64,000 nt of DNA from Lentimicrobium saccharophilum (GTDB taxonomy: Bacteria; Bacteroidota; Bacteroidia; Bacteroidales; Lentimicrobiaceae). The notes below the pieces were generated by a model. That model was not told the origin of the DNA, did not search any database, and was given only the letters and a program-made list of their open reading frames with translations. The stretch covers positions 318,349-382,348 of the forward strand of contig NZ_DF968182.1 of NCBI RefSeq assembly GCF_001192835.1, given 5' to 3'. Made by a program: the position numbers and the translations under genes. This document shows positions 1-64,000 of the stretch, in pieces. Position 1 is the stretch's first letter; each line of letters begins with the position of its first letter.

Positions 1-38
1 ATTCCTGAAAGCGGCGGGTGTGATAATTTTTATGCTGT

Positions 39-911
39 TTATTTTTTTGTCAGGTCCCACCAGGTATCTTCAAAGAAGTAGGCGCTGACAAGATCTTTTG
101 GCGTGAATTCGAAATAGTAGTTAACCGGAGTGATGGCATGGGGGGCGTTTTGCCATAATTCACCCGAAGGTTCTTCCGGTTCAAAAATAGCTTTGATGCG
201 GCTTTTAAAATCGACTGGCGACCTTTTCCTTGAATCGCAGATCACATAGAACGGTTTGCCGGCCTCGCGACATACCAGGGCCAGCGGATAGGTGCCTATT
301 TTATTGGTGAATCCGTCTTCAAACACATTGTCGGCGCCCATTACGGCAAAGTCGATTTCATGAATAAACCTGCCAATGGCCGCTTCGTTGATAAAATGGA
401 CCTTACAGCCAAAGTCGCTCAATACCCTGGCCTGAAGCTTGCCCTCATATACCGGGCCCGACATTGTCTGGTAAACGGAGGGAAAAATATTGTGGGTAGC
501 CAGATGCTCAAAAAGGATATGGATACTGGAACTGTTGCTGTGTAAAAGTATCTTCTTCCCCTGAAAACCAATCAGGCGCTCCATTCTTTCGGCCGCCTGC
601 CCGATGCTTTCACTCCAGATCTGGGTATAGGTACTGATAAAGCGCGTAATCCGGGCAACCGTCTTTTCCTGTGTCCAGGATTCGCCGTCGGCCTGATCCA
701 GCAGATCGTAAAACTGCTGCATGAAATGGTGGAGTACCGCCAGGTCGGGGAAATGGTTGATCACCTTGTCAAGATTCGTTCTCAAAAAGTTATGATCTAT
801 ATCTGCTCCGTTGATATAAGTCTGTATACTCTTTATGATTTTTTCCAGAATTGCCGCTGAGCCGGAATAGTTATCCGACAGGAGTTCCCGAATTTTCAGT
901 TGGAATGACAT
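39..911 (-). CDS. eIF-2B alpha/beta/delta-like protein (sugar-phosphate isomerase fold)
   Basis: A 290-residue protein of the eIF-2B alpha/MtnA/ribose-1,5-bisphosphate isomerase superfamily. The C-terminal Rossmann-like half shows the family's typical segments: a 'MGADNVFEDGFTNKIGTY' stretch with the Gly-Ala-Asp active-site motif, then 'PFYVICDSRK'. The N-terminal third is helical and family-poor. In bacteria such proteins isomerise phosphorylated pentoses (MtnA, R15P isomerase) or have unknown roles; which substrate applies here cannot be read from the sequence. I start it at the ATG at 911 (MSFQLKIREL); an upstream in-frame ATG at 935 would add eight poorly supported residues. It stands alone, divergent from the aldolase gene. 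Family confident, function open. Confidence 0.75.
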   Translation of the reverse strand: MSFQLKIRELLSDNYSGSAAILEKIIKSIQTYINGADIDHNFLRTNLDKVINHFPDLAVLHHFMQQFYDLLDQADGESWTQEKTVARITRFISTYTQIWSESIGQAAERMERLIGFQGKKILLHSNSSSIHILFEHLATHNIFPSVYQTMSGPVYEGKLQARVLSDFGCKVHFINEAAIGRFIHEIDFAVMGADNVFEDGFTNKIGTYPLALVCREAGKPFYVICDSRKRSPVDFKSRIKAIFEPEEPSGELWQNAPHAITPVNYYFEFTPKDLVSAYFFEDTWWDLTKK

Positions 912-1000
912 TTTACTTAACGATCTGAATAACAAGGAAAAAAAGAAATACCGAAGCAGACTATTATGCGTAGCTGAAAGGTGTTTATGTCAAAATTGAT

Positions 1001-1008
1001 TACCTTTG
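1001..1008 (+). promoter_or_regulatory. Bacteroidota -7 box (TACCTTTG) of the aldolase gene
   Basis: TACCTTTG matches the TAnnTTTG -7 consensus recognised by the Bacteroidota primary sigma factor. It lies 42 bases before the ATG at 1050 and inside an in-frame upstream extension of the reading frame, so it argues against any start before about 1014. No convincing -33 TTTG is seen. Confidence 0.6.
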
Positions 1009-1049
1009 CAAAAGTAAACCATTCAGTTCAAATTAACCCATTTATTAAG

Positions 1050-2129
1050 ATGTCAGAACGAATTTTCGATAAGGTGAAACCCGGCGTCGTTACCGGTAAT
1101 GATGTTCAGGAAGTCTTCAGGATTGCTAAGGCAAACGGTTTTGCCATGCCGGCAGTGAATGTGGTAGGCACCGATTCGGTGAACGCGGTGATGCAGGCTG
1201 CGAAAGAAGTAAATGCGCCTGTAATTATTCAGTTTTCTAATGGTGGCGCGCACTTTTACGCAGGCAAATTTCTGAGCAACGAAGGCGAACGTGCGGCCAT
1301 TGCAGGAGCAGTAAGCGGAGCCAGGCACGTGCACATGCTGGCCGAAGCCTATGGAGTGCCGGTGATTCTGCATACCGACCATGCAGCGAAGAAATTACTC
1401 CCGTGGATTGACGGGCTGCTCGATGCCGGAGAGAAGTTTTATGCCGAAACCGGGAAACCGCTTTTCAGTTCACACATGCTTGACCTGTCGGAGGAAAGCC
1501 TGCAGGAAAATATTGAAATCTGCAGTAAATATCTGGCCCGCATGAGTAAAATGGGCATGACCCTGGAAATTGAACTCGGGGTAACCGGCGGAGAGGAAGA
1601 CGGGGTAGACAACACCGGTGTTGACAGTTCGAAGCTTTACACCCAGCCCGAAGATGTGGCTTATGCTTATGAAGCGCTGATGAAGGTGAGCGACCGTTTT
1701 ACCATTGCTGCGTCATTTGGTAATGTTCACGGGGTTTACAAGCCCGGTAATGTCAAATTGCAGCCGGTCATTCTGAAGAATTCACAGGATTACATCCAAA
1801 AGAAATTCAATACAACCGACAAGCCGGTGAATTTTGTATTCCACGGCGGTTCGGGATCCAGCCGCGAAGAGATCCGTGAAGCCATCTCCTATGGTGTGAT
1901 CAAGATGAACATTGATACTGACACCCAGTGGGCTACCTGGGAAGGGGTTATGAATTACTACAAGAAAAATGAGGGCTACCTTCAGGGCCAGATCGGTAAT
2001 CCGGAAGGTGACGACAAGCCCAACAAAAAGTATTACGATCCGCGAAAATGGCTTAATGAAGCCCAGAAATCGATGATCGCCCGGTTGAAGGTTGCATTTG
2101 AAGACCTGAACTGCAAGGACAGAAATTAG
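1050..2129 (+). CDS. fbaA: Class II fructose-1,6-bisphosphate aldolase
   Basis: Zn-dependent aldolase of glycolysis and gluconeogenesis, cleaving fructose-1,6-bisphosphate to DHAP and glyceraldehyde-3-phosphate in the cytoplasm. The N-terminus (MSERIFDKVKPGVVTGNDV) lines up with E. coli FbaA, and the length, 359 residues, is the same. The catalytic/zinc segment HTDH is at residues 108-111, followed by AKK; later segments 'ELGVTGGEEDG', 'GNVHGVY' and 'FHGGSGSSREEI' supply the remaining metal and substrate ligands. The frame stays open upstream to 981, but the promoter box sits inside that extension and family length supports the start at 1050. A strong terminator follows, so it is monocistronic. 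Confidence 0.95.
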   Translation: MSERIFDKVKPGVVTGNDVQEVFRIAKANGFAMPAVNVVGTDSVNAVMQAAKEVNAPVIIQFSNGGAHFYAGKFLSNEGERAAIAGAVSGARHVHMLAEAYGVPVILHTDHAAKKLLPWIDGLLDAGEKFYAETGKPLFSSHMLDLSEESLQENIEICSKYLARMSKMGMTLEIELGVTGGEEDGVDNTGVDSSKLYTQPEDVAYAYEALMKVSDRFTIAASFGNVHGVYKPGNVKLQPVILKNSQDYIQKKFNTTDKPVNFVFHGGSGSSREEIREAISYGVIKMNIDTDTQWATWEGVMNYYKKNEGYLQGQIGNPEGDDKPNKKYYDPRKWLNEAQKSMIARLKVAFEDLNCKDRN

Positions 2130-2153
2130 TGCTGTCCGGTAGTAGAAATGAAG

Positions 2154-2183
2154 CAGCCCCGGGTTTTGTTCCGGGGCTGTTTT
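2154..2183 (+). terminator. Rho-independent terminator after fbaA
   Basis: A perfect 9-bp stem, CAGCCCCGG paired with CCGGGGCTG, with an 8-base loop and a TTTT tail. It lies 25 bases after the aldolase stop codon. The minus-strand Usp gene converges on it, and the stem could serve it too, although the tail on that side is poor. Confidence 0.85.
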
Positions 2184-2262
2184 GCTTCTGGCAGGTTTCT
2201 TAATGGCTTTGACCGCGTTTTCAGGTTCAGACGAAAAGTGCCACGGTTTTATTTTTCGCTTA

Positions 2263-3114
2263 TTAATATCCCATCGAAATCAGAATTTCCTTGGGGTGTA
2301 TGCTGAGCACCGGGATGGGCGAGTGGTGCACCATCTGTTGTGCATAAGGCCCCAGCCAGAGGTTGGATGCGGACTTTTCCTGTTCAGTCATGATGGAGAG
2401 CAGGTTGGCATCGGATTGCTTGGCGTATTCCATAATAGTGGTGGCAATGTTATCGGCCTCCAGTTCTACAATAAAATGTTTTACCCCGTGCTCTTTGAGG
2501 TATTTGGCAGATTGCTTGGCATAGCTCATCACCGTACCCCTTACATTTTCGATGTTTGTGGTATATACTGCCAGGATATGAACTTCAGCATCGAACATCT
2601 TTGCCAGATCGGCTGTAAACGGGACTTTTTGTCTGGTTTCCATGGTGCTGTCCATCGGCAGCACAATTTTTTTCAATTCCCGCTCAACATGGATTCCTGC
2701 CCTGATGGTAATCACCGGGCAGGGGGCTGCGGAAACAATACGGTTGGCATTGCTTCCGATCCATAACTCCTCGAATCCTGATGATCCGTGGGTGCCGGCA
2801 ACAATCAGCCATGCATCAGACTCTTTTGCCTGATTTACCACTTCACGGTAAACCTTTCCTTCCCGGATAATGTAGTCAATTCTGGATTTTGGAAGGTCTT
2901 TTTCATATTTGTTGATCAGCCGTGTAAACTGGTGTTCCACTTCTTCAAGCAGGTCATCAGAAAGATCTGACGAAAGGATGGTTTTGGTCGTGTTGGGATT
3001 GTTAACCCATAGCATCAGTAAATTCGACTCTGATTTTGCGGCTATGCTGATTGCATGCTCAAGGGCATTGATGGAACAATCAGAAAAATCGATGGCGGAG
3101 ATGATGGTTTTCAT
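2263..3114 (-). CDS. Tandem-domain universal stress protein (UspA family)
   Basis: Cytoplasmic protein of 283 residues made of two UspA domains (about 1-145 and 146-283). The first ends with the ATP-binding signature G-x2-G-x9-G-S-N (GTHG...GSN), so it should bind ATP. The second domain has T-E-Q-E at the equivalent place and looks unable to bind nucleotide in the classical way. The start chosen is the ATG at 3114 (MKTIISAIDFSD), which gives exactly the same length as the paralogue at 3741-4592; an ATG at 3135 would add seven residues. Paralogue and gene overlap in nearly every motif, so they come from a duplication. Usp proteins act in stress survival; the specific role is unknown. Confidence 0.88.
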   Translation of the reverse strand: MKTIISAIDFSDCSINALEHAISIAAKSESNLLMLWVNNPNTTKTILSSDLSDDLLEEVEHQFTRLINKYEKDLPKSRIDYIIREGKVYREVVNQAKESDAWLIVAGTHGSSGFEELWIGSNANRIVSAAPCPVITIRAGIHVERELKKIVLPMDSTMETRQKVPFTADLAKMFDAEVHILAVYTTNIENVRGTVMSYAKQSAKYLKEHGVKHFIVELEADNIATTIMEYAKQSDANLLSIMTEQEKSASNLWLGPYAQQMVHHSPIPVLSIHPKEILISMGY

Positions 3115-3314
3115 GGCGGGTTGGATTACGGTCATGCTAAAATATGAAATATTTACAAATATTGCAAAAGTCCCGGAAAATCTTCAATGAATCTGACTTG
3201 TACAAGCCGGCCTTATTAAAAGTTAACTCTGAAAGTGGGCAATCCTGTTTGATGCAAAAATATAATAATCAGTGGAATATTAATCTGAACACGCAAATCG
3301 GTGGATGATCAGAT

Positions 3315-3734
3315 TTATTCACTGCTGGCTGGCACAGCCAGGGGAGGCGGATTTATTTTATCGCTTACCGTAAATGCGTTGGGATAATCCGCCTTTATAT
3401 TTTGAAGAAAACCTTCTGCTTCGAGCCTGGTCCTGAAATCACCCACCCTTACGCGATAGTAGGGTTCTTTAAATGACAAATAGGCTTTAACTTCGTGATA
3501 ACGGGATGAAAAGCGGTTAAGTGCATCGGTTGCCCTTCGTTTTGAATTGGTTCCCGAATCGAAGAAAATCTGTATTCTCCACCCGTCAAGCGTACTCTGA
3601 TGCCTGTTGAGGTATTTGTGCTTTTCAATCAGCAGGTCGATGCGCTCGTCCCCGATAATCTGAACACGCCCCTGCTGGGCAAAAGCAATAGACCCCCACA
3701 GGGTGAATGAAGCAATTAAGATAATAAACCGCAT
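3315..3734 (-). CDS. Exported SPOR-domain protein
   Basis: A 139-residue protein with a signal peptide (MRFIILIASFTLWGSIAFA, probable cleavage before QQ). The body, from about residue 50 to 125, is a SPOR-type fold: 'GWRIQIFFDSGTNSKRRATDAL', 'YHEVKAYLSFKEPYYRVRVGDF', 'AEGFLQNIKADYP', matching the repeat of the family that binds denuded septal peptidoglycan. It probably sits in the periplasm. It starts 6 bases after the stop of the upstream Usp gene and is very likely co-transcribed with it, an unusual partnership for an envelope protein. Confidence 0.8.
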   Translation of the reverse strand: MRFIILIASFTLWGSIAFAQQGRVQIIGDERIDLLIEKHKYLNRHQSTLDGWRIQIFFDSGTNSKRRATDALNRFSSRYHEVKAYLSFKEPYYRVRVGDFRTRLEAEGFLQNIKADYPNAFTVSDKINPPPLAVPASSE

Positions 3735-3740
3735 GAATGA

Positions 3741-4592
3741 TTAACGCGTTGAGATCGAGTATATTTCTTTTGGCTGAATACTGAGTACGGGCACGGGCGA
3801 GTGATTGACCATTTGCTGGGCATAGGGACCAAGCAGAATGTTCGATGCGGTTGTTTCCTGTTCGGTCATGATGGCGATCAGGTCGGCATTCACTTTACGG
3901 GCATATTCGATGGAAATATTGGTGATATTGTCAGCCTGCAGGCTCTCGATATAATGGTTGATCCCCGCATCCGTCATATATTTCTGCACCTGGCGGGCGT
4001 AATTGTCAACTTTTCGCTGAACTGCCTTGATAGAGGTGGAATATAAAGCCAGAATATGAATATCAGCATTGAATAATTTTGCCAGTTCTACGGTAAAAGG
4101 AACTTTCTGACGGGTGTCAAGGGTACTGTCGATGGGCAAAACGATACTTTTAATGCCTTCCGGACCAATATTGAAATCGTACCTGACGGTAATAACAGGA
4201 CATGGCGCATACGAAACAATCCGGTAGGCATTGCTGCCGATCCAGAATTCCTCATAACCGGTGACCCCGTGGGTGCCGGCAATGATCAGGGAAGCGTCGT
4301 TATATTTAGCCTGATTGGCAATTTCCTGGTAAACCTTCCCTTTGCGGAGCTTGTAAGATAATTTGCCATGTTTGAGCTGCCCTTTTTTCGACTTCATGAT
4401 CTCTTCCATGTTCCTGATGGCTTCCTCACGAAACTCATTCACTTCCGCCGAAAAGGCAAAGTCCTGGTTCGTATGGCTGTCAACCCAGACCATCATGACG
4501 TTACTTTTTACATGGTTGGCGAAAGCAATGGCATAATCGAGGGCATGCAGTGAGCCCTTCGAGAAATCAATGGCAACAACTATCTCTTTCAT
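3741..4592 (-). CDS. Tandem-domain universal stress protein (UspA family), second copy
   Basis: Paralogue of the protein encoded at 2263-3114, also 283 residues with two UspA domains. The first domain has the ATP-binding signature (GTHGVTGYEEFWIGSN); the second has lost it (MTEQETTASNILLGPY). It begins at 4592 (MKEIVVAIDFSKGS) and is the first gene of a two-gene unit with the SPOR protein. The strong similarity of the C-terminal halves ('LGPYAQQMV-HSP-PVLSI-PKEI') in both copies shows that the degenerate second domain is under selection. Function in stress or energy sensing is inferred from the family only. Confidence 0.88.
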   Translation of the reverse strand: MKEIVVAIDFSKGSLHALDYAIAFANHVKSNVMMVWVDSHTNQDFAFSAEVNEFREEAIRNMEEIMKSKKGQLKHGKLSYKLRKGKVYQEIANQAKYNDASLIIAGTHGVTGYEEFWIGSNAYRIVSYAPCPVITVRYDFNIGPEGIKSIVLPIDSTLDTRQKVPFTVELAKLFNADIHILALYSTSIKAVQRKVDNYARQVQKYMTDAGINHYIESLQADNITNISIEYARKVNADLIAIMTEQETTASNILLGPYAQQMVNHSPVPVLSIQPKEIYSISTR

Positions 4593-4919
4593 GGCATGTT
4601 GGGATTGAAATGACCGGCACTGTTATCTGGGGCTAAGATATGGATTTTTATTGGAATGAAATCTGCACTGATTATCAAAATAATTCAAACCTGAACAGCG
4701 CTTCAGCAAAAAACGCGGAAATCCGATAATGATTTGGCGCGATAAACGGGAAATCCCGAGGCATCATTGCGATCCTGATTTTGCGGCATTCTTTATGTCA
4801 TCTCTTTGGTTATCAACCGGATGTTGCTCATGAACTTTATTTTCCCCTGAAGATAACTTAAACAGTGGCCGGGATCAATATACATTTATTCTTTACCTTT
4901 GTCATTCTCTTAAAAACAG
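4593..4919. other. Intergenic region between divergent usp and ruvB genes
   Basis: A 327-base stretch without a credible gene. It separates two divergent units. The right end carries the ruvB -7 box at 4894-4901. On the minus strand, a near-consensus TATCTTAG lies upstream of the Usp gene around 4634-4641. I see no tRNA, riboswitch or clear hairpin. Confidence 0.5.
4894..4901 (+). promoter_or_regulatory. -7 box (TACCTTTG) of ruvB
   Basis: Perfect TAnnTTTG match ending 19 bases before the first ruvB ATG, which predicts a leader of only about a dozen bases and no room for a Shine-Dalgarno site. Confidence 0.6.
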
Positions 4920-5945
4920 ATGATGAACACTAACCTGGATGCCACTGCTGAACACCTGAGCGCTGCAGAGCGTGAAATAGAAAAGGTGCTTCGTCCCGGT
5001 GACTTTGCCGACTTCTCGGGACAGCCCGGGGTAGTGGAGAATCTCAGGGTTTTTGTGCAGGCTGCCAGGTTGCGGGGAGAGTCCCTTGATCATGTGTTGC
5101 TCCATGGCCCCCCCGGACTGGGGAAAACCACCCTTTCGCACATCATCGCCAACGAAATGGGCGTCAACATCCGCATCACTTCGGGGCCGGTACTCGACAA
5201 ACCCGGCGACCTTGCCGGATTACTCACCAATCTGGAGCCGAATGATGTACTGTTCATTGATGAAATTCACCGGCTGAGTCCGGTGGTGGAAGAGTATCTG
5301 TATTCGGCCATGGAGGATTTCCGGATTGATATTATGATTGAAACCGGTCCCAATGCCCGCAGTGTGCAGATACAACTCAGCCCTTTCACCCTGGTTGGCG
5401 CCACCACCCGCTCGGGATTACTCACCGCCCCCCTGCGGTCACGTTTCGGCATCAATGCCAGGCTTTCCTATTACGATGCTGCAACCCTGGAAAAAATTAT
5501 CATGCGGTCGTGCGGAATTCTGAAGGTTGATATCTCTCCGGATGCGGCTTCCGAGATCGCGCGCCGGAGCAGGGGAACACCCCGCATTGCCAATCTGCTG
5601 CTGCGCAGGGTACGCGATTTTGCCCAGATCAAGGGGAATGGTTCCATTGATCTGAAAATTGCGCAATTTGCCTTGTCGGCATTGCTGGTCGATAAAAACG
5701 GGCTGGATGAAATGGATAACCGGATCCTGGCGACCATCATCGACAAGTTCCGCGGGGGCCCGGTCGGGCTTACAACCATAGCTACCGCCGTGGGCGAAGA
5801 TCCGGGTACCATCGAAGAGGTATATGAACCTTTCCTGATTCAGGAAGGTTATCTTATGCGCACCCCCCGCGGCAGGGAGGCAACCCCCATGGCATATTCC
5901 CACCTGGGGAAGATTAAACCGGGCAATCAGGCTGAATTATTCTGA
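4920..5945 (+). CDS. ruvB: Holliday junction branch migration ATPase RuvB
   Basis: Motor of the RuvABC complex that drives branch migration of Holliday junctions in recombination repair. Of 341 residues, Walker A (GPPGLGKTT) begins at residue 63, Walker B (VLFIDEIHR) spans about 110-118, sensor 1 is GATTRSG, and the arginine-finger segment is LRSRFG; the C-terminal winged helix ends with '[13 protein letters not shown]'. Length is normal. The start may be the ATG at 4920 or the next codon at 4923; the promoter box permits either. ruvA and ruvC are not adjacent. It is followed by 180 bases before queG. Confidence 0.96.
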
Positions 5946-6127
5946 TCCGGCCGGGTTTTCAGCGATTGCTGTTCCGGGGTGATGCTGAATAAACGGGGAT
6001 TTGTCTGAAAATCGCTTTTAAAGAATGGTTAAGCTGCAGGTTGGCGCGGCATTGCTGACTGTTTATTTTACATGTTATTGTTAGTTAATGTTTTTGCGTG
6101 GATATTGCTTTTCATCAGCCGGAAGAT

Positions 6128-7096
6128 ATGAACCTCAGGACCGAACTTACGCAACTGATCAAAACCAGAGCCGGGGAGCTGGGCTTCTCGTTCTGTGGCA
6201 TCAGCCGGGCCAGGCGACTGGATGAGGAAGCGTCGCGTCTGGAGCAGTGGCTGAAAGAAGGCCGGCACGGAAAAATGGCTTATATGGAAAACCATTTCGA
6301 CAAAAGGCTCGATCCGCGCCTGCTGGTGGATGGCGCCCGTTCGGTGGTTTCATTGCTGATAAATTATTATCCATCCGCAGCGGAAAAGTATACTTCTCCC
6401 CTGAAAGTATCGAAGTACGCGTGGGGCGCCGACTATCACACGGTTATCAGGGAAAAGTTGTACGTGTTGACCGGGCTGCTGCAGGAGAAGGCGGGAGAAT
6501 TTAATTTCAGGGTTTTCACCGATTCGGCTCCGGTGCTCGACAGGGCCTGGGCGGTAAATGCCGGCCTGGGCTGGATTGGTAACAATACCATGATGATTAC
6601 CCGCCGCCATGGCTCCTTTTTCTTTATTGCCGAGATCATTACCGATCTGGAATTTGACTATGACCAGCCCTTTGGCGGGAACTACTGCGGCGACTGTACC
6701 CGCTGCATCGATGCCTGCCCTACGGGAGCAATTATCGGGCCCCGGCAGCTGGACGCTTCCAGATGTATTTCATACCTTAATATTGAGCTGAAGGATGAAA
6801 TTCCTGCTGAATTTAACGGAAAGGTCAATGACTGGATCTTCGGATGCGATATTTGTCAGGACGTTTGTCCCTGGAACCGGTTTTCGCTGGCCAATACAGA
6901 AGTACAGTTCAGCCCGGCGGGCGAATGGGTGGAATGGAGCCGCGATGCCTGGGAGCATCTGGAGAAACCAGTATTCGGAAGCGTATTTGGTAAATCAGCG
7001 CTGAAGCGGGCAGGTTTTAAGAAACTGAAAAACAATGTTACCTTTGCCGGTCATTCTTTCATTGATGAATCAGGATATGGAAAAGACAGCGATTGA
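6128..7096 (+). CDS. queG: Epoxyqueuosine reductase QueG
   Basis: Cobalamin- and iron-sulfur-dependent enzyme for the last step of queuosine synthesis in tRNA, reducing epoxyqueuosine to queuosine. In 322 residues from the ATG at 6128 (MNLRTELTQL) I see the substrate/cobalamin segment TDSAPVLDRA (about 131-140) and eight cysteines for two [4Fe-4S] clusters: 187, 190, 193, 197 (CGDCTRCIDACP) and 213, 240, 243, 247 (CDICQDVCP). An ATG at 6098 would add ten residues with no family support. The 3' end overlaps the deiminase gene and contains its promoter. Confidence 0.94.
   Translation: MNLRTELTQLIKTRAGELGFSFCGISRARRLDEEASRLEQWLKEGRHGKMAYMENHFDKRLDPRLLVDGARSVVSLLINYYPSAAEKYTSPLKVSKYAWGADYHTVIREKLYVLTGLLQEKAGEFNFRVFTDSAPVLDRAWAVNAGLGWIGNNTMMITRRHGSFFFIAEIITDLEFDYDQPFGGNYCGDCTRCIDACPTGAIIGPRQLDASRCISYLNIELKDEIPAEFNGKVNDWIFGCDICQDVCPWNRFSLANTEVQFSPAGEWVEWSRDAWEHLEKPVFGSVFGKSALKRAGFKKLKNNVTFAGHSFIDESGYGKDSD
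7039..7046 (+). promoter_or_regulatory. -7 box (TACCTTTG) of the deiminase gene, inside queG
   Basis: A perfect TAnnTTTG box within the last 60 bases of queG and 19 or 31 bases before the two candidate deiminase start codons (7065, 7077). It suggests the deiminase has its own promoter and that an in-frame ATG at 7035 is not used. Confidence 0.45.
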
Positions 7097-8333
7097 GATC
7101 AATTCGGAAATCGGGACGCTGGAGGGGGTTATTATTCACTCTCCGGGGAGCGAAGTGGAAAATATGACGCCCAACATGGTTCAGCGGGCGCTCTACAGCG
7201 ACATCCTGAACCTTACCGTGGCCGGAAAGGAATACAGCCAGTTCAGAGGCGTGCTTGAAAAATATACAACGGTTTATGAAGTGCGAAACCTCCTGTGCCG
7301 GATTCTGGAAAACGAAAAAGTGAAGTCGGGTCTGGTCAGCAGGATTGCTGATCATGAAAGGGTGGACACCCTGCGCGATGAACTGCTTGAAATGGATGCT
7401 GTTACCCTTACTTCTGCGCTGATTGAAGGAGTTGAACTCAGGCGCGACAACCTGTCCCGTTTTCTCAGCAAGGAGCGTTTTGAGCTGGAACCCCTGCACA
7501 ATTTCTTTTATACACGCGATGCCTCCATTTCAATCGGTGATCAGGTTTTTATCAGCAAGATGGCCAGCCGTGTGCGCGACAGGGAATCGATGATCATGGA
7601 AGCCATTTTCGATTATCATCCCGCTTTCTCCACGCAAACGGTCAATCCCCTGTCGAGCAGGCACCTCTGCAAGGACTTCAGTTTCGAAGGCGGTGATTTT
7701 CTGGTTGCCCGTGAAGACATCGTACTGGTAGGTACCGGATCACGCACAACCCCCAAAGCCATTGATTTTTTGGTTGACCATTACAAGGCTGAAGGCAAGA
7801 CAAGGCACATCATTGTGCAGGAGCTGCCTTACGAGCCGGAATCGTTTATCCATCTTGACATGGTGTTTACCTTTCTCGACAAGGATACCTGCATGATATA
7901 TGAACCGCTCATCATGCATTCGAGCAGGTTTCTTACCATTCATATCACCATTGACAACGGCAAAGTAAAGATCGCTGAGGAGTTGAATATCCCCGCAGCC
8001 CTGCGCGGCCTGGGTATGGACATCAGGACCATTAACTGCGGCGGCGCTGATGATGTGGTCATGCAGGAGCGCGAACAATGGCACAGCGGGGCCAATTTCT
8101 TTGCCCTGGGTCCCGGCAAAGTAATGGGCTACGGCAGAAATATTTATACCCTTGAAGAGATGGACAAGCATGGTTTTGCTGTGCTCAAGGCGAAGGATGT
8201 GATCGCCGGAAAGGCTGACATGCATGATTACGAAAAATGTGTCATCGCCATCGAAGGTGCTGAATTGTCGCGGGGTGGCGGTGGTTGCCGCTGCATGACC
8301 ATGCCGGTTCGCAGGGCGCCCGTGGAGTGGTAA
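7065..8333 (+). CDS. Arginine deiminase family amidinotransferase/hydrolase
   Basis: Cytoplasmic enzyme of the guanidino-group modifying fold, closest in architecture to arginine deiminase (arginine to citrulline plus ammonia). Conserved sites: 'NFFYTRDASI' (substrate carboxylate binding), 'FEGGDFLV' (GGD motif), 'SFIHLDMVFT' (catalytic His with Asp) and a C-terminal 'RGGGGCRCMTMPV', whose second Cys, about 13 residues from the end, is the likely nucleophile. About 422 residues, normal for ArcA. Start is 7065 or 7077; both overlap the end of queG. No ornithine carbamoyltransferase or carbamate kinase is adjacent, so the energy-yielding arc pathway is not shown and another guanidino substrate is possible. 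Confidence 0.82.
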   Translation: MNQDMEKTAIEINSEIGTLEGVIIHSPGSEVENMTPNMVQRALYSDILNLTVAGKEYSQFRGVLEKYTTVYEVRNLLCRILENEKVKSGLVSRIADHERVDTLRDELLEMDAVTLTSALIEGVELRRDNLSRFLSKERFELEPLHNFFYTRDASISIGDQVFISKMASRVRDRESMIMEAIFDYHPAFSTQTVNPLSSRHLCKDFSFEGGDFLVAREDIVLVGTGSRTTPKAIDFLVDHYKAEGKTRHIIVQELPYEPESFIHLDMVFTFLDKDTCMIYEPLIMHSSRFLTIHITIDNGKVKIAEELNIPAALRGLGMDIRTINCGGADDVVMQEREQWHSGANFFALGPGKVMGYGRNIYTLEEMDKHGFAVLKAKDVIAGKADMHDYEKCVIAIEGAELSRGGGGCRCMTMPVRRAPVEW

Positions 8334-8396
8334 GCCTTCAATGAATGTTGAAGAATTGTCACGCAAGTGAAAAATGAGAATCTTAAAGTCTGTTCT

Positions 8397-11246
8397 ATGA
8401 AACGACTATCCAAACTTTTAACCATGACAATACTGACAGGCCTGATGATCAACGGAAACATAAGCACTGAAGCCCAGACAGGGGCCACCGGCGAATTTCG
8501 CGTTGATTTTGAGAAGTACAGGCTCGACAACGGCCTGGAAGTAGTTTTACACCAGGATCATAGTGATCCGATTGTGGCTGTAGCCATCCTGTATCACGTG
8601 GGATCCAGCCGCGAAAGGACCGGAAAGACCGGGTTTGCACATTTCTTTGAGCACATGCTTTTCCAGAATTCTGAAAATGTAGGGAAAGGCGAGTTCTTCC
8701 GTAAGATTGACGATCTGGGCGGAACCTTCAACGGCGGAACCTGGAACGACGGAACCGTTTATTACGAGGTGGTTCCAAAAGATGCCCTCGAAAAAATCCT
8801 GTGGATGGAAAGCGACCGTATGGGATTTCTGATCAACACGGTGACCCGGCTCGCCCTGGAACGTGAAAAGGATATTGTAATCAACGAGAAACGCCAGCGG
8901 GTTGATAACCAGCCATACGGACATACCGGTTATGTGATTGACAAAAACCTGTATGGCGATGGTCATCCCTATTCCTGGCAGGTGATCGGATCGATGGACG
9001 ATATCAGGGCTGCCACCCTCGATGATGTCCGTGAGTTTTATGATAAATTCTATGGGGTAAACAACGCCACCATGGTGATTGCCGGAGACTTTGATGCTGC
9101 AGAGGTCAGGCAGTTGATAGACAAGTATTTTGGTGAGTTTAAAGCCCGCACAAAGCCGGAGCCATTCCGCCCTATGCCTGCCAGGCTTACTGAAACCGTG
9201 AAGTTTTTTCACGAGGACAACTTCGCCAAACTGCCGGAGCTTAACATGATTTTCCCAACGGTGGAAAATTATCATCCGGATGCCTATGCCCTGGAAATTC
9301 TCGCCGACCTTCTGGCGGACGGCAAGAAGGCCCCCTTGTATAAAGAGGTTGTTGAAAAGAGAAAACTGGCGCCAAGATTGTCAGTCTATAATAATCCGAT
9401 GGAGCTTGCCGGCAAGTTCAATATCACCGTGAGGGCCTTTGAAGGGGTGAACCTGAACGACGTTTATGATGCCCTGATAGAAGGCTTCAGGCAATTCGAA
9501 CTGAACGGTTTCACCGAAAGTGACCTTCAGCGCATCAAAAACCTGCGCGAAACGGCTTTCTACAACAGCATTTCGAGCCTGCTGGGAAAATCATTCCAGT
9601 TGTCGCAGGCCAACGTTTTCGGAGGTGATCCGTCACGTATGATGGAAGAAGTCAGATTACTGAACGCGGTGACCATGAGCGATGTGCTCCGGGTTTATGA
9701 GAAATATGTGAAAGATGGAAAGTTCCTTGCTACCAGCTTTGTCCCCAGGGGCAAGCCTGAACTCGCCCTCGCCGGTTCACAAAGGGCTGAAGTAGTTGAA
9801 GAAGCCATTGAAAACACCGGATCTCAGGCTGCCGGTATGGAAGAGACAGAGGAAGATTATCCGCGCACGCCAACCACTTTCGACCGTACGGTTGAACCCC
9901 CGCTCGGCCCGGCCCCGCTCTTGAAAACGCCTGATGTTTATACACTTTCAATGGCCAATGGCCTGAAAATTTATGGAATTGAAAGCACCGAGCTTCCGCT
10001 GGTACAATTCAGCATACGGATCAAGGGCGGGCAGTTGCTCGATAGTCCTGATAAACCCGGCGTTGCCAGGCTTGTTGCCGAAATGCTGATGGAAGGTACG
10101 TGCAACCGAACCCCCGAAGAACTTGAAGAGGCCATTGGTCAGCTGGGCGCTACCATCAACGTGAATGCATCGGCTGAATTTATTACGATAACGGCTAATT
10201 GCCTGGTGAGGAACTATGATGCTGTTCGCGAACTTGTTGAGGAAATCCTGCTGGAACCCCGCTGGGACGTGGCAGAATTCGATCGCATCAAACAGGCGAC
10301 CTATGGTATTATTGCCCAGCGCAATGCCAATCCCAACGCAATTGCCGGAAATGTTTTCTATAAGAAGTTATATGGTGATGCCCATGTGCTTGGCCGTCCC
10401 ATCACAGGAACGGTGGAGTCAGTGAAGAATATCACGCTTGACGACCTGAAGGATTATTATAACCGGAATTTCACCCCTTCACTCGCAAGTGTGCATATTG
10501 CCGGCGACCTGAAGCGCGACCGCGCCCTGGAATCCCTCAGCCACCTGGGTTCTGCATGGGCTGACCGGGAGGTAAAACTTCCCCTCAATACCCTTCCTGC
10601 GAAGTCAGGAACACCCAGACTCTATTTTGTGGATGTTCCGGATGCCAAACAATCGGTGATCATGATCGGGTCGCTTGCCATGCAACGCAATGATCCTGAA
10701 TTTTTCCCCGCAACTTTTGTGAATTATAAACTTGGTGATGGGTCAGGTTCTAAGTTGTTTGGTGTACTCAGGCTCGAAAAAGGCTACACTTACGGAGCCT
10801 ATTCATTCTTTATGCCCAGGGTGGTGAACGGCCCGTTTGTCGCCAGTTCCAGCGTGCAATCCATGTATACGCTTGAATCGGTGAACCTTTTCAGGGAAAT
10901 ACTTGGTTCGTATGGCAAAGAATACAGTGCAGGTGATCTTGAGGTTACCCGCAATGCCATGATCAGGGGCAATGCCGGCAAATTTGAAACCATCAACAGC
11001 CTGATGGGGATGCTACAGGAAATCAGCACCTTCGATCTTCCGGTCGATTATGTGAAGCAAGAAGAAGCCGTAGCCGGAAAGATCACCCTTGATGAGGCGA
11101 AGTCGATCTATGAGCGCTATATTCAGCCTGAAAAAATGGTTTATGTGGTGGTGGGCGATGCCCGCACCCAGCTGGACCGGTTGAAAGAAGCAGGTCTCGG
11201 CGAACCTTTGCTGGTTGACATCGAAGGCAACCCGGTGAAATTATAG
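8397..11246 (+). CDS. Exported tandem M16-family zinc protease
   Basis: Pitrilysin-type metalloprotease of 949 residues with an N-terminal signal peptide (MKRLSKLLTMTILTGLMI..., ending near STEAQ). The first M16 half carries the inverted zinc motif HFFEH at residues 82-86 and the distal Glu in 'EREKDIVINEKRQ'. The second half, from about residue 515 ('LPLVQFSIRIKGGQLLD'), has M16 fold features but no HxxEH, as usual for the non-catalytic partner domain. The halves are fused in one chain, whereas many bacteria encode two proteins. Location should be periplasm or outer membrane. I chose the ATG at 8397 because the signal peptide starts there; 8367 is an alternative. Followed by a strong terminator. 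Confidence 0.92.
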   Translation: MKRLSKLLTMTILTGLMINGNISTEAQTGATGEFRVDFEKYRLDNGLEVVLHQDHSDPIVAVAILYHVGSSRERTGKTGFAHFFEHMLFQNSENVGKGEFFRKIDDLGGTFNGGTWNDGTVYYEVVPKDALEKILWMESDRMGFLINTVTRLALEREKDIVINEKRQRVDNQPYGHTGYVIDKNLYGDGHPYSWQVIGSMDDIRAATLDDVREFYDKFYGVNNATMVIAGDFDAAEVRQLIDKYFGEFKARTKPEPFRPMPARLTETVKFFHEDNFAKLPELNMIFPTVENYHPDAYALEILADLLADGKKAPLYKEVVEKRKLAPRLSVYNNPMELAGKFNITVRAFEGVNLNDVYDALIEGFRQFELNGFTESDLQRIKNLRETAFYNSISSLLGKSFQLSQANVFGGDPSRMMEEVRLLNAVTMSDVLRVYEKYVKDGKFLATSFVPRGKPELALAGSQRAEVVEEAIENTGSQAAGMEETEEDYPRTPTTFDRTVEPPLGPAPLLKTPDVYTLSMANGLKIYGIESTELPLVQFSIRIKGGQLLDSPDKPGVARLVAEMLMEGTCNRTPEELEEAIGQLGATINVNASAEFITITANCLVRNYDAVRELVEEILLEPRWDVAEFDRIKQATYGIIAQRNANPNAIAGNVFYKKLYGDAHVLGRPITGTVESVKNITLDDLKDYYNRNFTPSLASVHIAGDLKRDRALESLSHLGSAWADREVKLPLNTLPAKSGTPRLYFVDVPDAKQSVIMIGSLAMQRNDPEFFPATFVNYKLGDGSGSKLFGVLRLEKGYTYGAYSFFMPRVVNGPFVASSSVQSMYTLESVNLFREILGSYGKEYSAGDLEVTRNAMIRGNAGKFETINSLMGMLQEISTFDLPVDYVKQEEAVAGKITLDEAKSIYERYIQPEKMVYVVVGDARTQLDRLKEAGLGEPLLVDIEGNPVKL

Positions 11247-11270
11247 AATTGCAGGGATTATCTGTTATAA

Positions 11271-11312
11271 GCGCACGGCAGTCCGGAAAAAGGGGCCGTG
11301 CGTTTTATTTTT
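11271..11312 (+). terminator. Rho-independent terminator after the M16 protease
   Basis: Stem CGCACGGC (11272-11279) with GCCGTGCG (11295-11302), a 15-base loop, then TTTTATTTTT. It lies 25 bases downstream of the protease stop. Confidence 0.85.
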
Positions 11313-11335
11313 AACACAGAAAATTTTCGTGATTC

Positions 11336-11941
11336 TCAGATAGTCCCGTCCGGGGCCATGTCTTGTTTTTTGCGGCGATCGGTATAGTACATCAGTCCCA
11401 TCAGTAATAATATACTGACCACTGCCCTGAGGGTATAGATCAGGGCAAGTTCTCCGTCAACGGATAGGAGCGCGAGCAGCGCAGTGAGCAGCATCCCGCC
11501 CCAGATCAGGTAGCTTTCATGATTTTCTCCCTTACGCAGCATGCGGTTTACAACCGGAAAGTAGGCAATTACAAGGATGCCCTGTACCAGCAGATTGGTA
11601 ATCAGGTGATTTTGGGTTATTACCCAGAATGCAATGATCAGGGTCACCGCGCCGAGGCAAAACAGATCAAAACGGTTAAAGCGGGTGGTATGGTCGCCGA
11701 ACAATAATATGGAAACAGTCACCGCACTTACAAAGACCAGGTCGGTGGTGTTGAGCACATTATCCCAAATACTGTGAGAATCTTCCCTGATGTATGTAAA
11801 CAGGCTCATACCGACAGCCAGGGTGAAGAATACCCACATGGCCAGTGATGGCCTGATTTTGTTTTTGGAAATCAGCCGGTAATAATATACTGCGAGCGTC
11901 AGGTTCAGGGCCGAAACTGCAAAAACAGAGAATAATTTCAT
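11336..11941 (-). CDS. Polytopic membrane protein, unknown
   Basis: A 201-residue inner membrane protein that I do not recognise. It has about six or seven hydrophobic segments: 'LFSVFAVSALNLTLAVYYY', 'SLAMWVFFTLAVGMSLF', 'LVFVSAVTVSILLFG', 'LFCLGAVTLIIAFWVI', 'LLVQGILVIAYFPVV', 'YLIWGGMLLTALLALL' and 'YTLRAVVSILLLMGLMYY'. The C-terminus is a short charged tail (DRRKKQD). The arrangement resembles small PQ-loop-like or DMT-like proteins but no signature motif is visible. It starts 44 bases after the kinase-like gene stop on the same strand, so the two may form an operon. Confidence 0.65.
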   Translation of the reverse strand: MKLFSVFAVSALNLTLAVYYYRLISKNKIRPSLAMWVFFTLAVGMSLFTYIREDSHSIWDNVLNTTDLVFVSAVTVSILLFGDHTTRFNRFDLFCLGAVTLIIAFWVITQNHLITNLLVQGILVIAYFPVVNRMLRKGENHESYLIWGGMLLTALLALLSVDGELALIYTLRAVVSILLLMGLMYYTDRRKKQDMAPDGTI

Positions 11942-11985
11942 CCGGTAAGTATAACGTTTGATGGATTACAGACCTGCCGGCCTGT

Positions 11986-12543
11986 CTATTTGCAGATCTG
12001 ATCCAGCACCGCGGCTACCTGTGCTTCAAGATCGGCGATTGTCTGATCATTGCTGAATACAAAATCAGCCATTTTTATACATCGGTAAAGGTTCTGATGA
12101 TTGGGGTCTTCAGAGGTCATTTCTCGTGCCTCGTTGGCCCGGAAGGTTTCATAGTCGATCCGGTCTGTTTCCGAATTACGGGTGGTAATACGGGTATAGC
12201 GGGTATAAGGGTCGGCATCCACCGCAAAAAGATAAAAACTGCCTTTTGCTTTGAGTGAAAGCACTTCACCCGGGGTACGGATGCTTTCAATTACACAATT
12301 TTTACCGGTTAGCCTGGCTTCTTCAAAAAGACAGTCAACAATATAACTGGGAGAATGGGCGGCACGCAACTCATTGGCAACAATCACCATACTATCGCGG
12401 TTAACGGGCATACCCCGCTTTTCAATTTCACGGCTGATAAAACCCCTTACCGAGAAATGTACAAAACCCCGCTCCCTGATCAGGTAATCCACTATGGTGC
12501 CCTTTCCTGCACCCAGGGTGCCCGTTATGCCTATGATGATCAT
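11986..12543 (-). CDS. P-loop nucleotide/dephospho-CoA kinase-like protein
   Basis: A 185-residue cytoplasmic NTPase. It opens with the P-loop GTLGAGKGT at residues 8-16 (MIIIGITGTLGAGKGT), then 'VNRDSMVIVANELR' and 'CVIESIRTPGEV', the kind of lid and substrate segments seen in dephospho-CoA kinase-like and (d)NMP-kinase-like proteins. True CoaE and the adenylate kinases differ in the region after the P-loop, so the substrate is left open. The start at 12543 is set by the P-loop distance; the frame remains open upstream through the minisatellite, but that translation is low-complexity repeat and is not part of the protein. Confidence 0.78.
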   Translation of the reverse strand: MIIIGITGTLGAGKGTIVDYLIRERGFVHFSVRGFISREIEKRGMPVNRDSMVIVANELRAAHSPSYIVDCLFEEARLTGKNCVIESIRTPGEVLSLKAKGSFYLFAVDADPYTRYTRITTRNSETDRIDYETFRANEAREMTSEDPNHQNLYRCIKMADFVFSNDQTIADLEAQVAAVLDQICK

Positions 12544-12620
12544 AATAAAAACAGCTTGATTGGTGGTACAAAGGTATGAATTGGAGGGAATGATCTGAGA
12601 TAAAGTGAGGTTGAGGTTAT

Positions 12621-12670
12621 GTTTCGGCTGGTTTCGGCTGGTTTCGGCTGGTCTCGGCTGGTCTCGGCTA
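12621..12670. repeat. 10-bp tandem repeat array (GTTTCGGCTG x5)
   Basis: Five head-to-tail copies of GTTTCGGCTG, three perfect and two with one or two changes (GTCTCGGCTG, GTCTCGGCTA). It lies upstream of the kinase-like gene and directly abuts a second, unrelated array. Confidence 0.95.
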
Positions 12671-12672
12671 CG

Positions 12673-12750
12673 CTCGACCACCATCGCTCGACCACCGTCG
12701 CCCGACCACCGTTGCCCGACCACCGTCGCTCAACCACCATCGCTCACCAC
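12673..12750. repeat. 14-bp tandem repeat array (CTCGACCACCRTCG x5.5)
   Basis: Five full copies and one partial copy of a 14-bp unit, each with zero to three substitutions: CTCGACCACCATCG, CTCGACCACCGTCG, CCCGACCACCGTTG, CCCGACCACCGTCG, CTCAACCACCATCG, then CTCACCAC. There are no spacers, so it is a minisatellite and not a CRISPR. The junction with the 10-bp array reads CTCGGCTACGCTCGACC. Confidence 0.95.
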
Positions 12751-12948
12751 AAGTTGCTCAGCAGTAAAGGTTAAGGCTTTGATTTATGAAAATTAGAAAT
12801 TAGAAATTAGGAGTGTTCAAAACATCAAACGACATTTCAAAAAGTTCTTTGGCATCATGAAAATCAAAGGTTTTTAACAAAACAAGGTATTGTAATTAAC
12901 AGTGATGTCTTTGTTTGTCTGAAAATAGCTGGTTATCAACAAAATATG

Positions 12949-12966
12949 TTTGCCACTGTTGGCAAA
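12949..12966 (+). other. Hairpin upstream of the transposase gene
   Basis: TTTGCCA, four bases, TGGCAAA: a perfect 7-bp stem in the IS left end, 54 bases before the transposase ATG. It could be a transposase operator or an RNA hairpin limiting expression; there is no direct evidence for either. Confidence 0.4.
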
Positions 12967-13004
12967 AACTCTCTATAATCAAGACAATCAACTTGTTAAG
13001 GACT

Positions 13005-13012
13005 TATATTTG
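13005..13012 (+). promoter_or_regulatory. -7 box (TATATTTG) of the transposase gene
   Basis: Perfect TAnnTTTG box ending 8 bases before the transposase ATG. Used as a promoter it would give an almost leaderless mRNA. Confidence 0.4.
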
Positions 13013-13020
13013 TTCCTGCA

Positions 13021-14199
13021 ATGGGAACAGATTGTAAGCAGGGTATAAAAGTCCAAGACTTACTCAAGCTTATACCTGATGACTTGTTGGCTGATTTGAG
13101 TTCAGAAACCAACGTTGATTATCAGGTAAAAAAGCTTTATGGCAGGAATGTCTTTAGCCTTTTACTGTTTGGACTGATAGAAAGCGATCGTCTTGGTCTC
13201 AGGTCGCTAGAGGATTTTTATAACTCCACCCATTACAAGGTGCTGTTTAATATTCCAAATAAAAACACAACCAAATATAACTCTCTATCTGCTCGTCTTG
13301 CAACTATGAATGTTGACTTTTTTCGAAAGGCCTATGAAGCTATATACGAGCAATGTTCTCAACTCTACGATGAAAACGATCTGGCTTTGAATTACAAATT
13401 ATCCAGAGTTGATTCAACAATGGTTTGTCAGACAGCTGCTAAACTGGAAAATGGGATCCATGTTGGCTGTAAGAAAGATGGTAAAAAGCAGATTAAATAT
13501 ACTGTTTGTCTGACCGATATGTTTCCTAGTAGTGTTGAGGTTTTTAATCAGCAATGCCATATCAGCGAAAACCTCACCATTCCTAAGGCGATATTCAGGG
13601 TGATTGACAAGAACAAAGACAATGTCTTTGTTTTTGATCGGGGAGTATCTGACCGACAAACTTTCTGTAAGTTGGACCAGGAAGAATACACTTTTGTTAC
13701 AAGACTGAAATCAGATGCAAGATTTATTGCTCTGGAAGATTTTGAGATAAGTCAAGACCAAAAAGTAAGAAATCTTACAATCCTTAAAGATCAACGTGTT
13801 TACTTATATAAGAGTGGAACATCAGTAGTTGAGCATTCTTTTAGACTTGTACAGGCAATAAATGATAAGGGATATCCTTACTTCTTTCTTACCAATATGT
13901 TCTCTATCCCAGCCAAAGACATAATAACAATTTATAAATCAAGGTGGGATATTGAGGTCTTTTTCAGATTCATTAAGCAGGAATTGAACTTTTCCCACTT
14001 CATCAGTGTGAATGAAAACGGAATTAAGATCCTCTTGTACATGACCCTTATTCTCTCCATGCTGATTCTGATCTATAAAAAGATTAATGGATTGGGGTAT
14101 AAAACAGCTAAAAGAAGGTTCATGATCGAAATGTGGGATATCATCGCCATAATTATGATCAAACATAGTGGAGGTGATCCAAGTCTCGTCTTCAGGTGA
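13021..14199 (+). CDS. IS4-family DDE transposase
   Basis: Cut-and-paste transposase of 392 residues. The catalytic triad is readable: D131 in 'RVDSTMV', D206 in 'VFDRGVSD' and E312 in 'YKSRWDIEVFFRFIK'. The last segment is a textbook Y-x2-R-x3-E-x6-K (YREK) signature of the IS4 family, which gives the family call. An N-terminal region of about 100 residues holds the probable DNA-binding part ('YGRNVFSLLLFGLIE', 'SLEDFYNSTHYKVLF'). The frame is intact from ATG to stop, and both ends of the element are present, so it could be active. Codon use is AT-rich compared with flanking genes, fitting an acquired element. Confidence 0.93.
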   Translation: MGTDCKQGIKVQDLLKLIPDDLLADLSSETNVDYQVKKLYGRNVFSLLLFGLIESDRLGLRSLEDFYNSTHYKVLFNIPNKNTTKYNSLSARLATMNVDFFRKAYEAIYEQCSQLYDENDLALNYKLSRVDSTMVCQTAAKLENGIHVGCKKDGKKQIKYTVCLTDMFPSSVEVFNQQCHISENLTIPKAIFRVIDKNKDNVFVFDRGVSDRQTFCKLDQEEYTFVTRLKSDARFIALEDFEISQDQKVRNLTILKDQRVYLYKSGTSVVEHSFRLVQAINDKGYPYFFLTNMFSIPAKDIITIYKSRWDIEVFFRFIKQELNFSHFISVNENGIKILLYMTLILSMLILIYKKINGLGYKTAKRRFMIEMWDIIAIIMIKHSGGDPSLVFR

Positions 14200-14319
14200 A
14201 AAGCTATACCTTTGATTTTCAATACGTCAATGAACTCGTGATTCTTTTGTTCTTTTTATTTGTGGTTTTGAACACTCCTAATTAGAAATTAGAAATTAAC
14301 CTTTCCTTCTCTTTCTCAC

Positions 14320-15504
14320 TCAATACAACAACCTGTTATAGGGATACCTGACTATATGTATATCGTGAACGGTTTTGTAGAGCGCGTTTTTAAATTCTTC
14401 GAGGTGGAGTTTTTTTGTCGCGGAGATAAATTGGGCCGGGCTGTTTACTTTGGCGATCCAGGTGCGTTTGAGTTCATCAAGGGTAATATTTTCGCGGGTT
14501 GCAGGGCTCAGGTCGGTTTCGTCTTTTTCTACAAAGGTATACGCATCCACCTTGTTAAAAACCATCATCACCGGTTTGTCGCCGGCTTTGATTTCTGAAA
14601 GGGTCTGATTAACCACCGCTATCTGGTCTTCAAAGCCCGGATGCGAGATATCCACCACATGCAGCAGCAGGTCGGCCTCCCGCAATTCATCAAGGGTTGA
14701 TTTGAATGATTCTACCAGCCCGTGCGGGAGTTTGCGAATAAATCCGACGGTGTCGGTCAGCAGGAATGGCAGGTTGTCGATCACCACTTTGCGTACCGTG
14801 GTGTCGAGGGTGGCGAAAAGCTTGTTTTCGGCAAACACATCCGACTTGCTCAACAGGTTCATCAGCGTGGATTTACCTACGTTGGTATAGCCGATCAGGG
14901 CAACCCTCACCAGCCTTTCGCGTCCCGAACGTTGGGTGATTTTCTGCTTGTCGATGTCTTTCAGTTTTTCCTTCAGCAGGGCGATTTTATCACGGATAAT
15001 CCGGCGGTCGGTTTCAATCTCCTTCTCACCCGGGCCGCGCATGCCGATACCTCCGCGTTGCTTTTCGAGGTGGGTCCACATCCGTGAAAGGCGCGGCAGC
15101 AGGTACTGGTACTGGGCAAGCTCAACCTGGGTGCGGGCTGTGGCGGTGCGCGCCCGGCGGGCAAATATGTCAAGAATCAGCGTGGTACGGTCAAGCACCT
15201 TACACTGCAGTTCTTTTTCGATGTTTCTGAGCTGCGACGGACTCAATTCATCATCAAAAACAACGGTTCCCACATTTTCCACCGTAATAAACGCTTTGAT
15301 TTCATCCAGCTTTCCCGATCCTACAAAAGTGCGGGTATCGGGTTTCTCCAGCTTCTGGATAAAGCGTTTCACGGCCGTTCCGCCCGCAGTTTCAAACAGA
15401 AATTCCAGTTCGTCAAGGGTTTCATGCACCCTCGCTTCATCCTGTCGAAAGGTAATCAATCCGACAAGTACAGCTGTTTCAGTAATATGAGTGATTTCGA
15501 TCAT
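14320..15504 (-). CDS. hflX: Ribosome-associated GTPase HflX
   Basis: GTPase that splits and rescues stalled 70S ribosomes under stress. 394 residues: N-terminal HflX domain with the basic, glycine-rich 'RGGIGMRGPGEKEIETDRR', then the GTPase core with G1 GYTNVGKST, G3 DTVGF and G4 NKVD. The C-terminus is short, as in many Bacteroidota homologues. The ATG at 15504 lies 19 bases after a good -7 box. The IS element ends 39 bases beyond its stop codon and did not damage it. Confidence 0.95.
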   Translation of the reverse strand: MIEITHITETAVLVGLITFRQDEARVHETLDELEFLFETAGGTAVKRFIQKLEKPDTRTFVGSGKLDEIKAFITVENVGTVVFDDELSPSQLRNIEKELQCKVLDRTTLILDIFARRARTATARTQVELAQYQYLLPRLSRMWTHLEKQRGGIGMRGPGEKEIETDRRIIRDKIALLKEKLKDIDKQKITQRSGRERLVRVALIGYTNVGKSTLMNLLSKSDVFAENKLFATLDTTVRKVVIDNLPFLLTDTVGFIRKLPHGLVESFKSTLDELREADLLLHVVDISHPGFEDQIAVVNQTLSEIKAGDKPVMMVFNKVDAYTFVEKDETDLSPATRENITLDELKRTWIAKVNSPAQFISATKKLHLEEFKNALYKTVHDIHIVRYPYNRLLY

Positions 15505-15523
15505 GCAGTGGTTTTAGCGGGTG

Positions 15524-15531
15524 CAAAGATA
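15524..15531 (-). promoter_or_regulatory. -7 box (TATCTTTG) of hflX
   Basis: On the minus strand TATCTTTGC, a perfect TAnnTTTG match, 19 bases before the hflX ATG. Confidence 0.6.
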
Positions 15532-15642
15532 ATGGAATTGTGCGCATTACATAAAGCGCGGCTAACCGGGGCTGTATGCGGAATTACGGGAGAATTACAG
15601 ATTGCCGCCCGTAAACACAAGACCGGCTTACCTTCCTGAGTT

Positions 15643-16728
15643 TTACTGCTCCTCGCCCCGGCTCATTACATTGGTTTGTATCTGAATTGACTGCTCGTGC
15701 ACCAGTTGAAGCAAAGCAGCCAGGAAACGGTTATCAAGCCCGGCTTTGTTTCCCTTTTTGATGCGGTCGGCAAACAGCTCTTTCCACCGCTGAAGCTGCA
15801 GGATGGTGATGTTGTGGGTATATTTATAACGGCCCATTTCTTCGGCGATGTTCATGCGTTTGGCCAGCAGACGGATCATTTCATAGTCGATCAGGTCAAC
15901 CTCGTGGCGAAGTTCTTCCAGGGTACGTTCAAACTCCCGGCTACCCTTTTGTTCCCTTAGAATCAAATTGTTCAGGATTTCTCCAAGCGATTCAGGGGTA
16001 ATCTGCTGCACCGAATCGGTCCAGGCCTTGTCGGGATCCGGATGGGTTTCCACCATAAGTCCGTCCATCTCCAGATCCATGGCCTGCTGTGAAACCTGCT
16101 GTATCAATGATCGGTTTCCGCTGATATGGCTGGGGTCGCACAGCACAGGGAGTCCGGGCATTTGCCGCATCAACTCAATGGGGATTTCCCACAGGGGGGC
16201 ATTGCGGTATTGCGTTTTCTCGGACTGAAAAAAGCCCCGGTGAATGGCTGCAATGCGGGTGATGCCGTTTTTGTGCAGCCGTTCAATGGCTCCCATCCAG
16301 AGTTTCAGGTCAGGATTAACAGGGTTTTTAACCATCACCGGTATATCCACCCCGGCCAGGCTTTCGGCCAGCTCCTGCATAGAGAAAGGATTTACTACCG
16401 TGCGTGCCCCGATCCATAAAATATCAATTCCGTGGGCAAGCGCATCTTTTACATGATCGGGCCTGGCAACCTCAACCGTGGTAAGGAGTCCGGTTTCTTC
16501 TTTTACCCGGCTCATCCATGCAAGCCCGGCAGTACCGACACCTTCGAACAGTCCGGGCCTTGTTCTGGGTTTCCAGATTCCGGCACGGTATACCTTTACC
16601 CATGGCAGTTTTGCCAGGGCTTGGGCTGTTTCCAACACCTGTACCTCCGATTCTGCGCTGCAGGGGCCTGCAATAACCAGCGGGCGTTGACTGCCGGGGA
16701 TCCATGATTGAAGGGGAGGAAAGTTCAT
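15643..16728 (-). CDS. DAHP synthase - chorismate mutase fusion
   Basis: Bifunctional shikimate-pathway enzyme of 361 residues. The N-terminal type I-beta 3-deoxy-D-arabino-heptulosonate-7-phosphate synthase (about 1-260) has 'VIAGPCSAES', 'KPRTRPGLFEG', the metal ligand segment 'LCDPSHISGN' and 'MVETHPDPDKAWTDS'. The C-terminal AroQ-type chorismate mutase (about 270-350) shows 'LRHEVDLIDYEMIRLLAKRM' and 'EEMGRYK'. This order, mutase at the C-terminus, is the Bacteroidota type (studied in Prevotella and Porphyromonas); in Bacillus the mutase is N-terminal. The fused mutase mediates prephenate/chorismate feedback in characterised members. Start at 16728 (MNFPPLQSW); 16755 would precede the promoter box. 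Confidence 0.93.
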   Translation of the reverse strand: MNFPPLQSWIPGSQRPLVIAGPCSAESEVQVLETAQALAKLPWVKVYRAGIWKPRTRPGLFEGVGTAGLAWMSRVKEETGLLTTVEVARPDHVKDALAHGIDILWIGARTVVNPFSMQELAESLAGVDIPVMVKNPVNPDLKLWMGAIERLHKNGITRIAAIHRGFFQSEKTQYRNAPLWEIPIELMRQMPGLPVLCDPSHISGNRSLIQQVSQQAMDLEMDGLMVETHPDPDKAWTDSVQQITPESLGEILNNLILREQKGSREFERTLEELRHEVDLIDYEMIRLLAKRMNIAEEMGRYKYTHNITILQLQRWKELFADRIKKGNKAGLDNRFLAALLQLVHEQSIQIQTNVMSRGEEQ

Positions 16729-16743
16729 CGGATAAGTTTTATG

Positions 16744-16751
16744 CAAAAATA
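16744..16751 (-). promoter_or_regulatory. -7 box (TATTTTTG) of the DAHP synthase gene
   Basis: Minus-strand TATTTTTGC, a perfect TAnnTTTG match, ending 15 bases before the ATG at 16728. It supports that start and predicts a very short leader. Confidence 0.5.
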
Positions 16752-16936
16752 CCAATTCCGTATGAAACAGGCGGGTATCACGGGATGATAATTAAAAACC
16801 GGGAAGCATCCACGGAGGCTGCTTTCCCGGACGAAGAACTTAAAATTTGCCGGAACTATTTTCCATTGTGTTTACATGGCAATGGAAATCAGATTTGAGA
16901 TCCGGCTGCTCTTAATGATATAATCTATGATTGGCG

Positions 16937-17563
16937 TCAGAAAAGAATACCGATGGTCAGGCTAAGCGCCTTGGTATGGTAATCTTCCGGCTGGTAACTA
17001 AGTTTGGCTAACCCCATATCGTAGCGGAGGTCGGCCTGTAAAGTCAGCCGGTTTACCGGGAATGTTACCCCCATCCCCAGGATTATCCCCAGATCAGGGT
17101 CTTTACCGACCTCATCATAATCGTCGTCTTTCCATTCGCTGCTGCCATCCGGTTTATTTTGCGATTTCAATAAAGCAGAAATATAAGGGCCGGCGTTAAA
17201 ATAAACTTTGGCATTTTCAGTCATGGAAAGGTTGGTATTGAACCTTGCCAATACCGGAACCTGCAGGTAATGATAACGACTCTGGTAAGATGATTCAATA
17301 AATTCTGTTGTTTCATTGCTGCGGCCTTTGCAGATGTAGTTAAGTTCAGGTTGTATCGCAAATACTCCCTTTACCGGCGCAGTAATGAAGATTCCTCCGG
17401 TATAGGAAAAAAGCATCTCATCGTTATCATAAAGATCTCCGGTCTTTGCCAGCGTGCTGATGGCAAGCCCGTGGCGGGTGCCGAAAGAAACCTGTGCATT
17501 CACAGGAACAGTAAGAATGGTTGCCATTGTAATAATGGCCAATGTTAAGATTTTGGTTTTCAT
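16937..17563 (-). CDS. Outer membrane beta-barrel protein (PorT/OMP_b-brl type)
   Basis: A 208-residue exported protein: signal peptide MKTKILTLAIITMATILTVPVNA then QVSFGTRHGLAIS. The body has alternating strands typical of an eight-stranded Bacteroidota barrel ('GGIFITAPVKGVFAIQPELNYICKG', 'YHYLQVPVLARFNT', 'KVYFNAGPYISALL', 'LGIILGMGVTFPVNRLTLQADLRYDMGL') and ends in a hydrophobic aromatic residue (GILF). The start at 17563 is the signal-peptide ATG. It lies 34 bases after the export permease gene on the same strand and may be the last gene of that operon, but this barrel family is common and the link is not proven. Confidence 0.8.
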   Translation of the reverse strand: MKTKILTLAIITMATILTVPVNAQVSFGTRHGLAISTLAKTGDLYDNDEMLFSYTGGIFITAPVKGVFAIQPELNYICKGRSNETTEFIESSYQSRYHYLQVPVLARFNTNLSMTENAKVYFNAGPYISALLKSQNKPDGSSEWKDDDYDEVGKDPDLGIILGMGVTFPVNRLTLQADLRYDMGLAKLSYQPEDYHTKALSLTIGILF

Positions 17564-17597
17564 TGTTTTTGTTTTTGAAAGGTTTGGAATTTTTAAT

Positions 17598-18854
17598 TTA
17601 AAGTGCCGTAACCAATGAATTATGTTGATGACCGGCATTAAGCACAAGTTTTTTAACCTTCGTGATTTGGGTCTTGTAAACCAGACAGGCCGTTACAAAA
17701 TAAAAGGCGGTGAGTATCCACAGCATGGCGATTTCATGGCCGGTTTCGGAGATTCCTGCCCCGAGTGAGTTCATTTTTATGTAACCCAGCATAGCGTGTG
17801 ATGATGGAAAGATGCTCCTGACGACCTGCCAGACAGGACTCATGTTCGACAATGGCCATATAATCCCGGAAAGGAACAACAGCGGAAACGACAAAAACAG
17901 ATAGAGCAGCATGGGAGTCTCCCTGTTTTTGAAAAATACAGACAGGCTTAATCCGAAAAATATGGCTGACAGCAGGTAAGGCACCATCAATGCCACCAAC
18001 TGACTGAAGCCTGCTTGATCGGGATAGCCAAACCAGGCAGGAATTGCGCCCAGCATGTAAAAGCACATAAGGGCATATATTAAAAAATAGGCTGCTGATT
18101 TCCCCAGCACCATTCTGAATGTTCCCATACGGCGCAAATCGCAGGGAATAAGTGTGCCCAGTTTATGACGTTCGCGCGCGGTGCCGGCCATAATGCCAAT
18201 GGCGAGCACAAGGGTTTGCTGTATGATAAGCATGAGGGCGGCCGGTATTCCGTAAGAGGCGAATCCTCCGGCCGGATTGGCGATGGCGTTTCCGCTGATG
18301 ACAAAGGGATTGCTGAAAACCTCAGCTTGTCTTTCCGAAAGTCCTGCATTCAACAACCTTTTCACTTGAATATCGTTGCCTTCCTCAATAGAAACCAGCC
18401 CGGCTCCCATCACCATGGCCTTGTAATACAGAAAAAATTCCATATCGGCATACAACGATACCACCGCCTGCCTGCCCAGGGCCAGATCGGATGAATAGGT
18501 TTCAGGAATCAGAATAATGCCTCTGTTTTCGCGCTTTCTGAACTTTCCGGCAGCCTCCTCCATCGAAATACATTCATACCTTATGTCCAAATCGGGTGTG
18601 GCATTGAGTTTTCTGATAAATGCCCTGCTGTCGGCAGTTCGCGACAGATCAACTACAGCCACCGGAAGATCACGAACCACTTCGGGATAATAAATCAGTG
18701 AATACAGAAACGGATACACCACCGGTACTATCAGCAGGAGAATGGTCACGCCCAGGTCGGAAAGCAGAATCAGCAGTTCGCGCTGAAAAATAAGCGCAGT
18801 ATTGCTTACAGCACTTTTAAACCTTTTGAAAGTTTTTGAAATTATTTTCTTCAT
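17598..18854 (-). CDS. ABC-2 type exporter permease (YbhR-like)
   Basis: Inner membrane permease of 418 residues, ABC2_membrane_3 type: an N-terminal TM helix ('GVTILLLIVPVVYPFLYSLI'), a large periplasmic domain of about 150 residues ('DLPVAVVDLSRTADSRAFIRKLNATPDLDI...'), then five TM helices. It pairs with the related permease gene upstream, whose stop codon overlaps its start by four bases (ATGA), so translation is coupled. Family members move drugs or lipophilic compounds with a HlyD adaptor and TolC. No nucleotide-binding subunit is found in the cluster. Confidence 0.88.
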   Translation of the reverse strand: MKKIISKTFKRFKSAVSNTALIFQRELLILLSDLGVTILLLIVPVVYPFLYSLIYYPEVVRDLPVAVVDLSRTADSRAFIRKLNATPDLDIRYECISMEEAAGKFRKRENRGIILIPETYSSDLALGRQAVVSLYADMEFFLYYKAMVMGAGLVSIEEGNDIQVKRLLNAGLSERQAEVFSNPFVISGNAIANPAGGFASYGIPAALMLIIQQTLVLAIGIMAGTARERHKLGTLIPCDLRRMGTFRMVLGKSAAYFLIYALMCFYMLGAIPAWFGYPDQAGFSQLVALMVPYLLSAIFFGLSLSVFFKNRETPMLLYLFLSFPLLFLSGIIWPLSNMSPVWQVVRSIFPSSHAMLGYIKMNSLGAGISETGHEIAMLWILTAFYFVTACLVYKTQITKVKKLVLNAGHQHNSLVTAL

Positions 18855-20080
18855 TGAATTAGCGATTTTTCAGAAACCGCCGCCTCAGCAGCATCTGTGA
18901 TTTTAATTTGTTCAATAAAGTTCTGGTAGATGAGCGCCGATTTTAACCTGAAAATGATGGCAAACGGCAACAGCAGAAACGCCAGAAACTTAAGATAAGA
19001 TGGGGCGGCATACACAAAATCAAATCCGGCAAGTATCTGACTCTGAAAAATATGCATGTAGTGCCTTACAGGAAATGCTTCTGCCCATAGCCTGAAAATT
19101 TCGGGCATATGTTCGATAGGGAAAGAAAAACCACAAAGTGTAAGTGCCAGAATTCCGTAAAAAGCTGCCAGATTAAGGGAGTGCCTCATCATGGGCAACA
19201 ATCCGACGAAGAATACGGCTATCGCCTGATAAGCCAGCACGTATAGCAATGACAACAGTACCAGGTACACTACACCAGTGTTTACCGGAACCATCAGCAC
19301 CTTGAAGAGCAGGAAGTTGGAAAACAAGGTCAGGATAACGAATATAACCGTATACGGCAACAGCTTGCCGGTAAGTGCAACTAAAACAGATTTGCCGGCC
19401 TTTCTGAGCCACTCACGCGAAGTACGTTCCTTTATTTCTATACCTATGCTGTATACGGTAATCATCAGAATAAAAACCTGCAGCATAATGGGTAGCATAA
19501 TGCTGGTAACATACACCGGATAATTGGTTTCGGGATTAAAAAGCAAATGCGCATCAGGTTTAACGGGCTGAATTGCAGCATACACCGAAACCTCATTCTG
19601 CCCCATTGCCTCGCGTTTCTGTTTGTTCACACCTGCTGAAAGTGTATGCAATGTTATTGTTAAATCATTCTGTATCAGACCCCCTGCAATTAGCAATCCG
19701 TTCTGGTAATAAAATCTTACCACAGGTTGCGTACCATTCATGATATCAGCCTGCAGGTTGTGTGGCAATACCACATAGCCGTAGATGTTGCCTTTTCTGA
19801 GTTCTGACAGGGCTTCATGTTCGGTGGCAGGCGTCATCACCACGCTGCTTCCCGGTGTAGCATCTATGGTACGCCTGAATTTTGCCGATAAAGCAGTGTG
19901 ATCGTAATCAACCACGGCAACGGGCAGTTTTACCGGCACTCCCTCTTTCATGAGCGACACAAAAAACAGCAGACTCAGCAATGGTAAAATCACCACCGAA
20001 AGGAAATACAACGGCCTGGATGTCATTCGGTTGATCTCTCTTCCCGTCACACCTATAAGAGCCTTGATGTAAGTATTCAT
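18851..20080 (-). CDS. ABC-2 type exporter permease (YbhS-like)
   Basis: Permease of 409 residues with the same plan as its neighbour: N-terminal TM ('PLYFLSVVILPLLSLLFFVSL'), a periplasmic domain beginning 'VPVKLPVAVVDYDHTALSAKFRRTIDATPG', and a C-terminal five-helix membrane part. The shared 'PVAVVDxxxTxxSxxFxRxxxATP' segment shows the two permeases are ancient duplicates forming a heterodimer. The ATG at 20080 (MNTYIKALIGVTGREINRM) is preferred over 20170, which would run into the HlyD gene. 28 bases after the adaptor gene stop. Confidence 0.88.
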   Translation of the reverse strand: MNTYIKALIGVTGREINRMTSRPLYFLSVVILPLLSLLFFVSLMKEGVPVKLPVAVVDYDHTALSAKFRRTIDATPGSSVVMTPATEHEALSELRKGNIYGYVVLPHNLQADIMNGTQPVVRFYYQNGLLIAGGLIQNDLTITLHTLSAGVNKQKREAMGQNEVSVYAAIQPVKPDAHLLFNPETNYPVYVTSIMLPIMLQVFILMITVYSIGIEIKERTSREWLRKAGKSVLVALTGKLLPYTVIFVILTLFSNFLLFKVLMVPVNTGVVYLVLLSLLYVLAYQAIAVFFVGLLPMMRHSLNLAAFYGILALTLCGFSFPIEHMPEIFRLWAEAFPVRHYMHIFQSQILAGFDFVYAAPSYLKFLAFLLLPFAIIFRLKSALIYQNFIEQIKITDAAEAAVSEKSLIQ

Positions 20081-20108
20081 AATCTGTATGAGATTTAGTT
20101 CCAGGCAG

Positions 20109-21143
20109 CTACCTGGCAGAAATGCCTTTGGCAAGGTTATTCTCAAGGCTGCCGTAATCAACAAGCACACTCATTCCCGGCAGCAGGCCTGAGCTTCCAT
20201 CCACAGGGCGGGCATGAACTTCAAACGTTTTTACATCAAAACCTCCGTTGCTTTTGGTAGGTTTATATGTGGCATAACCCGCCATGGCTTTGATGTAGCT
20301 GACCTTTAATGTTATTTTCTTATTCCCGAGGGCAGGAACAACCGCTTCAAATTCCTTTCCTTTCTGCACAAGCTGCATTTTGTCTTCGCGTATGCTGAAG
20401 ATGGCTTTAACATCCGACAGATCCACCAGACTCATTACGGGAGCACCGGATCCAACCAATTCGCCGGTTTGCGGAAAAATATCTGAAACTTCACCATTAA
20501 CCGGTGACAACAACACCGTTTCGGAAAGGTAAGCCTGAACCTCCGACACAGCTCCCCTGGCACGGTCAACCAAAGCCAACGCAGCTTGTTTATCTTCTGC
20601 TTCGGCTCCATTCACAGCCATTTCGTATTGCGAACGTGCTGCTTTTGAAGTAGCTACTGCAGCATTGTAAGCGGCCTCTGCTTCGTCGCGCTTTTGAGCG
20701 GAAACTACTCCATCGTTGAACATATTCTGCACCCGGTCGAAGGTTTTTTTAGCAAATCCGACACCTACCTCAGCTTTTTGCCACATCTCAAAGGCGGCGG
20801 TTATCTGCTCCTGACGCGCCCCCTTGATTGCTTTTCTGTTTTGCGCTGCAGCTGCACTTTCGGCTGATGAAGCCTGCATGAGTTTTGCCTCAAGTTCAGG
20901 GCTTTCAAGAATAACAAGTGTATCCCCTGCTTCTACCTGAGCGCCTTCTTCAACCAATATCTTCTGTATCCTGGCAGGAACCTTCCCCGATATTCTGGTT
21001 TCAGTTGCTTCAATCTCGCCCTGTAACATTTCGGGCTGAGGTTTCAGAAATAACCAACCCGCAATACTCACTAAAATAATGATTGACAGGAAAGTAATAA
21101 ATGCCCCCAACATTCCGGCATTGCGTTTATTCAGCGTTTTCAT
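20109..21143 (-). CDS. HlyD-family membrane fusion (adaptor) protein
   Basis: Periplasmic adaptor of 344 residues linking the inner membrane permeases to TolC. One N-terminal TM anchor ('LGAFITFLSIIILVSIAGWLF'), a biotinyl-lipoyl-like half motif ('ISGKVPARIQKILVEEGAQVEAGDTLVIL'), a long alanine-rich coiled-coil hairpin (about 85-195), the second lipoyl half ('LLSPVNGEVSDIFPQTGELVGSGAPVMSLVD') and a beta-barrel domain. Twenty-six bases separate it from the tolC-like gene, consistent with one transcript. Confidence 0.92.
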   Translation of the reverse strand: MKTLNKRNAGMLGAFITFLSIIILVSIAGWLFLKPQPEMLQGEIEATETRISGKVPARIQKILVEEGAQVEAGDTLVILESPELEAKLMQASSAESAAAAQNRKAIKGARQEQITAAFEMWQKAEVGVGFAKKTFDRVQNMFNDGVVSAQKRDEAEAAYNAAVATSKAARSQYEMAVNGAEAEDKQAALALVDRARGAVSEVQAYLSETVLLSPVNGEVSDIFPQTGELVGSGAPVMSLVDLSDVKAIFSIREDKMQLVQKGKEFEAVVPALGNKKITLKVSYIKAMAGYATYKPTKSNGGFDVKTFEVHARPVDGSSGLLPGMSVLVDYGSLENNLAKGISAR

Positions 21144-21169
21144 TCTGATTGTTTTTTGAGTTTTAGAGA

Positions 21170-22672
21170 TTATTTGATTTTTTCAATTTCAAGATCGCCT
21201 GTGGCTTTGTACAACTCAATGGCAGCCTGGCGTTGGGCAAATATTGCCTGGTAATACTCAAGTGCCGATTGCTGATAACTTGTTTCTGCAGCCAGTCGTT
21301 CGGTAATGCTTATCTGGCCTTCATTGTAGGATTTTGATGCCATTTCCAGCGCTCTCTGTGCAACGGCTTTCTCTTTGCTTTTCAGAATTACCTGTGCATT
21401 GGCAGTTTCTAATGCCGAATTGCTTTTGGTAAGGTTGAGTTCAAGCAGTTCGCGGGCTTCTTCAAGGGCATTGGCGGCTTTTTTTACTTCAAGCCTGGCC
21501 AGCTTAACCTTTGAACTACCTCCGGATAAATCGAAAATGTCCCATTTAAAACCAACCCCTGCCATAAATGCCGGACCCAGGGTCATTGAGTTTATATCTG
21601 CACCAATATTCATGGGTGATTTGAAGCTGGCTTCCGCATTAAAAATATTATCGTAGCGGGCAGATGCAAACGCTTGAACCTTGGGCAGGTAATGCGACTT
21701 TTCGGCGCCGAGCATATATTTTTGCGCCTGCAATCCCGACTGGAGGGCCATCAATTCAGGACGGTTACTGATTGCGGATGCATTTACAGCCGGCAGCAAG
21801 GGTTGAAGCTCAGGAAACATATTGTAAAAACGACTGGCGGGCTGGCCTGTGAGTCTGGCAAGGTTTTGTGACAACAGCTGCTTTTTCCCTTCAAAATCGG
21901 CTTTCTTTGCATCAAGTGCAACTTCGGCAGCAGCAATCCGCAACGTATCGTATGCTGTGGCAAAACCATTTCGCAGGGCTGAGGTGGCAAAGCGCTTTTC
22001 GGCTTCAAGCCTGCGCGAAGATTCATCAATCAATAAACCCGACTGGCCAATCAGTGCCAGCTGATCGTACGAGGCTATCACTTCGGCTATCAGATCGGCT
22101 GTGCTTCTGCGCGAAAGTTGGTGCTGTGCCGCAGCTTTTTCGGTAAGTGCCTGTGAAATACGGGGAACTTTACCTCCGCTGAATAACAACACACTGGCAG
22201 TAACATCCACTCCCAAATAATTACCTGAAAAATCGCCATCCATTTCTTTGCTGAAGGTCGGTAATGCCATGCCCTGTGAGGCAAGCAACTGCTCCAGTTG
22301 CATCAATTCACCGGTTAAACCAGCTAAACCCGGAAACATTTGTGGAAATGCGGGGCTCTGCATAAACTGGCTGATTTTCCCGAAGCTTTCAAAACCTGTA
22401 ATGTTACCCAGTTCAGTATTAAGCGGCGATTTGGCAAAAACATATTTACCGCTGGCTTCAAGTTTTGGGTAATACGAAGACCTTACGGCTTTACGCTGCT
22501 GCAGGGTAATTTCCCTGTCAATCTGAGTAGCGGCAAGTTTGCGGTCTTTTTCAACGGAAAGCCTGATGAGTTCGGTAAGTTCCGGCGATAACCCGCTGAT
22601 TTGTGCCTTCATTATCAACGGAAGGCAGAACAGCAAGGCAAGCAGGCTTATTTGCACAACATTTTTTTTCAT
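21170..22672 (-). CDS. TolC-family outer membrane efflux protein
   Basis: Outer membrane channel of 500 residues, first structural gene of the export operon. Signal peptide MKKNVVQISLLALLFCLPLIMKA. Two homologous coiled-coil halves are visible: 'ELIRLSVEKDRKLAATQIDREITLQQRKAVRSSYYPKLEASGKY' and 'ELMALQSGLQAQKYMLGAEKSHYLPKVQAFASARYD', each with the conserved 'YxPKxxA' turn of OEP proteins. It lies 128 bases downstream of the TetR gene; that gap holds the putative operator. Confidence 0.92.
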   Translation of the reverse strand: MKKNVVQISLLALLFCLPLIMKAQISGLSPELTELIRLSVEKDRKLAATQIDREITLQQRKAVRSSYYPKLEASGKYVFAKSPLNTELGNITGFESFGKISQFMQSPAFPQMFPGLAGLTGELMQLEQLLASQGMALPTFSKEMDGDFSGNYLGVDVTASVLLFSGGKVPRISQALTEKAAAQHQLSRRSTADLIAEVIASYDQLALIGQSGLLIDESSRRLEAEKRFATSALRNGFATAYDTLRIAAAEVALDAKKADFEGKKQLLSQNLARLTGQPASRFYNMFPELQPLLPAVNASAISNRPELMALQSGLQAQKYMLGAEKSHYLPKVQAFASARYDNIFNAEASFKSPMNIGADINSMTLGPAFMAGVGFKWDIFDLSGGSSKVKLARLEVKKAANALEEARELLELNLTKSNSALETANAQVILKSKEKAVAQRALEMASKSYNEGQISITERLAAETSYQQSALEYYQAIFAQRQAAIELYKATGDLEIEKIK

Positions 22673-22740
22673 AATCCGGTTTTGATATTTAATTCATAAG
22701 GTTTTTGATCGGTTTTCATTAACAGGAAAACTTCCTAAGA

Positions 22741-22785
22741 TTTCGACAATAGTAACATTAGACTAAAATAGTATTATGGTCGAAA
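22741..22785 (-). promoter_or_regulatory. Putative TetR operator and promoter of the export operon
   Basis: Inverted repeats TTTCGAC (22741-22747) and GTCGAAA (22779-22785) enclose a near-consensus -7 box on the minus strand (TACTATTG, 22747-22754, one mismatch to TAnnTTTG). The GTCGAA core recurs upstream of the tetR gene, which suggests that the regulator binds both places. Inferred from sequence pattern only. Confidence 0.45.
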
Positions 22786-22800
22786 GTAATTTAAAAAAAA

Positions 22801-23385
22801 TCACCGGCGAACCAGTCCGTAAAAAAGAATATTGATGAGGTCGTCGAGCCGTTTTTCCATATCGAAATCTGCGTTGTTTTGCCAGAACATCGGAATTTCG
22901 AGTCCTTTCATGGCAGTAACAATGGCTATGGCAGCCAGGCGGGTGTTGTCGATATTGAATTCCATTTTTTCGGCACCTTCCTTCAGGATGGCTTCTACCA
23001 TTGAAATTTCCTCATCGTCATATTTTTTACGGATGTTTTCAACAAAATCAAGGTGACTCAGGTACTCACTCCGGATCGCATCGTAATAGTTGGCCAGCTT
23101 TTTAAGCGTATTCATCCGCACAAGCACATAAACCTTGAGTTTCTCCCTGGGGTCGCCGATGGGTTTGATTGCTTCCTGTAATTCCCGCTTGAGCATGGAG
23201 GCCTCCTTTTCAACCACAGCCTGAAAGATATCCTCCTTGCTTTCAAAATAATAATAAATAGAACTCTTCCCTTTGCGTGATGCAAGGGCAATTTCATCCA
23301 TTGTGGTCTTTTTAAAACCAAAACGGCTGAAAATCTGTCTTGCAACTGTTACGATTGAGCTCTTAACTTCTTCTTTATCGAGCAT
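22801..23385 (-). CDS. TetR-family transcriptional regulator
   Basis: A 194-residue regulator. The N-terminal HTH is clear: 'VARQIFSRFGFKKTTMDEIALASRKGKSSIYYYFESKEDIFQAVVEKE' (about residues 14-60), with the conserved 'Y-YF-SKE' end. The C-terminal domain (about 65-194) is the ligand-binding helical part. Located upstream of and on the same strand as the TolC/HlyD/permease genes, it is the likely local repressor, released by an exported compound. It has its own -7 box and a cluster of GTCGAA repeats upstream that may mediate autoregulation. Confidence 0.92.
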   Translation of the reverse strand: MLDKEEVKSSIVTVARQIFSRFGFKKTTMDEIALASRKGKSSIYYYFESKEDIFQAVVEKEASMLKRELQEAIKPIGDPREKLKVYVLVRMNTLKKLANYYDAIRSEYLSHLDFVENIRKKYDDEEISMVEAILKEGAEKMEFNIDNTRLAAIAIVTAMKGLEIPMFWQNNADFDMEKRLDDLINILFYGLVRR

Positions 23386-23419
23386 GATCCGGAAATTTTC
23401 CTGGTTCTGTTTGCGGCTG

Positions 23420-23427
23420 CAAAATTA
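23420..23427 (-). promoter_or_regulatory. -7 box (TAATTTTG) of the tetR gene
   Basis: Minus-strand TAATTTTGC, a perfect TAnnTTTG match, 34 bases before the ATG at 23385. Confidence 0.55.
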
Positions 23428-23457
23428 CACCGGTCATTTCCGAAAAGCAAGAAAAAG

Positions 23458-23486
23458 ATCGAATAATTTAGTCGAATGGTCGAAAA
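23458..23486. promoter_or_regulatory. Cluster of GTCGAA repeats upstream of tetR
   Basis: Three same-direction copies: ATCGAAT, AGTCGAAT and GGTCGAAAA within 29 bases, placed just upstream of the -33 region of tetR. A fourth, inverted copy (TTTTCGAC) is at 23564-23571. The same core flanks the export-operon promoter, so this is a candidate autoregulatory operator. Confidence 0.4.
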
Positions 23487-23663
23487 ATAATACTCCATTG
23501 CAATTGCAAATTGCTTAAATATTTGAAAAATAGCGTATTATTACAGTGGTAACAGGAAAGAAATTTTCGACTGAAACAGACTACCTGCCGGTAAACTGCT
23601 TATTTGTTTTACCCTGATGCTGAAATTTCAGGTCAGACGGACAATTTACCTGATCTGAACTGA

Positions 23664-25115
23664 TTACCCGGAGTTTCCGTTGATGTTTTTCTTTCTCTTC
23701 CGCAGTAACAGGAGGAGTATCGCAATTATTGCCAATGACAATATCAGGGAAGCTGACAATGCGATGACAGTATTTCTTCGATGTGCAACTTTAGATCGCT
23801 GATTTTCTGCACTTAGTTTTTGACGTGCTGCCAAAAGCATTTCCTTCTCCGACAGCATGGCCTCGTACCTGGCTTGAAGTAATGCAAGTTTTACGGCTCT
23901 GTTTTCTGCCTGTATCGTGTCTTCCAAAGCCTGCAGTTCCCTGTTAAATGCATTGGCTGACCTGTTGTTTCCCCTCCGGTTATGAAGGTCGCGCAGTGCA
24001 GCATAAAACTTCAGTCTCCCGTTCCGGTCACCGGAGGCAATGGCATTATTCAGGCTTTCTATAAGGTTTTCAAGAGCATAATCTCTCACGGTTTTTACAG
24101 GGGCAATGGCTTTCAGATTGGAAAGGGCAAGTTCCTCATTTTCGGTATCTCCTGATAGGCGGCTGATATTCAGTGTTTGTCTGAAATATTGTCCGGCTGT
24201 GGCCGTATCGCCTTCCGCTTTGGCAATCATTCCGAGTTGAGTGTAGATCTGCAGCAGTTCATTTTCACCGGCTCCGGTATTACTAATCAGCACAAGGGCC
24301 TCTTCGAAACTTGCGCGGGCAGAGTCGGTTTTCCCTTCTTCGAGGTAAGCAGTGCCAATGGCTTTTAGAATGGGGTAGGCACGCCTTTTATTGCCTGTTT
24401 TCATCTGTAAGGCCAGGGCATCTTTGAGGTAATCGCGCGAAACTTCAAAGCGCTTCATTTTCAGATTGATTTCCCCGAGGTTGGTAAGGGCATAAACCCT
24501 GACCCGGTCATTTTTAGTCAGACCGGCAATTTTGGCTGCCTGCCGGTAATAGTTCTCCGCATCAGGCATGTTGCCTGTATTATAATGGGCATCCCCGGCA
24601 TTTACCAGGTTGCCGGCCATACCGGCACTGTCACCCAGTTGTTGCCTGATCTCCAGCGAAGCCGAAAAATGCTCCAGCGCCATAACCTGGTTCCCGGGCA
24701 TCATTGCCTGTCCCAGAATGGTATGTGCCATGGCTGCACCGGCGGGCTCACCCCCTTTCAGGAACCAAGGGATTGACTTCTCCAGGTTTTCAGTAAAACC
24801 CTCAGTATTATCAAGTGATTTTTCTACCAGCGAAAGATTGAAATAGCCGGCAGCGACATATTTATAGATCCCGGATCTGTTTGCCAGGATGATCATTGAG
24901 TCAGCAATCGTCCGGGCTGCTCCGGACTGCTTTGAATTGAAAAGGGAGTCAAATGCTTTCTCAAGCCTGACCAGTTCAAGCGTGTCTGCTTTTCTGCCGG
25001 GATGGTTCTCCTGTGCTGAAAGTTGGCCGGATATCAACAGAAGAGAAATGACCGCTGAACAAAGCAGCATTGCATTAAAGTCTTTACGGAAGGCCTTCCC
25101 CAGTATTAAACCCAT
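23664..25115 (-). CDS. TPR-repeat protein with C-terminal membrane anchor
   Basis: Exported or membrane-anchored protein of about 483 residues with seven or so tetratricopeptide repeats (for example 'AMAHTILGQAMMPGNQVMALEHFSASLEIRQQLGD', 'AGNLVNAGDAHYNTGNMPDAENYYRQAAKIAG', 'YPILKAIGTAYLEEGKTDSARASFEEALVLI'), a coiled-coil stretch, and one TM helix near the C-terminus ('TVIALSASLILSLAIIAILLLLL') followed by RKRKKN. The layout matches the sensor half of Bacteroidota TPR histidine kinases or LuxR-type regulators, but the output domain is absent. Start is uncertain: 25115 is chosen because a near-consensus promoter box TATCTTTA overlaps the ATG at 25142; 25070 would begin exactly at a signal peptide. 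Confidence 0.72.
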   Translation of the reverse strand: MGLILGKAFRKDFNAMLLCSAVISLLLISGQLSAQENHPGRKADTLELVRLEKAFDSLFNSKQSGAARTIADSMIILANRSGIYKYVAAGYFNLSLVEKSLDNTEGFTENLEKSIPWFLKGGEPAGAAMAHTILGQAMMPGNQVMALEHFSASLEIRQQLGDSAGMAGNLVNAGDAHYNTGNMPDAENYYRQAAKIAGLTKNDRVRVYALTNLGEINLKMKRFEVSRDYLKDALALQMKTGNKRRAYPILKAIGTAYLEEGKTDSARASFEEALVLISNTGAGENELLQIYTQLGMIAKAEGDTATAGQYFRQTLNISRLSGDTENEELALSNLKAIAPVKTVRDYALENLIESLNNAIASGDRNGRLKFYAALRDLHNRRGNNRSANAFNRELQALEDTIQAENRAVKLALLQARYEAMLSEKEMLLAARQKLSAENQRSKVAHRRNTVIALSASLILSLAIIAILLLLLRKRKKNINGNSG

Positions 25116-25348
25116 CGGTAACGCATGTGGAATTAACCGCATAAAGATAGCGCCATCGCAGGAATCCGCCAAACAGATGTCAGCAATTTGTTTGTTGTGC
25201 AGGATTTTTCCTTTTGCCTTGTCTTCATTTCGCATGCAGAAATCCGGTAGCCTCATATCAATGAAATACAATAGCAAATCAGGGATAATAAGACGCTTAA
25301 CATCTCACCAGGTATTCCGTAATCTGTGATTGGATAGGTGTTTTTTCA

Positions 25349-25356
25349 TAACTTTG
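25349..25356 (+). promoter_or_regulatory. -7 box (TAACTTTG) of asnS
   Basis: Perfect TAnnTTTG match 60 bases before the asnS ATG, with a TTG at 25330-25332 as a possible -33 element. Confidence 0.6.
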
Positions 25357-25416
25357 CCGCTGCTTTTCCCGGGGTGGAAAATCTTTTTTGCTGACAATTA
25401 AATACTTCTGAATCGG

Positions 25417-26823
25417 ATGGAATCAATTAAAAGAACGAGGATTGCCGATATATTACACAACTGGCAATCAATAGGTATCGGAAATACTGTTAACCTCAAA
25501 GGCTGGGTACGTACCAAGCGCGGAAATAAGAATGTGGCTTTTATCGCGCTGAACGATGGTTCCATAATTCACAGTATTCAGATAGTTGTAGAATTGGCCG
25601 GATTTGATGAGGGTTCCATGAAGCTGATTACCACGGGATCATGTATTTCTGTGAACGGCACACTGGTAGAATCGCCCGGTCAGGGTCAGGCTGTCGAAAT
25701 ACAGGCTAAAGAAATAGAGGTTTATGGAACCGCTGATCCGGAAACCTATCCGCTACAGAAGAAGGGGCACACGCTGGAATTTCTGCGCGAAATCGCCCAC
25801 CTGCGCCCCCGTACCAACACCTTCGGGGCCGTGCTGCGTATGCGGCATGCCATGGCTTATGCCATCCACAAATATTTCAACGACAATGGATTTTATTACC
25901 TGCATACCCCCATCATCACCGGATCGGATGCCGAGGGGGCAGGCGCCATGTTCAGGGTAACCACGCTCGACGCGAAGAACCCGCCGCTCACCGGAACCGG
26001 TGAAGTGGACTACAGCCTGGACTTTTTCGGGAAAGCCACAAACCTTACCGTTTCAGGTCAACTCGAAGGAGAACTGGGTGCACTGGCCTTGTCGAACATC
26101 TATACATTCGGACCGACTTTCAGGGCTGAAAATTCAAACACGCCCCGTCATCTGGCCGAATTCTGGATGATAGAGCCCGAGATGGCATTCTATGACATCA
26201 ATGACAACATGGATCTGGCCGAGGATTTTTTGAAGTACCTGGTTCGTTATGCCCTGGAGCACTGTATGGATGACCTTGAATTCCTCAACAAGATGTATGA
26301 TAATGAGCTGATCGACCGGCTTAAGTTTGTTGTGGAAAACGATTTTCAGCGCCTCACCTATACCGAAGCCATTGACATCCTGAAAGCCTCGGGTCAGAAG
26401 TTTGAGTTCCCGGTTGACTGGGGCACCGACCTGCAGAGCGAACATGAGCGTTACCTGGTAGAGAAACATTTTCAGCGTCCGGTTATCCTGACGGACTATC
26501 CCAGCCACATCAAGGCATTCTACATGAAGCAGAACGACGACGGTAAAACGGTCAGGGCCATGGATGTGCTGTTTCCGCGCATCGGCGAGATCATTGGCGG
26601 TTCACAACGCGAAGAAGTACTCGAAAAACTGATTCAGCGCTGTCGCGAAATGCATATCCCTGAGAAAGATATCTGGTGGTACCTCGATACCCGCCGCTTT
26701 GGCACCGCTCCGCATGCCGGGTTCGGGCTGGGTTTTGAGCGCATGATGCTCTTTGTAACCGGGATGGCCAACATCCGCGATGTGATCCCGTTCCCGCGCA
26801 CACCGCAAAATGCCGAGTTCTGA
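25417..26823 (+). CDS. asnS: Asparaginyl-tRNA synthetase
   Basis: Class IIb synthetase charging tRNA-Asn with asparagine; 468 residues, usual length. N-terminal OB-fold anticodon-binding domain ('[25 protein letters not shown]'), then the catalytic domain with motif 2 '[24 protein letters not shown]' region and motif 3 '[29 protein letters not shown]'. The absence of a short insertion typical of AspRS, together with the '[11 protein letters not shown]' stretch, supports AsnRS. It precedes rpoN by 166 bases with no terminator seen. Confidence 0.96.
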
Positions 26824-26989
26824 TAAAGTTGTGATGGTGCAGGATTTCCCGTGGAAAGCGGATTCAGGCGATTGTCAGCACAAGGTTCGACACCGGGAAA
26901 TTCAATAAAAAGGAACCTGAAACGTTATTGATTTAAGGGATTATTTCGTAACTTTCCCTTAAATTCGCCGGATAAAAACAGGAATTTGC

Positions 26990-28453
26990 ATGTTAACCCA
27001 GAAACTTCAGCAGAAACTTCTACAGAAACTGTCGCCGCAGCAGATTCTGCTTATGAAACTGTTGCAGATTCCATCCATTGCCCTGGAACAGCGGATCAAG
27101 CAGGAGATTGAGGAGAATCCGGCCCTTGAAGATGCGGCCGACCCCGAGATGAGTACCGATGCCGAGGAGCCTTTACCCGACACGGAACCGGATCCGGTGG
27201 AAGAACTGGAACGTGAACGCGAGGATTTCGACATTACGGATTATCTTGACGATGATGATATCCCTGCCTACCGACTGAATTCGGGCAATACCAGCGCCGA
27301 CGATGAACACCGGGAAGTTCCCTATGCTTCAGGAATCAGCTTTCACGAGATGCTTATCTCCCAGCTAGGCCTGCGCCATCTCGATGAAAGACAGGTGGCC
27401 ATCGCTACTTATATCATCGGAAACCTGGATGATTCCGGTTACCTCAACCGGAACCTGAGCGCCATGGTTGACGACCTGGCCTTTACGCAGAATATTTCCA
27501 CCAGTGTGGAGGAACTGAATGAGCTGCTGAAAGTGGTTCAGGAGTTTGACCCGCCCGGAATCGGAGCCCGCGACCTGCGTGAATGCCTGCTGATTCAGCT
27601 TCGCCGGCAGGATTACACCCCCGCGGTTGAACTGGCCACACACCTTGTTGAAAGGTATTTTGACGAGCTGACCAAGAAGCACTACGATAAAATTACCCGT
27701 AAAGCAAGGGTTACCGAAGAAGAGTTGCGCGATGCGGTGAATGAAATCCTGAAACTGAACCCCAAACCGGGGAATTCAATGGGGGAGACCTCCAGGACAA
27801 ATCATTACATCATGCCCGATTTCTTTGTGTATAACAAAGATGGTGATCTTGAACTTCAGGTCAACTCCAGGAATATGCCCGAACTGAGGCTCAGCCGTAC
27901 CTATGTGGATATGCTTGAAACCTACGCCGAAAGCAAGTCGAAAAGCAACAGCCAGAAAGAGGCGGTGATGTTTATAAAGCAGAAAATAGATTCTGCCAGG
28001 TGGTTTATCGATGCCATCAAACAGCGGCAGAATACCCTTTATGTGACCATGACGGCCATCATGGAATATCAGCGGGATTATTTCCTTACCGGTGATGAAA
28101 CCAAGCTGCGGCCGATGATCCTCAAGGATATTGCCGAGTTGGTGGGACTTGATATTTCCACCGTTTCGAGGGTCGCCAATTCTAAATATGTTCAGACTCC
28201 ATTCGGGACTTTTTTGCTGAAAACCTTCTTTTCCGAATCCATGCAAACCGATTCGGGCGAGGAAGTATCTACCCGTGAGATCAAGAAAATTCTTTCCGAT
28301 TGCATTGAGGCGGAGGAGAAGGGCAAACCGCTGACCGATGAACAGCTTACCGACATTCTGAAAGAAAAAGGCTATAACATTGCCCGCCGCACCGTTGCCA
28401 AGTACCGCGAGCAACTCAACATACCAGTGGCACGGCTCAGAAAGGAGCTGTAA
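26990..28453 (+). CDS. rpoN: RNA polymerase sigma-54 factor
   Basis: Alternative sigma factor of 487 residues. Region I is glutamine/leucine-rich (MLTQKLQQKLLQKLSPQQILLMKLLQIP), region II is acidic ('DITDYLDDDDIPAY'), the core-binding domain follows, and the C-terminus carries the RpoN box 'ARRTVAKYRE' that contacts the -24 promoter element. It needs enhancer-binding AAA+ activators, none of which is in this window. A near-consensus box TAACTTTC lies about 33 bases before the ATG. The following DUF169 gene starts 45 bases after its stop. Confidence 0.96.
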   Translation: MLTQKLQQKLLQKLSPQQILLMKLLQIPSIALEQRIKQEIEENPALEDAADPEMSTDAEEPLPDTEPDPVEELEREREDFDITDYLDDDDIPAYRLNSGNTSADDEHREVPYASGISFHEMLISQLGLRHLDERQVAIATYIIGNLDDSGYLNRNLSAMVDDLAFTQNISTSVEELNELLKVVQEFDPPGIGARDLRECLLIQLRRQDYTPAVELATHLVERYFDELTKKHYDKITRKARVTEEELRDAVNEILKLNPKPGNSMGETSRTNHYIMPDFFVYNKDGDLELQVNSRNMPELRLSRTYVDMLETYAESKSKSNSQKEAVMFIKQKIDSARWFIDAIKQRQNTLYVTMTAIMEYQRDYFLTGDETKLRPMILKDIAELVGLDISTVSRVANSKYVQTPFGTFLLKTFFSESMQTDSGEEVSTREIKKILSDCIEAEEKGKPLTDEQLTDILKEKGYNIARRTVAKYREQLNIPVARLRKEL

Positions 28454-28498
28454 TCGCTCAGGAGAAATTCTTTTATTCATTTTGATAATTACTGCCTT

Positions 28499-29269
28499 AT
28501 GGATCTGGCCCTCAGAGACCGTTTTACAGAATTGTGGAAGAATTATTTCGGAGAAACAGCCCTTCCCATCGTTTTTTTTTATACTGACGCTGAGACCTCG
28601 GCCAGGATGGTACCCAAAACTGAAAAACGGAGTTGTTTTATCGGCGCCCTATCGCAGGTACGCCGCGGCAAATCGCTGGCATTTAGCGCTGAATCCATTG
28701 GATGTGCCGGAGGAAAACGCTATCTGGGCTTTGGCAATAAACTCCGCCCCGGTTTTGAGTACTTTCTTTCGTGCGGCAATCAGGAGATTGAAGGAGAACG
28801 TTACCTGCGCACACCCGCCCAGGTTGAAAAGTTTTTGAAGGATGCTCCCTGGAAACCGGCGCCGGCTTCGCAAATTGTTTTCCGTCGCTGGGATATGCTC
28901 GAAGTTAAGGATGAGCCGGAAGTGGTAATCTTTTTTGCAACGCCGGACGTGCTCTCAGGCCTCTTTACACTGGCCGGATTCGACAGGGATGACATACAGG
29001 GGACCATTGCCCCGTTTGGCTCCGGATGTGCTTCCGTAATTCAATATCCGCTGGCTGAAGCCCTTCATGAAAAGCCAAGGGCCGTGCTCGGTATGTTTGA
29101 TGTTTCAGCCAGGCCTTATGTGAAACCCAACGAACTGACCTTTGCCCTTCCCATGACTCGTTTTACCGAAATCATTCATTATATGGATGAAACCTTCCTC
29201 ACCACCCACGCCTGGGAGAAGGTCAGAGACAGGATAAGCCGGAGTACAGGTCAGGAATCAGCGGGCTAA
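28499..29269 (+). CDS. DUF169 family protein
   Basis: A 256-residue cytoplasmic protein matching the DUF169 family, whose members have no settled function. Visible family segments: 'PIVFFYTDAE', 'RSCFIGALSQVRRGKSLAFSAESIGCAGGKRYLGF' with two conserved Cys, 'VVIFFATPDVLSGLFTLAGF', and 'FGSGCASVIQYPLAE'. The Cys pattern has led to suggestions of cofactor or metal binding in related proteins, but nothing here proves this. It follows rpoN at 45 bases and may share its transcript. Confidence 0.82.
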   Translation: MDLALRDRFTELWKNYFGETALPIVFFYTDAETSARMVPKTEKRSCFIGALSQVRRGKSLAFSAESIGCAGGKRYLGFGNKLRPGFEYFLSCGNQEIEGERYLRTPAQVEKFLKDAPWKPAPASQIVFRRWDMLEVKDEPEVVIFFATPDVLSGLFTLAGFDRDDIQGTIAPFGSGCASVIQYPLAEALHEKPRAVLGMFDVSARPYVKPNELTFALPMTRFTEIIHYMDETFLTTHAWEKVRDRISRSTGQESAG

Positions 29270-29373
29270 TTGGCATATAGTAATGATGGCGTTGCCTGCT
29301 TCTGTCAAGGGTTTTGCAGGAATGCCGGTTTATTCTGGTTTTCTTGTTATTTTTACATCAAAATATTGCAGCC

Positions 29374-31524
29374 ATGTTTCGTAAAAAATCAGCAACCGGC
29401 GCCCTGACAGCCCTTCTGGCCCTGACAGCCTGTAATCCGACATCAGAAAAATCATTGAAAATAAATATGCAAAGCGATTTTCCCTCGCCCCCGGTTGCGG
29501 CAATCAAACCGGTTACATTCAACGAGTCCGGCGGTGAGCGGACCGACAATTACTACTGGCTTAAAGAAAAGGAAAACCCCGAAGTGATCGCTTATCTCGA
29601 AGCTGAAAACGTATACTGCGATACGGTGATGAAATCAACATTGCCGTTGCAGGAGAAACTATTTGCCGAGATGAAAGGCCGTATCAAAGAGACCGATGAA
29701 ACGGTTCCGCAGCTCGATAACGGTTACTATTACTATTCCCGCACCGAAGAGGGTAAGCAATACCGCATATACTGCAGGAAAAAGGGTGATCTGTCTGCGG
29801 CTGAAGAGGTGGTTTTTGATGTCAATGCCATGGCGGAAGGGAAACCAGCTTTTATTTTTGCAGGATTCGACATCAGCACCGATAACAGACTGGCCGCCTA
29901 TCTTTCTAACGAAACCGGTTCATTTGCCGATTTCACACTTAGGGTCAAAAACCTGGAAACCGGAATGGATCTGCCACTGAACATCGGCAAGGTTCAGGGC
30001 TTTGCCTGGGCCAACGACAGCAAAACCCTGTTTTATACCCTGGGCAATGAGGCGCTCAGGGCCTGGAGGGTTTACCGGATGGTGCTGGGCAGCGATCAAC
30101 CGGCCGAACTGGTATTTGAGGAACCCGACGAGCAGTTTATCGTGGATGTCAGTAAAACCAAAACCAACGACTACCTTTTGATCACCACCGCCAGCAGCAC
30201 CACCTCGGAGGTGCATTATCTGCCTGCTGCGGAGCCTGCCGGAAAGTTCAGGGTTTTTGTTCCCCGGGTGAAAGATGTTGAATACCATGTATATCACCAT
30301 AAGGAAAAGTTTTTTATCAGGTACAAGAACAAAGACAACCTGAATTTCATGGTATATGAAGCCCCAGTTACGGGATTTGAAAACCGGAACAACTGGAAAA
30401 TATTCCGTGCCCATGATAAAGATACCCGCATCGGCAGCCTGGAAGTTTTTAAGGATTATCTGGCGATGCAGGTACGCAGGAACGGTTTGAACGAGATCCT
30501 GGTGTATGGACTCAGGGATAAAAGCGAAAATACCATACGCTTTCCCGAGCCGGTTTATACAGCCTATCTCAGCGGTACGCCTGAGTATGATGCACCTGCA
30601 TTAAGATACAGCTACAGCTCATTGAACCGCCCGACCAGTGTTTATGATTATGATTTCGCCTCTACCCAAAGCAAGCTGCTGAAGCAGCAGGAGATTCCTT
30701 CGGGATTTAACCCGGATGATTATACCGTAGAGCGCATCTGGGCAACGGCGGCCGACGGGGCAAGGGTTCCGATGTCGGTTGTATATAGGAAAACCCTGAA
30801 AAAAGACGTCAGCAATCCTGCGTTGCTTTACTCTTATGGTTCTTACGGAGCCAGTTCCGATGCCTATTTCAGCTCAGGATTTTACAGCCTGATCGACAGG
30901 GGCTATGTATTTGCGATTGCCCAGATACGCGGTGGCAGCGATATGGGTGAGCAGTGGTATGAGGATGGAAAGTTGCTGAAGAAGAAGAATACTTTTACCG
31001 ACTTTATCTCCTGCGCTGAGAAACTCATTGAGGATAGATACACCTCATCCGCGAAGCTGGCCATTATGGGCGGCAGCGCCGGCGGACTGCTGGTGGGCGC
31101 GGTAACCAATATGCGTCCCGATCTGTTCAACACCGTGGTGGCCCAGGTGCCTTTCGTGGATGTGGTAACCACCATGTTCGACACCAGTCTGCCACTGACT
31201 ACACAGGAATATGAAGAATGGGGCAATCCCAACGAAGAGGAATACTATCGCTATATGCTATCCTATTCTCCTTATGACAACATTACGTCACAAAATTATC
31301 CCAATATGCTGATTACCGCCGGGTTGAATGATTCTCAGGTTTTGTATCACGAGCCGGCCAAGTATGCCGCCAGACTGCGGGCGATGAAAACCGGCAACAA
31401 CCTGCTGCTGTTGAAAACCAATATGGAATCAGGCCATGGAGGGGCTACCGGCCGCTTTGATGCATTGAAAGAAACGGCCTTTGAAATGGCCTTTATCCTC
31501 GACAGGGTTGGTATAAGGGAATAG
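29374..31524 (+). CDS. Prolyl oligopeptidase-family serine peptidase (S9A, oligopeptidase B-like), lipoprotein
   Basis: Serine peptidase of 716 residues. The N-terminus is a lipoprotein signal peptide (MFRKKSATGALTALLALTAC, lipobox LTAC), so it should be anchored in the envelope. A beta-propeller domain (about 80-440) precedes the alpha/beta-hydrolase domain with catalytic Ser568 (GGSAGG), Asp653 (GLNDSQV) and His688 (SGHGG). The N-terminal 'PVTFNESGGERTDNYYWLKEKENPEV' is typical of the oligopeptidase B subfamily, which cleaves after basic residues. The ATG at 29374 is chosen because the lipoprotein signal begins there; an upstream ATG at 29314 is in frame. Confidence 0.9.
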   Translation: MFRKKSATGALTALLALTACNPTSEKSLKINMQSDFPSPPVAAIKPVTFNESGGERTDNYYWLKEKENPEVIAYLEAENVYCDTVMKSTLPLQEKLFAEMKGRIKETDETVPQLDNGYYYYSRTEEGKQYRIYCRKKGDLSAAEEVVFDVNAMAEGKPAFIFAGFDISTDNRLAAYLSNETGSFADFTLRVKNLETGMDLPLNIGKVQGFAWANDSKTLFYTLGNEALRAWRVYRMVLGSDQPAELVFEEPDEQFIVDVSKTKTNDYLLITTASSTTSEVHYLPAAEPAGKFRVFVPRVKDVEYHVYHHKEKFFIRYKNKDNLNFMVYEAPVTGFENRNNWKIFRAHDKDTRIGSLEVFKDYLAMQVRRNGLNEILVYGLRDKSENTIRFPEPVYTAYLSGTPEYDAPALRYSYSSLNRPTSVYDYDFASTQSKLLKQQEIPSGFNPDDYTVERIWATAADGARVPMSVVYRKTLKKDVSNPALLYSYGSYGASSDAYFSSGFYSLIDRGYVFAIAQIRGGSDMGEQWYEDGKLLKKKNTFTDFISCAEKLIEDRYTSSAKLAIMGGSAGGLLVGAVTNMRPDLFNTVVAQVPFVDVVTTMFDTSLPLTTQEYEEWGNPNEEEYYRYMLSYSPYDNITSQNYPNMLITAGLNDSQVLYHEPAKYAARLRAMKTGNNLLLLKTNMESGHGGATGRFDALKETAFEMAFILDRVGIRE

Positions 31525-31573
31525 CTGTTTTTGCTGATAAAATAATGTTGAACGCTTATTAATCCGGAAATCC

Positions 31574-32329
31574 ATGTCAGATGAGAAAATCTTTGACCGG
31601 CTTGACCGGCTGATGAACGAACGGAATTTTATTTCGGGCATCCACAATTACTGTGACCGTTGGTGCGAGCGCTGCCTGTTTACATCAAAATGCAGTGTGT
31701 ATGCCATGGAGGAGGAAGAGCAGCGGGAGGCTGAACGGTCAGGCAAAGCTGAAACTGATCCATTTGCCTATGTACACCAGGTTTTTCAGGAAGTTTCGGA
31801 GAAACTGCGGCAATGGGCGGATGAACAGGGCATTGATCTGAACGCTGAACCCGATGAGGATATGAAAATCGCGGAGGTTAAGCGCAAATCCGGGGTATCG
31901 GATTTTGTATCCATCGAATCTGAGGCTTATGGTAAGTGGCTGATGAACTGGCTGAAAGAAAACCACATAGAAACGGAGACAATCAAGAAGGAACTTGGAA
32001 ATACTGATACGCATGCCCTGGCTGCTTTTACCGATGCCCTTGAAGTACTGGGCTGGTATATGTTTTTCCCTGCTGCCAAATTCCGCAGGGCATCCTCCGA
32101 TCCGTTTGAAGATAGCGACGCCGGACACGCCGACAGGAATGGATCGGCCAAGGTGGCGATCATTGCCGTTGAAAGGACTATGGCCGCCCTGGCTGTCTTG
32201 TTAAGGTATATGCCCTCCCATGAAGATGAAATGTTAGATGCCCTGATCAGGCTTGACCGCATCAGAAATCAGGCTTTGCTCGACTATCCTGAAGCCATGG
32301 CTTTTAAAAGACCCGGGCTGGATGATTGA
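31574..32329 (+). CDS. Hypothetical protein with N-terminal Cys4 cluster
   Basis: A 251-residue cytoplasmic protein that I do not recognise. The N-terminus has four cysteines, C-x3-C-x2-C-x5-C in 'YCDRWCERCLFTSKCSVY' (about residues 27-41), which could bind zinc or an iron-sulfur cluster. The rest is charged and mostly helical, with segments 'VHQVFQEVSEKLRQWADEQG', 'ALAAFTDALEVLGWYMFFPAAKFRRA' and 'KVAIIAVERTMAALAVLLRYMP'. It begins 49 bases after the peptidase stop. No partner genes give a hint of function. Confidence 0.7.
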   Translation: MSDEKIFDRLDRLMNERNFISGIHNYCDRWCERCLFTSKCSVYAMEEEEQREAERSGKAETDPFAYVHQVFQEVSEKLRQWADEQGIDLNAEPDEDMKIAEVKRKSGVSDFVSIESEAYGKWLMNWLKENHIETETIKKELGNTDTHALAAFTDALEVLGWYMFFPAAKFRRASSDPFEDSDAGHADRNGSAKVAIIAVERTMAALAVLLRYMPSHEDEMLDALIRLDRIRNQALLDYPEAMAFKRPGLDD

Positions 32330-32557
32330 TTCATGATTCAGCAAAGGCCATAAAAGGCAATCATCTGCAATTCCGTTCACGATTACTGCGCTTGTTTCCC
32401 GGCAGCCCTGAGGTTTAAAACAATCAGAACCTGAACTGTCCGGTGATAATTTGAATATCCGTATTACTTTTTTTGAACATATATACTTTTTTTTGTGCGG
32501 GCTGTTTGTATTCTTACAGTTTTTTTGTATATTTAAAGCAACTAAAATAATGTTGTT
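32330..32557. other. Intergenic region upstream of the cytidylate-kinase-like gene
   Basis: AT-rich stretch without a gene. Just before the ATG at 32558 a TATATTTA (32528-32535) resembles the -7 box with one mismatch, preceded by long T runs. No stable hairpin noticed. Confidence 0.4.
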
Positions 32558-33244
32558 ATGGATAACATATTATTGAGAATTCTGCTTGACAGCTTTGAGC
32601 GTCAGCAGAAGCCGGAAACGGGAGCATCACCTGGTGGGCCGTTTATTACCATTTCAAGGGAATATGGCTGTCAGGCGAATGTTTTGGCTGAATCTCTCAG
32701 CAGGGCGATCGCAGCCAAAGGGTCGCACTGGAGAATTATGAATAAGGAGATTATTCTTGAAGCCGCCCGCGAACTGAATCTTGATCCTGATAAGATCAAA
32801 GCCATTGAGGGTTCAATGGAAAGAGGTGCAATGGATGAAATACTGAGCTCATTAACTACCAAATACTATAAAAGTGACCGGAAGGTGCGGCAGACCATTG
32901 CCAATGTTGTGATGTCGGCTGCACATACAGGCAATGTGATCATTGTGGGACGGGGAGGTGCCGCTGTGACCATGGGATGGCCCAATGCACTGCACATCAA
33001 ACTTACAGCACCGGTGCAGTGGAGGCTTGATACGCTGATTGCCCGGCATAACCTGAAACGGGAGGAAACGGTAAAGCAAATGGCGTCAATTGATCACAAA
33101 CGATTCAAGATGCAGCGCGATTACCTGAAGGGGGGCATTGACATCAATGATTTGTATGACCTGGTGATCAACTGCAGCAAAGTTACACATCCCGAAATTG
33201 TGGGAATTGTGATTTCTATGCTGGAAAGCCGCAAAATGATCTGA
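32558..33244 (+). CDS. Cytidylate-kinase-like family protein
   Basis: A 228-residue protein of the cytidylate kinase-like (Cytidylate_kin2) family. It opens the core with 'PFITISREYGCQANVLAESLSRAI' where typical members have SREYGSGGRxI as P-loop, so the phosphate-binding glycines are changed to CQAN. Later segments are conserved: 'GNVIIVGRGGAAVTMGWPNALHIKLTAPVQWR' and 'DHKRFKMQRDYLKGGIDINDLYDLVIN' with the lid arginines. True CMP kinase (Cmk) is different and should be elsewhere. Substrate unknown. Confidence 0.75.
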   Translation: MDNILLRILLDSFERQQKPETGASPGGPFITISREYGCQANVLAESLSRAIAAKGSHWRIMNKEIILEAARELNLDPDKIKAIEGSMERGAMDEILSSLTTKYYKSDRKVRQTIANVVMSAAHTGNVIIVGRGGAAVTMGWPNALHIKLTAPVQWRLDTLIARHNLKREETVKQMASIDHKRFKMQRDYLKGGIDINDLYDLVINCSKVTHPEIVGIVISMLESRKMI

Positions 33245-33274
33245 TGCTGCCCCCAAAACTCCGATCAATAAGCA

Positions 33275-34036
33275 ATGAAGAACGACAATGACTTACCGGC
33301 TGCAGCCGGCAGTAGTTTCATTGAACAGACGAAATACCACAACCTGCTGATTTCTGATCAGCTACGGGGCTACCCTGCACCACCTCTGCAGCCGGCTTAT
33401 GATCCGGCGCTTGTGCGTTACCATTTGCCCGATCCGCTCACGTTGGCTGCCGGATATAAAGCCGATGTGCACCAGGTAATCACGGAACGCAGCAGCATAC
33501 GGAGTTACCGTGATAAACCCGTTACCAGAGAAATGCTTTCACTTATGCTCTGGGAAACCCAGGGGGTGAAGAAAAATGTGCGCAACATCCACACCCTGCG
33601 CACGGTTCCTTCGGCCGGCGCACGCCATGCCCTGGAAACCTGGCTGCTGATCAACCGGGTGGAAGGCATCACGCCCGGTTTATACCGTTACCTCCCGCTT
33701 ATCCACAGCCTTTTGCAGGTAAGTGTGGCAGATGACATTGCCGGCAAATTTACCAAAGCCTGCCTCGACCAGCAGATGGTTAAAAAGAGTGCAGTGACAT
33801 TTTTCTGGACCGCCGAAATTTACCGTATGAAGTGGCGTTACAGCGAACGGGCTTACCGGTATATCTTTCTGGATGCCGGACATGTGTGCCAGAACCTGTA
33901 CCTCAGCGCCCACTCCATGGGTTGCGGGGTTTGCGCCATAGCTGCCTTTGACGATGATTTGCTGAACGCCGCCCTGGGCATTGACGGAATATCGCAGTTT
34001 GCCATTTATGCGGCAAGCTGTGGTTTGCGGGTTTAA
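33275..34036 (+). CDS. SagB/ThcOx-type nitroreductase family dehydrogenase
   Basis: FMN-dependent oxidoreductase of 253 residues. The flavin-binding 'ERSSIRSYRDKPVTREMLSLMLWETQGV' and 'TVPSAGARHALETWLLINRVEGITPGLYRY' match SagB-type dehydrogenases, as does 'YRYIFLDAGHVCQNLYLSAHSMGCGVCAIAAFDDDLLN'. SagB proteins oxidise azolines in thiazole/oxazole peptides, but no cyclodehydratase or precursor peptide gene is near, so this is an orphan member with unknown substrate. It starts 30 bases after the kinase-like gene. A small CCGGA-CAGCTGT-TCCGG hairpin sits between it and convergent menG. Confidence 0.82.
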   Translation: MKNDNDLPAAAGSSFIEQTKYHNLLISDQLRGYPAPPLQPAYDPALVRYHLPDPLTLAAGYKADVHQVITERSSIRSYRDKPVTREMLSLMLWETQGVKKNVRNIHTLRTVPSAGARHALETWLLINRVEGITPGLYRYLPLIHSLLQVSVADDIAGKFTKACLDQQMVKKSAVTFFWTAEIYRMKWRYSERAYRYIFLDAGHVCQNLYLSAHSMGCGVCAIAAFDDDLLNAALGIDGISQFAIYAASCGLRV

Positions 34037-34057
34037 GGCCGGACAGCTGTTCCGGTG

Positions 34058-34777
34058 TTACTTTATGGCAGTTACAATGGCCGTTGCCCCCAGCAGATAA
34101 GGCTGGCCGCTTACCTTGCTGAATCCTGCCTCCAGCAGAACTTCTGAGATTTCAGGAATGGAATAATAGTTAATGGCAGAATGCGCCAGGTAGTCGTATG
34201 CCGGGCGGTTTCCCGAAAGCAGGCCACCAATGGGCGCGGTAATGTATTTCTGGTAAAAATGGTAACCCGCCCTGATCAGCCTGTTGTTTGGCTGGCTGGT
34301 TTCCAGCACCACAAAGCGTCCGCCCGGTTTCAGCACCCGGAACACTTCACTGATATGCAAACGCGCATCAGGATTTTCAAACGTCAGGTTGCGGAAACCA
34401 AACGAAATGCCGACCGCATCAAAAAATTCATCTTCAAAGGGCATATTTCCGGCATCACCCTGAATCAGCTTTACCCTGTCCTCTCCGAATAAGGCAACTT
34501 TTTCTTTCGCCCTGGCAAGCATGGTATGGCTGAAATCCAGTCCGTAAAGCTCCGCGCTTTGCTTTGCCGAGCGGGCGAGATGCATGGTAAGGTCAGCCGT
34601 CCCGCAGCAGAGGTCGAGCACCCGTGAAGGGTTTTCTTCCAGTATGGTTGCCGAAGCCTTTCGCCTCCATCCCTCATCCAGATTCAGGGTTAGGATACGG
34701 TTAAGAATATCATATTTGGGAGGGACTTCGGTGAAGATTTGCTGGGTAGGGCGGAAGCCCTTTTCGTCTCGGAACAT
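34058..34777 (-). CDS. menG: Demethylmenaquinone methyltransferase
   Basis: SAM-dependent UbiE/MenG methyltransferase, final step of menaquinone synthesis at the membrane. 239 residues. SAM-binding motif I 'VLDLCCGTADLTMHLA', then 'LYGLDFSHTMLARAKEK', 'QGDAGNMPFEDEFFDAVGISFGFRNLT' and 'FRVLKPGGRFVVLE', all typical of UbiE/COQ5 signatures. The menaquinone activity is chosen over ubiquinone because Bacteroidota make menaquinone. Starts at ATG 34777; a GTG at 34780 directly precedes it. Confidence 0.93.
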   Translation of the reverse strand: MFRDEKGFRPTQQIFTEVPPKYDILNRILTLNLDEGWRRKASATILEENPSRVLDLCCGTADLTMHLARSAKQSAELYGLDFSHTMLARAKEKVALFGEDRVKLIQGDAGNMPFEDEFFDAVGISFGFRNLTFENPDARLHISEVFRVLKPGGRFVVLETSQPNNRLIRAGYHFYQKYITAPIGGLLSGNRPAYDYLAHSAINYYSIPEISEVLLEAGFSKVSGQPYLLGATAIVTAIK

Positions 34778-34821
34778 CACGATGGGTTGGTTATATTTAC
34801 TGGGTGTTTTGTTTCAGCGCT

Positions 34822-34829
34822 CAAAATTA
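34822..34829 (-). promoter_or_regulatory. -7 box (TAATTTTG) of menG
   Basis: Minus-strand perfect TAnnTTTG match 44 bases before the menG ATG. Confidence 0.5.
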
Positions 34830-34928
34830 CACAGATTCCTGAAGCCGAAGCTATTTCTGAAATGACCATTTCAACTATCCATTTTTCAGATTTCTGCATT
34901 CAGCGATCTTAAAGTTGCCGCATTTTCC

Positions 34929-34936
34929 TACTTTTG
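34929..34936 (+). promoter_or_regulatory. -7 box (TACTTTTG) of the metallopeptidase gene
   Basis: Perfect TAnnTTTG match, 24 bases before the ATG at 34961. Confidence 0.55.
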
Positions 34937-34960
34937 CAGAGATCCTAAACTTATTTTAAC

Positions 34961-37015
34961 ATGCGTAACATCATCATTATCATGGCAATGGCAACATTGA
35001 TTGCCGTAAGTGGCTGCAACGAAAATCAGGAAGCAGTTACCGGCGGGCCTGTAAAGGCTTTTATTGAACAAACCGCTGTCGAAAAAGTTATTCAAACGCT
35101 CAATGATTCTTTGGGCGAAGCCCCGAAATTCCGCATTGAGCGCGGGGTGCAGCAAGTGGCAAATCTGTGGCGCGAAAGCGATGGCACGGTTGAGGATTTT
35201 GAAGATTTTTGTCTCGGGAATTTTGTGGCCGAGGAGCCTGCCCTTGAAAATCTGTACAGGAAACTGGAAAGGAATTTTGAAATCTTCAATGGCTATTTTC
35301 ACAAGATGGATGTGCTGCTCAAAGAGCCTATTCAGCTCGAAGGCCCTGAAATCGAGCCCGTGGATATGATGTTTGGCAGCTACAATGCAGCCGCTCACCT
35401 TACCGACGACTTTTTCAACAACAAAATAGCCTTCCTTACTGCCCTGAATTTCCCGTTTTACTCCCTGAAAGAGAAAACCGAGAAAGGGGCAACATGGAGC
35501 CGTCTGGAATGGGCTTATGCCAGAATGGGCGACCGCTTTACCTCCAGGATTCCTGCTGAGATCATTCAGCAGGCTTCCAAAACCCTTACCGAAGCCGATG
35601 CATACATTTCTGATTACAATATCTATATGGGCCGCCTGGTAAATGATAAGGGCGAGAACCTGTTCCCTGACGGAATGAAGCTGATTACCCACTGGGGCCT
35701 GCGCGATGAACTGAAATCGAATTATGCAGGTGCTAACGGGCTCGAAAAGCAGCGTATGATCTACGATGTGATGAAGCGCATCATCGATCAGAGCATACCG
35801 CAGCAGGTGATTAACAAGGATGAGTACACCTGGAATCCGGCGGATAACAAGCTGTTTAAGGATGGTGCTGAAGTACAGGGAAATCCTGAACCCGATAAGC
35901 GTTATGAAGTTTTGCTCGGCAACTTTCATGCGATGAAGGCGATAGACGCTTATAATCCGAATTTCCCTACCTACATCAGCCGTGCTTTTGAGGAATACAT
36001 GGAAATTCCGCAGGAAGATGTGGAGCGTCTGTTTACTGAATTCGTTTCTTCACCTCAGGTAAAGGAAGTGGCTGCATTTATCAGCCAGCGTCTCGGGCGC
36101 CCGCTGGAGCCTTTCGATATCTGGTACAACGGTTTCAAATCCAGGGGTGGTTTACCCGAAGAGCAGCTTACCGCCATCACCTCAAAAAAGTATCCTGATC
36201 CGAAAGCACTTCAGGCAGATCTTCCCAACATTCTGGTGAAACTGGGCTGGCCGCAGGAGAAAGCCAGGCAGATTACCTCACTGATTTCGGTTGATCCTTC
36301 ACGGGGCGCCGGACATGCCTGGGGCGCCGAGATGCGCAACGATATTGCCCGTCTGCGAACCAGAATCGGGGCCGGTGGCATGGATTATAAAGGATACAAT
36401 ATTGCCGTGCATGAATTTGGCCACAATGTGGAGCAAACCGTTACCATGAACGATGTGGATTACTATATGCTGCAGGGAGTTCCCAACACCGCGTTTACGG
36501 AGGCAGTGGCCTTTCTTTTCCAGAAACGCGACCTTGAACTGCTCGGCATGCCGAACGCCGATCCCAACAAGGACCACATGATGGCCCTCGATAATTTCTG
36601 GGCCTCCTACGAAATTATGGGTGTTTCGCTGGTGGATATGAAAGTATGGAAATGGATGTACGACAATCCGGCAGCTTCTCCCGCTGAGTTGAAGGAAGCG
36701 GTGATTTCAGCCGCCAAAGAAGTGTGGAATAACTATTACGCCGGTATCCTTGGCGGAAAAGATGAACCTATCCTGGCCATCTATTCCCACATGATCGACA
36801 ATCCGCTCTATCTGTCAAATTATCCGATGGGCCACCTGATTGATTTTCAGATTGAACAGCAGGTAAAGGGTAAAAATCTGGCAGATGAGTTCAACCGCAT
36901 GTATACCCAGGGCAGGCTGGTTCCCCAGGTGTGGATGAAAGGGGCTGTTGGTCAGGAGATTTCCATTAAGCCTACCATGAATGCCGCAACCGAAGCGCTC
37001 AAAGCATTGCAATAA
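34961..37015 (+). CDS. HEFGH zinc metallopeptidase-like lipoprotein
   Basis: A 684-residue envelope lipoprotein (signal MRNIIIIMAMATLIAVSGC). The zinc motif HEFGH is at residues 484-488 and a candidate third ligand, Glu514 in 'NTAFTEAVAF', follows 26 residues later. This spacing matches gluzincins of the M3 (thimet oligopeptidase) type, which use the same HEFGH. The rest shows no obvious M3 similarity: an N-terminal helical half ('VEKVIQTLNDSLGEAPKFRIERGVQQVANLWRESDG') and a long middle region. I therefore call a zinc peptidase of uncertain family. Monocistronic: own promoter box and a strong terminator. Confidence 0.75.
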   Translation: MRNIIIIMAMATLIAVSGCNENQEAVTGGPVKAFIEQTAVEKVIQTLNDSLGEAPKFRIERGVQQVANLWRESDGTVEDFEDFCLGNFVAEEPALENLYRKLERNFEIFNGYFHKMDVLLKEPIQLEGPEIEPVDMMFGSYNAAAHLTDDFFNNKIAFLTALNFPFYSLKEKTEKGATWSRLEWAYARMGDRFTSRIPAEIIQQASKTLTEADAYISDYNIYMGRLVNDKGENLFPDGMKLITHWGLRDELKSNYAGANGLEKQRMIYDVMKRIIDQSIPQQVINKDEYTWNPADNKLFKDGAEVQGNPEPDKRYEVLLGNFHAMKAIDAYNPNFPTYISRAFEEYMEIPQEDVERLFTEFVSSPQVKEVAAFISQRLGRPLEPFDIWYNGFKSRGGLPEEQLTAITSKKYPDPKALQADLPNILVKLGWPQEKARQITSLISVDPSRGAGHAWGAEMRNDIARLRTRIGAGGMDYKGYNIAVHEFGHNVEQTVTMNDVDYYMLQGVPNTAFTEAVAFLFQKRDLELLGMPNADPNKDHMMALDNFWASYEIMGVSLVDMKVWKWMYDNPAASPAELKEAVISAAKEVWNNYYAGILGGKDEPILAIYSHMIDNPLYLSNYPMGHLIDFQIEQQVKGKNLADEFNRMYTQGRLVPQVWMKGAVGQEISIKPTMNAATEALKALQ

Positions 37016-37041
37016 ATCATAAGCTAGGTTGCTTATTTTTA

Positions 37042-37077
37042 AAACCTGTCCGGACTCAAATCCGGGCAGGTTTTTTT
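37042..37077 (+). terminator. Rho-independent terminator after the metallopeptidase gene
   Basis: A 13-bp stem (AAACCTGTCCGGA with TCCGGGCAGGTTT, one G-T pair), loop CTCAAA, followed by seven T. It is 26 bases after the stop codon. Confidence 0.92.
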
Positions 37078-37241
37078 CATCGCTTTGCCCAAAACCGTCA
37101 GCACTTCTTCTTACTTACCGGTTTATAACCCTGGCTGGCCCGGATTAAACAGGAACTGGCCGTTTTGTGTTATAACATTTCACCTGCATAATTCAATTTT
37201 GCAGCTTATTTGTCTTTAGTCGGACTTTAACCAGATTTATT

Positions 37242-38168
37242 ATGCAAACAATACTTGGAGCAGGCGGAGCCATCGGGAAAAAACTAGCCAAGGAACTGAC
37301 CGCCTATACAAAGGAGATAAGGCTGGTAAGCCGCAATCCCAAAGCCATAAATCCTGATGATCAGCTGATGAAAGCCGATCTGACCGTTGCCGGAGATGTG
37401 GACCGGGCGGTGGCAGGATCTGAAATCGTTTATCTGACCGTCGGGGTGGAATACAGCGCGAAAGCCTGGCAGCAAAAGTGGCCGCTTATCATGCGCAATG
37501 TTCTTGACAGCTGCATCTGCCATCAGGTAAAGCTGGTGTTTTTTGATAATGTTTATACTTACGATCGTAACCACCTCGGCAATATGACCGAAGAAACACC
37601 GGTAAGACCAAGCAGTAAAAAAGGCGAAGTCAGAAATCAGGTGGTCAATATGCTGCTCGATGAAATGAATAGTGGCCGCATCACTGCTGTAATTGCGCGG
37701 GCGGCTGATTTCATCGGCCCTGCCAACAGTGTGCTGATAGAGATGGTTTATAAAAATTTCACCAAAGGGAAGAAGGCGAACTGGTTTTCACAGGTTGACA
37801 AGGTCCACAGCTTTACCCACACGGATGATGCTGCAAGGGGAACAGCCATCCTTGGCAATACCCCGGATGCCTATGGTGAAGTGTGGCACCTGCCTACTTC
37901 GGATGAACGCATTACCGGAAAAGAGTGGATTGCGCTTTTTGCCGGGGAAATGAATGTGGCGCCAAAATACAGCACCCTGCCCGACTGGATGCTTGCGTTA
38001 CTCGGGCTGTTTGTTCCGGTATTAAAAGAGCTCAAAGAAATGGCCTATCAGTATGACCGGGATTATTTTTTCGACAGCAGCAAATTCAACCGGCGTTTCA
38101 ATTATGTTCCCATCCGGGCTGAAGAAGGAATAAGGGAGCTGGTGAAGTCCCTGAAAGCTGAAAATTAG
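37242..38168 (+). CDS. NAD(P)-binding Rossmann/NmrA-like oxidoreductase
   Basis: A 308-residue protein of the atypical SDR/NAD-dependent epimerase type. The nucleotide-binding glycine motif is at the very start (MQTILGAGGAIGKKLAKELT), then 'EIRLVSRNP' and 'MKADLTVAGDVDRAVAGSEIVYLTVG'. The catalytic Tyr-x3-Lys of classical SDRs is not evident, and a 'VYTYDRNHLGN' segment sits where the active site would be. Such proteins act on nucleotide sugars, quinones or serve as NAD(P) sensors; substrate unknown. Intact, no operon partner. Confidence 0.8.
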   Translation: MQTILGAGGAIGKKLAKELTAYTKEIRLVSRNPKAINPDDQLMKADLTVAGDVDRAVAGSEIVYLTVGVEYSAKAWQQKWPLIMRNVLDSCICHQVKLVFFDNVYTYDRNHLGNMTEETPVRPSSKKGEVRNQVVNMLLDEMNSGRITAVIARAADFIGPANSVLIEMVYKNFTKGKKANWFSQVDKVHSFTHTDDAARGTAILGNTPDAYGEVWHLPTSDERITGKEWIALFAGEMNVAPKYSTLPDWMLALLGLFVPVLKELKEMAYQYDRDYFFDSSKFNRRFNYVPIRAEEGIRELVKSLKAEN

Positions 38169-38302
38169 TCCTTAGTATTTGCCCGGATACAAACTCGGTC
38201 CCGGAATTATTACAGGACAATGATTCATTTGCTTTCCCACAGGGTCGGCAGGTTTGCGGCTTTTTGATTGGATAATGCCCTGAAAATTATTATCTTTAAG
38301 GC

Positions 38303-39037
38303 ATGAAAGCATTGTTGCTCCGACCCGGCCCCGGCAGGTTGCTTCGTTTTATATCCACTGCGGGGGCAGGATTAATTTTGTCATTTATGTCACCACTTTA
38401 TGGTCAGGATGATTATGCCGCTGCCCGGGAAAGCATGGTTAAGTATCAGATTGAAGCGGAAGGAATATCGCACCGGGCCACCCTGGTGGCCATGCGCAAC
38501 GTACCGCGCCACCTCTTTGTGCCCCCGGATCTGAAATCGCATGCTTACCGCGACATGCCGCTACCGATAGGATACGATCAGACCATTTCGCAGCCTTATA
38601 TGGTCGCCTACATGACCCAGGCCATAAAGCCTGTGCCCGGGATGAAGGTGCTTGAGATAGGAACCGGTTCGGGCTATCAGGCCGCTGTGCTGGCTGAGAT
38701 TGTCGACAGCGTTTTTACCATAGAAATCGTTGAACCCCTGGGAAAACAGTCGGCGGCCTTACTGAAAAGGCTGGGATACAAAAATGTAAAGGTCAGGATA
38801 GGGGATGGTTTTGCCGGATGGCCGGAGCACGGGCCTTACGATGCCATTGTGGTGACTGCTGCTGCTGAAGAAATCCCTCCCCCGCTGATTGCCCAGTTGA
38901 AAGAAGGCGGCAGTATTGTGATTCCGCTGGGCAGGCCCGGAAGCGTTCAAACCCTGGTGAAAGCGACAAAAATCAAAGGCAGTATGGAAAGAAAAAGCCT
39001 GCTGCCGGTCAGGTTTGTGCCTTTTGTCAGGGAATAA
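38303..39037 (+). CDS. pcm: Protein-L-isoaspartate O-methyltransferase, exported form
   Basis: Repair methyltransferase for isoaspartyl residues, 244 residues. The core contains 'RHLFVPPDLKSHAYRDMPLPIGYDQTISQPYMVAYM' with the hallmark TISQP active-site stretch, SAM motif 'VLEIGTGSGYQAAVLAEI', and 'GPYDAIVVTAAAEEIPPPLIAQLKEGG'. Preceding it is a hydrophobic N-terminus (about residues 8-35, ending LYGQ) that looks like a signal peptide, so the enzyme may work in the periplasm, unlike the cytoplasmic E. coli Pcm. A near-consensus box TATCTTTA ends five bases before the ATG. Confidence 0.9.
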   Translation: MKALLLRPGPGRLLRFISTAGAGLILSFMSPLYGQDDYAAARESMVKYQIEAEGISHRATLVAMRNVPRHLFVPPDLKSHAYRDMPLPIGYDQTISQPYMVAYMTQAIKPVPGMKVLEIGTGSGYQAAVLAEIVDSVFTIEIVEPLGKQSAALLKRLGYKNVKVRIGDGFAGWPEHGPYDAIVVTAAAEEIPPPLIAQLKEGGSIVIPLGRPGSVQTLVKATKIKGSMERKSLLPVRFVPFVRE

Positions 39038-39049
39038 TCCGGAATCTTT

Positions 39050-40600
39050 TTACCCGGGATTCTCTGTTCCGGCTATGGGAGCATGCCTATCCCTGAGAAT
39101 GGTCGCCAATGGCTGCTGCTTAAGCATGGCTTCGATCCATGCGGTGAAGTCAAATATCCTTAGTAGTTGCTGCTCAAAAGGATCCTGCTGCATGCCAAGC
39201 AGGTCCGGCAGGTATTTTTCAAAAAGTTTCCCCCTTTTTCGTTTATTATCTGGCAACTGCTTGATCAGAAACTTCAGCATGAAGTGTTCAATTTTGTAGC
39301 CTTTTTCGCTTGCGGCCAGGTCGCGCCTGATCGACCTGATCTCATAGCGGATCAGTTCCTCGTCGCCCAGTTTGTAAAGGATCATCAGGTTTACCAGCCT
39401 GATGGTGCGGTAGAGCGGCAGGTAGTAGAAACTTTTGCCCCGGACAATGATCTGGCTGAGGAACTTGTGTGCCTCCTGGTACTTTCCGTTTCCGAAAAGC
39501 ACCAGTGAAGTATACAAACAAAGTTCAGCCTGCCTGGAATGGCTCAGCAGGTGAAATTTGCCGTACAGTTTTTCCCTGTATTGATCCGTCAGGCTGTCGC
39601 AGGAAGCAAAGTCACCACGGTCGAGGGACGGAAAAAGTTCATAAAGGAATGCCACGCAGGTCAGCAGCAACCTGAAGTCGGCCGATTGACTTTCAATCTT
39701 CAGCAGCTGATCGGTAAAGTAGCGCATGCCCTCATAATTGTGAATGCTCCGCAGGCTTTCGAGCACCCCTTCGAGGGTATAGAGGTAATACACGGGTGGA
39801 TTGCTCCAGAGGTGCTTGTTGGCTTCGAAAAGGTTGTTCAGCTCATAATACGACCGTAGGGCAGATTTAAAATCGCCCACGCTGATCAGGTAGTTTGATT
39901 GAAACAACTGGTGAAGTTTGCTTACTTCGAAGTTTTCGGGGGACAGGGATGCCACAAGGCTGAGCTCACTGTAAACCAAATCATTCAGCTCATTTTTCTC
40001 TTTCTGCGACCGGGCATAGCCCTTGTAAACGACCCTGTGTTTCAGGATTTCGTAAAGCGAACTTTGCTCGTTGATTTTTCTGATGTATTTCATCGACTCC
40101 GTAAGCCTGAATTGCTTTTTCAGCAGTTCCTGTTCTTTCAGATTAGGGAAGTTCAGCGCAAGCAGGTAATCGAGCTCCAGGCGGTTGGCCAGCAGAAGGG
40201 CATGGTAGTTTTCGTAGCGTTCGGCCTGGGCCATTACATTGTTAAGGGTGTCAAAACACTCATCGAAGAGCGACTTCTCAAAGAGTACCCGCGCTTTCAG
40301 GATTTTGTTGAACAGATGGAAAAAGCTGTCCTGGTTTTTGCGCAGTTCCAGCATGGTATCCAGCAGGATTTCGAAAAGATATTTTACCGTGGTGTCGAAA
40401 GCGGCTGAAGGGCGCCTGGCGAGAAAAGCCTGACGAAGCGCCGCCGGCGTATCCTCTGCTCCTTTTTCGATAAGGTCATATAATATAAGGTAGTCGGGCA
40501 ACGATTTTTTCCGGTAAACCATTTGCCTGAATGTTTTCTTTTCAGGCAGGCTCATGGAGTGGATCATCTGCACCAGCGACTCAAAGCGGGACTTTTTCAT
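39050..40600 (-). CDS. Large helical protein of unknown function
   Basis: A 516-residue cytoplasmic protein without signal peptide or TM helices that I do not recognise. It appears all-helical with TPR-like or coiled-coil repeats ('FFHLFNKILKARVLFEKSLFDECFDTLNNVMAQAERYENYHALLLANRLELDYLLAL', 'DFKSALRSYYELNNLFEANKHLW', 'YQEAHKFLSQIIVRGKSFYYLPLYRTIRLVNLMILYKLGDEEL'). The N-terminus 'SRFESLVQMIHSMSLPEKKTFRQM' is basic. It converges with pcm (12 bases apart) and is divergent from the ribokinase operon, but nothing shows that it regulates it. Confidence 0.75.
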   Translation of the reverse strand: MKKSRFESLVQMIHSMSLPEKKTFRQMVYRKKSLPDYLILYDLIEKGAEDTPAALRQAFLARRPSAAFDTTVKYLFEILLDTMLELRKNQDSFFHLFNKILKARVLFEKSLFDECFDTLNNVMAQAERYENYHALLLANRLELDYLLALNFPNLKEQELLKKQFRLTESMKYIRKINEQSSLYEILKHRVVYKGYARSQKEKNELNDLVYSELSLVASLSPENFEVSKLHQLFQSNYLISVGDFKSALRSYYELNNLFEANKHLWSNPPVYYLYTLEGVLESLRSIHNYEGMRYFTDQLLKIESQSADFRLLLTCVAFLYELFPSLDRGDFASCDSLTDQYREKLYGKFHLLSHSRQAELCLYTSLVLFGNGKYQEAHKFLSQIIVRGKSFYYLPLYRTIRLVNLMILYKLGDEELIRYEIRSIRRDLAASEKGYKIEHFMLKFLIKQLPDNKRKRGKLFEKYLPDLLGMQQDPFEQQLLRIFDFTAWIEAMLKQQPLATILRDRHAPIAGTENPG

Positions 40601-40905
40601 AACTCAGGCTGAAGTTGTTTATAAAGTGTGCAGGCAGTTGCCGGTTTCATCGGGATAAGATTAAGTTCCGCATCAGAACCGTCAGTCAAAGTTAACAATT
40701 CTTTTATAATGAGAGATGATTAAAAATATGGTTTTCGGTCAAAATATTTATACTATCATTTAGGTTAAAGTATTGAATACAAATATTATAGATAATAATT
40801 GATTGATTAATACCTTTTTATGAATTATAGTTTGAGATGATTTATTGATTTTTTTCGCAGTTAGTTATTTATAGTTTTGTCTCACAAACTAACGTAAATA
40901 ATTAT
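40601..40905. promoter_or_regulatory. AT-rich control region of the ribose/ADP-ribose operon
   Basis: A 305-base non-coding stretch, very AT-rich, separating the divergent unknown gene from ribokinase. It holds the operon -7 box at its right end. No gene, no clear inverted repeat and no riboswitch-like structure was found; it should contain any regulator site for the operon. Confidence 0.55.
40872..40879 (+). promoter_or_regulatory. -7 box (TAGTTTTG) of the ribokinase-led operon
   Basis: Perfect TAnnTTTG match, 26 bases before the ribokinase ATG. It is the only good candidate promoter before the 15.8-kb gene run. Confidence 0.6.
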
Positions 40906-41829
40906 ATGCAGCGCAAGAAATTAGTTGTGGTAGGTAGTTGTAATACCGATATGGTTATCAAGGCTGACCGTTTGCCTATTCCGGGAGAAACCGTGCTTGG
41001 CGGGACTTTTTTCATGAACCCCGGCGGCAAGGGGGCCAATCAGGCGGTAGCTGCTTCCCGTATGGGCGGCAATGTGACTTTTATCTCCAAAACCGGCAAT
41101 GATGTTTTTGGAAAGCAATCGGTTGTATTGTATAATTCCGAGAACATCAATACCGACTACATCTTTTCCGATCCCAATAATCCTTCGGGAGTTGCCCTGA
41201 TCACGGTGGATTCGCGCGGTGAAAACTGCATTGTGGTTGCTTCCGGAGCCAATGCTTCGCTTTGCCCGGCCGATATTGAAAAAGCCGGCAGCGAAATCGA
41301 AAGCAGCGACCTGGTGCTGATGCAACTTGAAATCCCGCTCGATACGGTTGAATATGTAGCAGAACTGGCCAGCCGTAAAAACATTAAAGTTATTCTTAAC
41401 CCGGCGCCTGCCAGGGCACTGTCGGATCAGTTGCTGAAAAACATCTACATCATCATCCCGAATAAAAGCGAGGCAGAGATCCTTTCCGGCATCAAGGTTA
41501 CCGATTACGATTCGGCCAGGCAGGCTGCTGACATTATCAGCGCCAAGGGCTGCGATATCGTGGTGATCACCCTTGGCAGCCAGGGAGCGCTTATCAAGGA
41601 TCACGATGAGTATCACTTTGTGGATGCAGTGAAAGTGGAAGCAGTGGATACCACCGCTGCCGGAGACGTCTTCTGTGGAACCGTGTGCGTTGGACTTTCC
41701 GAAGGCAGGACCATCCTTGAATCGGTACAATTGGCGGCCAGGGCTTCGGCCATCACGGTTACCCGCATGGGTGCCCAGTCGTCTATCCCTACCCGCGCTG
41801 AGTTGTTAACTTTTGACCAGAATCAATAA
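40906..41829 (+). CDS. rbsK: Ribokinase (PfkB family)
   Basis: Cytoplasmic kinase that phosphorylates D-ribose to ribose-5-phosphate; 307 residues as usual. Sugar-binding 'NPGGKGANQAVAASRMGG' at about 38-55 and the C-terminal catalytic/ATP site 'DTTAAGDVFCG' with catalytic Asp254. The N-terminal 'VVVGSCNTDMVIKADRLPIPGET' is the ribokinase subfamily signature and separates it from fructokinase or adenosine kinase. As the first gene of an operon with SusCD and ADP-ribosylglycohydrolases, it is the strongest indicator that ribose is the end product taken up. susC starts 10 bases downstream. Confidence 0.93.
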   Translation: MQRKKLVVVGSCNTDMVIKADRLPIPGETVLGGTFFMNPGGKGANQAVAASRMGGNVTFISKTGNDVFGKQSVVLYNSENINTDYIFSDPNNPSGVALITVDSRGENCIVVASGANASLCPADIEKAGSEIESSDLVLMQLEIPLDTVEYVAELASRKNIKVILNPAPARALSDQLLKNIYIIIPNKSEAEILSGIKVTDYDSARQAADIISAKGCDIVVITLGSQGALIKDHDEYHFVDAVKVEAVDTTAAGDVFCGTVCVGLSEGRTILESVQLAARASAITVTRMGAQSSIPTRAELLTFDQNQ

Positions 41830-41839
41830 ATTCCGCTTT

Positions 41840-44797
41840 ATGAAAGCAGCCATATTCAGAAGAAAGATTGCCGGTATGGGAACAGCCATGATGCTGTTTC
41901 TGGCGGTGCTTTTATTGTCAGGTTCTGCCCATGCCCAACAGGCCGATGTGCTGAGGATCAGGGGAACGGTAACTGACCTGGGAACGGGTGAAACCCTTCC
42001 GGGAGTTAATATCTCTATAAAAGGTACCCAGACCGGGGCTGTTACCGATATCAACGGTAAATACAGCCTTGACGCCTTAAAAGGATCAGTGCTGGTGTTC
42101 AGCTTCGTGGGTTATGAAACCGCTGAGGTTACCCTGGGCTCCCAGACCACCCTCAATATCAGGCTTAAACCTACCGTAGAATCCCTCGAAGAAGTAGTGG
42201 TGATCGGTTATGGTCTTACCACCCGCAAGGAGGTCACAGGTTCCATCGCTTCGGTGAAGGCGGATGACTTTAACCGCGGCGCCCACAGCAGCCCCATGGG
42301 ATTGCTGCAGGGAAAGGTGGCGGGACTTTCCATTACCCGCCCTGATGGTGCCGATCCGCAGGCAGGATACCAGATTCTGCTGCGCGGAACCAATACGCTT
42401 ACCTCCGGACAGGGACCACTGGTCATTGTTGACGGTGTGGCCGGCGTAGACCTGAAAAATGTAAGCTTCGAAGAAGTTGAATCCATCGATGTGCTGAAGG
42501 ATGGTTCTGCGGCCGCCATTTATGGTACCCGTGGCTGAAACGGGGTGATTATTATCACCACCAAAAGGGCCAGAACCGGACAGAGCAAGGTGGAATACTC
42601 TGGATATCTTTCGGCACAGGTAAATCCCCGCATGGTGGAAAACCTGACTGCCGCGCAGTTTAAGGAAGCCGTTGAGCAGTATGCCCCTGACAAAGCGGGC
42701 AGTCTGTATGGCGCCGAAACCGACTGGTTTAAGGAAATTACCCGTTCCATGCCGGTTAGCCATAAGCACAACCTGGCAATTTCCGGCGGAAACGAAAACT
42801 TCTCGCACCGCACGGTATTCTTTGTCGACAAGGCAGAAGGTTTACTCAGGGACAATGAATCAAACCGCTACCTCCTGAAAACCAACATCAATCAGAAGGC
42901 GCTGGGCGATCTGCTTACCCTGGACTATAACCTGAGTTACGGCATGCGCAATTACAAGCCGGCAAACTACGACCTGTTCTACCAGGCTTTTATCCGCAAC
43001 CCGACGTCGCCGGTTTATGATCCGGGCAATGAATATACCGGGGGTTACACACTAATCTCGGGTATGGACTATTACAACCCTGTGGCCATGCTCAACGAGC
43101 GTATCCGCAATGGCAAAACCGATGATATGGGCGCCAATGTGAGGGCTACCCTGAAACTCAGTAATCATCTGAACTGGGTGAATCTGGTTTCCGTCGAAAA
43201 ATCGGCATGGGAAGAGCTTTCCTATCGCACAAAGTATTATCCCAGCCGGCTGGGCCGGAACGGAGAGGCCGAAATCAGCAATGGCCGCAGCAGTGACCTG
43301 CAATATGAAAGTACAGTGAATTTTACTGAATCTTTTGAGAAACACAATCTGCAGGCACTGGCAGGTTATTCATTCGAGGAGTTTGAAACCAACAATTCCT
43401 ACATGATCAACTCGGGTTTCGATACCGATCTTTATGGACCTCATAACATTGGTTCAGGCATTGCTTTGGCCGAAGGGACTGCTTCCATGGGTTCCTACAA
43501 AGGCAAAAGCCGGCTCATTTCGTTTTTCGGCCGGGTGATGTATAATTTTGATGAAAAATACCTGGCTTCCGCGTCCTTGCGGAGAGAAGGTTCTTCCAGG
43601 TTCGGTAAGAATCATAAATGGGGATGGTTCCCCTCCGTAAGTCTGGGGTGGAGAATCAATAAAGAGGACTTCCTGAGCGATGTTCAGTGGGTCAACGACC
43701 TGAAAGTCAGGGTCGGATATGGTGTAACCGGGAACCAGGACATCGGCAATTACCGTTCGCTGCTACTGATGGGACGCGCCGGAAAGTTTTACTACAACGG
43801 GGAGTGGATCAACACCTATCAGCCGGTAACCAATCCCAATCCCGACCTGAAGTGGGAAAACAAATCGGAAATCAATGCAGGAATCGATTTTGCAATGTTT
43901 GATAACCGGCTGAGCGGTACCCTTGATTATTATTACCGGAAAAGTACCGACCTTCTTTACACCTACAACGTATCCGTTCCACCCTATCTTTACAAGGAAT
44001 TATTTACCAATGTCGGGACCATCAGCAACCGGGGGATTGAGCTTACCCTGAAACATGTGTCAGTCAATAAAGGAAAGCTTAACTGGACCAATATGCTCAC
44101 CTTCAGCCGGAACAAGAATATTCTGGAGAAATTTTCGAATGAAGAGTTTACCGATACCTCCTATGATCTTGGCTGGATTGGCGGTGCCATTGGCGTGAAC
44201 GCCCAGAAGATCCGTGAAGGTGAAGCGCTGGGAACTTTTTACGGACCCGTGTGGATTGGTCTGGATGAGCTAGGCAACGACCTGTTTAAAAATGCCAATC
44301 CTGTCGGGCTGGTGAATCCTGAAGACTGGGAGGTTATCGGGAATGCATTTCCTGACTTTACCCTGGGATGGGGAAGTTTTTTAACATACGGCAACTGGGA
44401 TTTCAGTTTCAGCCTGCGTGCCAGCATAGGCGGGGAAGTATTGAATACTTACAGGCTTTACTACGAGAACTGGGGAACTTTCGGTTTGAATAATGTTACC
44501 CTGACTCAGTTCGAAAATCCCGAGTTCAGGGGCAATGCCCGCTATTCCTCGAAATATGTTGAGGATGCCACTTATATGAAGCTGGATAATATCTCTGTGG
44601 GTTATAACATGCCGGTCAGCCTGAAATACATCACCCGCCTGAGGGTTTACGCGACGGCACAGGATGTATTCTGCCTTACCGGATATAAGGGCCTGGATCC
44701 TGAGGTGAACCTCGGTGGCCTGACCCCGGGCATTGAATACCTCTCCTATTATCCGCGAACCACTCTGCTGACACTGGGAGTAAATGTTACATTCTAA
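41840..44797 (+). pseudogene. SusC/RagA TonB-dependent receptor interrupted by in-frame TGA
   Basis: Outer membrane receptor for ligand import, 985 codons with one internal stop. Signal peptide (MKAAIFRRKIAGMGTAMMLFLAVLLLSGSAHA), carboxypeptidase-regulatory-like domain ('RGTVTDLGTGETLPGVNISIKGT...'), TonB box-like EEVVVIGYG, plug, then the barrel through 'TTLLTLGVNVTF'. The stop is codon 233 (TGA, 42536-42538) inside the conserved 'YGTRGxNGVIIITTK' end of the plug, where homologues have Ala or Ser. The frame is the same on both sides, so this is a point substitution (TCA Ser to TGA would suffice), not a frameshift. As read, only the first 232 residues are made. Sequencing error, true pseudogene or readthrough cannot be separated here. 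The 3' end is intact and near susD. Confidence 0.9.
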
Positions 44798-44810
44798 GAC
44801 GACGACAGCC

Positions 44811-46337
44811 ATGAAAAAAATGAAATATATCGTTCTGTCCCTGGTTGGAGCCATCGCGCTCACCATGGTATCGTGCACCGATCTGGAGGAGGATGTTTAT
44901 TCAGCGATACCCCTGGATAAGTTTTTCCAGACCGAGCAGGAAGTGCTGATGAATGCCGGAAGGGCATATACCAAGCTGCAGCGGTTTCCCGAAGAACAGC
45001 GGTTGTGGTCGCTGATTCAGAACGCATCCGACGAGATGGTAATTCCCGGCCGCGACGATGGTTTATGGTGGGAGCAGGGCCGCTGGGATGAACTCCACAC
45101 CCACCGCTTCAACTCAAGCAACAAAATCCTGAGGCAGTCCTATGAGTATGTGTTTGAAGGGATCAGCGCCTGTAACGAGGTGATCTACGAAACCGAAGAA
45201 TCAGAAATTACATTCGAGGGTAAGGACCGTATCGTTTCGGAAATCAAGATTCTGAGGGCGCTGTTTTACTACTGGGCCATCGACAACTGGGGCAATGTGC
45301 CTTTTACCATCGACTTCACCGACAAGGAACTGCCCGAACAGAAAGACCGGAAGTTTATCTTCAGTTTTATAGAGCAGGAAATCCTGGATCATGTGGATAA
45401 CCTCCAGGATCAGCCTACTGCCGCGCATTACGGAAGGGTTACCCAGGGGATGGCCTGGACATTGCTGGCAAAGCTTTACCTGAATGCGGAAGAGTGGATC
45501 GGGGAAAGCAAATACGAGCTGGCCGTGGACGCCTGTGACAAAGTGATTGCGCTCAACGCATACTCAATCGAAGATGATTACTTCACTAACTTTAAGGTGA
45601 AGAATGAAAACAGCCGGGAGAACATTTTCGTGATTGTAAACCACTCTGTCTATACCAAGGACCGGCTATACTGGTATACCCTTACCCTGAACGATGCCAG
45701 CAGGGCTACTTTCGGGTTCAAGGGGGAAATGTGGGATGGTTTTGTACTGGAACCCGAGTTTTTCAACAAGTACGATGAAAACGACCTGAGGCGGAATTCA
45801 TTCCTTTTCGGGCAACAGTATGATATGAATGGCAATCCGATCTATTTTATTGAGGGAAACGATACCGTCTGGTTTGAGTACACCCCCACCATTGCCAATT
45901 ACCGTGCCCGGAAGAAATGGGAAGGCGCCCGCTGCTGCAAGTATGAATACCAGAAAGACCTGGAGTACTATGTAACCGATATGGAAAATGATTTTGTGCT
46001 TTTCCGGTATGCCGATGTGCTTTACACAAAGCTCGAGGCGCTGTGGCGTCTGGGCAGGGCCGGCGAAATGCTGAACGATTCGGAGTTGCAGAAAATCAGG
46101 ACCCGTGCGGGTATGCCACCTTATCAGGCCTCCGACATTACGGCAGAAGAACTGTTGGATGAGTTCGGCCGTGAGTTTGCCTGGGAAGCCCGCCGCCGGC
46201 AGGATCAGATCCGGTTCGGTGTTTGGGGGAATACCTGGTGGAACAAACCGGCTTCCGGTCCAACTGCCAAACTTTTCCCGTTGCCGCAGACCGCACTGAG
46301 CGCCAATTCTAAACTTCGCCAGAATCCTGGCTACTAA
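44811..46337 (+). CDS. SusD/RagB family surface lipoprotein
   Basis: Partner of the SusC receptor, forming its lid and binding ligand at the cell surface; 508 residues. Lipoprotein signal MKKMKYIVLSLVGAIALTMVSC, then 'TDLEEDVYSAIPLDKFFQTEQEVLMNAGRAYTKLQ', a common SusD opening, TPR-like helices ('GMAWTLLAKLYLNAEEW', 'VDACDKVIAL') and the typical end 'LFPLPQTALSANSKLRQNPGY'. The ATG at 44811 begins the lipobox signal. It lies 13 bases after susC and 12 before the first ARH gene. Intact, although susC is broken. Confidence 0.94.
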   Translation: MKKMKYIVLSLVGAIALTMVSCTDLEEDVYSAIPLDKFFQTEQEVLMNAGRAYTKLQRFPEEQRLWSLIQNASDEMVIPGRDDGLWWEQGRWDELHTHRFNSSNKILRQSYEYVFEGISACNEVIYETEESEITFEGKDRIVSEIKILRALFYYWAIDNWGNVPFTIDFTDKELPEQKDRKFIFSFIEQEILDHVDNLQDQPTAAHYGRVTQGMAWTLLAKLYLNAEEWIGESKYELAVDACDKVIALNAYSIEDDYFTNFKVKNENSRENIFVIVNHSVYTKDRLYWYTLTLNDASRATFGFKGEMWDGFVLEPEFFNKYDENDLRRNSFLFGQQYDMNGNPIYFIEGNDTVWFEYTPTIANYRARKKWEGARCCKYEYQKDLEYYVTDMENDFVLFRYADVLYTKLEALWRLGRAGEMLNDSELQKIRTRAGMPPYQASDITAEELLDEFGREFAWEARRRQDQIRFGVWGNTWWNKPASGPTAKLFPLPQTALSANSKLRQNPGY

Positions 46338-46349
46338 TAAAATACATTT

Positions 46350-48341
46350 ATGAAAAGAAAAAACCTTCATTTCCGGGTTCAGGCAACACTGCTGTTGATG
46401 CTGTTTCCCTTTTTCCTGTCGGCAGGCAAGCCCCTGCGCATCAAAAAGAGCGATTTGCGCGACAAAATCGAGGCTGCGTGGGTCGGGCAAATGATAGGGA
46501 ATATCTACGGACTTCCGCATGAAAACAAGTATGTGAACGCCCCCGGCCCTGAGAACTGGCCTTACGGCTACACAAAAAATCTGGATAAGCTGCAGAAATA
46601 CGACGGGGCATTTTCCGACGATGATACTGATCTGGAGTATATGTACCTGCTGCAGATGATGAAGCATGGACCCGAGCCAACGTATGCACAACTGCGCGAT
46701 GCCTGGATGTATCATATCCGCGACCGGGTGTGGCTGGCCAACCGGGGCGCCCTCGGGCTGATGCATTACGGATATACGCCTCCTTTTACCGGCAGTAAAG
46801 AACTGAATCCGCACTGGTATCAGATTGATCCGCAACTGATCAATGAAATATGGGCGTTCACCGCTCCGGGAATGATAAAATATGCCGCGGACAAGTCGGA
46901 ATGGGCCGCCCGCATCACCAGCGATGACTGGGGCGTGGAGCCCACCATCCATTACGGTGCGATGTATGCCGCCGCCTTCTTCGAGAAAGATATCAGTAAA
47001 CTGATTGATATCGGACTGAAATCGCTGCCTGCTGACGGAAGGTATGCTGCCACCGTTAAGGATATGATCAGCCTGCATGCAAAATTCCCGAAGGACTGGA
47101 AAGCCGCCTGGCAGGAGATGGCGCAGAAGTATTACATTAATGAACACGACATGACCAAAACCATCTGGAATGCCAACCTTAACGGAGCCTGCGCCATTCT
47201 GGCCATACTTTACGGCGAAGGAGACTTCCAGCGTACGCTCGACCTTTCCTGCGCCATGGGTTTCGACGCCGACAACCAGGCCGCCACGGTGGCCGGGCTG
47301 ATGGGGGTGATGTACGGCATGAAAGGCCTGCCCGAAAATCTTTATCTTCCCGTAAAGGGCTGGACGAAACCATTTAACGACAAGTACATCAACATAACCC
47401 GCCACGACCTGCCCGATACGCAGATTTCAACCATGGTTGACAATACCCTTCAGCAAACGATAGATCTGATTGTAAGCAAGGGCGGGAAAGTAACGGGAAA
47501 ACCCGGCAGTGAAGTGATAGTAATCAATCCGGATGCTGACTTCCGCGCGCCCATGGAATTTTATTTTGGTCCTGATCCGGTGCTCGAAGCAGGTAAAGCC
47601 GTTGATTTCAGCTTTTATACTCCGGCCAATAAAATCTACAACTGGTCCATGATTTCAGGAACGCTGCCCGCCGGTCTTACCTTCACAAACGGCAGGCTGA
47701 CAGGAACCCCGGTTAAAGCCGGAGATTACAGCATGGTATTGCAGATCAGCGACGGCAAAGCAAAACAAACCCGTGAATTCAGCCTGCTGGTGCGTGGGCG
47801 CAACCTGGCCCCCCTGGCCGATACGATCTACTCGAACGTCAGGAAACTGAACGAAAAGGTGCTGGATTCATGCTGGTACACTTTTGGCAAATCGTTGTAT
47901 GCCAAAGAAATATCAGTGATCAATGATGGAAAAACTTCCGGTCCGGGCTCGGTATTTTACAGCCTGGCTGCCAAGGCAAATATTCCCAAAGTGGATTACT
48001 ACGGGTACGGTTGGAATGAGCCTCAGGAGGTTGGAATGATTGTGTTTAATACTGGTGGAATGGAGGAGTTCGGTGGTTGGTTTACTTCTCTGAATGTGCA
48101 ATATCTGAATGAAGCAGGCAGATGGGTGCCGGTTGAAAAATCCATTGTCAATCCCCCGCTGCCCGCTTCGGATATTGTGTTTATCCAGCCCCATTACGCG
48201 GAATATGTACTCCGTTTCGATCCCGTTAAAACCAAAGGTATCCGGATAATCGGAGATGCCATGGTGCAAAGCCACTGGAACAAATACACCAGAAATGTTT
48301 CAGCCTTCACTTCCATTACCGAACTAAGTGTTTACCCGTAA
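46350..48341 (+). CDS. Exported ADP-ribosylglycohydrolase-family protein with Ig-like domain (ARH-a)
   Basis: A 663-residue exported protein (signal ends near LFPFFLSA). The ARH (ADP-ribosyl hydrolase, DraG/crystallin J1) domain covers about 35-380: 'KIEAAWVGQMIGNIYGLPHE', first metal motif SDDDTD at 89-94, and second metal motif 'GFDADNQAAT' with Asp306 and Asp308. In ARH1/ARH3/DraG these acidic clusters bind two Mg ions and hydrolyse the ADP-ribose N- or O-glycosidic bond. A following segment ('YNWSMISGTLPAGLTFTNGRLTGTPVKAGDYSMVLQISDGK', about 430-475) is an Ig-like He_PIG domain, and the C-terminus (from 500) looks like a sandwich. Substrate is inferred from family and operon only. It is the most ARH-like of the three. 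Confidence 0.85.
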   Translation: MKRKNLHFRVQATLLLMLFPFFLSAGKPLRIKKSDLRDKIEAAWVGQMIGNIYGLPHENKYVNAPGPENWPYGYTKNLDKLQKYDGAFSDDDTDLEYMYLLQMMKHGPEPTYAQLRDAWMYHIRDRVWLANRGALGLMHYGYTPPFTGSKELNPHWYQIDPQLINEIWAFTAPGMIKYAADKSEWAARITSDDWGVEPTIHYGAMYAAAFFEKDISKLIDIGLKSLPADGRYAATVKDMISLHAKFPKDWKAAWQEMAQKYYINEHDMTKTIWNANLNGACAILAILYGEGDFQRTLDLSCAMGFDADNQAATVAGLMGVMYGMKGLPENLYLPVKGWTKPFNDKYINITRHDLPDTQISTMVDNTLQQTIDLIVSKGGKVTGKPGSEVIVINPDADFRAPMEFYFGPDPVLEAGKAVDFSFYTPANKIYNWSMISGTLPAGLTFTNGRLTGTPVKAGDYSMVLQISDGKAKQTREFSLLVRGRNLAPLADTIYSNVRKLNEKVLDSCWYTFGKSLYAKEISVINDGKTSGPGSVFYSLAAKANIPKVDYYGYGWNEPQEVGMIVFNTGGMEEFGGWFTSLNVQYLNEAGRWVPVEKSIVNPPLPASDIVFIQPHYAEYVLRFDPVKTKGIRIIGDAMVQSHWNKYTRNVSAFTSITELSVYP

Positions 48342-48353
48342 AAAACTGAAAAG

Positions 48354-49997
48354 ATGAAGCATACTATCAGAAATTTTTTTGTAATGCCCTTGCTCGCCCT
48401 GTTGCTGGCGGGTATGATGACTTCCTGCGATAAGCCAGGCAGCAGTGGCCCTGTTGCCGGAACTTCTGTTAAGCTGTCGCACGAACAACTGAAGGACAAA
48501 ATTAAGGGCGGATGGGCCGGACAAACCATAGGTGTGGTCTATGGCGCACCGGTAGAATTCAAATACCAGGGCTCCACCATTGATGAATACCAGCTGATCC
48601 CCTGGCATGAGCATTACGTTAAATATTGGTGGGAGAAGAAACCCGGGCTTTTCGATGATATTTACACTGACCTTAACTTTGTGAATGTTTTTGAGAAATA
48701 CGGTCTTGAAGTAAGCACCGATACCATTGCAGCATACTGGGCCAACACGGCCTATCACCTGGCACATGCCAATCAGGCTTCGCGTTACAATATCCTCAGG
48801 GGGTTGAAACCACCCCAGACGGGCCACTGGCTGAACAATCCCCATGCCGATGATCTTGATTTTCAGATAGAAGCTGATTTCATCGGGCTTATGGCTCCCG
48901 GTATGGTGAACCATGCAACTGAAATTGCCGACAGGGTCGGGCATATCATGAACAGCGGCGACGGATGGTACGGCGGGGTGTTTGTTTCGGCGCTCTACTC
49001 CCTGGCATTTGTTTCCGATGATGTTGAATTTATTGTGGGGGAAGCCGTAAAGACCATCCCCGAAGGCACGAAATTTCACGATTGCGTCGCCGATGTGATT
49101 AAATGGCACAAGCAGTATCCCGACGACTGGAAAGCCACCTGGTTTGAACTCCAGAAGAAATGGAACAAGGATGTGGGCTGTCCCAAGGGTGTTTACCTTT
49201 CATTCAACATCGATGCAAAGATCAATTCCGCATACGTAGCCATCGGGCTGCTATATGGTAAGGGCGATTTCTCCCGCTCTGTCGACATCGCCACCCGCTG
49301 CGGGCAGGATGCCGATTGCAATGCAGCCACTGCGGGCGGTGTGCTGGGCGTGATGCTGGGCTATGATGCCATCCCTGAATTCTGGCTGAACCCGCTTAAG
49401 GAAGTTGAAGCGCTGAATTTCGAAAGCACCGAGATGTCGCTCAGCAAAGCCTATGAAATGAGCTACCGCCATGCGCTGGGCATGATTCAGCTTGCCGGTG
49501 GCAAAACCGAAGGTGAAACCGTTGAAATTCCCTATGAAAATCCGGTTGCGGTCGCGTTTGAGCAGAACTTTGTGAATTGCCACCCCATTGCCCGTGAGAA
49601 AATTGATCGCTCGTTTATGGATGAGATTACCTTTAATTTTACCGGAAACGGTTACATTCTGTATGGAAATATGGTGAAAAGGTCGAAGGTGGATCCCGAT
49701 TACATCGACCGGATTTCGAAGCGGCTGGGATCGGAAGTGTTTGGTCTTGCTGAACTGGAGGACCCATATGTGGCCGAGGTTGAGGTTTACATTGACGGGG
49801 TGCTGGATGAAACGGTTTACCTGCCTATGAAGAATACCTCGCGCCGTCTGGAGCCGGCCTGGAAATACCAGCTCCCCGAAGGCAAACATGAGGTACGTCT
49901 GAAATGGACCAACAACACCCCGGATTATGAAATCCGGATCAACGACCTGATCGTTTATTCCGAAAATCCTCCGGTTAGTCCTTTACCGGTTAACTGA
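48354..49997 (+). CDS. ADP-ribosylglycohydrolase-family lipoprotein (ARH-b)
   Basis: A 547-residue envelope lipoprotein (signal with lipobox MMTSC). ARH domain: 'KIKGGWAGQTIGVVYGAPVEF', first metal motif FDDIYTD (Asp101, Asp102, Asp106, a DDxYxD variant of the DDxD cluster), and 'CGQDADCNAAT' with Asp319 and Asp321. A C-terminal beta-sandwich ('AEVEVYIDGVLDETVYLP', 'PEGKHEVRLKWTNNTPDYEIRINDLIVY') may bind carbohydrate. The block 'NNPHADD-DFQIEADF-GLM-PGM-N-A-E-DR-GHIMN-GDGWYGGVFV' is shared almost residue for residue with the next gene, so they are tandem duplicates. Overlaps it by one base. Confidence 0.85.
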   Translation: MKHTIRNFFVMPLLALLLAGMMTSCDKPGSSGPVAGTSVKLSHEQLKDKIKGGWAGQTIGVVYGAPVEFKYQGSTIDEYQLIPWHEHYVKYWWEKKPGLFDDIYTDLNFVNVFEKYGLEVSTDTIAAYWANTAYHLAHANQASRYNILRGLKPPQTGHWLNNPHADDLDFQIEADFIGLMAPGMVNHATEIADRVGHIMNSGDGWYGGVFVSALYSLAFVSDDVEFIVGEAVKTIPEGTKFHDCVADVIKWHKQYPDDWKATWFELQKKWNKDVGCPKGVYLSFNIDAKINSAYVAIGLLYGKGDFSRSVDIATRCGQDADCNAATAGGVLGVMLGYDAIPEFWLNPLKEVEALNFESTEMSLSKAYEMSYRHALGMIQLAGGKTEGETVEIPYENPVAVAFEQNFVNCHPIAREKIDRSFMDEITFNFTGNGYILYGNMVKRSKVDPDYIDRISKRLGSEVFGLAELEDPYVAEVEVYIDGVLDETVYLPMKNTSRRLEPAWKYQLPEGKHEVRLKWTNNTPDYEIRINDLIVYSENPPVSPLPVN

Positions 49998-51571
49998 TGA
50001 AAATTATGAAGAAACTGATAATACTTCCGTTTATCCTGTTGCTGCTGATGTCGTGTCAGCCGGAGAAGAAAAAGCAGGCTGAGCTTCCTGAAACGTTCAC
50101 CCTTTCGAAGGAAGCGCTGTTTGACAAAATCAGGGGCGGCTGGGCTGGTCAAACCATCGGCTGCACTTACGGAGGGCCAACCGAGTTCAAGTTCAAGGGC
50201 ACCATGATACAGGATTATCAGGAAATGGTGTGGTACGACGATTACATCCGGGAAATTTATGAACTCGATCCGGGTTTGTACGACGATGTTTACCTTGATT
50301 TCTCATTTGTTCAGGTGATCGAGCGCCTGGGCGTCAATGCGCCTGCCGACTCCTTTGCCGTTGCCTTTGCCCGCGAAGATTACAAGCTCTGGCATGCCAA
50401 TCAGGCGGCGCGCTACAATATCCTGAATGGCATCATGCCTCCCGAATCGGGGCACTGGATGAATAATCCCCATGCCGATGACATTGATTTTCAGATAGAA
50501 GCAGACTTCGCCGGTCTCATGTTTCCCGGAATGATCAACAACGCGGCTGAACTCTGCGACCGCACCGGACACATTATGAATTACGGTGATGGCTGGTATG
50601 GAGGCGTTTTTGTGGCCGGAATGTATGCCACGGCATTTATTTCTGACGATATCGCTTTTGTGATTGAGCAGGGACTGAAACCCATTCCTCCGCAAAGCAA
50701 GTTTCACCAGGTAATCAGCGATGTGATTGCCTGGCACCAACAGTATCCTGATGACTGGAAAAAATGCTGGTTTGAAGTTGAGAAAAAGCACACTTCCGAA
50801 AAAGGCTGCCCCGAAGGGGTTTTCAATGCGTTTAACATCGATGCATCGGTGAATGCCGCCTATGTGGTAATCGGACTGCTCTACGGGGAAAAGGATTTTT
50901 ACAAAACCATGGACATTGCTACCCGCTGCGGACAGGACTCTGACTGCAATCCTGCCACAGCAGCCGGAATTCTGGGCGTAATGCTGGGCTACAGCAGGAT
51001 TCCTGCATTCTGGAAGCCCGCCATTGAAAAAGTGGAGGATGTGATGTTCCCATACTCCGATCTTACATTGAATCAGGTCTATGATCTCAGCTACAAGCAT
51101 GCTCTTGAGCAGGTGGAAGCCAACGGCGGTGACGTGGGCAGCAACGACCTGACCATTAAGGTTCAGGCGCCGGAGATGCTGAGGTTCGAGGAGTCTTTCC
51201 CGGGAATGTTTCCCGTTAAGGAGCTACTGGTGCGCACTGACCATCTGGAAGAAAGCATAAAATTCGACTTCAGCGGTACAGGCATTGTGGTGCTGGGCAA
51301 TGTAAAAAGCCGGTGTATTGATGAATCGCGTGATTTTGTTGCCCTGCTGGATGTATACATCGATGGTGAAGTGGCAGAACAGGTTAAAATGCCTTTTGAT
51401 TACATCACCCGCAAATATGATATTTTTCACAAGTACATGCTGCCCTCAGGTGAGCACAAGCTTGAAATCAAATGGGTAAACCAGCATCCTGACTTCAGGA
51501 TTTATTTCAAATCATACGTGGTTTACGATGACAAACCCCTCGAATCCCTGAGTAAAAAAGCGAACCTCTGA
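49997..51571 (+). CDS. ADP-ribosylglycohydrolase-family lipoprotein (ARH-c)
   Basis: A 524-residue lipoprotein (signal ends LLLLMSC), close paralogue of ARH-b. First metal motif is YDDVYLD (Asp96, Asp97, Asp101), in which the Thr of ARH-b is replaced by Leu; the second is CGQDSDCNPAT (Asp314, Asp316). The same C-terminal beta-sandwich is present ('DVYIDGEVAEQVKMPFDYITRKYDIFHKYMLPSGEHKLEIKWVNQHPDFRIYFKSYVVY'). The ATG overlaps the previous stop (TGATG), and its own stop overlaps the next start the same way, so translation is coupled. A second ATG at 50006 is possible. Catalytic competence of the changed first motif is not proven. Confidence 0.84.
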   Translation: MKIMKKLIILPFILLLLMSCQPEKKKQAELPETFTLSKEALFDKIRGGWAGQTIGCTYGGPTEFKFKGTMIQDYQEMVWYDDYIREIYELDPGLYDDVYLDFSFVQVIERLGVNAPADSFAVAFAREDYKLWHANQAARYNILNGIMPPESGHWMNNPHADDIDFQIEADFAGLMFPGMINNAAELCDRTGHIMNYGDGWYGGVFVAGMYATAFISDDIAFVIEQGLKPIPPQSKFHQVISDVIAWHQQYPDDWKKCWFEVEKKHTSEKGCPEGVFNAFNIDASVNAAYVVIGLLYGEKDFYKTMDIATRCGQDSDCNPATAAGILGVMLGYSRIPAFWKPAIEKVEDVMFPYSDLTLNQVYDLSYKHALEQVEANGGDVGSNDLTIKVQAPEMLRFEESFPGMFPVKELLVRTDHLEESIKFDFSGTGIVVLGNVKSRCIDESRDFVALLDVYIDGEVAEQVKMPFDYITRKYDIFHKYMLPSGEHKLEIKWVNQHPDFRIYFKSYVVYDDKPLESLSKKANL

Positions 51572-53181
51572 TGCAACGAAACGGCAGATTCTTCCGTAAA
51601 TCAATTCTGTTGCCGGCATTTCTGGTGCTTGCAGCCCTTGCAGGCTGCAAAAAGGAAAAGCCGGATAACGGAACATCGCTGCCTTTTGAGCGTTTGCGCA
51701 AGGATTTGTCGATACAGAGCAGTCTGCTGAACAGGGCCATTAACTATGCCGTGCTGCTGCCGCCGGAATATGAACATGGCCAGGATACTTATCCGGTAGT
51801 CTATCTGCTGCATGGCTTAGGTGACAATGAAAAGGCCTGGTACCAGGGGGGCAATATACGCTATTATGCCGATCAGTATGCCGGTGAAACGGGCCCGGTG
51901 ATTTATGTGATGCCTCAGGGTTTCAACACCTACTGGGTTAATAAATATAGCGGGACTTATCCCTACATGGATATGCTGATCGACGAACTGATGCCGGCCG
52001 TTGAATCGGAATTCCGCGTCAGTAAGGAAGCTTCGCAGCGCGCCGTGATGGGTTATTCCATGGGCGGATACGGAGCGTTGATTCTGGCAGCGAAAAATCC
52101 GGAAGTTTTCGGAACGGCCGTTGCGCTCAGTATGTCATTCCGCACGGATGGGCAATACCTCAATGAGCCACAGGGGGTTTTCGACAGTCAATGGGGGACG
52201 GTCTTCGGCGGGATGGGTAAATCGGGCAACGACCGCCTTACTCCTTACTTCCTCGAACACAGCCCGTTTCATTTTTTTACGGAAGCAGGCGATCCTTCAC
52301 GCAGTGGACAGCGTTACTTTATCGACTGCGGCGACGATGAGGAAAGCTTGTCGGAAACCAACAACGCGATGCACCTGTTGATGCGAGATCAGGGCATCAA
52401 TCATGAGTACCGGGTGCGCAACGGGGCCCATTCATGGGACTACTGGCACAAATCACTGCCGGAGGCATTCAGGTATATTGGCCATGCATTCCGACATCTT
52501 CCATATCCCGATCAGGGTGACGATACTTTTACTGACAATCCTGTTCAATCCGCCAGGATTCATACTCATTTTACTGTAGAAACCGAGCAGCCTTTCCATG
52601 TAATGGAGCCGGAGGGCTATGCTACCGAAAGCAATGCCTATCCGGTGATTTATATTTTGCATGACCGTTCTGCCGGGATGGAGCAGGAGGAATCGATGGA
52701 TCTGCTGGCCAGGATGGATGCCAGTATCTCCGGCCTGCGGCTGCCAAAATCGCTGATTGTGGAGATCCCGACTGTGAATGAAATGCTTTCCCTGGAAACA
52801 TTGAGCAGGATCAAAGAAATGGTAAACCTGGAATACCGGGTAAAAACTGAAGGAAAGTTTGCTGTAATTGCCGGAAATGGAGGCGCCGGAGCAACTCTTT
52901 ATACTATACTGCCCGAACTCGGCGATCTCTTTAATGCATGTTTGTTTTTTGATGCTGAACTGCCCTCCGGCGCCTCCATGACCGGAACTGCCCTGGCCTT
53001 GTACCTCGATATCACGGATCAGGGCAATAACTATCAGCCTTATCACTCATTTTATATGAGCCTGAGACAGCAGCAGATTCCCCATGAATACAGGGTAAGA
53101 CAGGGGTTGCCTTCGCATGGCAGTTTCCTTGCTGGATTGAGTGAAGCATCGGTTTTTATAAAGGACAACCTAAAAAAATAG
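51571..53181 (+). CDS. Double-domain esterase lipoprotein (esterase D/PF00756 type), first copy
   Basis: A 536-residue envelope lipoprotein (lipobox LAALAGC). Domain 1 is a complete esterase D-like alpha/beta hydrolase: 'VVYLLHGLGDNEKAWYQGG', nucleophile Ser163 in GYSMGGYG, Asp255 in 'IDCGDDEES', His287 in 'GAHSWDYWHKSLP'. Domain 2 (about 325-536) has the same fold pattern ('YPVIYILHDRSAG', 'FAVIAGNGGAGATLYTI', 'HEYRVRQGLPSHGSF') but the nucleophile elbow reads GNGGAG, so it is probably inactive. PF00756 enzymes hydrolyse acetyl, feruloyl and other sugar esters. In this operon the likely job is removing acyl groups from ribosyl compounds, or ester-linked ADP-ribose from Asp/Glu. Confidence 0.82.
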   Translation: MQRNGRFFRKSILLPAFLVLAALAGCKKEKPDNGTSLPFERLRKDLSIQSSLLNRAINYAVLLPPEYEHGQDTYPVVYLLHGLGDNEKAWYQGGNIRYYADQYAGETGPVIYVMPQGFNTYWVNKYSGTYPYMDMLIDELMPAVESEFRVSKEASQRAVMGYSMGGYGALILAAKNPEVFGTAVALSMSFRTDGQYLNEPQGVFDSQWGTVFGGMGKSGNDRLTPYFLEHSPFHFFTEAGDPSRSGQRYFIDCGDDEESLSETNNAMHLLMRDQGINHEYRVRNGAHSWDYWHKSLPEAFRYIGHAFRHLPYPDQGDDTFTDNPVQSARIHTHFTVETEQPFHVMEPEGYATESNAYPVIYILHDRSAGMEQEESMDLLARMDASISGLRLPKSLIVEIPTVNEMLSLETLSRIKEMVNLEYRVKTEGKFAVIAGNGGAGATLYTILPELGDLFNACLFFDAELPSGASMTGTALALYLDITDQGNNYQPYHSFYMSLRQQQIPHEYRVRQGLPSHGSFLAGLSEASVFIKDNLKK

Positions 53182-53184
53182 ATC

Positions 53185-54750
53185 ATGAAACGGATAAGCT
53201 GTCTGTTGATAAGTTGCCTGCTGCTGCTGACTGGTTTTGATGCCATCGCCGGTGATAAACTGGTGATGGAGAGCATGACCATGCACAGCAGGATACTCGG
53301 TCAGGAGGTTCGTTTTTCGGTGATACTGCCGGAAGGATATTATACTGAAAACCGACGCTATCCTGTGGTTTACCTGCTTCACGGCCTGGGCGACGATGAG
53401 ACTTCATGGCTGGAATACGGGCGTGTAGGTCAATACAGCCGCAATGCCACGGCATCCGGTGATATCGCCCCGGTGATTTTCGTGATGCCCCAGGCATTCA
53501 GGACTTATTATATAAATGACTATGCCGGAATTTTTCCATACCAGGATATGCTTGTGCAGGAATTTGTCCCTCACATCGACGGACTTTTCAGAACGATTCC
53601 ACATGCCGGCAACCGCGCGTTGATGGGTTACTCCATGGGCGGTTTCGGGGCGATGGTGCTCCACCTGGCCCATCCCGGGGTGTTCGGTGTTTCCGTCCCC
53701 CTCAGTATGTCGGTGAGAACGGACCAACAATATATGACCGAGGAAGCTTCCGGCTGGGATGAGCAATGGGGCCGGCTTTTCGGCGCTCCCGGTCTGACGG
53801 GTGCCGACCGCCTCACGGATTACTACAAGTTGCACAGCCCGTTTCATACCCTGCCCCGGCTTGGTGAAGTGCAGAAAAAGAACCTGAAAATATACATGGT
53901 AAACGGCGACGAAGAGCAAACCCTTTGCCGCAGCAATGAAATGTTACATATCCTGATGCACAGTATTGACGTTCCGCATCATTACAGGGTTATTGATGGT
54001 GGTCACAGCTTCAGGGTGTGGCAGGCCGCTTTGCCTGACGCACTGCGCTTTATCAGCGATGCCTTTGAAGGTAAACCTTACCGGGGTGATCTGATGGATT
54101 CTCCTGCAGCCGGACAACTTCCTCATGAGCAGATGATTGTGGTGAATACCGGCGGTGAGCAGGTATTTGCTTATGTACCGGATGATTATCAGGTATCTGA
54201 CAGAAAGTATCCCGTTATTTATTTTGCCGGAATTACAGGGCAGGAACAGATGGTTTCGGTCAGCAGGCTGCTCGACCGTGAGATCCGCGCTGGCAAGGCA
54301 ACACCCATGCTGATTGTATTTCTTCCCGGAAAGGATGAGACCGGGATAATCACATTGATTGATCAGCTTGAAAGACAGTTGCGCATTCGTCCCGGCTACA
54401 GGTTCAGATCTGTCGCAGGATATGGACAAAGCGCGGAAACCTCGCTGAGGTTGCTGAACAGAGAGATGCGTTTCAGCAGTTGCCTGCTTACAGGCGCTGT
54501 TCTGAGCGGTTCAGAAGCGGCTGAAATCCTGTCGTCATTTGAATTGGAAAAACTGAAAAGAACCAGTCTGTTCATTGATGCCCCCGATGATGGCTGTTGC
54601 GCTGAAGGCAATGGCGAACTGCACATGATGCTCCGCGATGAGGAGGTAAACCATGAGTACAGGGTAAGACAGGGTAGCGGAGATGAAGGCTGGATCTCAG
54701 GCGGATTTAGAGAAGCAATTAACATGATTTCTACAAGATTTCACAGATAA
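53185..54750 (+). CDS. Double-domain exported esterase (PF00756 type), second copy
   Basis: A 521-residue exported protein (signal MKRISCLLISCLLLLTGFDAIA, no lipobox), tandem duplicate of the upstream esterase, 3 bases after it. Domain 1 keeps the triad: Ser150 in GYSMGGFG, Asp242 in 'VNGDEEQ', His274 in 'GGHSFRVWQAALP'. Domain 2 (about 330-521) lacks the nucleophile elbow (GYGQSAETS) and the His, reading 'RVRQGSGDEGWISGGF'. Different targeting (soluble periplasmic against lipoprotein) suggests the two work in different compartments. Substrate unknown. Confidence 0.82.
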   Translation: MKRISCLLISCLLLLTGFDAIAGDKLVMESMTMHSRILGQEVRFSVILPEGYYTENRRYPVVYLLHGLGDDETSWLEYGRVGQYSRNATASGDIAPVIFVMPQAFRTYYINDYAGIFPYQDMLVQEFVPHIDGLFRTIPHAGNRALMGYSMGGFGAMVLHLAHPGVFGVSVPLSMSVRTDQQYMTEEASGWDEQWGRLFGAPGLTGADRLTDYYKLHSPFHTLPRLGEVQKKNLKIYMVNGDEEQTLCRSNEMLHILMHSIDVPHHYRVIDGGHSFRVWQAALPDALRFISDAFEGKPYRGDLMDSPAAGQLPHEQMIVVNTGGEQVFAYVPDDYQVSDRKYPVIYFAGITGQEQMVSVSRLLDREIRAGKATPMLIVFLPGKDETGIITLIDQLERQLRIRPGYRFRSVAGYGQSAETSLRLLNREMRFSSCLLTGAVLSGSEAAEILSSFELEKLKRTSLFIDAPDDGCCAEGNGELHMMLRDEEVNHEYRVRQGSGDEGWISGGFREAINMISTRFHR

Positions 54751-54781
54751 CGGATTATTAACACACCAAAAACAAGCAGAT

Positions 54782-55789
54782 ATGTTTATCGTAAGTAGTT
54801 ACACGCTGGCCGTTGCCCTTTGCTTCGTCACCATGCTATGCTGGGGCTCCTGGGGCAACACGCAGAAACTGGCCGCCAAAACCTGGCGCTATGAACTGTT
54901 TTACTGGGATTATGTTATCGGGGTTGTACTCCTCTCGCTGATCATGGGTTTTACACTGGGAAGCACAGGGGAACAGGGTCGCAGTTTCATTCCTGACCTG
55001 ATGCAGGTGAGTGCGGCCAATTTTGGCAGCGCCTTTCTGGGCGGTATTATTTTCAATGCTTCCAACATCCTGCTGTCTGCTTCCATCTCTCTGGCCGGTA
55101 TGGCTGTCGCTTTTCCGGTTGGCGTTGGACTGGCCCTGGTGCTGGGGGTGTTTATCAACTATTTTGGTGCACCATACGGAGACGCCGTTTTGCTGTTCAG
55201 CGGGGTGGCCCTCATTGTTTTTGCACTGATCTTCAATGGCGTGGCTTACGGAAAGATTACTAAAAACAAGGATAAGAATGTAGCGCGTAAAGGTCTGTAC
55301 ATTGCCATTGCAGCCGGTATCCTGATGTCGTTCTTCTACCGTTTTGTGGCTGCAGCCATGGATCTCAACAACTTTGAATCGCCTACGCCAGGAATGGTTA
55401 CGCCTTACACCGCCGTATTTATTCTTGCGCTGGGTATGTTGTTCAGCAATTTCTTCTTCAATACCTACCTGATGAAGAAGCCTTTTGTCGGGGAACCGGT
55501 TACTTACAAGGCGTATTTCAGCGGAGGGTTCTCCACACACATGGTAGGTGTGCTCGGCGGTCTGATCTGGGGTATTGGTACCTCCCTGAGTTATATTGCC
55601 ACCGGTGAAGCCGGTGCAGCCATTTCGTATGCACTCGGACAGGGCGCAACCATGGTTGCCGCCTTCTGGGGCGTATTTATCTGGAAAGAGTTCAGGGGAG
55701 CGACCAAAACCATTAACCTCCTTCTGTTCTTAATGTTTTTGCTTTTCACCTCCGGTCTCGCACTGATCATTGTGGCCGGTAATCAGTAG
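54782..55789 (+). CDS. Inner membrane permease of the sugar/ureide (GRP-like, RhaT/DMT) type
   Basis: A 335-residue protein with about ten TM helices. The N-terminal 'YTLAVALCFVTMLCWGSWGNTQKLAAKTWRYELFYWDYVIGVVLLSLIMG' and 'GGIIFNASNILLSASISLAGMAVAFPVGVGLALVLGVFINYFG' fit the glucose/ribose porter and ureide-permease relatives of the drug/metabolite transporter superfamily. In the ribose-scavenging loci described in Bacteroides, a transporter of this kind (RusT) imports ribose. Here it would pass free ribose, or a ribosyl compound, to RbsK. It follows the esterase by 31 bases. Confidence 0.83.
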   Translation: MFIVSSYTLAVALCFVTMLCWGSWGNTQKLAAKTWRYELFYWDYVIGVVLLSLIMGFTLGSTGEQGRSFIPDLMQVSAANFGSAFLGGIIFNASNILLSASISLAGMAVAFPVGVGLALVLGVFINYFGAPYGDAVLLFSGVALIVFALIFNGVAYGKITKNKDKNVARKGLYIAIAAGILMSFFYRFVAAAMDLNNFESPTPGMVTPYTAVFILALGMLFSNFFFNTYLMKKPFVGEPVTYKAYFSGGFSTHMVGVLGGLIWGIGTSLSYIATGEAGAAISYALGQGATMVAAFWGVFIWKEFRGATKTINLLLFLMFLLFTSGLALIIVAGNQ

Positions 55790-55846
55790 AATTTTAATTC
55801 CAATCACACAATAACTCTCATTCATTAACCAAAAACCAAAAAAACA

Positions 55847-56617
55847 ATGAAAAAGTTTTTTTCAATCATGGTGCTGGCAGCCATCACTGCCATGAGTTTC
55901 ACTGCATGCGACAACAAGGACGACGACGGAGATGATCCCATTGTTGTACCTCCCGCAAAAATCAAAACCATCAGCGTGAATTACGGAGACGGCGTTGAAG
56001 GCTATGAGTTTATTTACGACGCCAACGACAAGGTTTCAAAAATCTACAATTCATGGGAAGGCGTTGCGGTTGATACCATCACATATGACTACTCGGTAGC
56101 CGGCAAACTGACCATCACCAAGGAAGACTGGCCCACTACCTACGAACTCAATGCAGAGGGTCTGGTCGTTAAAGAAATCTGGGACGAGACCAGCTATGCT
56201 TCCTATGAATACGATGCCAATGGCTACCTCATCGGAATCAATGAATTCTGGGATGGCGCCAACCACAAGAAGTTTGATGTGGAAGTGACCAACGGCAATG
56301 TCACCAAGCATACCAGGTACAACGACGAAGGTGTTGTGAACCGTTACAAAACCTTTACCTACACTGCCGGTGAAAACACGGCAAAAATCCAGCAGGCCAA
56401 TGCCGTGGATTCAAACTGGAAAACCGTGGGCGGAATCTTTGGCAAGCCCAGCAATAAACTGGTTGACTATCTTGAATACTGGGATCCGGGCGACGAAGCC
56501 AACAAGAGAACCACAACCATCACCTACACCTTTGATGCTGAGAACAGGATTGCAACAATGACCCGCTCAGGTGACGGATGGCAGGAACTTTACGCCTTTA
56601 CTTATTACGAAGACTAA
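55847..56617 (+). CDS. Small lipoprotein with YD/RHS-like repeats, possible surface ligand-binding protein
   Basis: A 256-residue lipoprotein (signal MKKFFSIMVLAAITAMSFTAC, then an Asp-rich DNKDDDGDDP export-like tract). The body is a run of short two-strand units ('FIYDANDKVSKIYNSWEGVAVDTITYDYS', 'TYELNAEGLVVKEIWDETSYASYEYDANGYLIGINEF', 'KTFTYTAGENT'), like the YD repeats seen in RHS-related Bacteroidota lipoproteins. The tract after the Cys resembles the acidic surface-export signal of Bacteroidota lipoproteins. It could be a surface-binding protein like SusE/F, but this is inference. The upstream leader is A-rich (ACCAAAAACCAAAAAAACA), which replaces a Shine-Dalgarno in this phylum. Last gene of the operon. 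Confidence 0.72.
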   Translation: MKKFFSIMVLAAITAMSFTACDNKDDDGDDPIVVPPAKIKTISVNYGDGVEGYEFIYDANDKVSKIYNSWEGVAVDTITYDYSVAGKLTITKEDWPTTYELNAEGLVVKEIWDETSYASYEYDANGYLIGINEFWDGANHKKFDVEVTNGNVTKHTRYNDEGVVNRYKTFTYTAGENTAKIQQANAVDSNWKTVGGIFGKPSNKLVDYLEYWDPGDEANKRTTTITYTFDAENRIATMTRSGDGWQELYAFTYYED

Positions 56618-56699
56618 AAAGAAAATGAGCCCACCAATGATTAAAGAGATGTTTGATCTTCTTATTAATGATTGGTTGGTGTGTTTTTGAGGAGGGAAT

Positions 56700-56742
56700 A
56701 GAGGTGCTTTGCAGGCAATCTGCGGGCACCTCTTCCTTTTTT
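56700..56742 (+). terminator. Rho-independent terminator of the ribose/ADP-ribose operon
   Basis: Stem AGAGGTGC (56700-56707) with GCACCTCT (56726-56733), an 18-base loop, then CCTTTTTT. It is 83 bases past the last stop and marks the end of the unit. A weaker pairing CCACCAATGATTAA with TTAATGATTGGTTGG (about 56630-56680) precedes it. Confidence 0.82.
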
Positions 56743-56855
56743 CCTGTGAGGGTGAAAATCGGACTGATCCTGTTCATCAGGGCAGGGGTAAGTAAATGTG
56801 AAGAAATTACTTATTGCTCATAAAGTTCAGGTAATACAATAATAATCTGCTTTAT

Positions 56856-58337
56856 ATGCGAAACATCAGGTACAAAGGAATGCTTGCCGGGCTGCTGATC
56901 CTTTTTACAGGTCTGCTGTTGCCGGTTCCTCCGGGAATGTCGGAAAGCGCGCGCAATGCCGGGCTGGTAACCATACTGATGGCCGTCTGGTGGATTACAG
57001 AGGCCATTCCGATCTATGCCACCGCTTTCCTTCCCATGGTATTGTTTCCGCTGCTGGGTATTTTACCGGCCGGAGATACTGCCATTAATTATGGTCATGA
57101 CTTTGTACTGATGATGATTTCCGGCTTTTTCCTTGCCAAAGGCATAGAGGCCCAGAACCTGCATAAACGGATTGCTTTGGTGCTGATCCGCGCCCTGGGG
57201 ACCAGCCGCCCGGTGATTCTGATGAGCATTATGCTGGTGACCGCTTTCCTTTCGATGTGGATTGCCAATGTTACGGCTGCCCTGCTGATGCTGCCGATCG
57301 GGATGGCGTTGATTACCAAGGAAGAATCTTCCGGTACAGCCAGCCACTTCGGAACGGCCCTGATGCTGGGGATTGCCTACTCGGCCAGCATCGGCGGAAC
57401 GGCAACCCTGATCGGATCCCCAACCAATATGATATTTTCGGGAGTCCTCGCCAAAATGTTTCCCGAAGCGCCATCCATCAGTTTTCTTACCTGGTTGAAA
57501 ATTGGTTTTCCCCTGGTGGTTGTCTTTCTTCCGATTGTCTGGATTTACCTGGTGAAGCTCTTCAGGGTGCGTGAAAGCATTCCGGGCAGCAGGGAGCTGA
57601 TCGGCGATGAACTGAAATCCATGGGGCCCATGAGTCCTGGCGAAAAGCGGGTGATGTGGATATTTATACTGACTTCGCCGGGCTGGATTTTCCGTGAAAA
57701 CCTGGTGATCGATAATTTTGTGTTGCCCGGCTGGAGTAACCTGCTGGGCATGGAACATTATGTGCATGACAGCACAGTCGGTATGTTTTCGGTAATGCTG
57801 CTCTTTATGATCCCTGACGGAGCCGGGAAACGCCTGCTCGAGTGGAAAACGGCCGTGCAGATTCCCTGGGGCGTCGGGGTGATTGTCGGCGGAGGTTACG
57901 CCTTGGCATCGGGATTCAAGGCAACCGGGCTTGCCGAATGGCTTGGGCTGCAACTGGCCTTTGTCAGTGATTATCCTATGTTCGTTGTGTTGCTGATCGT
58001 GGTGGGATTTATTCTCTTTTTTACCGAAGTAAACTCAAATACTGCCACGGCCAATATTTTTTTACCGGTGCTGGCCAGCATGGCGGTCGCGGGGAATATC
58101 AACCCGCTTTTGCTGATGATTCCGGCAACCTTTGCCTGCTCGTTTGTATTTATTATGCCGGCCGGAACTGGCCCCAATACAGTTATTTTCGGCAGTAACC
58201 GGGTAACCGTTCCCGAGATGGCCAGGGCCGGACTGGGACTGAAAATCATCAGTATGGTGCTGCTGCCTGTACTGCTTTATTTTCTGATTGAACTTTTTAT
58301 GGGTATGGACAAAACGCTGCCGGTCTGGGCAGGATGA
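56856..58337 (+). CDS. DASS-family sodium-coupled carboxylate/anion transporter
   Basis: Inner membrane symporter of 493 residues, divalent anion:sodium symporter (SLC13/DASS) type. Many TM helices, with the hallmark repeat motifs 'SIGGTATLIGSPTN' (sodium and substrate site 1) and 'FTEVNSNTATANIFLPVLASMA' (site 2, the pseudo-symmetric SNT motif), plus 'LFMIPDGAGKRLLEWKTAVQIPWGVGVIVGGGYALASGF'. Substrates of the family are succinate, citrate, tartrate or sulfate; which applies here cannot be told. Downstream of the operon terminator, so transcribed separately. Confidence 0.92.
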   Translation: MRNIRYKGMLAGLLILFTGLLLPVPPGMSESARNAGLVTILMAVWWITEAIPIYATAFLPMVLFPLLGILPAGDTAINYGHDFVLMMISGFFLAKGIEAQNLHKRIALVLIRALGTSRPVILMSIMLVTAFLSMWIANVTAALLMLPIGMALITKEESSGTASHFGTALMLGIAYSASIGGTATLIGSPTNMIFSGVLAKMFPEAPSISFLTWLKIGFPLVVVFLPIVWIYLVKLFRVRESIPGSRELIGDELKSMGPMSPGEKRVMWIFILTSPGWIFRENLVIDNFVLPGWSNLLGMEHYVHDSTVGMFSVMLLFMIPDGAGKRLLEWKTAVQIPWGVGVIVGGGYALASGFKATGLAEWLGLQLAFVSDYPMFVVLLIVVGFILFFTEVNSNTATANIFLPVLASMAVAGNINPLLLMIPATFACSFVFIMPAGTGPNTVIFGSNRVTVPEMARAGLGLKIISMVLLPVLLYFLIELFMGMDKTLPVWAG

Positions 58338-58366
58338 GTAGTTCACACAGCTGAGGGAAAACAGGA

Positions 58367-59494
58367 TTATTCATTCAGCAGATTATAGCCCCCTTTAATC
58401 AGCACATTTTCAAGACCTTCCGGATTAAGAATTTCAGTGAAGCCTTGCATGCTTTCCCCGGTTTTAACCATTTTCCTCAGAAATACCATTTCCTTTTCAT
58501 TTTCTGATGTCTGCACAAGGACCATAGTGTTGCCTGCTTCGGTAAGTATGGCTTCATCGGGAAGCGCAGTTACCGGTCTTTTCCCGGTAATGATTTCTGC
58601 CTCAACAAACAGCCCGTGGATGAGGCTGGGCTGGTGTTCGGGCAGGATATTGCCCATCACAGTAATGGTTCTCGATTCAGGGTCAACAGCCCTGCTGTAA
58701 GAAGTTACCTTCCCCTTGTACTTTTGACGGGTTTGGTTGGGGCTGTAAAAGATGATATCCTGATCCGTTTTCAGTGATATAAGGTCTTTTTCATATACAG
58801 AGATCTTAAGCTGAAGTGAATTCAGGTCAACCATCTCCATCAATACCAGATCACTCCGGGTATGCAGGCCGGAGACTGCCGTTACCCCGGAGATGTATCC
58901 GTTAATCGGCGCATAAATACTCAATTCCTGGACAATTTGTCCTTCGGCAGTATTCAGGGTGTTCAATCCGGCCATGCTCAGGATGGATTGAAGGCTTTCG
59001 CTCCGTGCAAGCAATGTTTTATAATCTGCTTCTGCCTGCAAATAGGTCTTCCTTGAAGCGACATTATCATCAAGCAGGGCCTTCTGCCGCTCATATTCTG
59101 CCTTTGCCGGTTTCAGGGCTGAACGGGTTTCGGCATATTCCTGCTGCAAGCGGAGAAATTCACCGCTTTCAATAGTGCATAGCAGTTGTCCTTTTCTTAC
59201 CTGATCTCCTGTTTTTACTTTTATGAGCTTCACTTTGCCCTCAAAAAGGCTGCTTATTTTTGCCTGACCGGCTGGGGAGGCAATGACTTCTCCCCTGGCC
59301 TGTATGGTTTGCGAAAAGGTGCGTTTTTCCGGATTTCCTTTTTGCATGCCTGCAGCCTCAAATTGCGCCGGTGTTATTGAAATCTTCTCTGAACCTGCTT
59401 GATTATCTTCTGCAGGCAGCTGGACGCCCGGATTACATGCGAACAATAAACTCAGCGCTAGCAGAAAGAGCGGAAATGTATGTGTCGTCTTCAT
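58367..59494 (-). CDS. RND efflux periplasmic adaptor (CusB/CzcB type), lipoprotein
   Basis: Membrane fusion protein of a heavy-metal RND pump, 375 residues. Lipoprotein signal MKTTHTFPLFLLALSLLFAC. Lipoyl-like halves 'GQAKISSLFEGKVKLIKVKTGDQVRKGQLLCTIESGEFL' and 'IYAPINGYISGVTAVSGLHTRSDLVLMEMVD' flank a short coiled-coil hairpin (about 110-170); 'DPESRTITVMGNI' is a common CzcB segment. The C-terminal metal-binding CusB domain is short. Starts 7 bases after the pump gene stop; an operon of pump then adaptor. Confidence 0.9.
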   Translation of the reverse strand: MKTTHTFPLFLLALSLLFACNPGVQLPAEDNQAGSEKISITPAQFEAAGMQKGNPEKRTFSQTIQARGEVIASPAGQAKISSLFEGKVKLIKVKTGDQVRKGQLLCTIESGEFLRLQQEYAETRSALKPAKAEYERQKALLDDNVASRKTYLQAEADYKTLLARSESLQSILSMAGLNTLNTAEGQIVQELSIYAPINGYISGVTAVSGLHTRSDLVLMEMVDLNSLQLKISVYEKDLISLKTDQDIIFYSPNQTRQKYKGKVTSYSRAVDPESRTITVMGNILPEHQPSLIHGLFVEAEIITGKRPVTALPDEAILTEAGNTMVLVQTSENEKEMVFLRKMVKTGESMQGFTEILNPEGLENVLIKGGYNLLNE

Positions 59495-59501
59495 AAGTCA
59501 T

Positions 59502-62500
59502 TCAATCAAGGGTTAAATAATTTATATCCAGAACGATCTGATTATATGCAGCCACATTGTCAAGGTGGTTAAGCTGGATTTCGATGGCATTTTCCAGGCT
59601 CTGAATCAATCTGAAAAAGTCTGTCTCTCCGTTTTTATAGCTCAGATTTGCGGCCCTGATGATTTCTTCAGCAAGCAGTCTGCCGTGGCTTTCATAATAA
59701 CCAATGGCTTCGCTGTAACCGATCAGTTCATTGTTAAGTGATTTTTTTGCGGCTTCCAGCCTGAGGCGTAAGTTTCCGAGCCTTGCACCGGCAATTTCAT
59801 ATTCAAGTTTTGCCGCATTGATTCTGGCGCGCTGCCCTCCCCATATCAGGGGCATGGCCAGCCCGGCCTGGTAACCATAATAATTCTGTGCACCGGCATA
59901 GGAATTGGTGCCATTGAACCAGGTAAGGCTGATTTCGGGCAGGCGTGCATTTTTTTCCTCTGCAATCCTGCTTCTTGTTACTTCAGCTTCAGCCAGAAAA
60001 AGTTCTGTCTGCGGATTTACCATGCCTGCGTGTTCGCTCAGTAGCAGTGGTTCCAGCATTTTGAAAGCGATGTCGTATACTGTATCAGCCTGCAGCAGGC
60101 TTTGAAATGCAATTGCGGCCGTGTTCAACTGCGCGGTTATTTGCTTCAGTTGCAGCACAATCTGTTGTTGTCTGGCCTTTGAATTCAGCATTTCGAGGTA
60201 TGTATGTCCCCCATGCTCATAGCTCAGGGCTGCAGCAGCGGATAAATTGCTGTAGAGGCTGTCAAGGTATTGAAACCGTACTTGTTTATTCCTGAGATAC
60301 AGCAGCTGATTTACAGCTTTGTGCACTTCCCTGGTCAGTTGATATTTGCTCATTTCCAGGTTTTTGACAGCTGCTCTCGTTTCTGCCTGTCCGGTTTTTC
60401 GCTGTGCCATTAACAGGGTCGGGAAGCTGAAGGATTGTTCAGCACCGATAATGTAGAGGGGTTTGCCGTTTTCGGCAACATTATTCTGGTCAAAGCCATA
60501 ATAGATGCCGGTTTTGCCAAGGGCAGCCCTGGCGGGTATCATTACTTTGCTTTGTTCAGCCTGAAGTTCTCCGATTTTTATGGACTGGTTGTTAACAAGG
60601 GCTATTGATACTGCCTTTTCGGGAGTAATTTCAACTGGCTGGGCCAGGGCAACACCAGCCGGGAGCAACAGTAATAAAAGCAGGGGCAGGTTTTTCCGGG
60701 AACGGAAAGGCCATAACCTGATGCTGTTCCGGTTGTCGAAGATTGCATATAGCAGCGGAAGTGCGATCATGGTAAGCATGGTTGAGGTTATCAGTCCGCC
60801 AATCACTACAGTAGCCAGCGGGCGTTGCACTTCGGCGCCGGCGTTTGTTGAAACAGCCATCGGAAGAAAGCCCAGTGCAGCAGCAGCAGCGGTAAGAATC
60901 ACCGGCCTGAGCCGCTGCCGGGTTCCGGTCATGATGCGTTCGCGCATGTCTGAGATTCCCTGTTCCTTTAATTCTTTAAGGTGTTCAATAAGTACAATTC
61001 CATTAAGCACGGCAATTCCGAAAAGGGCGATAAACCCGACGCCGGCCGAAATGCTGAATGGCATGCCCCTGATCCAGAGCAGGAGCACACCTCCCACAGT
61101 TGCCAGGGGAATCGCCGAGAATACCATGGCTGCTTCTTTAAAAGATCCGAAAGCGAAGTGCAATAAAATAAAAATCAGCAGCATCGCTATAGGAACTGCC
61201 AGTTGCAGCCGCTTTGATGCATTGCGCAGGTTTTCAAACTGGCCCCCATAAGATACCGTGTATCCCGGGGGAAGATTCAGCCGGGTATCAAGAATATCTT
61301 TTAAATCTTTCACCACGGATTCCATATCCCTGTTTCGAACATTGATGCTCACCACCACCCGGCGTTGTGTATTGTCGCGCGAAATCTTGGCTGGCCCGGT
61401 TGTATAGGAGATGTCCGCCAGTTCACTCAGGGGGACCAGTGCGCCACCGGGTAAGGGAACCCTCAGGTTCCTGAGGTCTTCAATGCCTTTGCGTGACGAT
61501 TTTTCGAGCCTGATTACCAGGTCGAAACGCTTTTCTCCCTCAAATATGCTTCCGGCTTCGGCGCCGCCAAATCCGGCTGCGATATAATGATTCAATTCCC
61601 GGGTATTGGTCCCGTACCGGGCAATCATATCGCGCCGGTATTTCACACTCATCTGGGGAAGTCCGGCCGTTTTTTCAACAATAACATCTGCGGCTCCTTC
61701 CACCCCGTCGATCAGGTTTTTAACTTCAAAAGCTTTCTGATTGAGCACATCAAGATCTTCGCCAAAGATTTTTACAGCCACATCCGCCCTTACGCCTGTG
61801 ATTAACTCATTAAAGCGCATTTCAATGGGTTGGGTGAATTCATATTCAATTCCGGGAATTACTGAAAGTGCTTCCTTAAATTTATCGGCCAGCTCATCTT
61901 TACTTTCAGCCGATACCCATTCTTTTTTTGGTTTCAGTTTGATGATGATATCACTTTCTTCCATCGACATCGGATCCGTTGGAACTTCTGCAGCCCCTAT
62001 GCGGCTGACAATCTGATCAATCTCCGGGAAATTTTCGATCAGGATATTTTCCATTTGCGTTGTCAGTTCAATGGTTTCCGACAACGAGGTTCCTGTCTTA
62101 AGCACCGGTTGTATTACAAAATCCCCTTCATCAAGGGTGGGAACAAATTCACCTCCCATTCTGGAGAAAAGGATACCAACCAGTATCAGCGAAAGGGCTG
62201 CCATCCCGAATACGGATTTTTTATGATCGTAAGCCCATTCAATTACTGGTTTGTAACTCCGATAGGCGAAGTTCATAATCCATGACGAAATGCTTTTTTT
62301 ATTTTCCTTTACAGGCCTCAGGAAGATTGATGCGGCGACCGGCAGCCAGGTAAAACAAAAAATAATGGCTCCCAGCAGCGCAAAACTGAAAGAAAGGGCC
62401 ATGGGCCTGAACATTTTTCCTTCGACCCCGCTGAGTGAGAGGATGGGAATGAAAACAATAAGGATGATGAACTGACCGAAGATGGCAGAATTCATCATTT

Positions 62501-63842
62501 TGGAGGCGCCGGTAAAGGTAATGCTGTCGACGAGTTTCTGGCGTTGATTTCCGGCAAGGCCATCCAGTTCAGTTTTTCGTGTATTCAGGCTTAATGCAAT
62601 AAACTCCACGATAATGACGGCACCGTCGATGATGATTCCGAAGTCAATGGCTCCAAGGCTCATCAGGTTGGCATCCACGCCGAAAATGTACATCATTGCA
62701 ATGGTGAACAGCAGCGAAAGCGGGATCAGTGAGGCAATAACCATTCCTGACCTGAAATTGCCCAGCAACAGGACTACCACGAAAATCACGATCAGACAGC
62801 CCAGGATAAGGTTTTCAGAAACTGTAAAGGTGGTTTTGCTGATCAGCTCGCTGCGTTCAAGGATTGGGTTGATATAAACACCCTCGGGCAGTGTTTTCTG
62901 GAGCTCAGCCACCCGCTGTTTCACTTCCCGGATTACTTTGCTGGAGTTGGCGTCCTTCAGCATCATAATCTGACCAAGCACTTTTTCACCTTCGCCATTA
63001 CCGGTAATGGCCCCGAAGCGGTTGGCATATCCTTCATTAACTTTGGCAATGTCACCCACCAACAGCGGAATACCATTTATATTTCTGATAACGGTTGCAT
63101 TGATGTCATCGATTGATTTCATCAATCCTTCGCCGCGGATAAAATAGGTTTCATGCTGTTTCTCGATGTATGCTCCTCCTGCCACACTGTTATTCCGTTC
63201 AAGTGCTTCCAGCACCTCGGAAATTGTAACATGCATGGCATTAAGTACCGAAGGGTTAACCGCCACTTCGTACTGTTTTAGGTACCCGCCCCAGGTGTTT
63301 ATTTCAACAACGCCCGGAATACCCGACAACTGACGCTTAACAATCCAGTCCTGAATGGTTCTTAATTCCATCGCGTCGTATTTGTCCTTATAACCGGGTT
63401 TGGTATCGAGAATATACTGATAGATTTCTCCCAGTCCCGTGGTGATGGGCCCCATCTCTGGTGTACCGAACCCCTCAGGTATGTTGGCCGATGCACTTTT
63501 GATCTTTTCTGCAATCAATTGCCGGGGAAGGTACGTCCCCATTTCGTCATTAAAAACGATGGTAACCACAGACAATCCGAATTTTGAAACCGACCGTATC
63601 TCCTGAACGCCAGGCAGGTTGGCCATCTCGAGTTCAACCGGATAAGTGATAAATTGCTCAACATCCTGCGTTGAAAGATTTCCGGAGGTGGTGATTACCT
63701 GAACCTGGTTGTTGGTGATGTCCGGTACGGCACCGATGGGTATCTGGGTAATGGAAAACAACCCGAAACCAGCAACGGAGAGCGTGAATAGGATAACAAT
63801 CAGCTTATTGCGGATGCTGAACCCGATAATTCTTTCAAGCAT
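59502..63842 (-). CDS. Heavy-metal RND pump fused to a TolC-like domain (CusA/CzcA-CusC fusion)
   Basis: A 1446-residue chain. Residues 1 to about 1040 are a complete HME-RND pump: N-terminal TM, '[30 protein letters not shown]', the proton-relay TM4 '[18 protein letters not shown]' typical of CzcA/CusA, and the second half '[34 protein letters not shown]'. At about 1045-1065 a hydrophobic segment ('[16 protein letters not shown]' then Q) resembles a signal peptide, and 1066-1446 is a TolC/CusC outer membrane efflux domain ('[31 protein letters not shown]', '[36 protein letters not shown]'). So one gene covers inner and outer membrane parts. Fused forms of this kind exist in Bacteroidota. Metal specificity (Cu/Ag or Zn/Co/Cd) not determined. 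Confidence 0.93.
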   Translation of the reverse strand: [1446 protein letters not shown]

Positions 63843-63877
63843 GGTATGATTCTTTCGGGATTTGCATATTTACAGGA

Positions 63878-64000
63878 TTATTTGATCAGATTATAGCCCT
63901 CTTTTGCTGAGGCATCCCCCGGGCGGTTCATCAATGCCTTTCCGAACAAAACCTTGGCCTCCCTGAGTTTGCCCATCCGGTAATTGGTCCAGCCAAACAT
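63878..64000 (-). CDS. C-terminal fragment of a TPR-like protein (cut by window end)
   Basis: The last 40 codons and stop of a gene entering from beyond the window edge. The readable end 'MFGWTNYRMGKLREAKVLFGKALMNRPGDASAKEGYNLIK' has one tetratricopeptide-like helix pair (LREAKVLFGKALMNRPGDASAKEGYNL). Its stop is 35 bases before the RND pump start on the same strand, so it probably leads the efflux operon. Its N-terminus and full identity cannot be seen. Confidence 0.6.
   Translation of the reverse strand: MFGWTNYRMGKLREAKVLFGKALMNRPGDASAKEGYNLIK

Follow-up and report, generated by a model that had tools for sequence, protein, structure and literature searches.

A ribose-utilization operon with ARH-fold hydrolases and esterases travels with citrate genes in Bacteroidota and may serve a ribose-citrate substrate

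The window, a stretch of 64,000 nucleotides from Lentimicrobium saccharophilum (contig NZ_DF968182.1), belongs to a 4.5-Mb genome in two contigs and contains ten co-directional genes spanning positions 40906-56617 (Table 1). The gaps between successive genes are 10, -14, 12, 12, -1, -1, 3, 31, and 57 bases, and TGATG overlaps join ARH2 to ARH3 and ARH3 to EST1. A sequence-only reading of this DNA had described such a gene run, with gaps of 57 bases or less and two such overlaps, between a TAnnTTTG box and a strong terminator, and all of these features were located as it described them. A TAnnTTTG-like motif begins 29-39 bases 5' of RbsK in 17 of 18 regions between the regulator gene and RbsK (REG-RbsK regions), and 67 bases 5' of it in the region from locus L040. 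At the other end of the operon, the segment 56688-56750, which contains the terminator-like hairpin and T run, folds at -29.8 kcal/mol (z -3.9). The ribokinase scores above the cut-offs of two ribokinase equivalogs, the permease is DMT/ureide-permease-like, and the small lipoprotein has counterparts near the DMT gene in related loci. Farther along the window, a minus-strand ORF of 1446 aa (59502-63842) resembles, by eye, a fusion between a CusA-type RND pump and an outer-membrane efflux protein.

Table 1. Features of the operon and its flanks, in positions of the window
Feature	Position	Strand	Evidence
Divergent regulator, BT2802 family (RusR type)	39050..40600	-	NF058569, 687 bits (cut-off 550)
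Putative operator, consensus TTTnnAATTACnGnTTTn6ATTnTTG	40818..40847	+	Gibbs sampler, 18 REG-RbsK regions
TAnnTTTG (-7) promoter box	40872..40879	+	Read directly in sequence
RbsK, ribokinase	40906..41829	+	TIGR02152, 370 bits (cut-off 300); NF008353, 353 (341)
SusC-type TonB-dependent receptor	41840..44797	+	PF13715/PF07715 in first piece, TIGR04056 in second piece
SusD-type surface lipoprotein	44784..46337	+	PF07980
ARH1, exported ARH-fold hydrolase with He_PIG domain and C-terminal CBM32-like domain	46350..48341	+	
ARH2, ARH-fold lipoprotein	48354..49997	+	
ARH3, ARH-fold lipoprotein	49997..51571	+	PF03747, 132 bits
EST1, PF00756 esterase lipoprotein	51571..53181	+	PF00756, 137 bits
EST2, PF00756 exported esterase	53185..54750	+	PF00756, 133 bits
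DMT-superfamily permease, RusT-like, putative ribose transporter	54782..55789	+	PF07168, PF06800
Small lipoprotein, no assigned function	55847..56617	+	DUF4595, just below cut-off
Intrinsic terminator-like hairpin and T run	56700..56742	+	Folding energy
DASS-family Na+-coupled anion symporter, proposed citrate importer	56856..58337	+	PF00939, 241 bits; CitMHS, 170; TIGR00785, 268 (cut-off 199)

Divergent from the operon lies a regulator gene that was overlooked in the sequence-only reading and that belongs to the locus. Its product gave no Pfam match and scores above the cut-off of NF058569, the NCBIfam model named "BT2802 family ribose utilization protein." Homologs of the regulator are found in 19 of 40 operon loci, many of the others ending at a contig edge on the regulator side, and in all three loci that were extended upstream (L084, L085, and L092). 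In the gut Bacteroides loci L032-L034, a LacI-type gene replaces the BT2802-family regulator (profile scan of L032, gene L032:1323-2441, which has cluster mates in L033 and L034). With a BT2802-family regulator adjoining it, and with a ribokinase, SusC/SusD, and a DMT permease in one transcriptional direction, the operon is very probably a variant of the ribose-utilization systems (RUS). The earlier label "rus-like" is borne out by the NF058569 match, the two ribokinase equivalogs, and the frame held in common with the locus of Bacteroides thetaiotaomicron. RUS variants that carry ARH genes were reportedly noted by Glowacki in 2020, in a study whose title presents RUS loci as important for gut colonization.

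A search of GTDB genomes with six peptide patterns taken from the ARH2 of the window produced 75 loci, a sample rather than a census, in which L050 and L058 share one MAG. The strict order RbsK-SusC-SusD-ARH1-ARH2-ARH3-EST1-EST2 recurs in 24 of the 75, and because of this recurrence the gene order is beyond chance. ARH2 occurs together with ARH1 or EST1 in 40 loci, among which many of the non-strict ones are cut by contig ends. Carriers of the operon include Bacteroides xylanisolvens XB1A (L032), B. pyogenes, Cyclobacteriaceae, and Gelidibacter. The exact combination had been thought to look unusual, which proved wrong in view of the strict order in related loci, gut Bacteroides included, and a combination unique to the window genome is thereby ruled out. 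Matches to ARH1 with E below 1e-60 are rare, being present in 5 of 395 genomes of an even phylum sample (the window's own and four without the operon), in 1 of 247 of an even class sample (the window's own), and in 4 of 119 of an even order sample (the window's own and three with the operon). The four additional phylum-sample matches (L096-L099, 39-43%) have neither a citrate gene nor an EST gene in view and do not represent this operon.

The SusC reading frame of the window is broken by a single in-frame TGA (42536-42538), on which the sequence-only reading was silent. The two nearest relatives (L004 and L005) have TCA (Ser) at this codon. Across 29 operon loci the position encodes Ser in 18, these two included, and Thr in 11; one further row, L028, aligned elsewhere. 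L004, a Lentimicrobium MAG with an ARH2 that is 98% identical, is the nearest locus found. Against it, the operon aligns in frame save for the SusC stop, and synonymous codon changes outnumber amino-acid changes in every gene. The excess is strong for SusC (185 versus 26) and weak for EST1 (45 versus 29) and EST2 (85 versus 55). Because the rest of the operon is in frame and carries this synonymous excess, the TGA is, judging from the comparison, either one change private to this genome or an error in the sequence, rather than a sign of decay.

ARH1, ARH2, and ARH3 all score above the PF03747 cut-off, and ARH3 is a paralogue of ARH2 (48% identical in an alignment). These proteins have the ARH fold, and the closest fold is that of the ADP-ribosylserine hydrolase also called ARH3 (VIA-align). 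The aspartates of the DD ... DxD pattern are kept (D101, D102, D319, and D321 in ARH2; D90-D92, D306, and D308 in ARH1) and are invariant in 60 (A2) and 28 (A3) sequences. We take them to be metal ligands, as in solved ARHs, to which the DxD stretch was matched. By comparison with one canonical member, E. coli YegU, in a low-identity alignment, the window ARHs have lost the GDxxG Asp as well as the NGxxMR loop. The final Thr/Ser of GxDxD[TS] is Cys or Asn in them.

These residues bear on the food proposed in the sequence-only reading, in which the ribose would come from ADP-ribosylated protein, from poly(ADP-ribose), or from O-acyl-ADP-ribose. The PF03747 matches of all three proteins, their nearest fold, and the retained metal aspartates favor that proposal, whereas the loss of the GDxxG Asp, of the NGxxMR loop, and of the usual GxDxD[TS] end counts against it. 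Moreover, none of the operon proteins was recognised as a phosphatase, nudix, or nucleotidase, and the citrate genes described below would be left unexplained. Because the ARHs combine the fold and metal aspartates with a lack of the canonical motifs, ADP-ribosylated protein is a less likely food. ADP-ribose was rejected as the best substrate guess on these lost motifs. With conserved neighbors that handle citrate, the earlier proposal is left unsupported, and we regard it as improbable.

Scavenging of nucleosides or RNA fragments, with the ARHs as nucleoside hydrolases, is more improbable still. The rus locus of B. thetaiotaomicron is listed as ribokinase, SusC, SusD, DUF4969, nucleoside hydrolase, and DMT permease in a published account (PMC10434189), and a nucleoside hydrolase so placed, after SusD and ahead of the permease, would offer a precedent. 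However, none of the proteins of the operon was recognised as a nuclease, a phosphatase, or a base-handling protein, and such scavenging would account for neither the esterases nor the citrate genes.

Bare three-gene RbsK-ARH-DMT modules occur at L041, L051, L056, and L075. Because these modules exist without SusCD or EST genes, the comparison suggests that ARHs of the window family feed the ribokinase, that is, that they release ribose. These minimal modules, with which L107:2822-6062 is grouped, resemble E. coli yegTUV in type. Certain related single-ARH loci have a sulfatase (one representative was scanned) or FGE-type genes as neighbors (L048:3128-5296, family c5, also L039, L044, and L065; L057:12823-13800; L069:11479-13641). 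The ARH subfamily may therefore serve several ribose-containing substrates.

The first domain (PF00756) of each esterase contains a Ser-Asp-His triad. In EST1, S163 (within GxSxG), D255/D256, and H287 are conserved across 35 sequences, and in EST2 the same is true of S150, D242, and H274 across 33 sequences. No GxSxG was seen by eye in the second domain of either protein in the window sequences. Among the nearest named models for EST1 and EST2 are feruloyl esterase and some other esterases, none of which scores above its cut-off.

The DASS-family symporter gene directly past the terminator is a conserved neighbor and belongs in any account of the operon. DASS proteins transport other dicarboxylates and sulfate as well as citrate. 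DASS homologs recur 3' of the operon in relatives, and other relatives have a CitMHS gene there. In addition, several carry CitF and a CitE that includes a fused CitD-like ACP domain, either downstream or upstream of the operon. Altogether, a DASS/CitMHS transporter gene, citrate lyase genes, or both adjoin the operon in 29 of 33 loci that have its downstream end in view: 25 have DASS/CitMHS or CitE/CitF genes downstream, and four have CitE-CitF upstream. The four with no adjoining citrate gene are L016 and the gut Bacteroides loci L032-L034. By comparison, the fetched flanks of 35 other ARH loci, which are related single-ARH loci with several short contigs among them, contained neither a citrate gene (0/35) nor an EST1/EST2 homolog (0/35) at E 1e-8. 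The exceptions in this control set are a weak EST2-like ORF in L076 (E 1e-5, 27%) and an unrelated SASA-type esterase in L072, and neither is accompanied by citrate genes.

The citrate genes are arranged in several ways. One order, in which the regulator is followed by DASS-CitE-CitF-RbsK-SusC-SusD-ARH1-ARH2-ARH3-EST1-EST2, is shared by Gelidibacter japonicus and two members of the Cyclobacteriaceae; in the latter the DASS homolog overlaps citE. G. salicanalis has the order CitE-CitF-RbsK. A quick ARH2 tree was built from 34 operon rows (the window and the 33 loci with the operon end in view) and six outgroup rows, with L056 on a long branch. It calls for at least six changes among five arrangement classes, for which the minimum possible is four, and CitMHS replaces DASS within one clade (SH-aLRT 94).

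Relatives have a citrate lyase CitF at equivalog level and a citrate symporter. CitF of L084 passes TIGR01584 (520, cut-off 501), from which the CitF of the window genome falls just short (496). CitM of L013 is above the cut-off of TIGR00784, the citrate:proton symporter model (543 versus 260). CitE scores below its equivalog cut-off (270 versus 443). Of 24 operon-bearing genomes that were searched, 20 have a CitF above the Pfam cut-off, and in the three gut genomes and the MAG of L053 it is below. In the window genome, CitE-CitF lies about 700 kb from the operon and is not preceded by the operator. Genome-wide, CitF is found in 38 of the 395 phylum-sample genomes (E 1e-20) and, at E 1e-60, in 3 of the 247 class-sample and 54 of the 119 order-sample genomes. 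All four genomes with ARH1 in the order sample have CitF, but 54 of the 119 have it anyway. Co-occurrence across genomes was therefore rejected as a stand-alone proof of the citrate link, which rests on physical linkage because the presence of CitF follows phylogeny.

The matrix of the putative operator was derived from 16 of the 18 REG-RbsK regions (L021 and L040 were off register; L004 and L005 had been omitted beforehand as near-copies), and the 30-base motif is located 80-90 bases 5' of RbsK in 16 of 18 loci. The log-likelihood of the motif is 229, versus 144-147 in four shuffled sets that were given fewer restarts. The site in the window, itself in the training set, is the top match in the 64 kb (22.3, versus 12.2 for the next), and the held-out loci L014, L024, and L101 have the operator at the same position (28.3, 28.2, and 22.2). 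In the Cyclobacteriaceae loci L084 and L092, the operator precedes both the DASS-CitE-CitF unit (18.1) and RbsK (15.8 and 19.4). Hits of 14 or more number four in 665 kb of 35 other loci, and one of these is the true REG-RbsK gap of L041. Neither of the matching gaps in Gelidibacter contains the operator, and this genus has operator-like hits of 15-16 at other places (L026, L027, and L085). L101 has three further hits of 16-17. The loci L032-L034 have no site of 12 or more. Upstream of the DASS gene in the window the motif matches weakly (9.1, p about 0.03), and there is no convincing copy at the DASS and CitE genes of the window genome.

Gene content, order, and conservation, domain families, residue conservation, the citrate neighborhood, and the shared putative operator were all computed. 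Because citrate genes repeatedly travel with the operon, a ribose-citrate ester is suggested as the food over ADP-ribosylated protein. We assign a probability of roughly 0.5 to the reading that the substrate is a compound joining ribose and citrate, at least partly via ester bonds, and probably an oligomer or polymer. Counting against this reading are the loci without adjoining citrate genes (L016 and L032-L034), the distance of CitE-CitF from the operon in the window genome, the ill-fitting operator results in Gelidibacter and L101, the small contribution of genome-wide co-occurrence, the wider cargo range of DASS proteins, the low CitE score, and the esterase-like genes and short contigs in the control set. 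The acid freed by EST1 and EST2 would most simply be citrate, because among the loci seen, citrate genes adjoin only operons that bear the esterases.

A competing possibility is a RUS directed at a polysaccharide that contains ribofuranose (capsule, O-antigen, or EPS), in which the esterases would strip acetyl, hydroxycinnamoyl, or other acyl groups, and citrate genes would lie nearby through a common habitat or a regulator that favors citrate fermentation. It is consistent with the presence of feruloyl esterase among the nearest EST1/EST2 models, all of them below cut-off, with the CBM32-like domain of ARH1, and with the retention of the operon by gut Bacteroides without adjoining citrate genes. 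However, it leaves unexplained why citrate genes stand beside 29 of 33 operons versus 0 of 35 other ARH loci, why they do so in several arrangements, and why they share a putative operator. We consider it rather unlikely.

For the ribose-citrate substrate, we infer enzyme activities, transport specificities, and regulation from the genes as follows. SusC and SusD would bind pieces of the substrate and import them. Exported EST1 and EST2 would cleave citrate esters, and the three exported ARH-fold hydrolases would cleave ribosidic bonds, with ARH1 docked to the glycan through its CBM32-like domain. The DMT permease would take up ribose, to be phosphorylated by the ribokinase. A DASS or CitMHS symporter would take up citrate, to be split by citrate lyase, which the window genome encodes elsewhere. 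The BT2802-family regulator would turn the system on.

Ribocitrin, which Streptomyces makes from ribose and (iso)citric acid units, suggests that ribose-citrate conjugates can exist; it has been termed a dextransucrase inhibitor. To our knowledge, no natural ribose-citrate polymer is known, and ribocitrin is the sole ribose/(iso)citrate compound of which we are aware. Literature titles and abstracts, with most subscription journals outside the coverage, described no ribose-citrate locus or polymer. A bolder form of the proposal, which we put forward tentatively, is that the food is a natural ribofuranose-citrate polymer new to description, such as a poly(ribosyl-citrate) polyester, of which ribocitrin would be a small analogue; ARH1-3 would then be the founding members of an exported class of riboside hydrolases without a role in ADP-ribosylation, and EST1 and EST2 would be citrate-ester hydrolases. 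Substrate guesses for ARH-carrying versions of RUS have so far come from the enzyme name alone, and the citrate link points to a definite chemistry, namely citrate esters of a riboside. If true, this would be a new use of the ARH fold, and an unrecognised material containing ribose and citrate would be eaten by several families of Bacteroidota, including gut Bacteroides.

Among known systems, the rus locus of B. thetaiotaomicron (BT2803-2809, RusR) resembles the window operon in its BT2802-family regulator, ribokinase, SusC, SusD, and DMT permease, and its RusR module is given as having its highest activity on ribose (PMC12596196). In contrast, where that locus has a DUF4969 protein and a nucleoside hydrolase, the window operon has three ARH-fold proteins and two esterases, and operons of its type have citrate genes alongside. 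E. coli yegTUV, of the GgaR/YegW regulon, is similar in that an ARH-family protein adjoins a putative sugar kinase and a transporter; in the treatment of these genes in one source, their functions are unassigned (PMC10819704). YegV is 23% identical to the RbsK of the window. However, YegU retains TDDT, NGAAMR, and GGDTDT, whereas the window ARHs depart from the canonical motifs, and no SusCD, esterase, or citrate gene is among the 12 features in 10 kb around yegTUV. Citrate fermentation clusters (CitDEF) share with the relatives of the window operon CitF, CitE with a CitD-like ACP domain, and citrate-type symporters. Unlike in those clusters, the citrate genes of these relatives lie within a SusCD/ribose operon or next to one, and two Cyclobacteriaceae have them behind the same putative operator that precedes RbsK.
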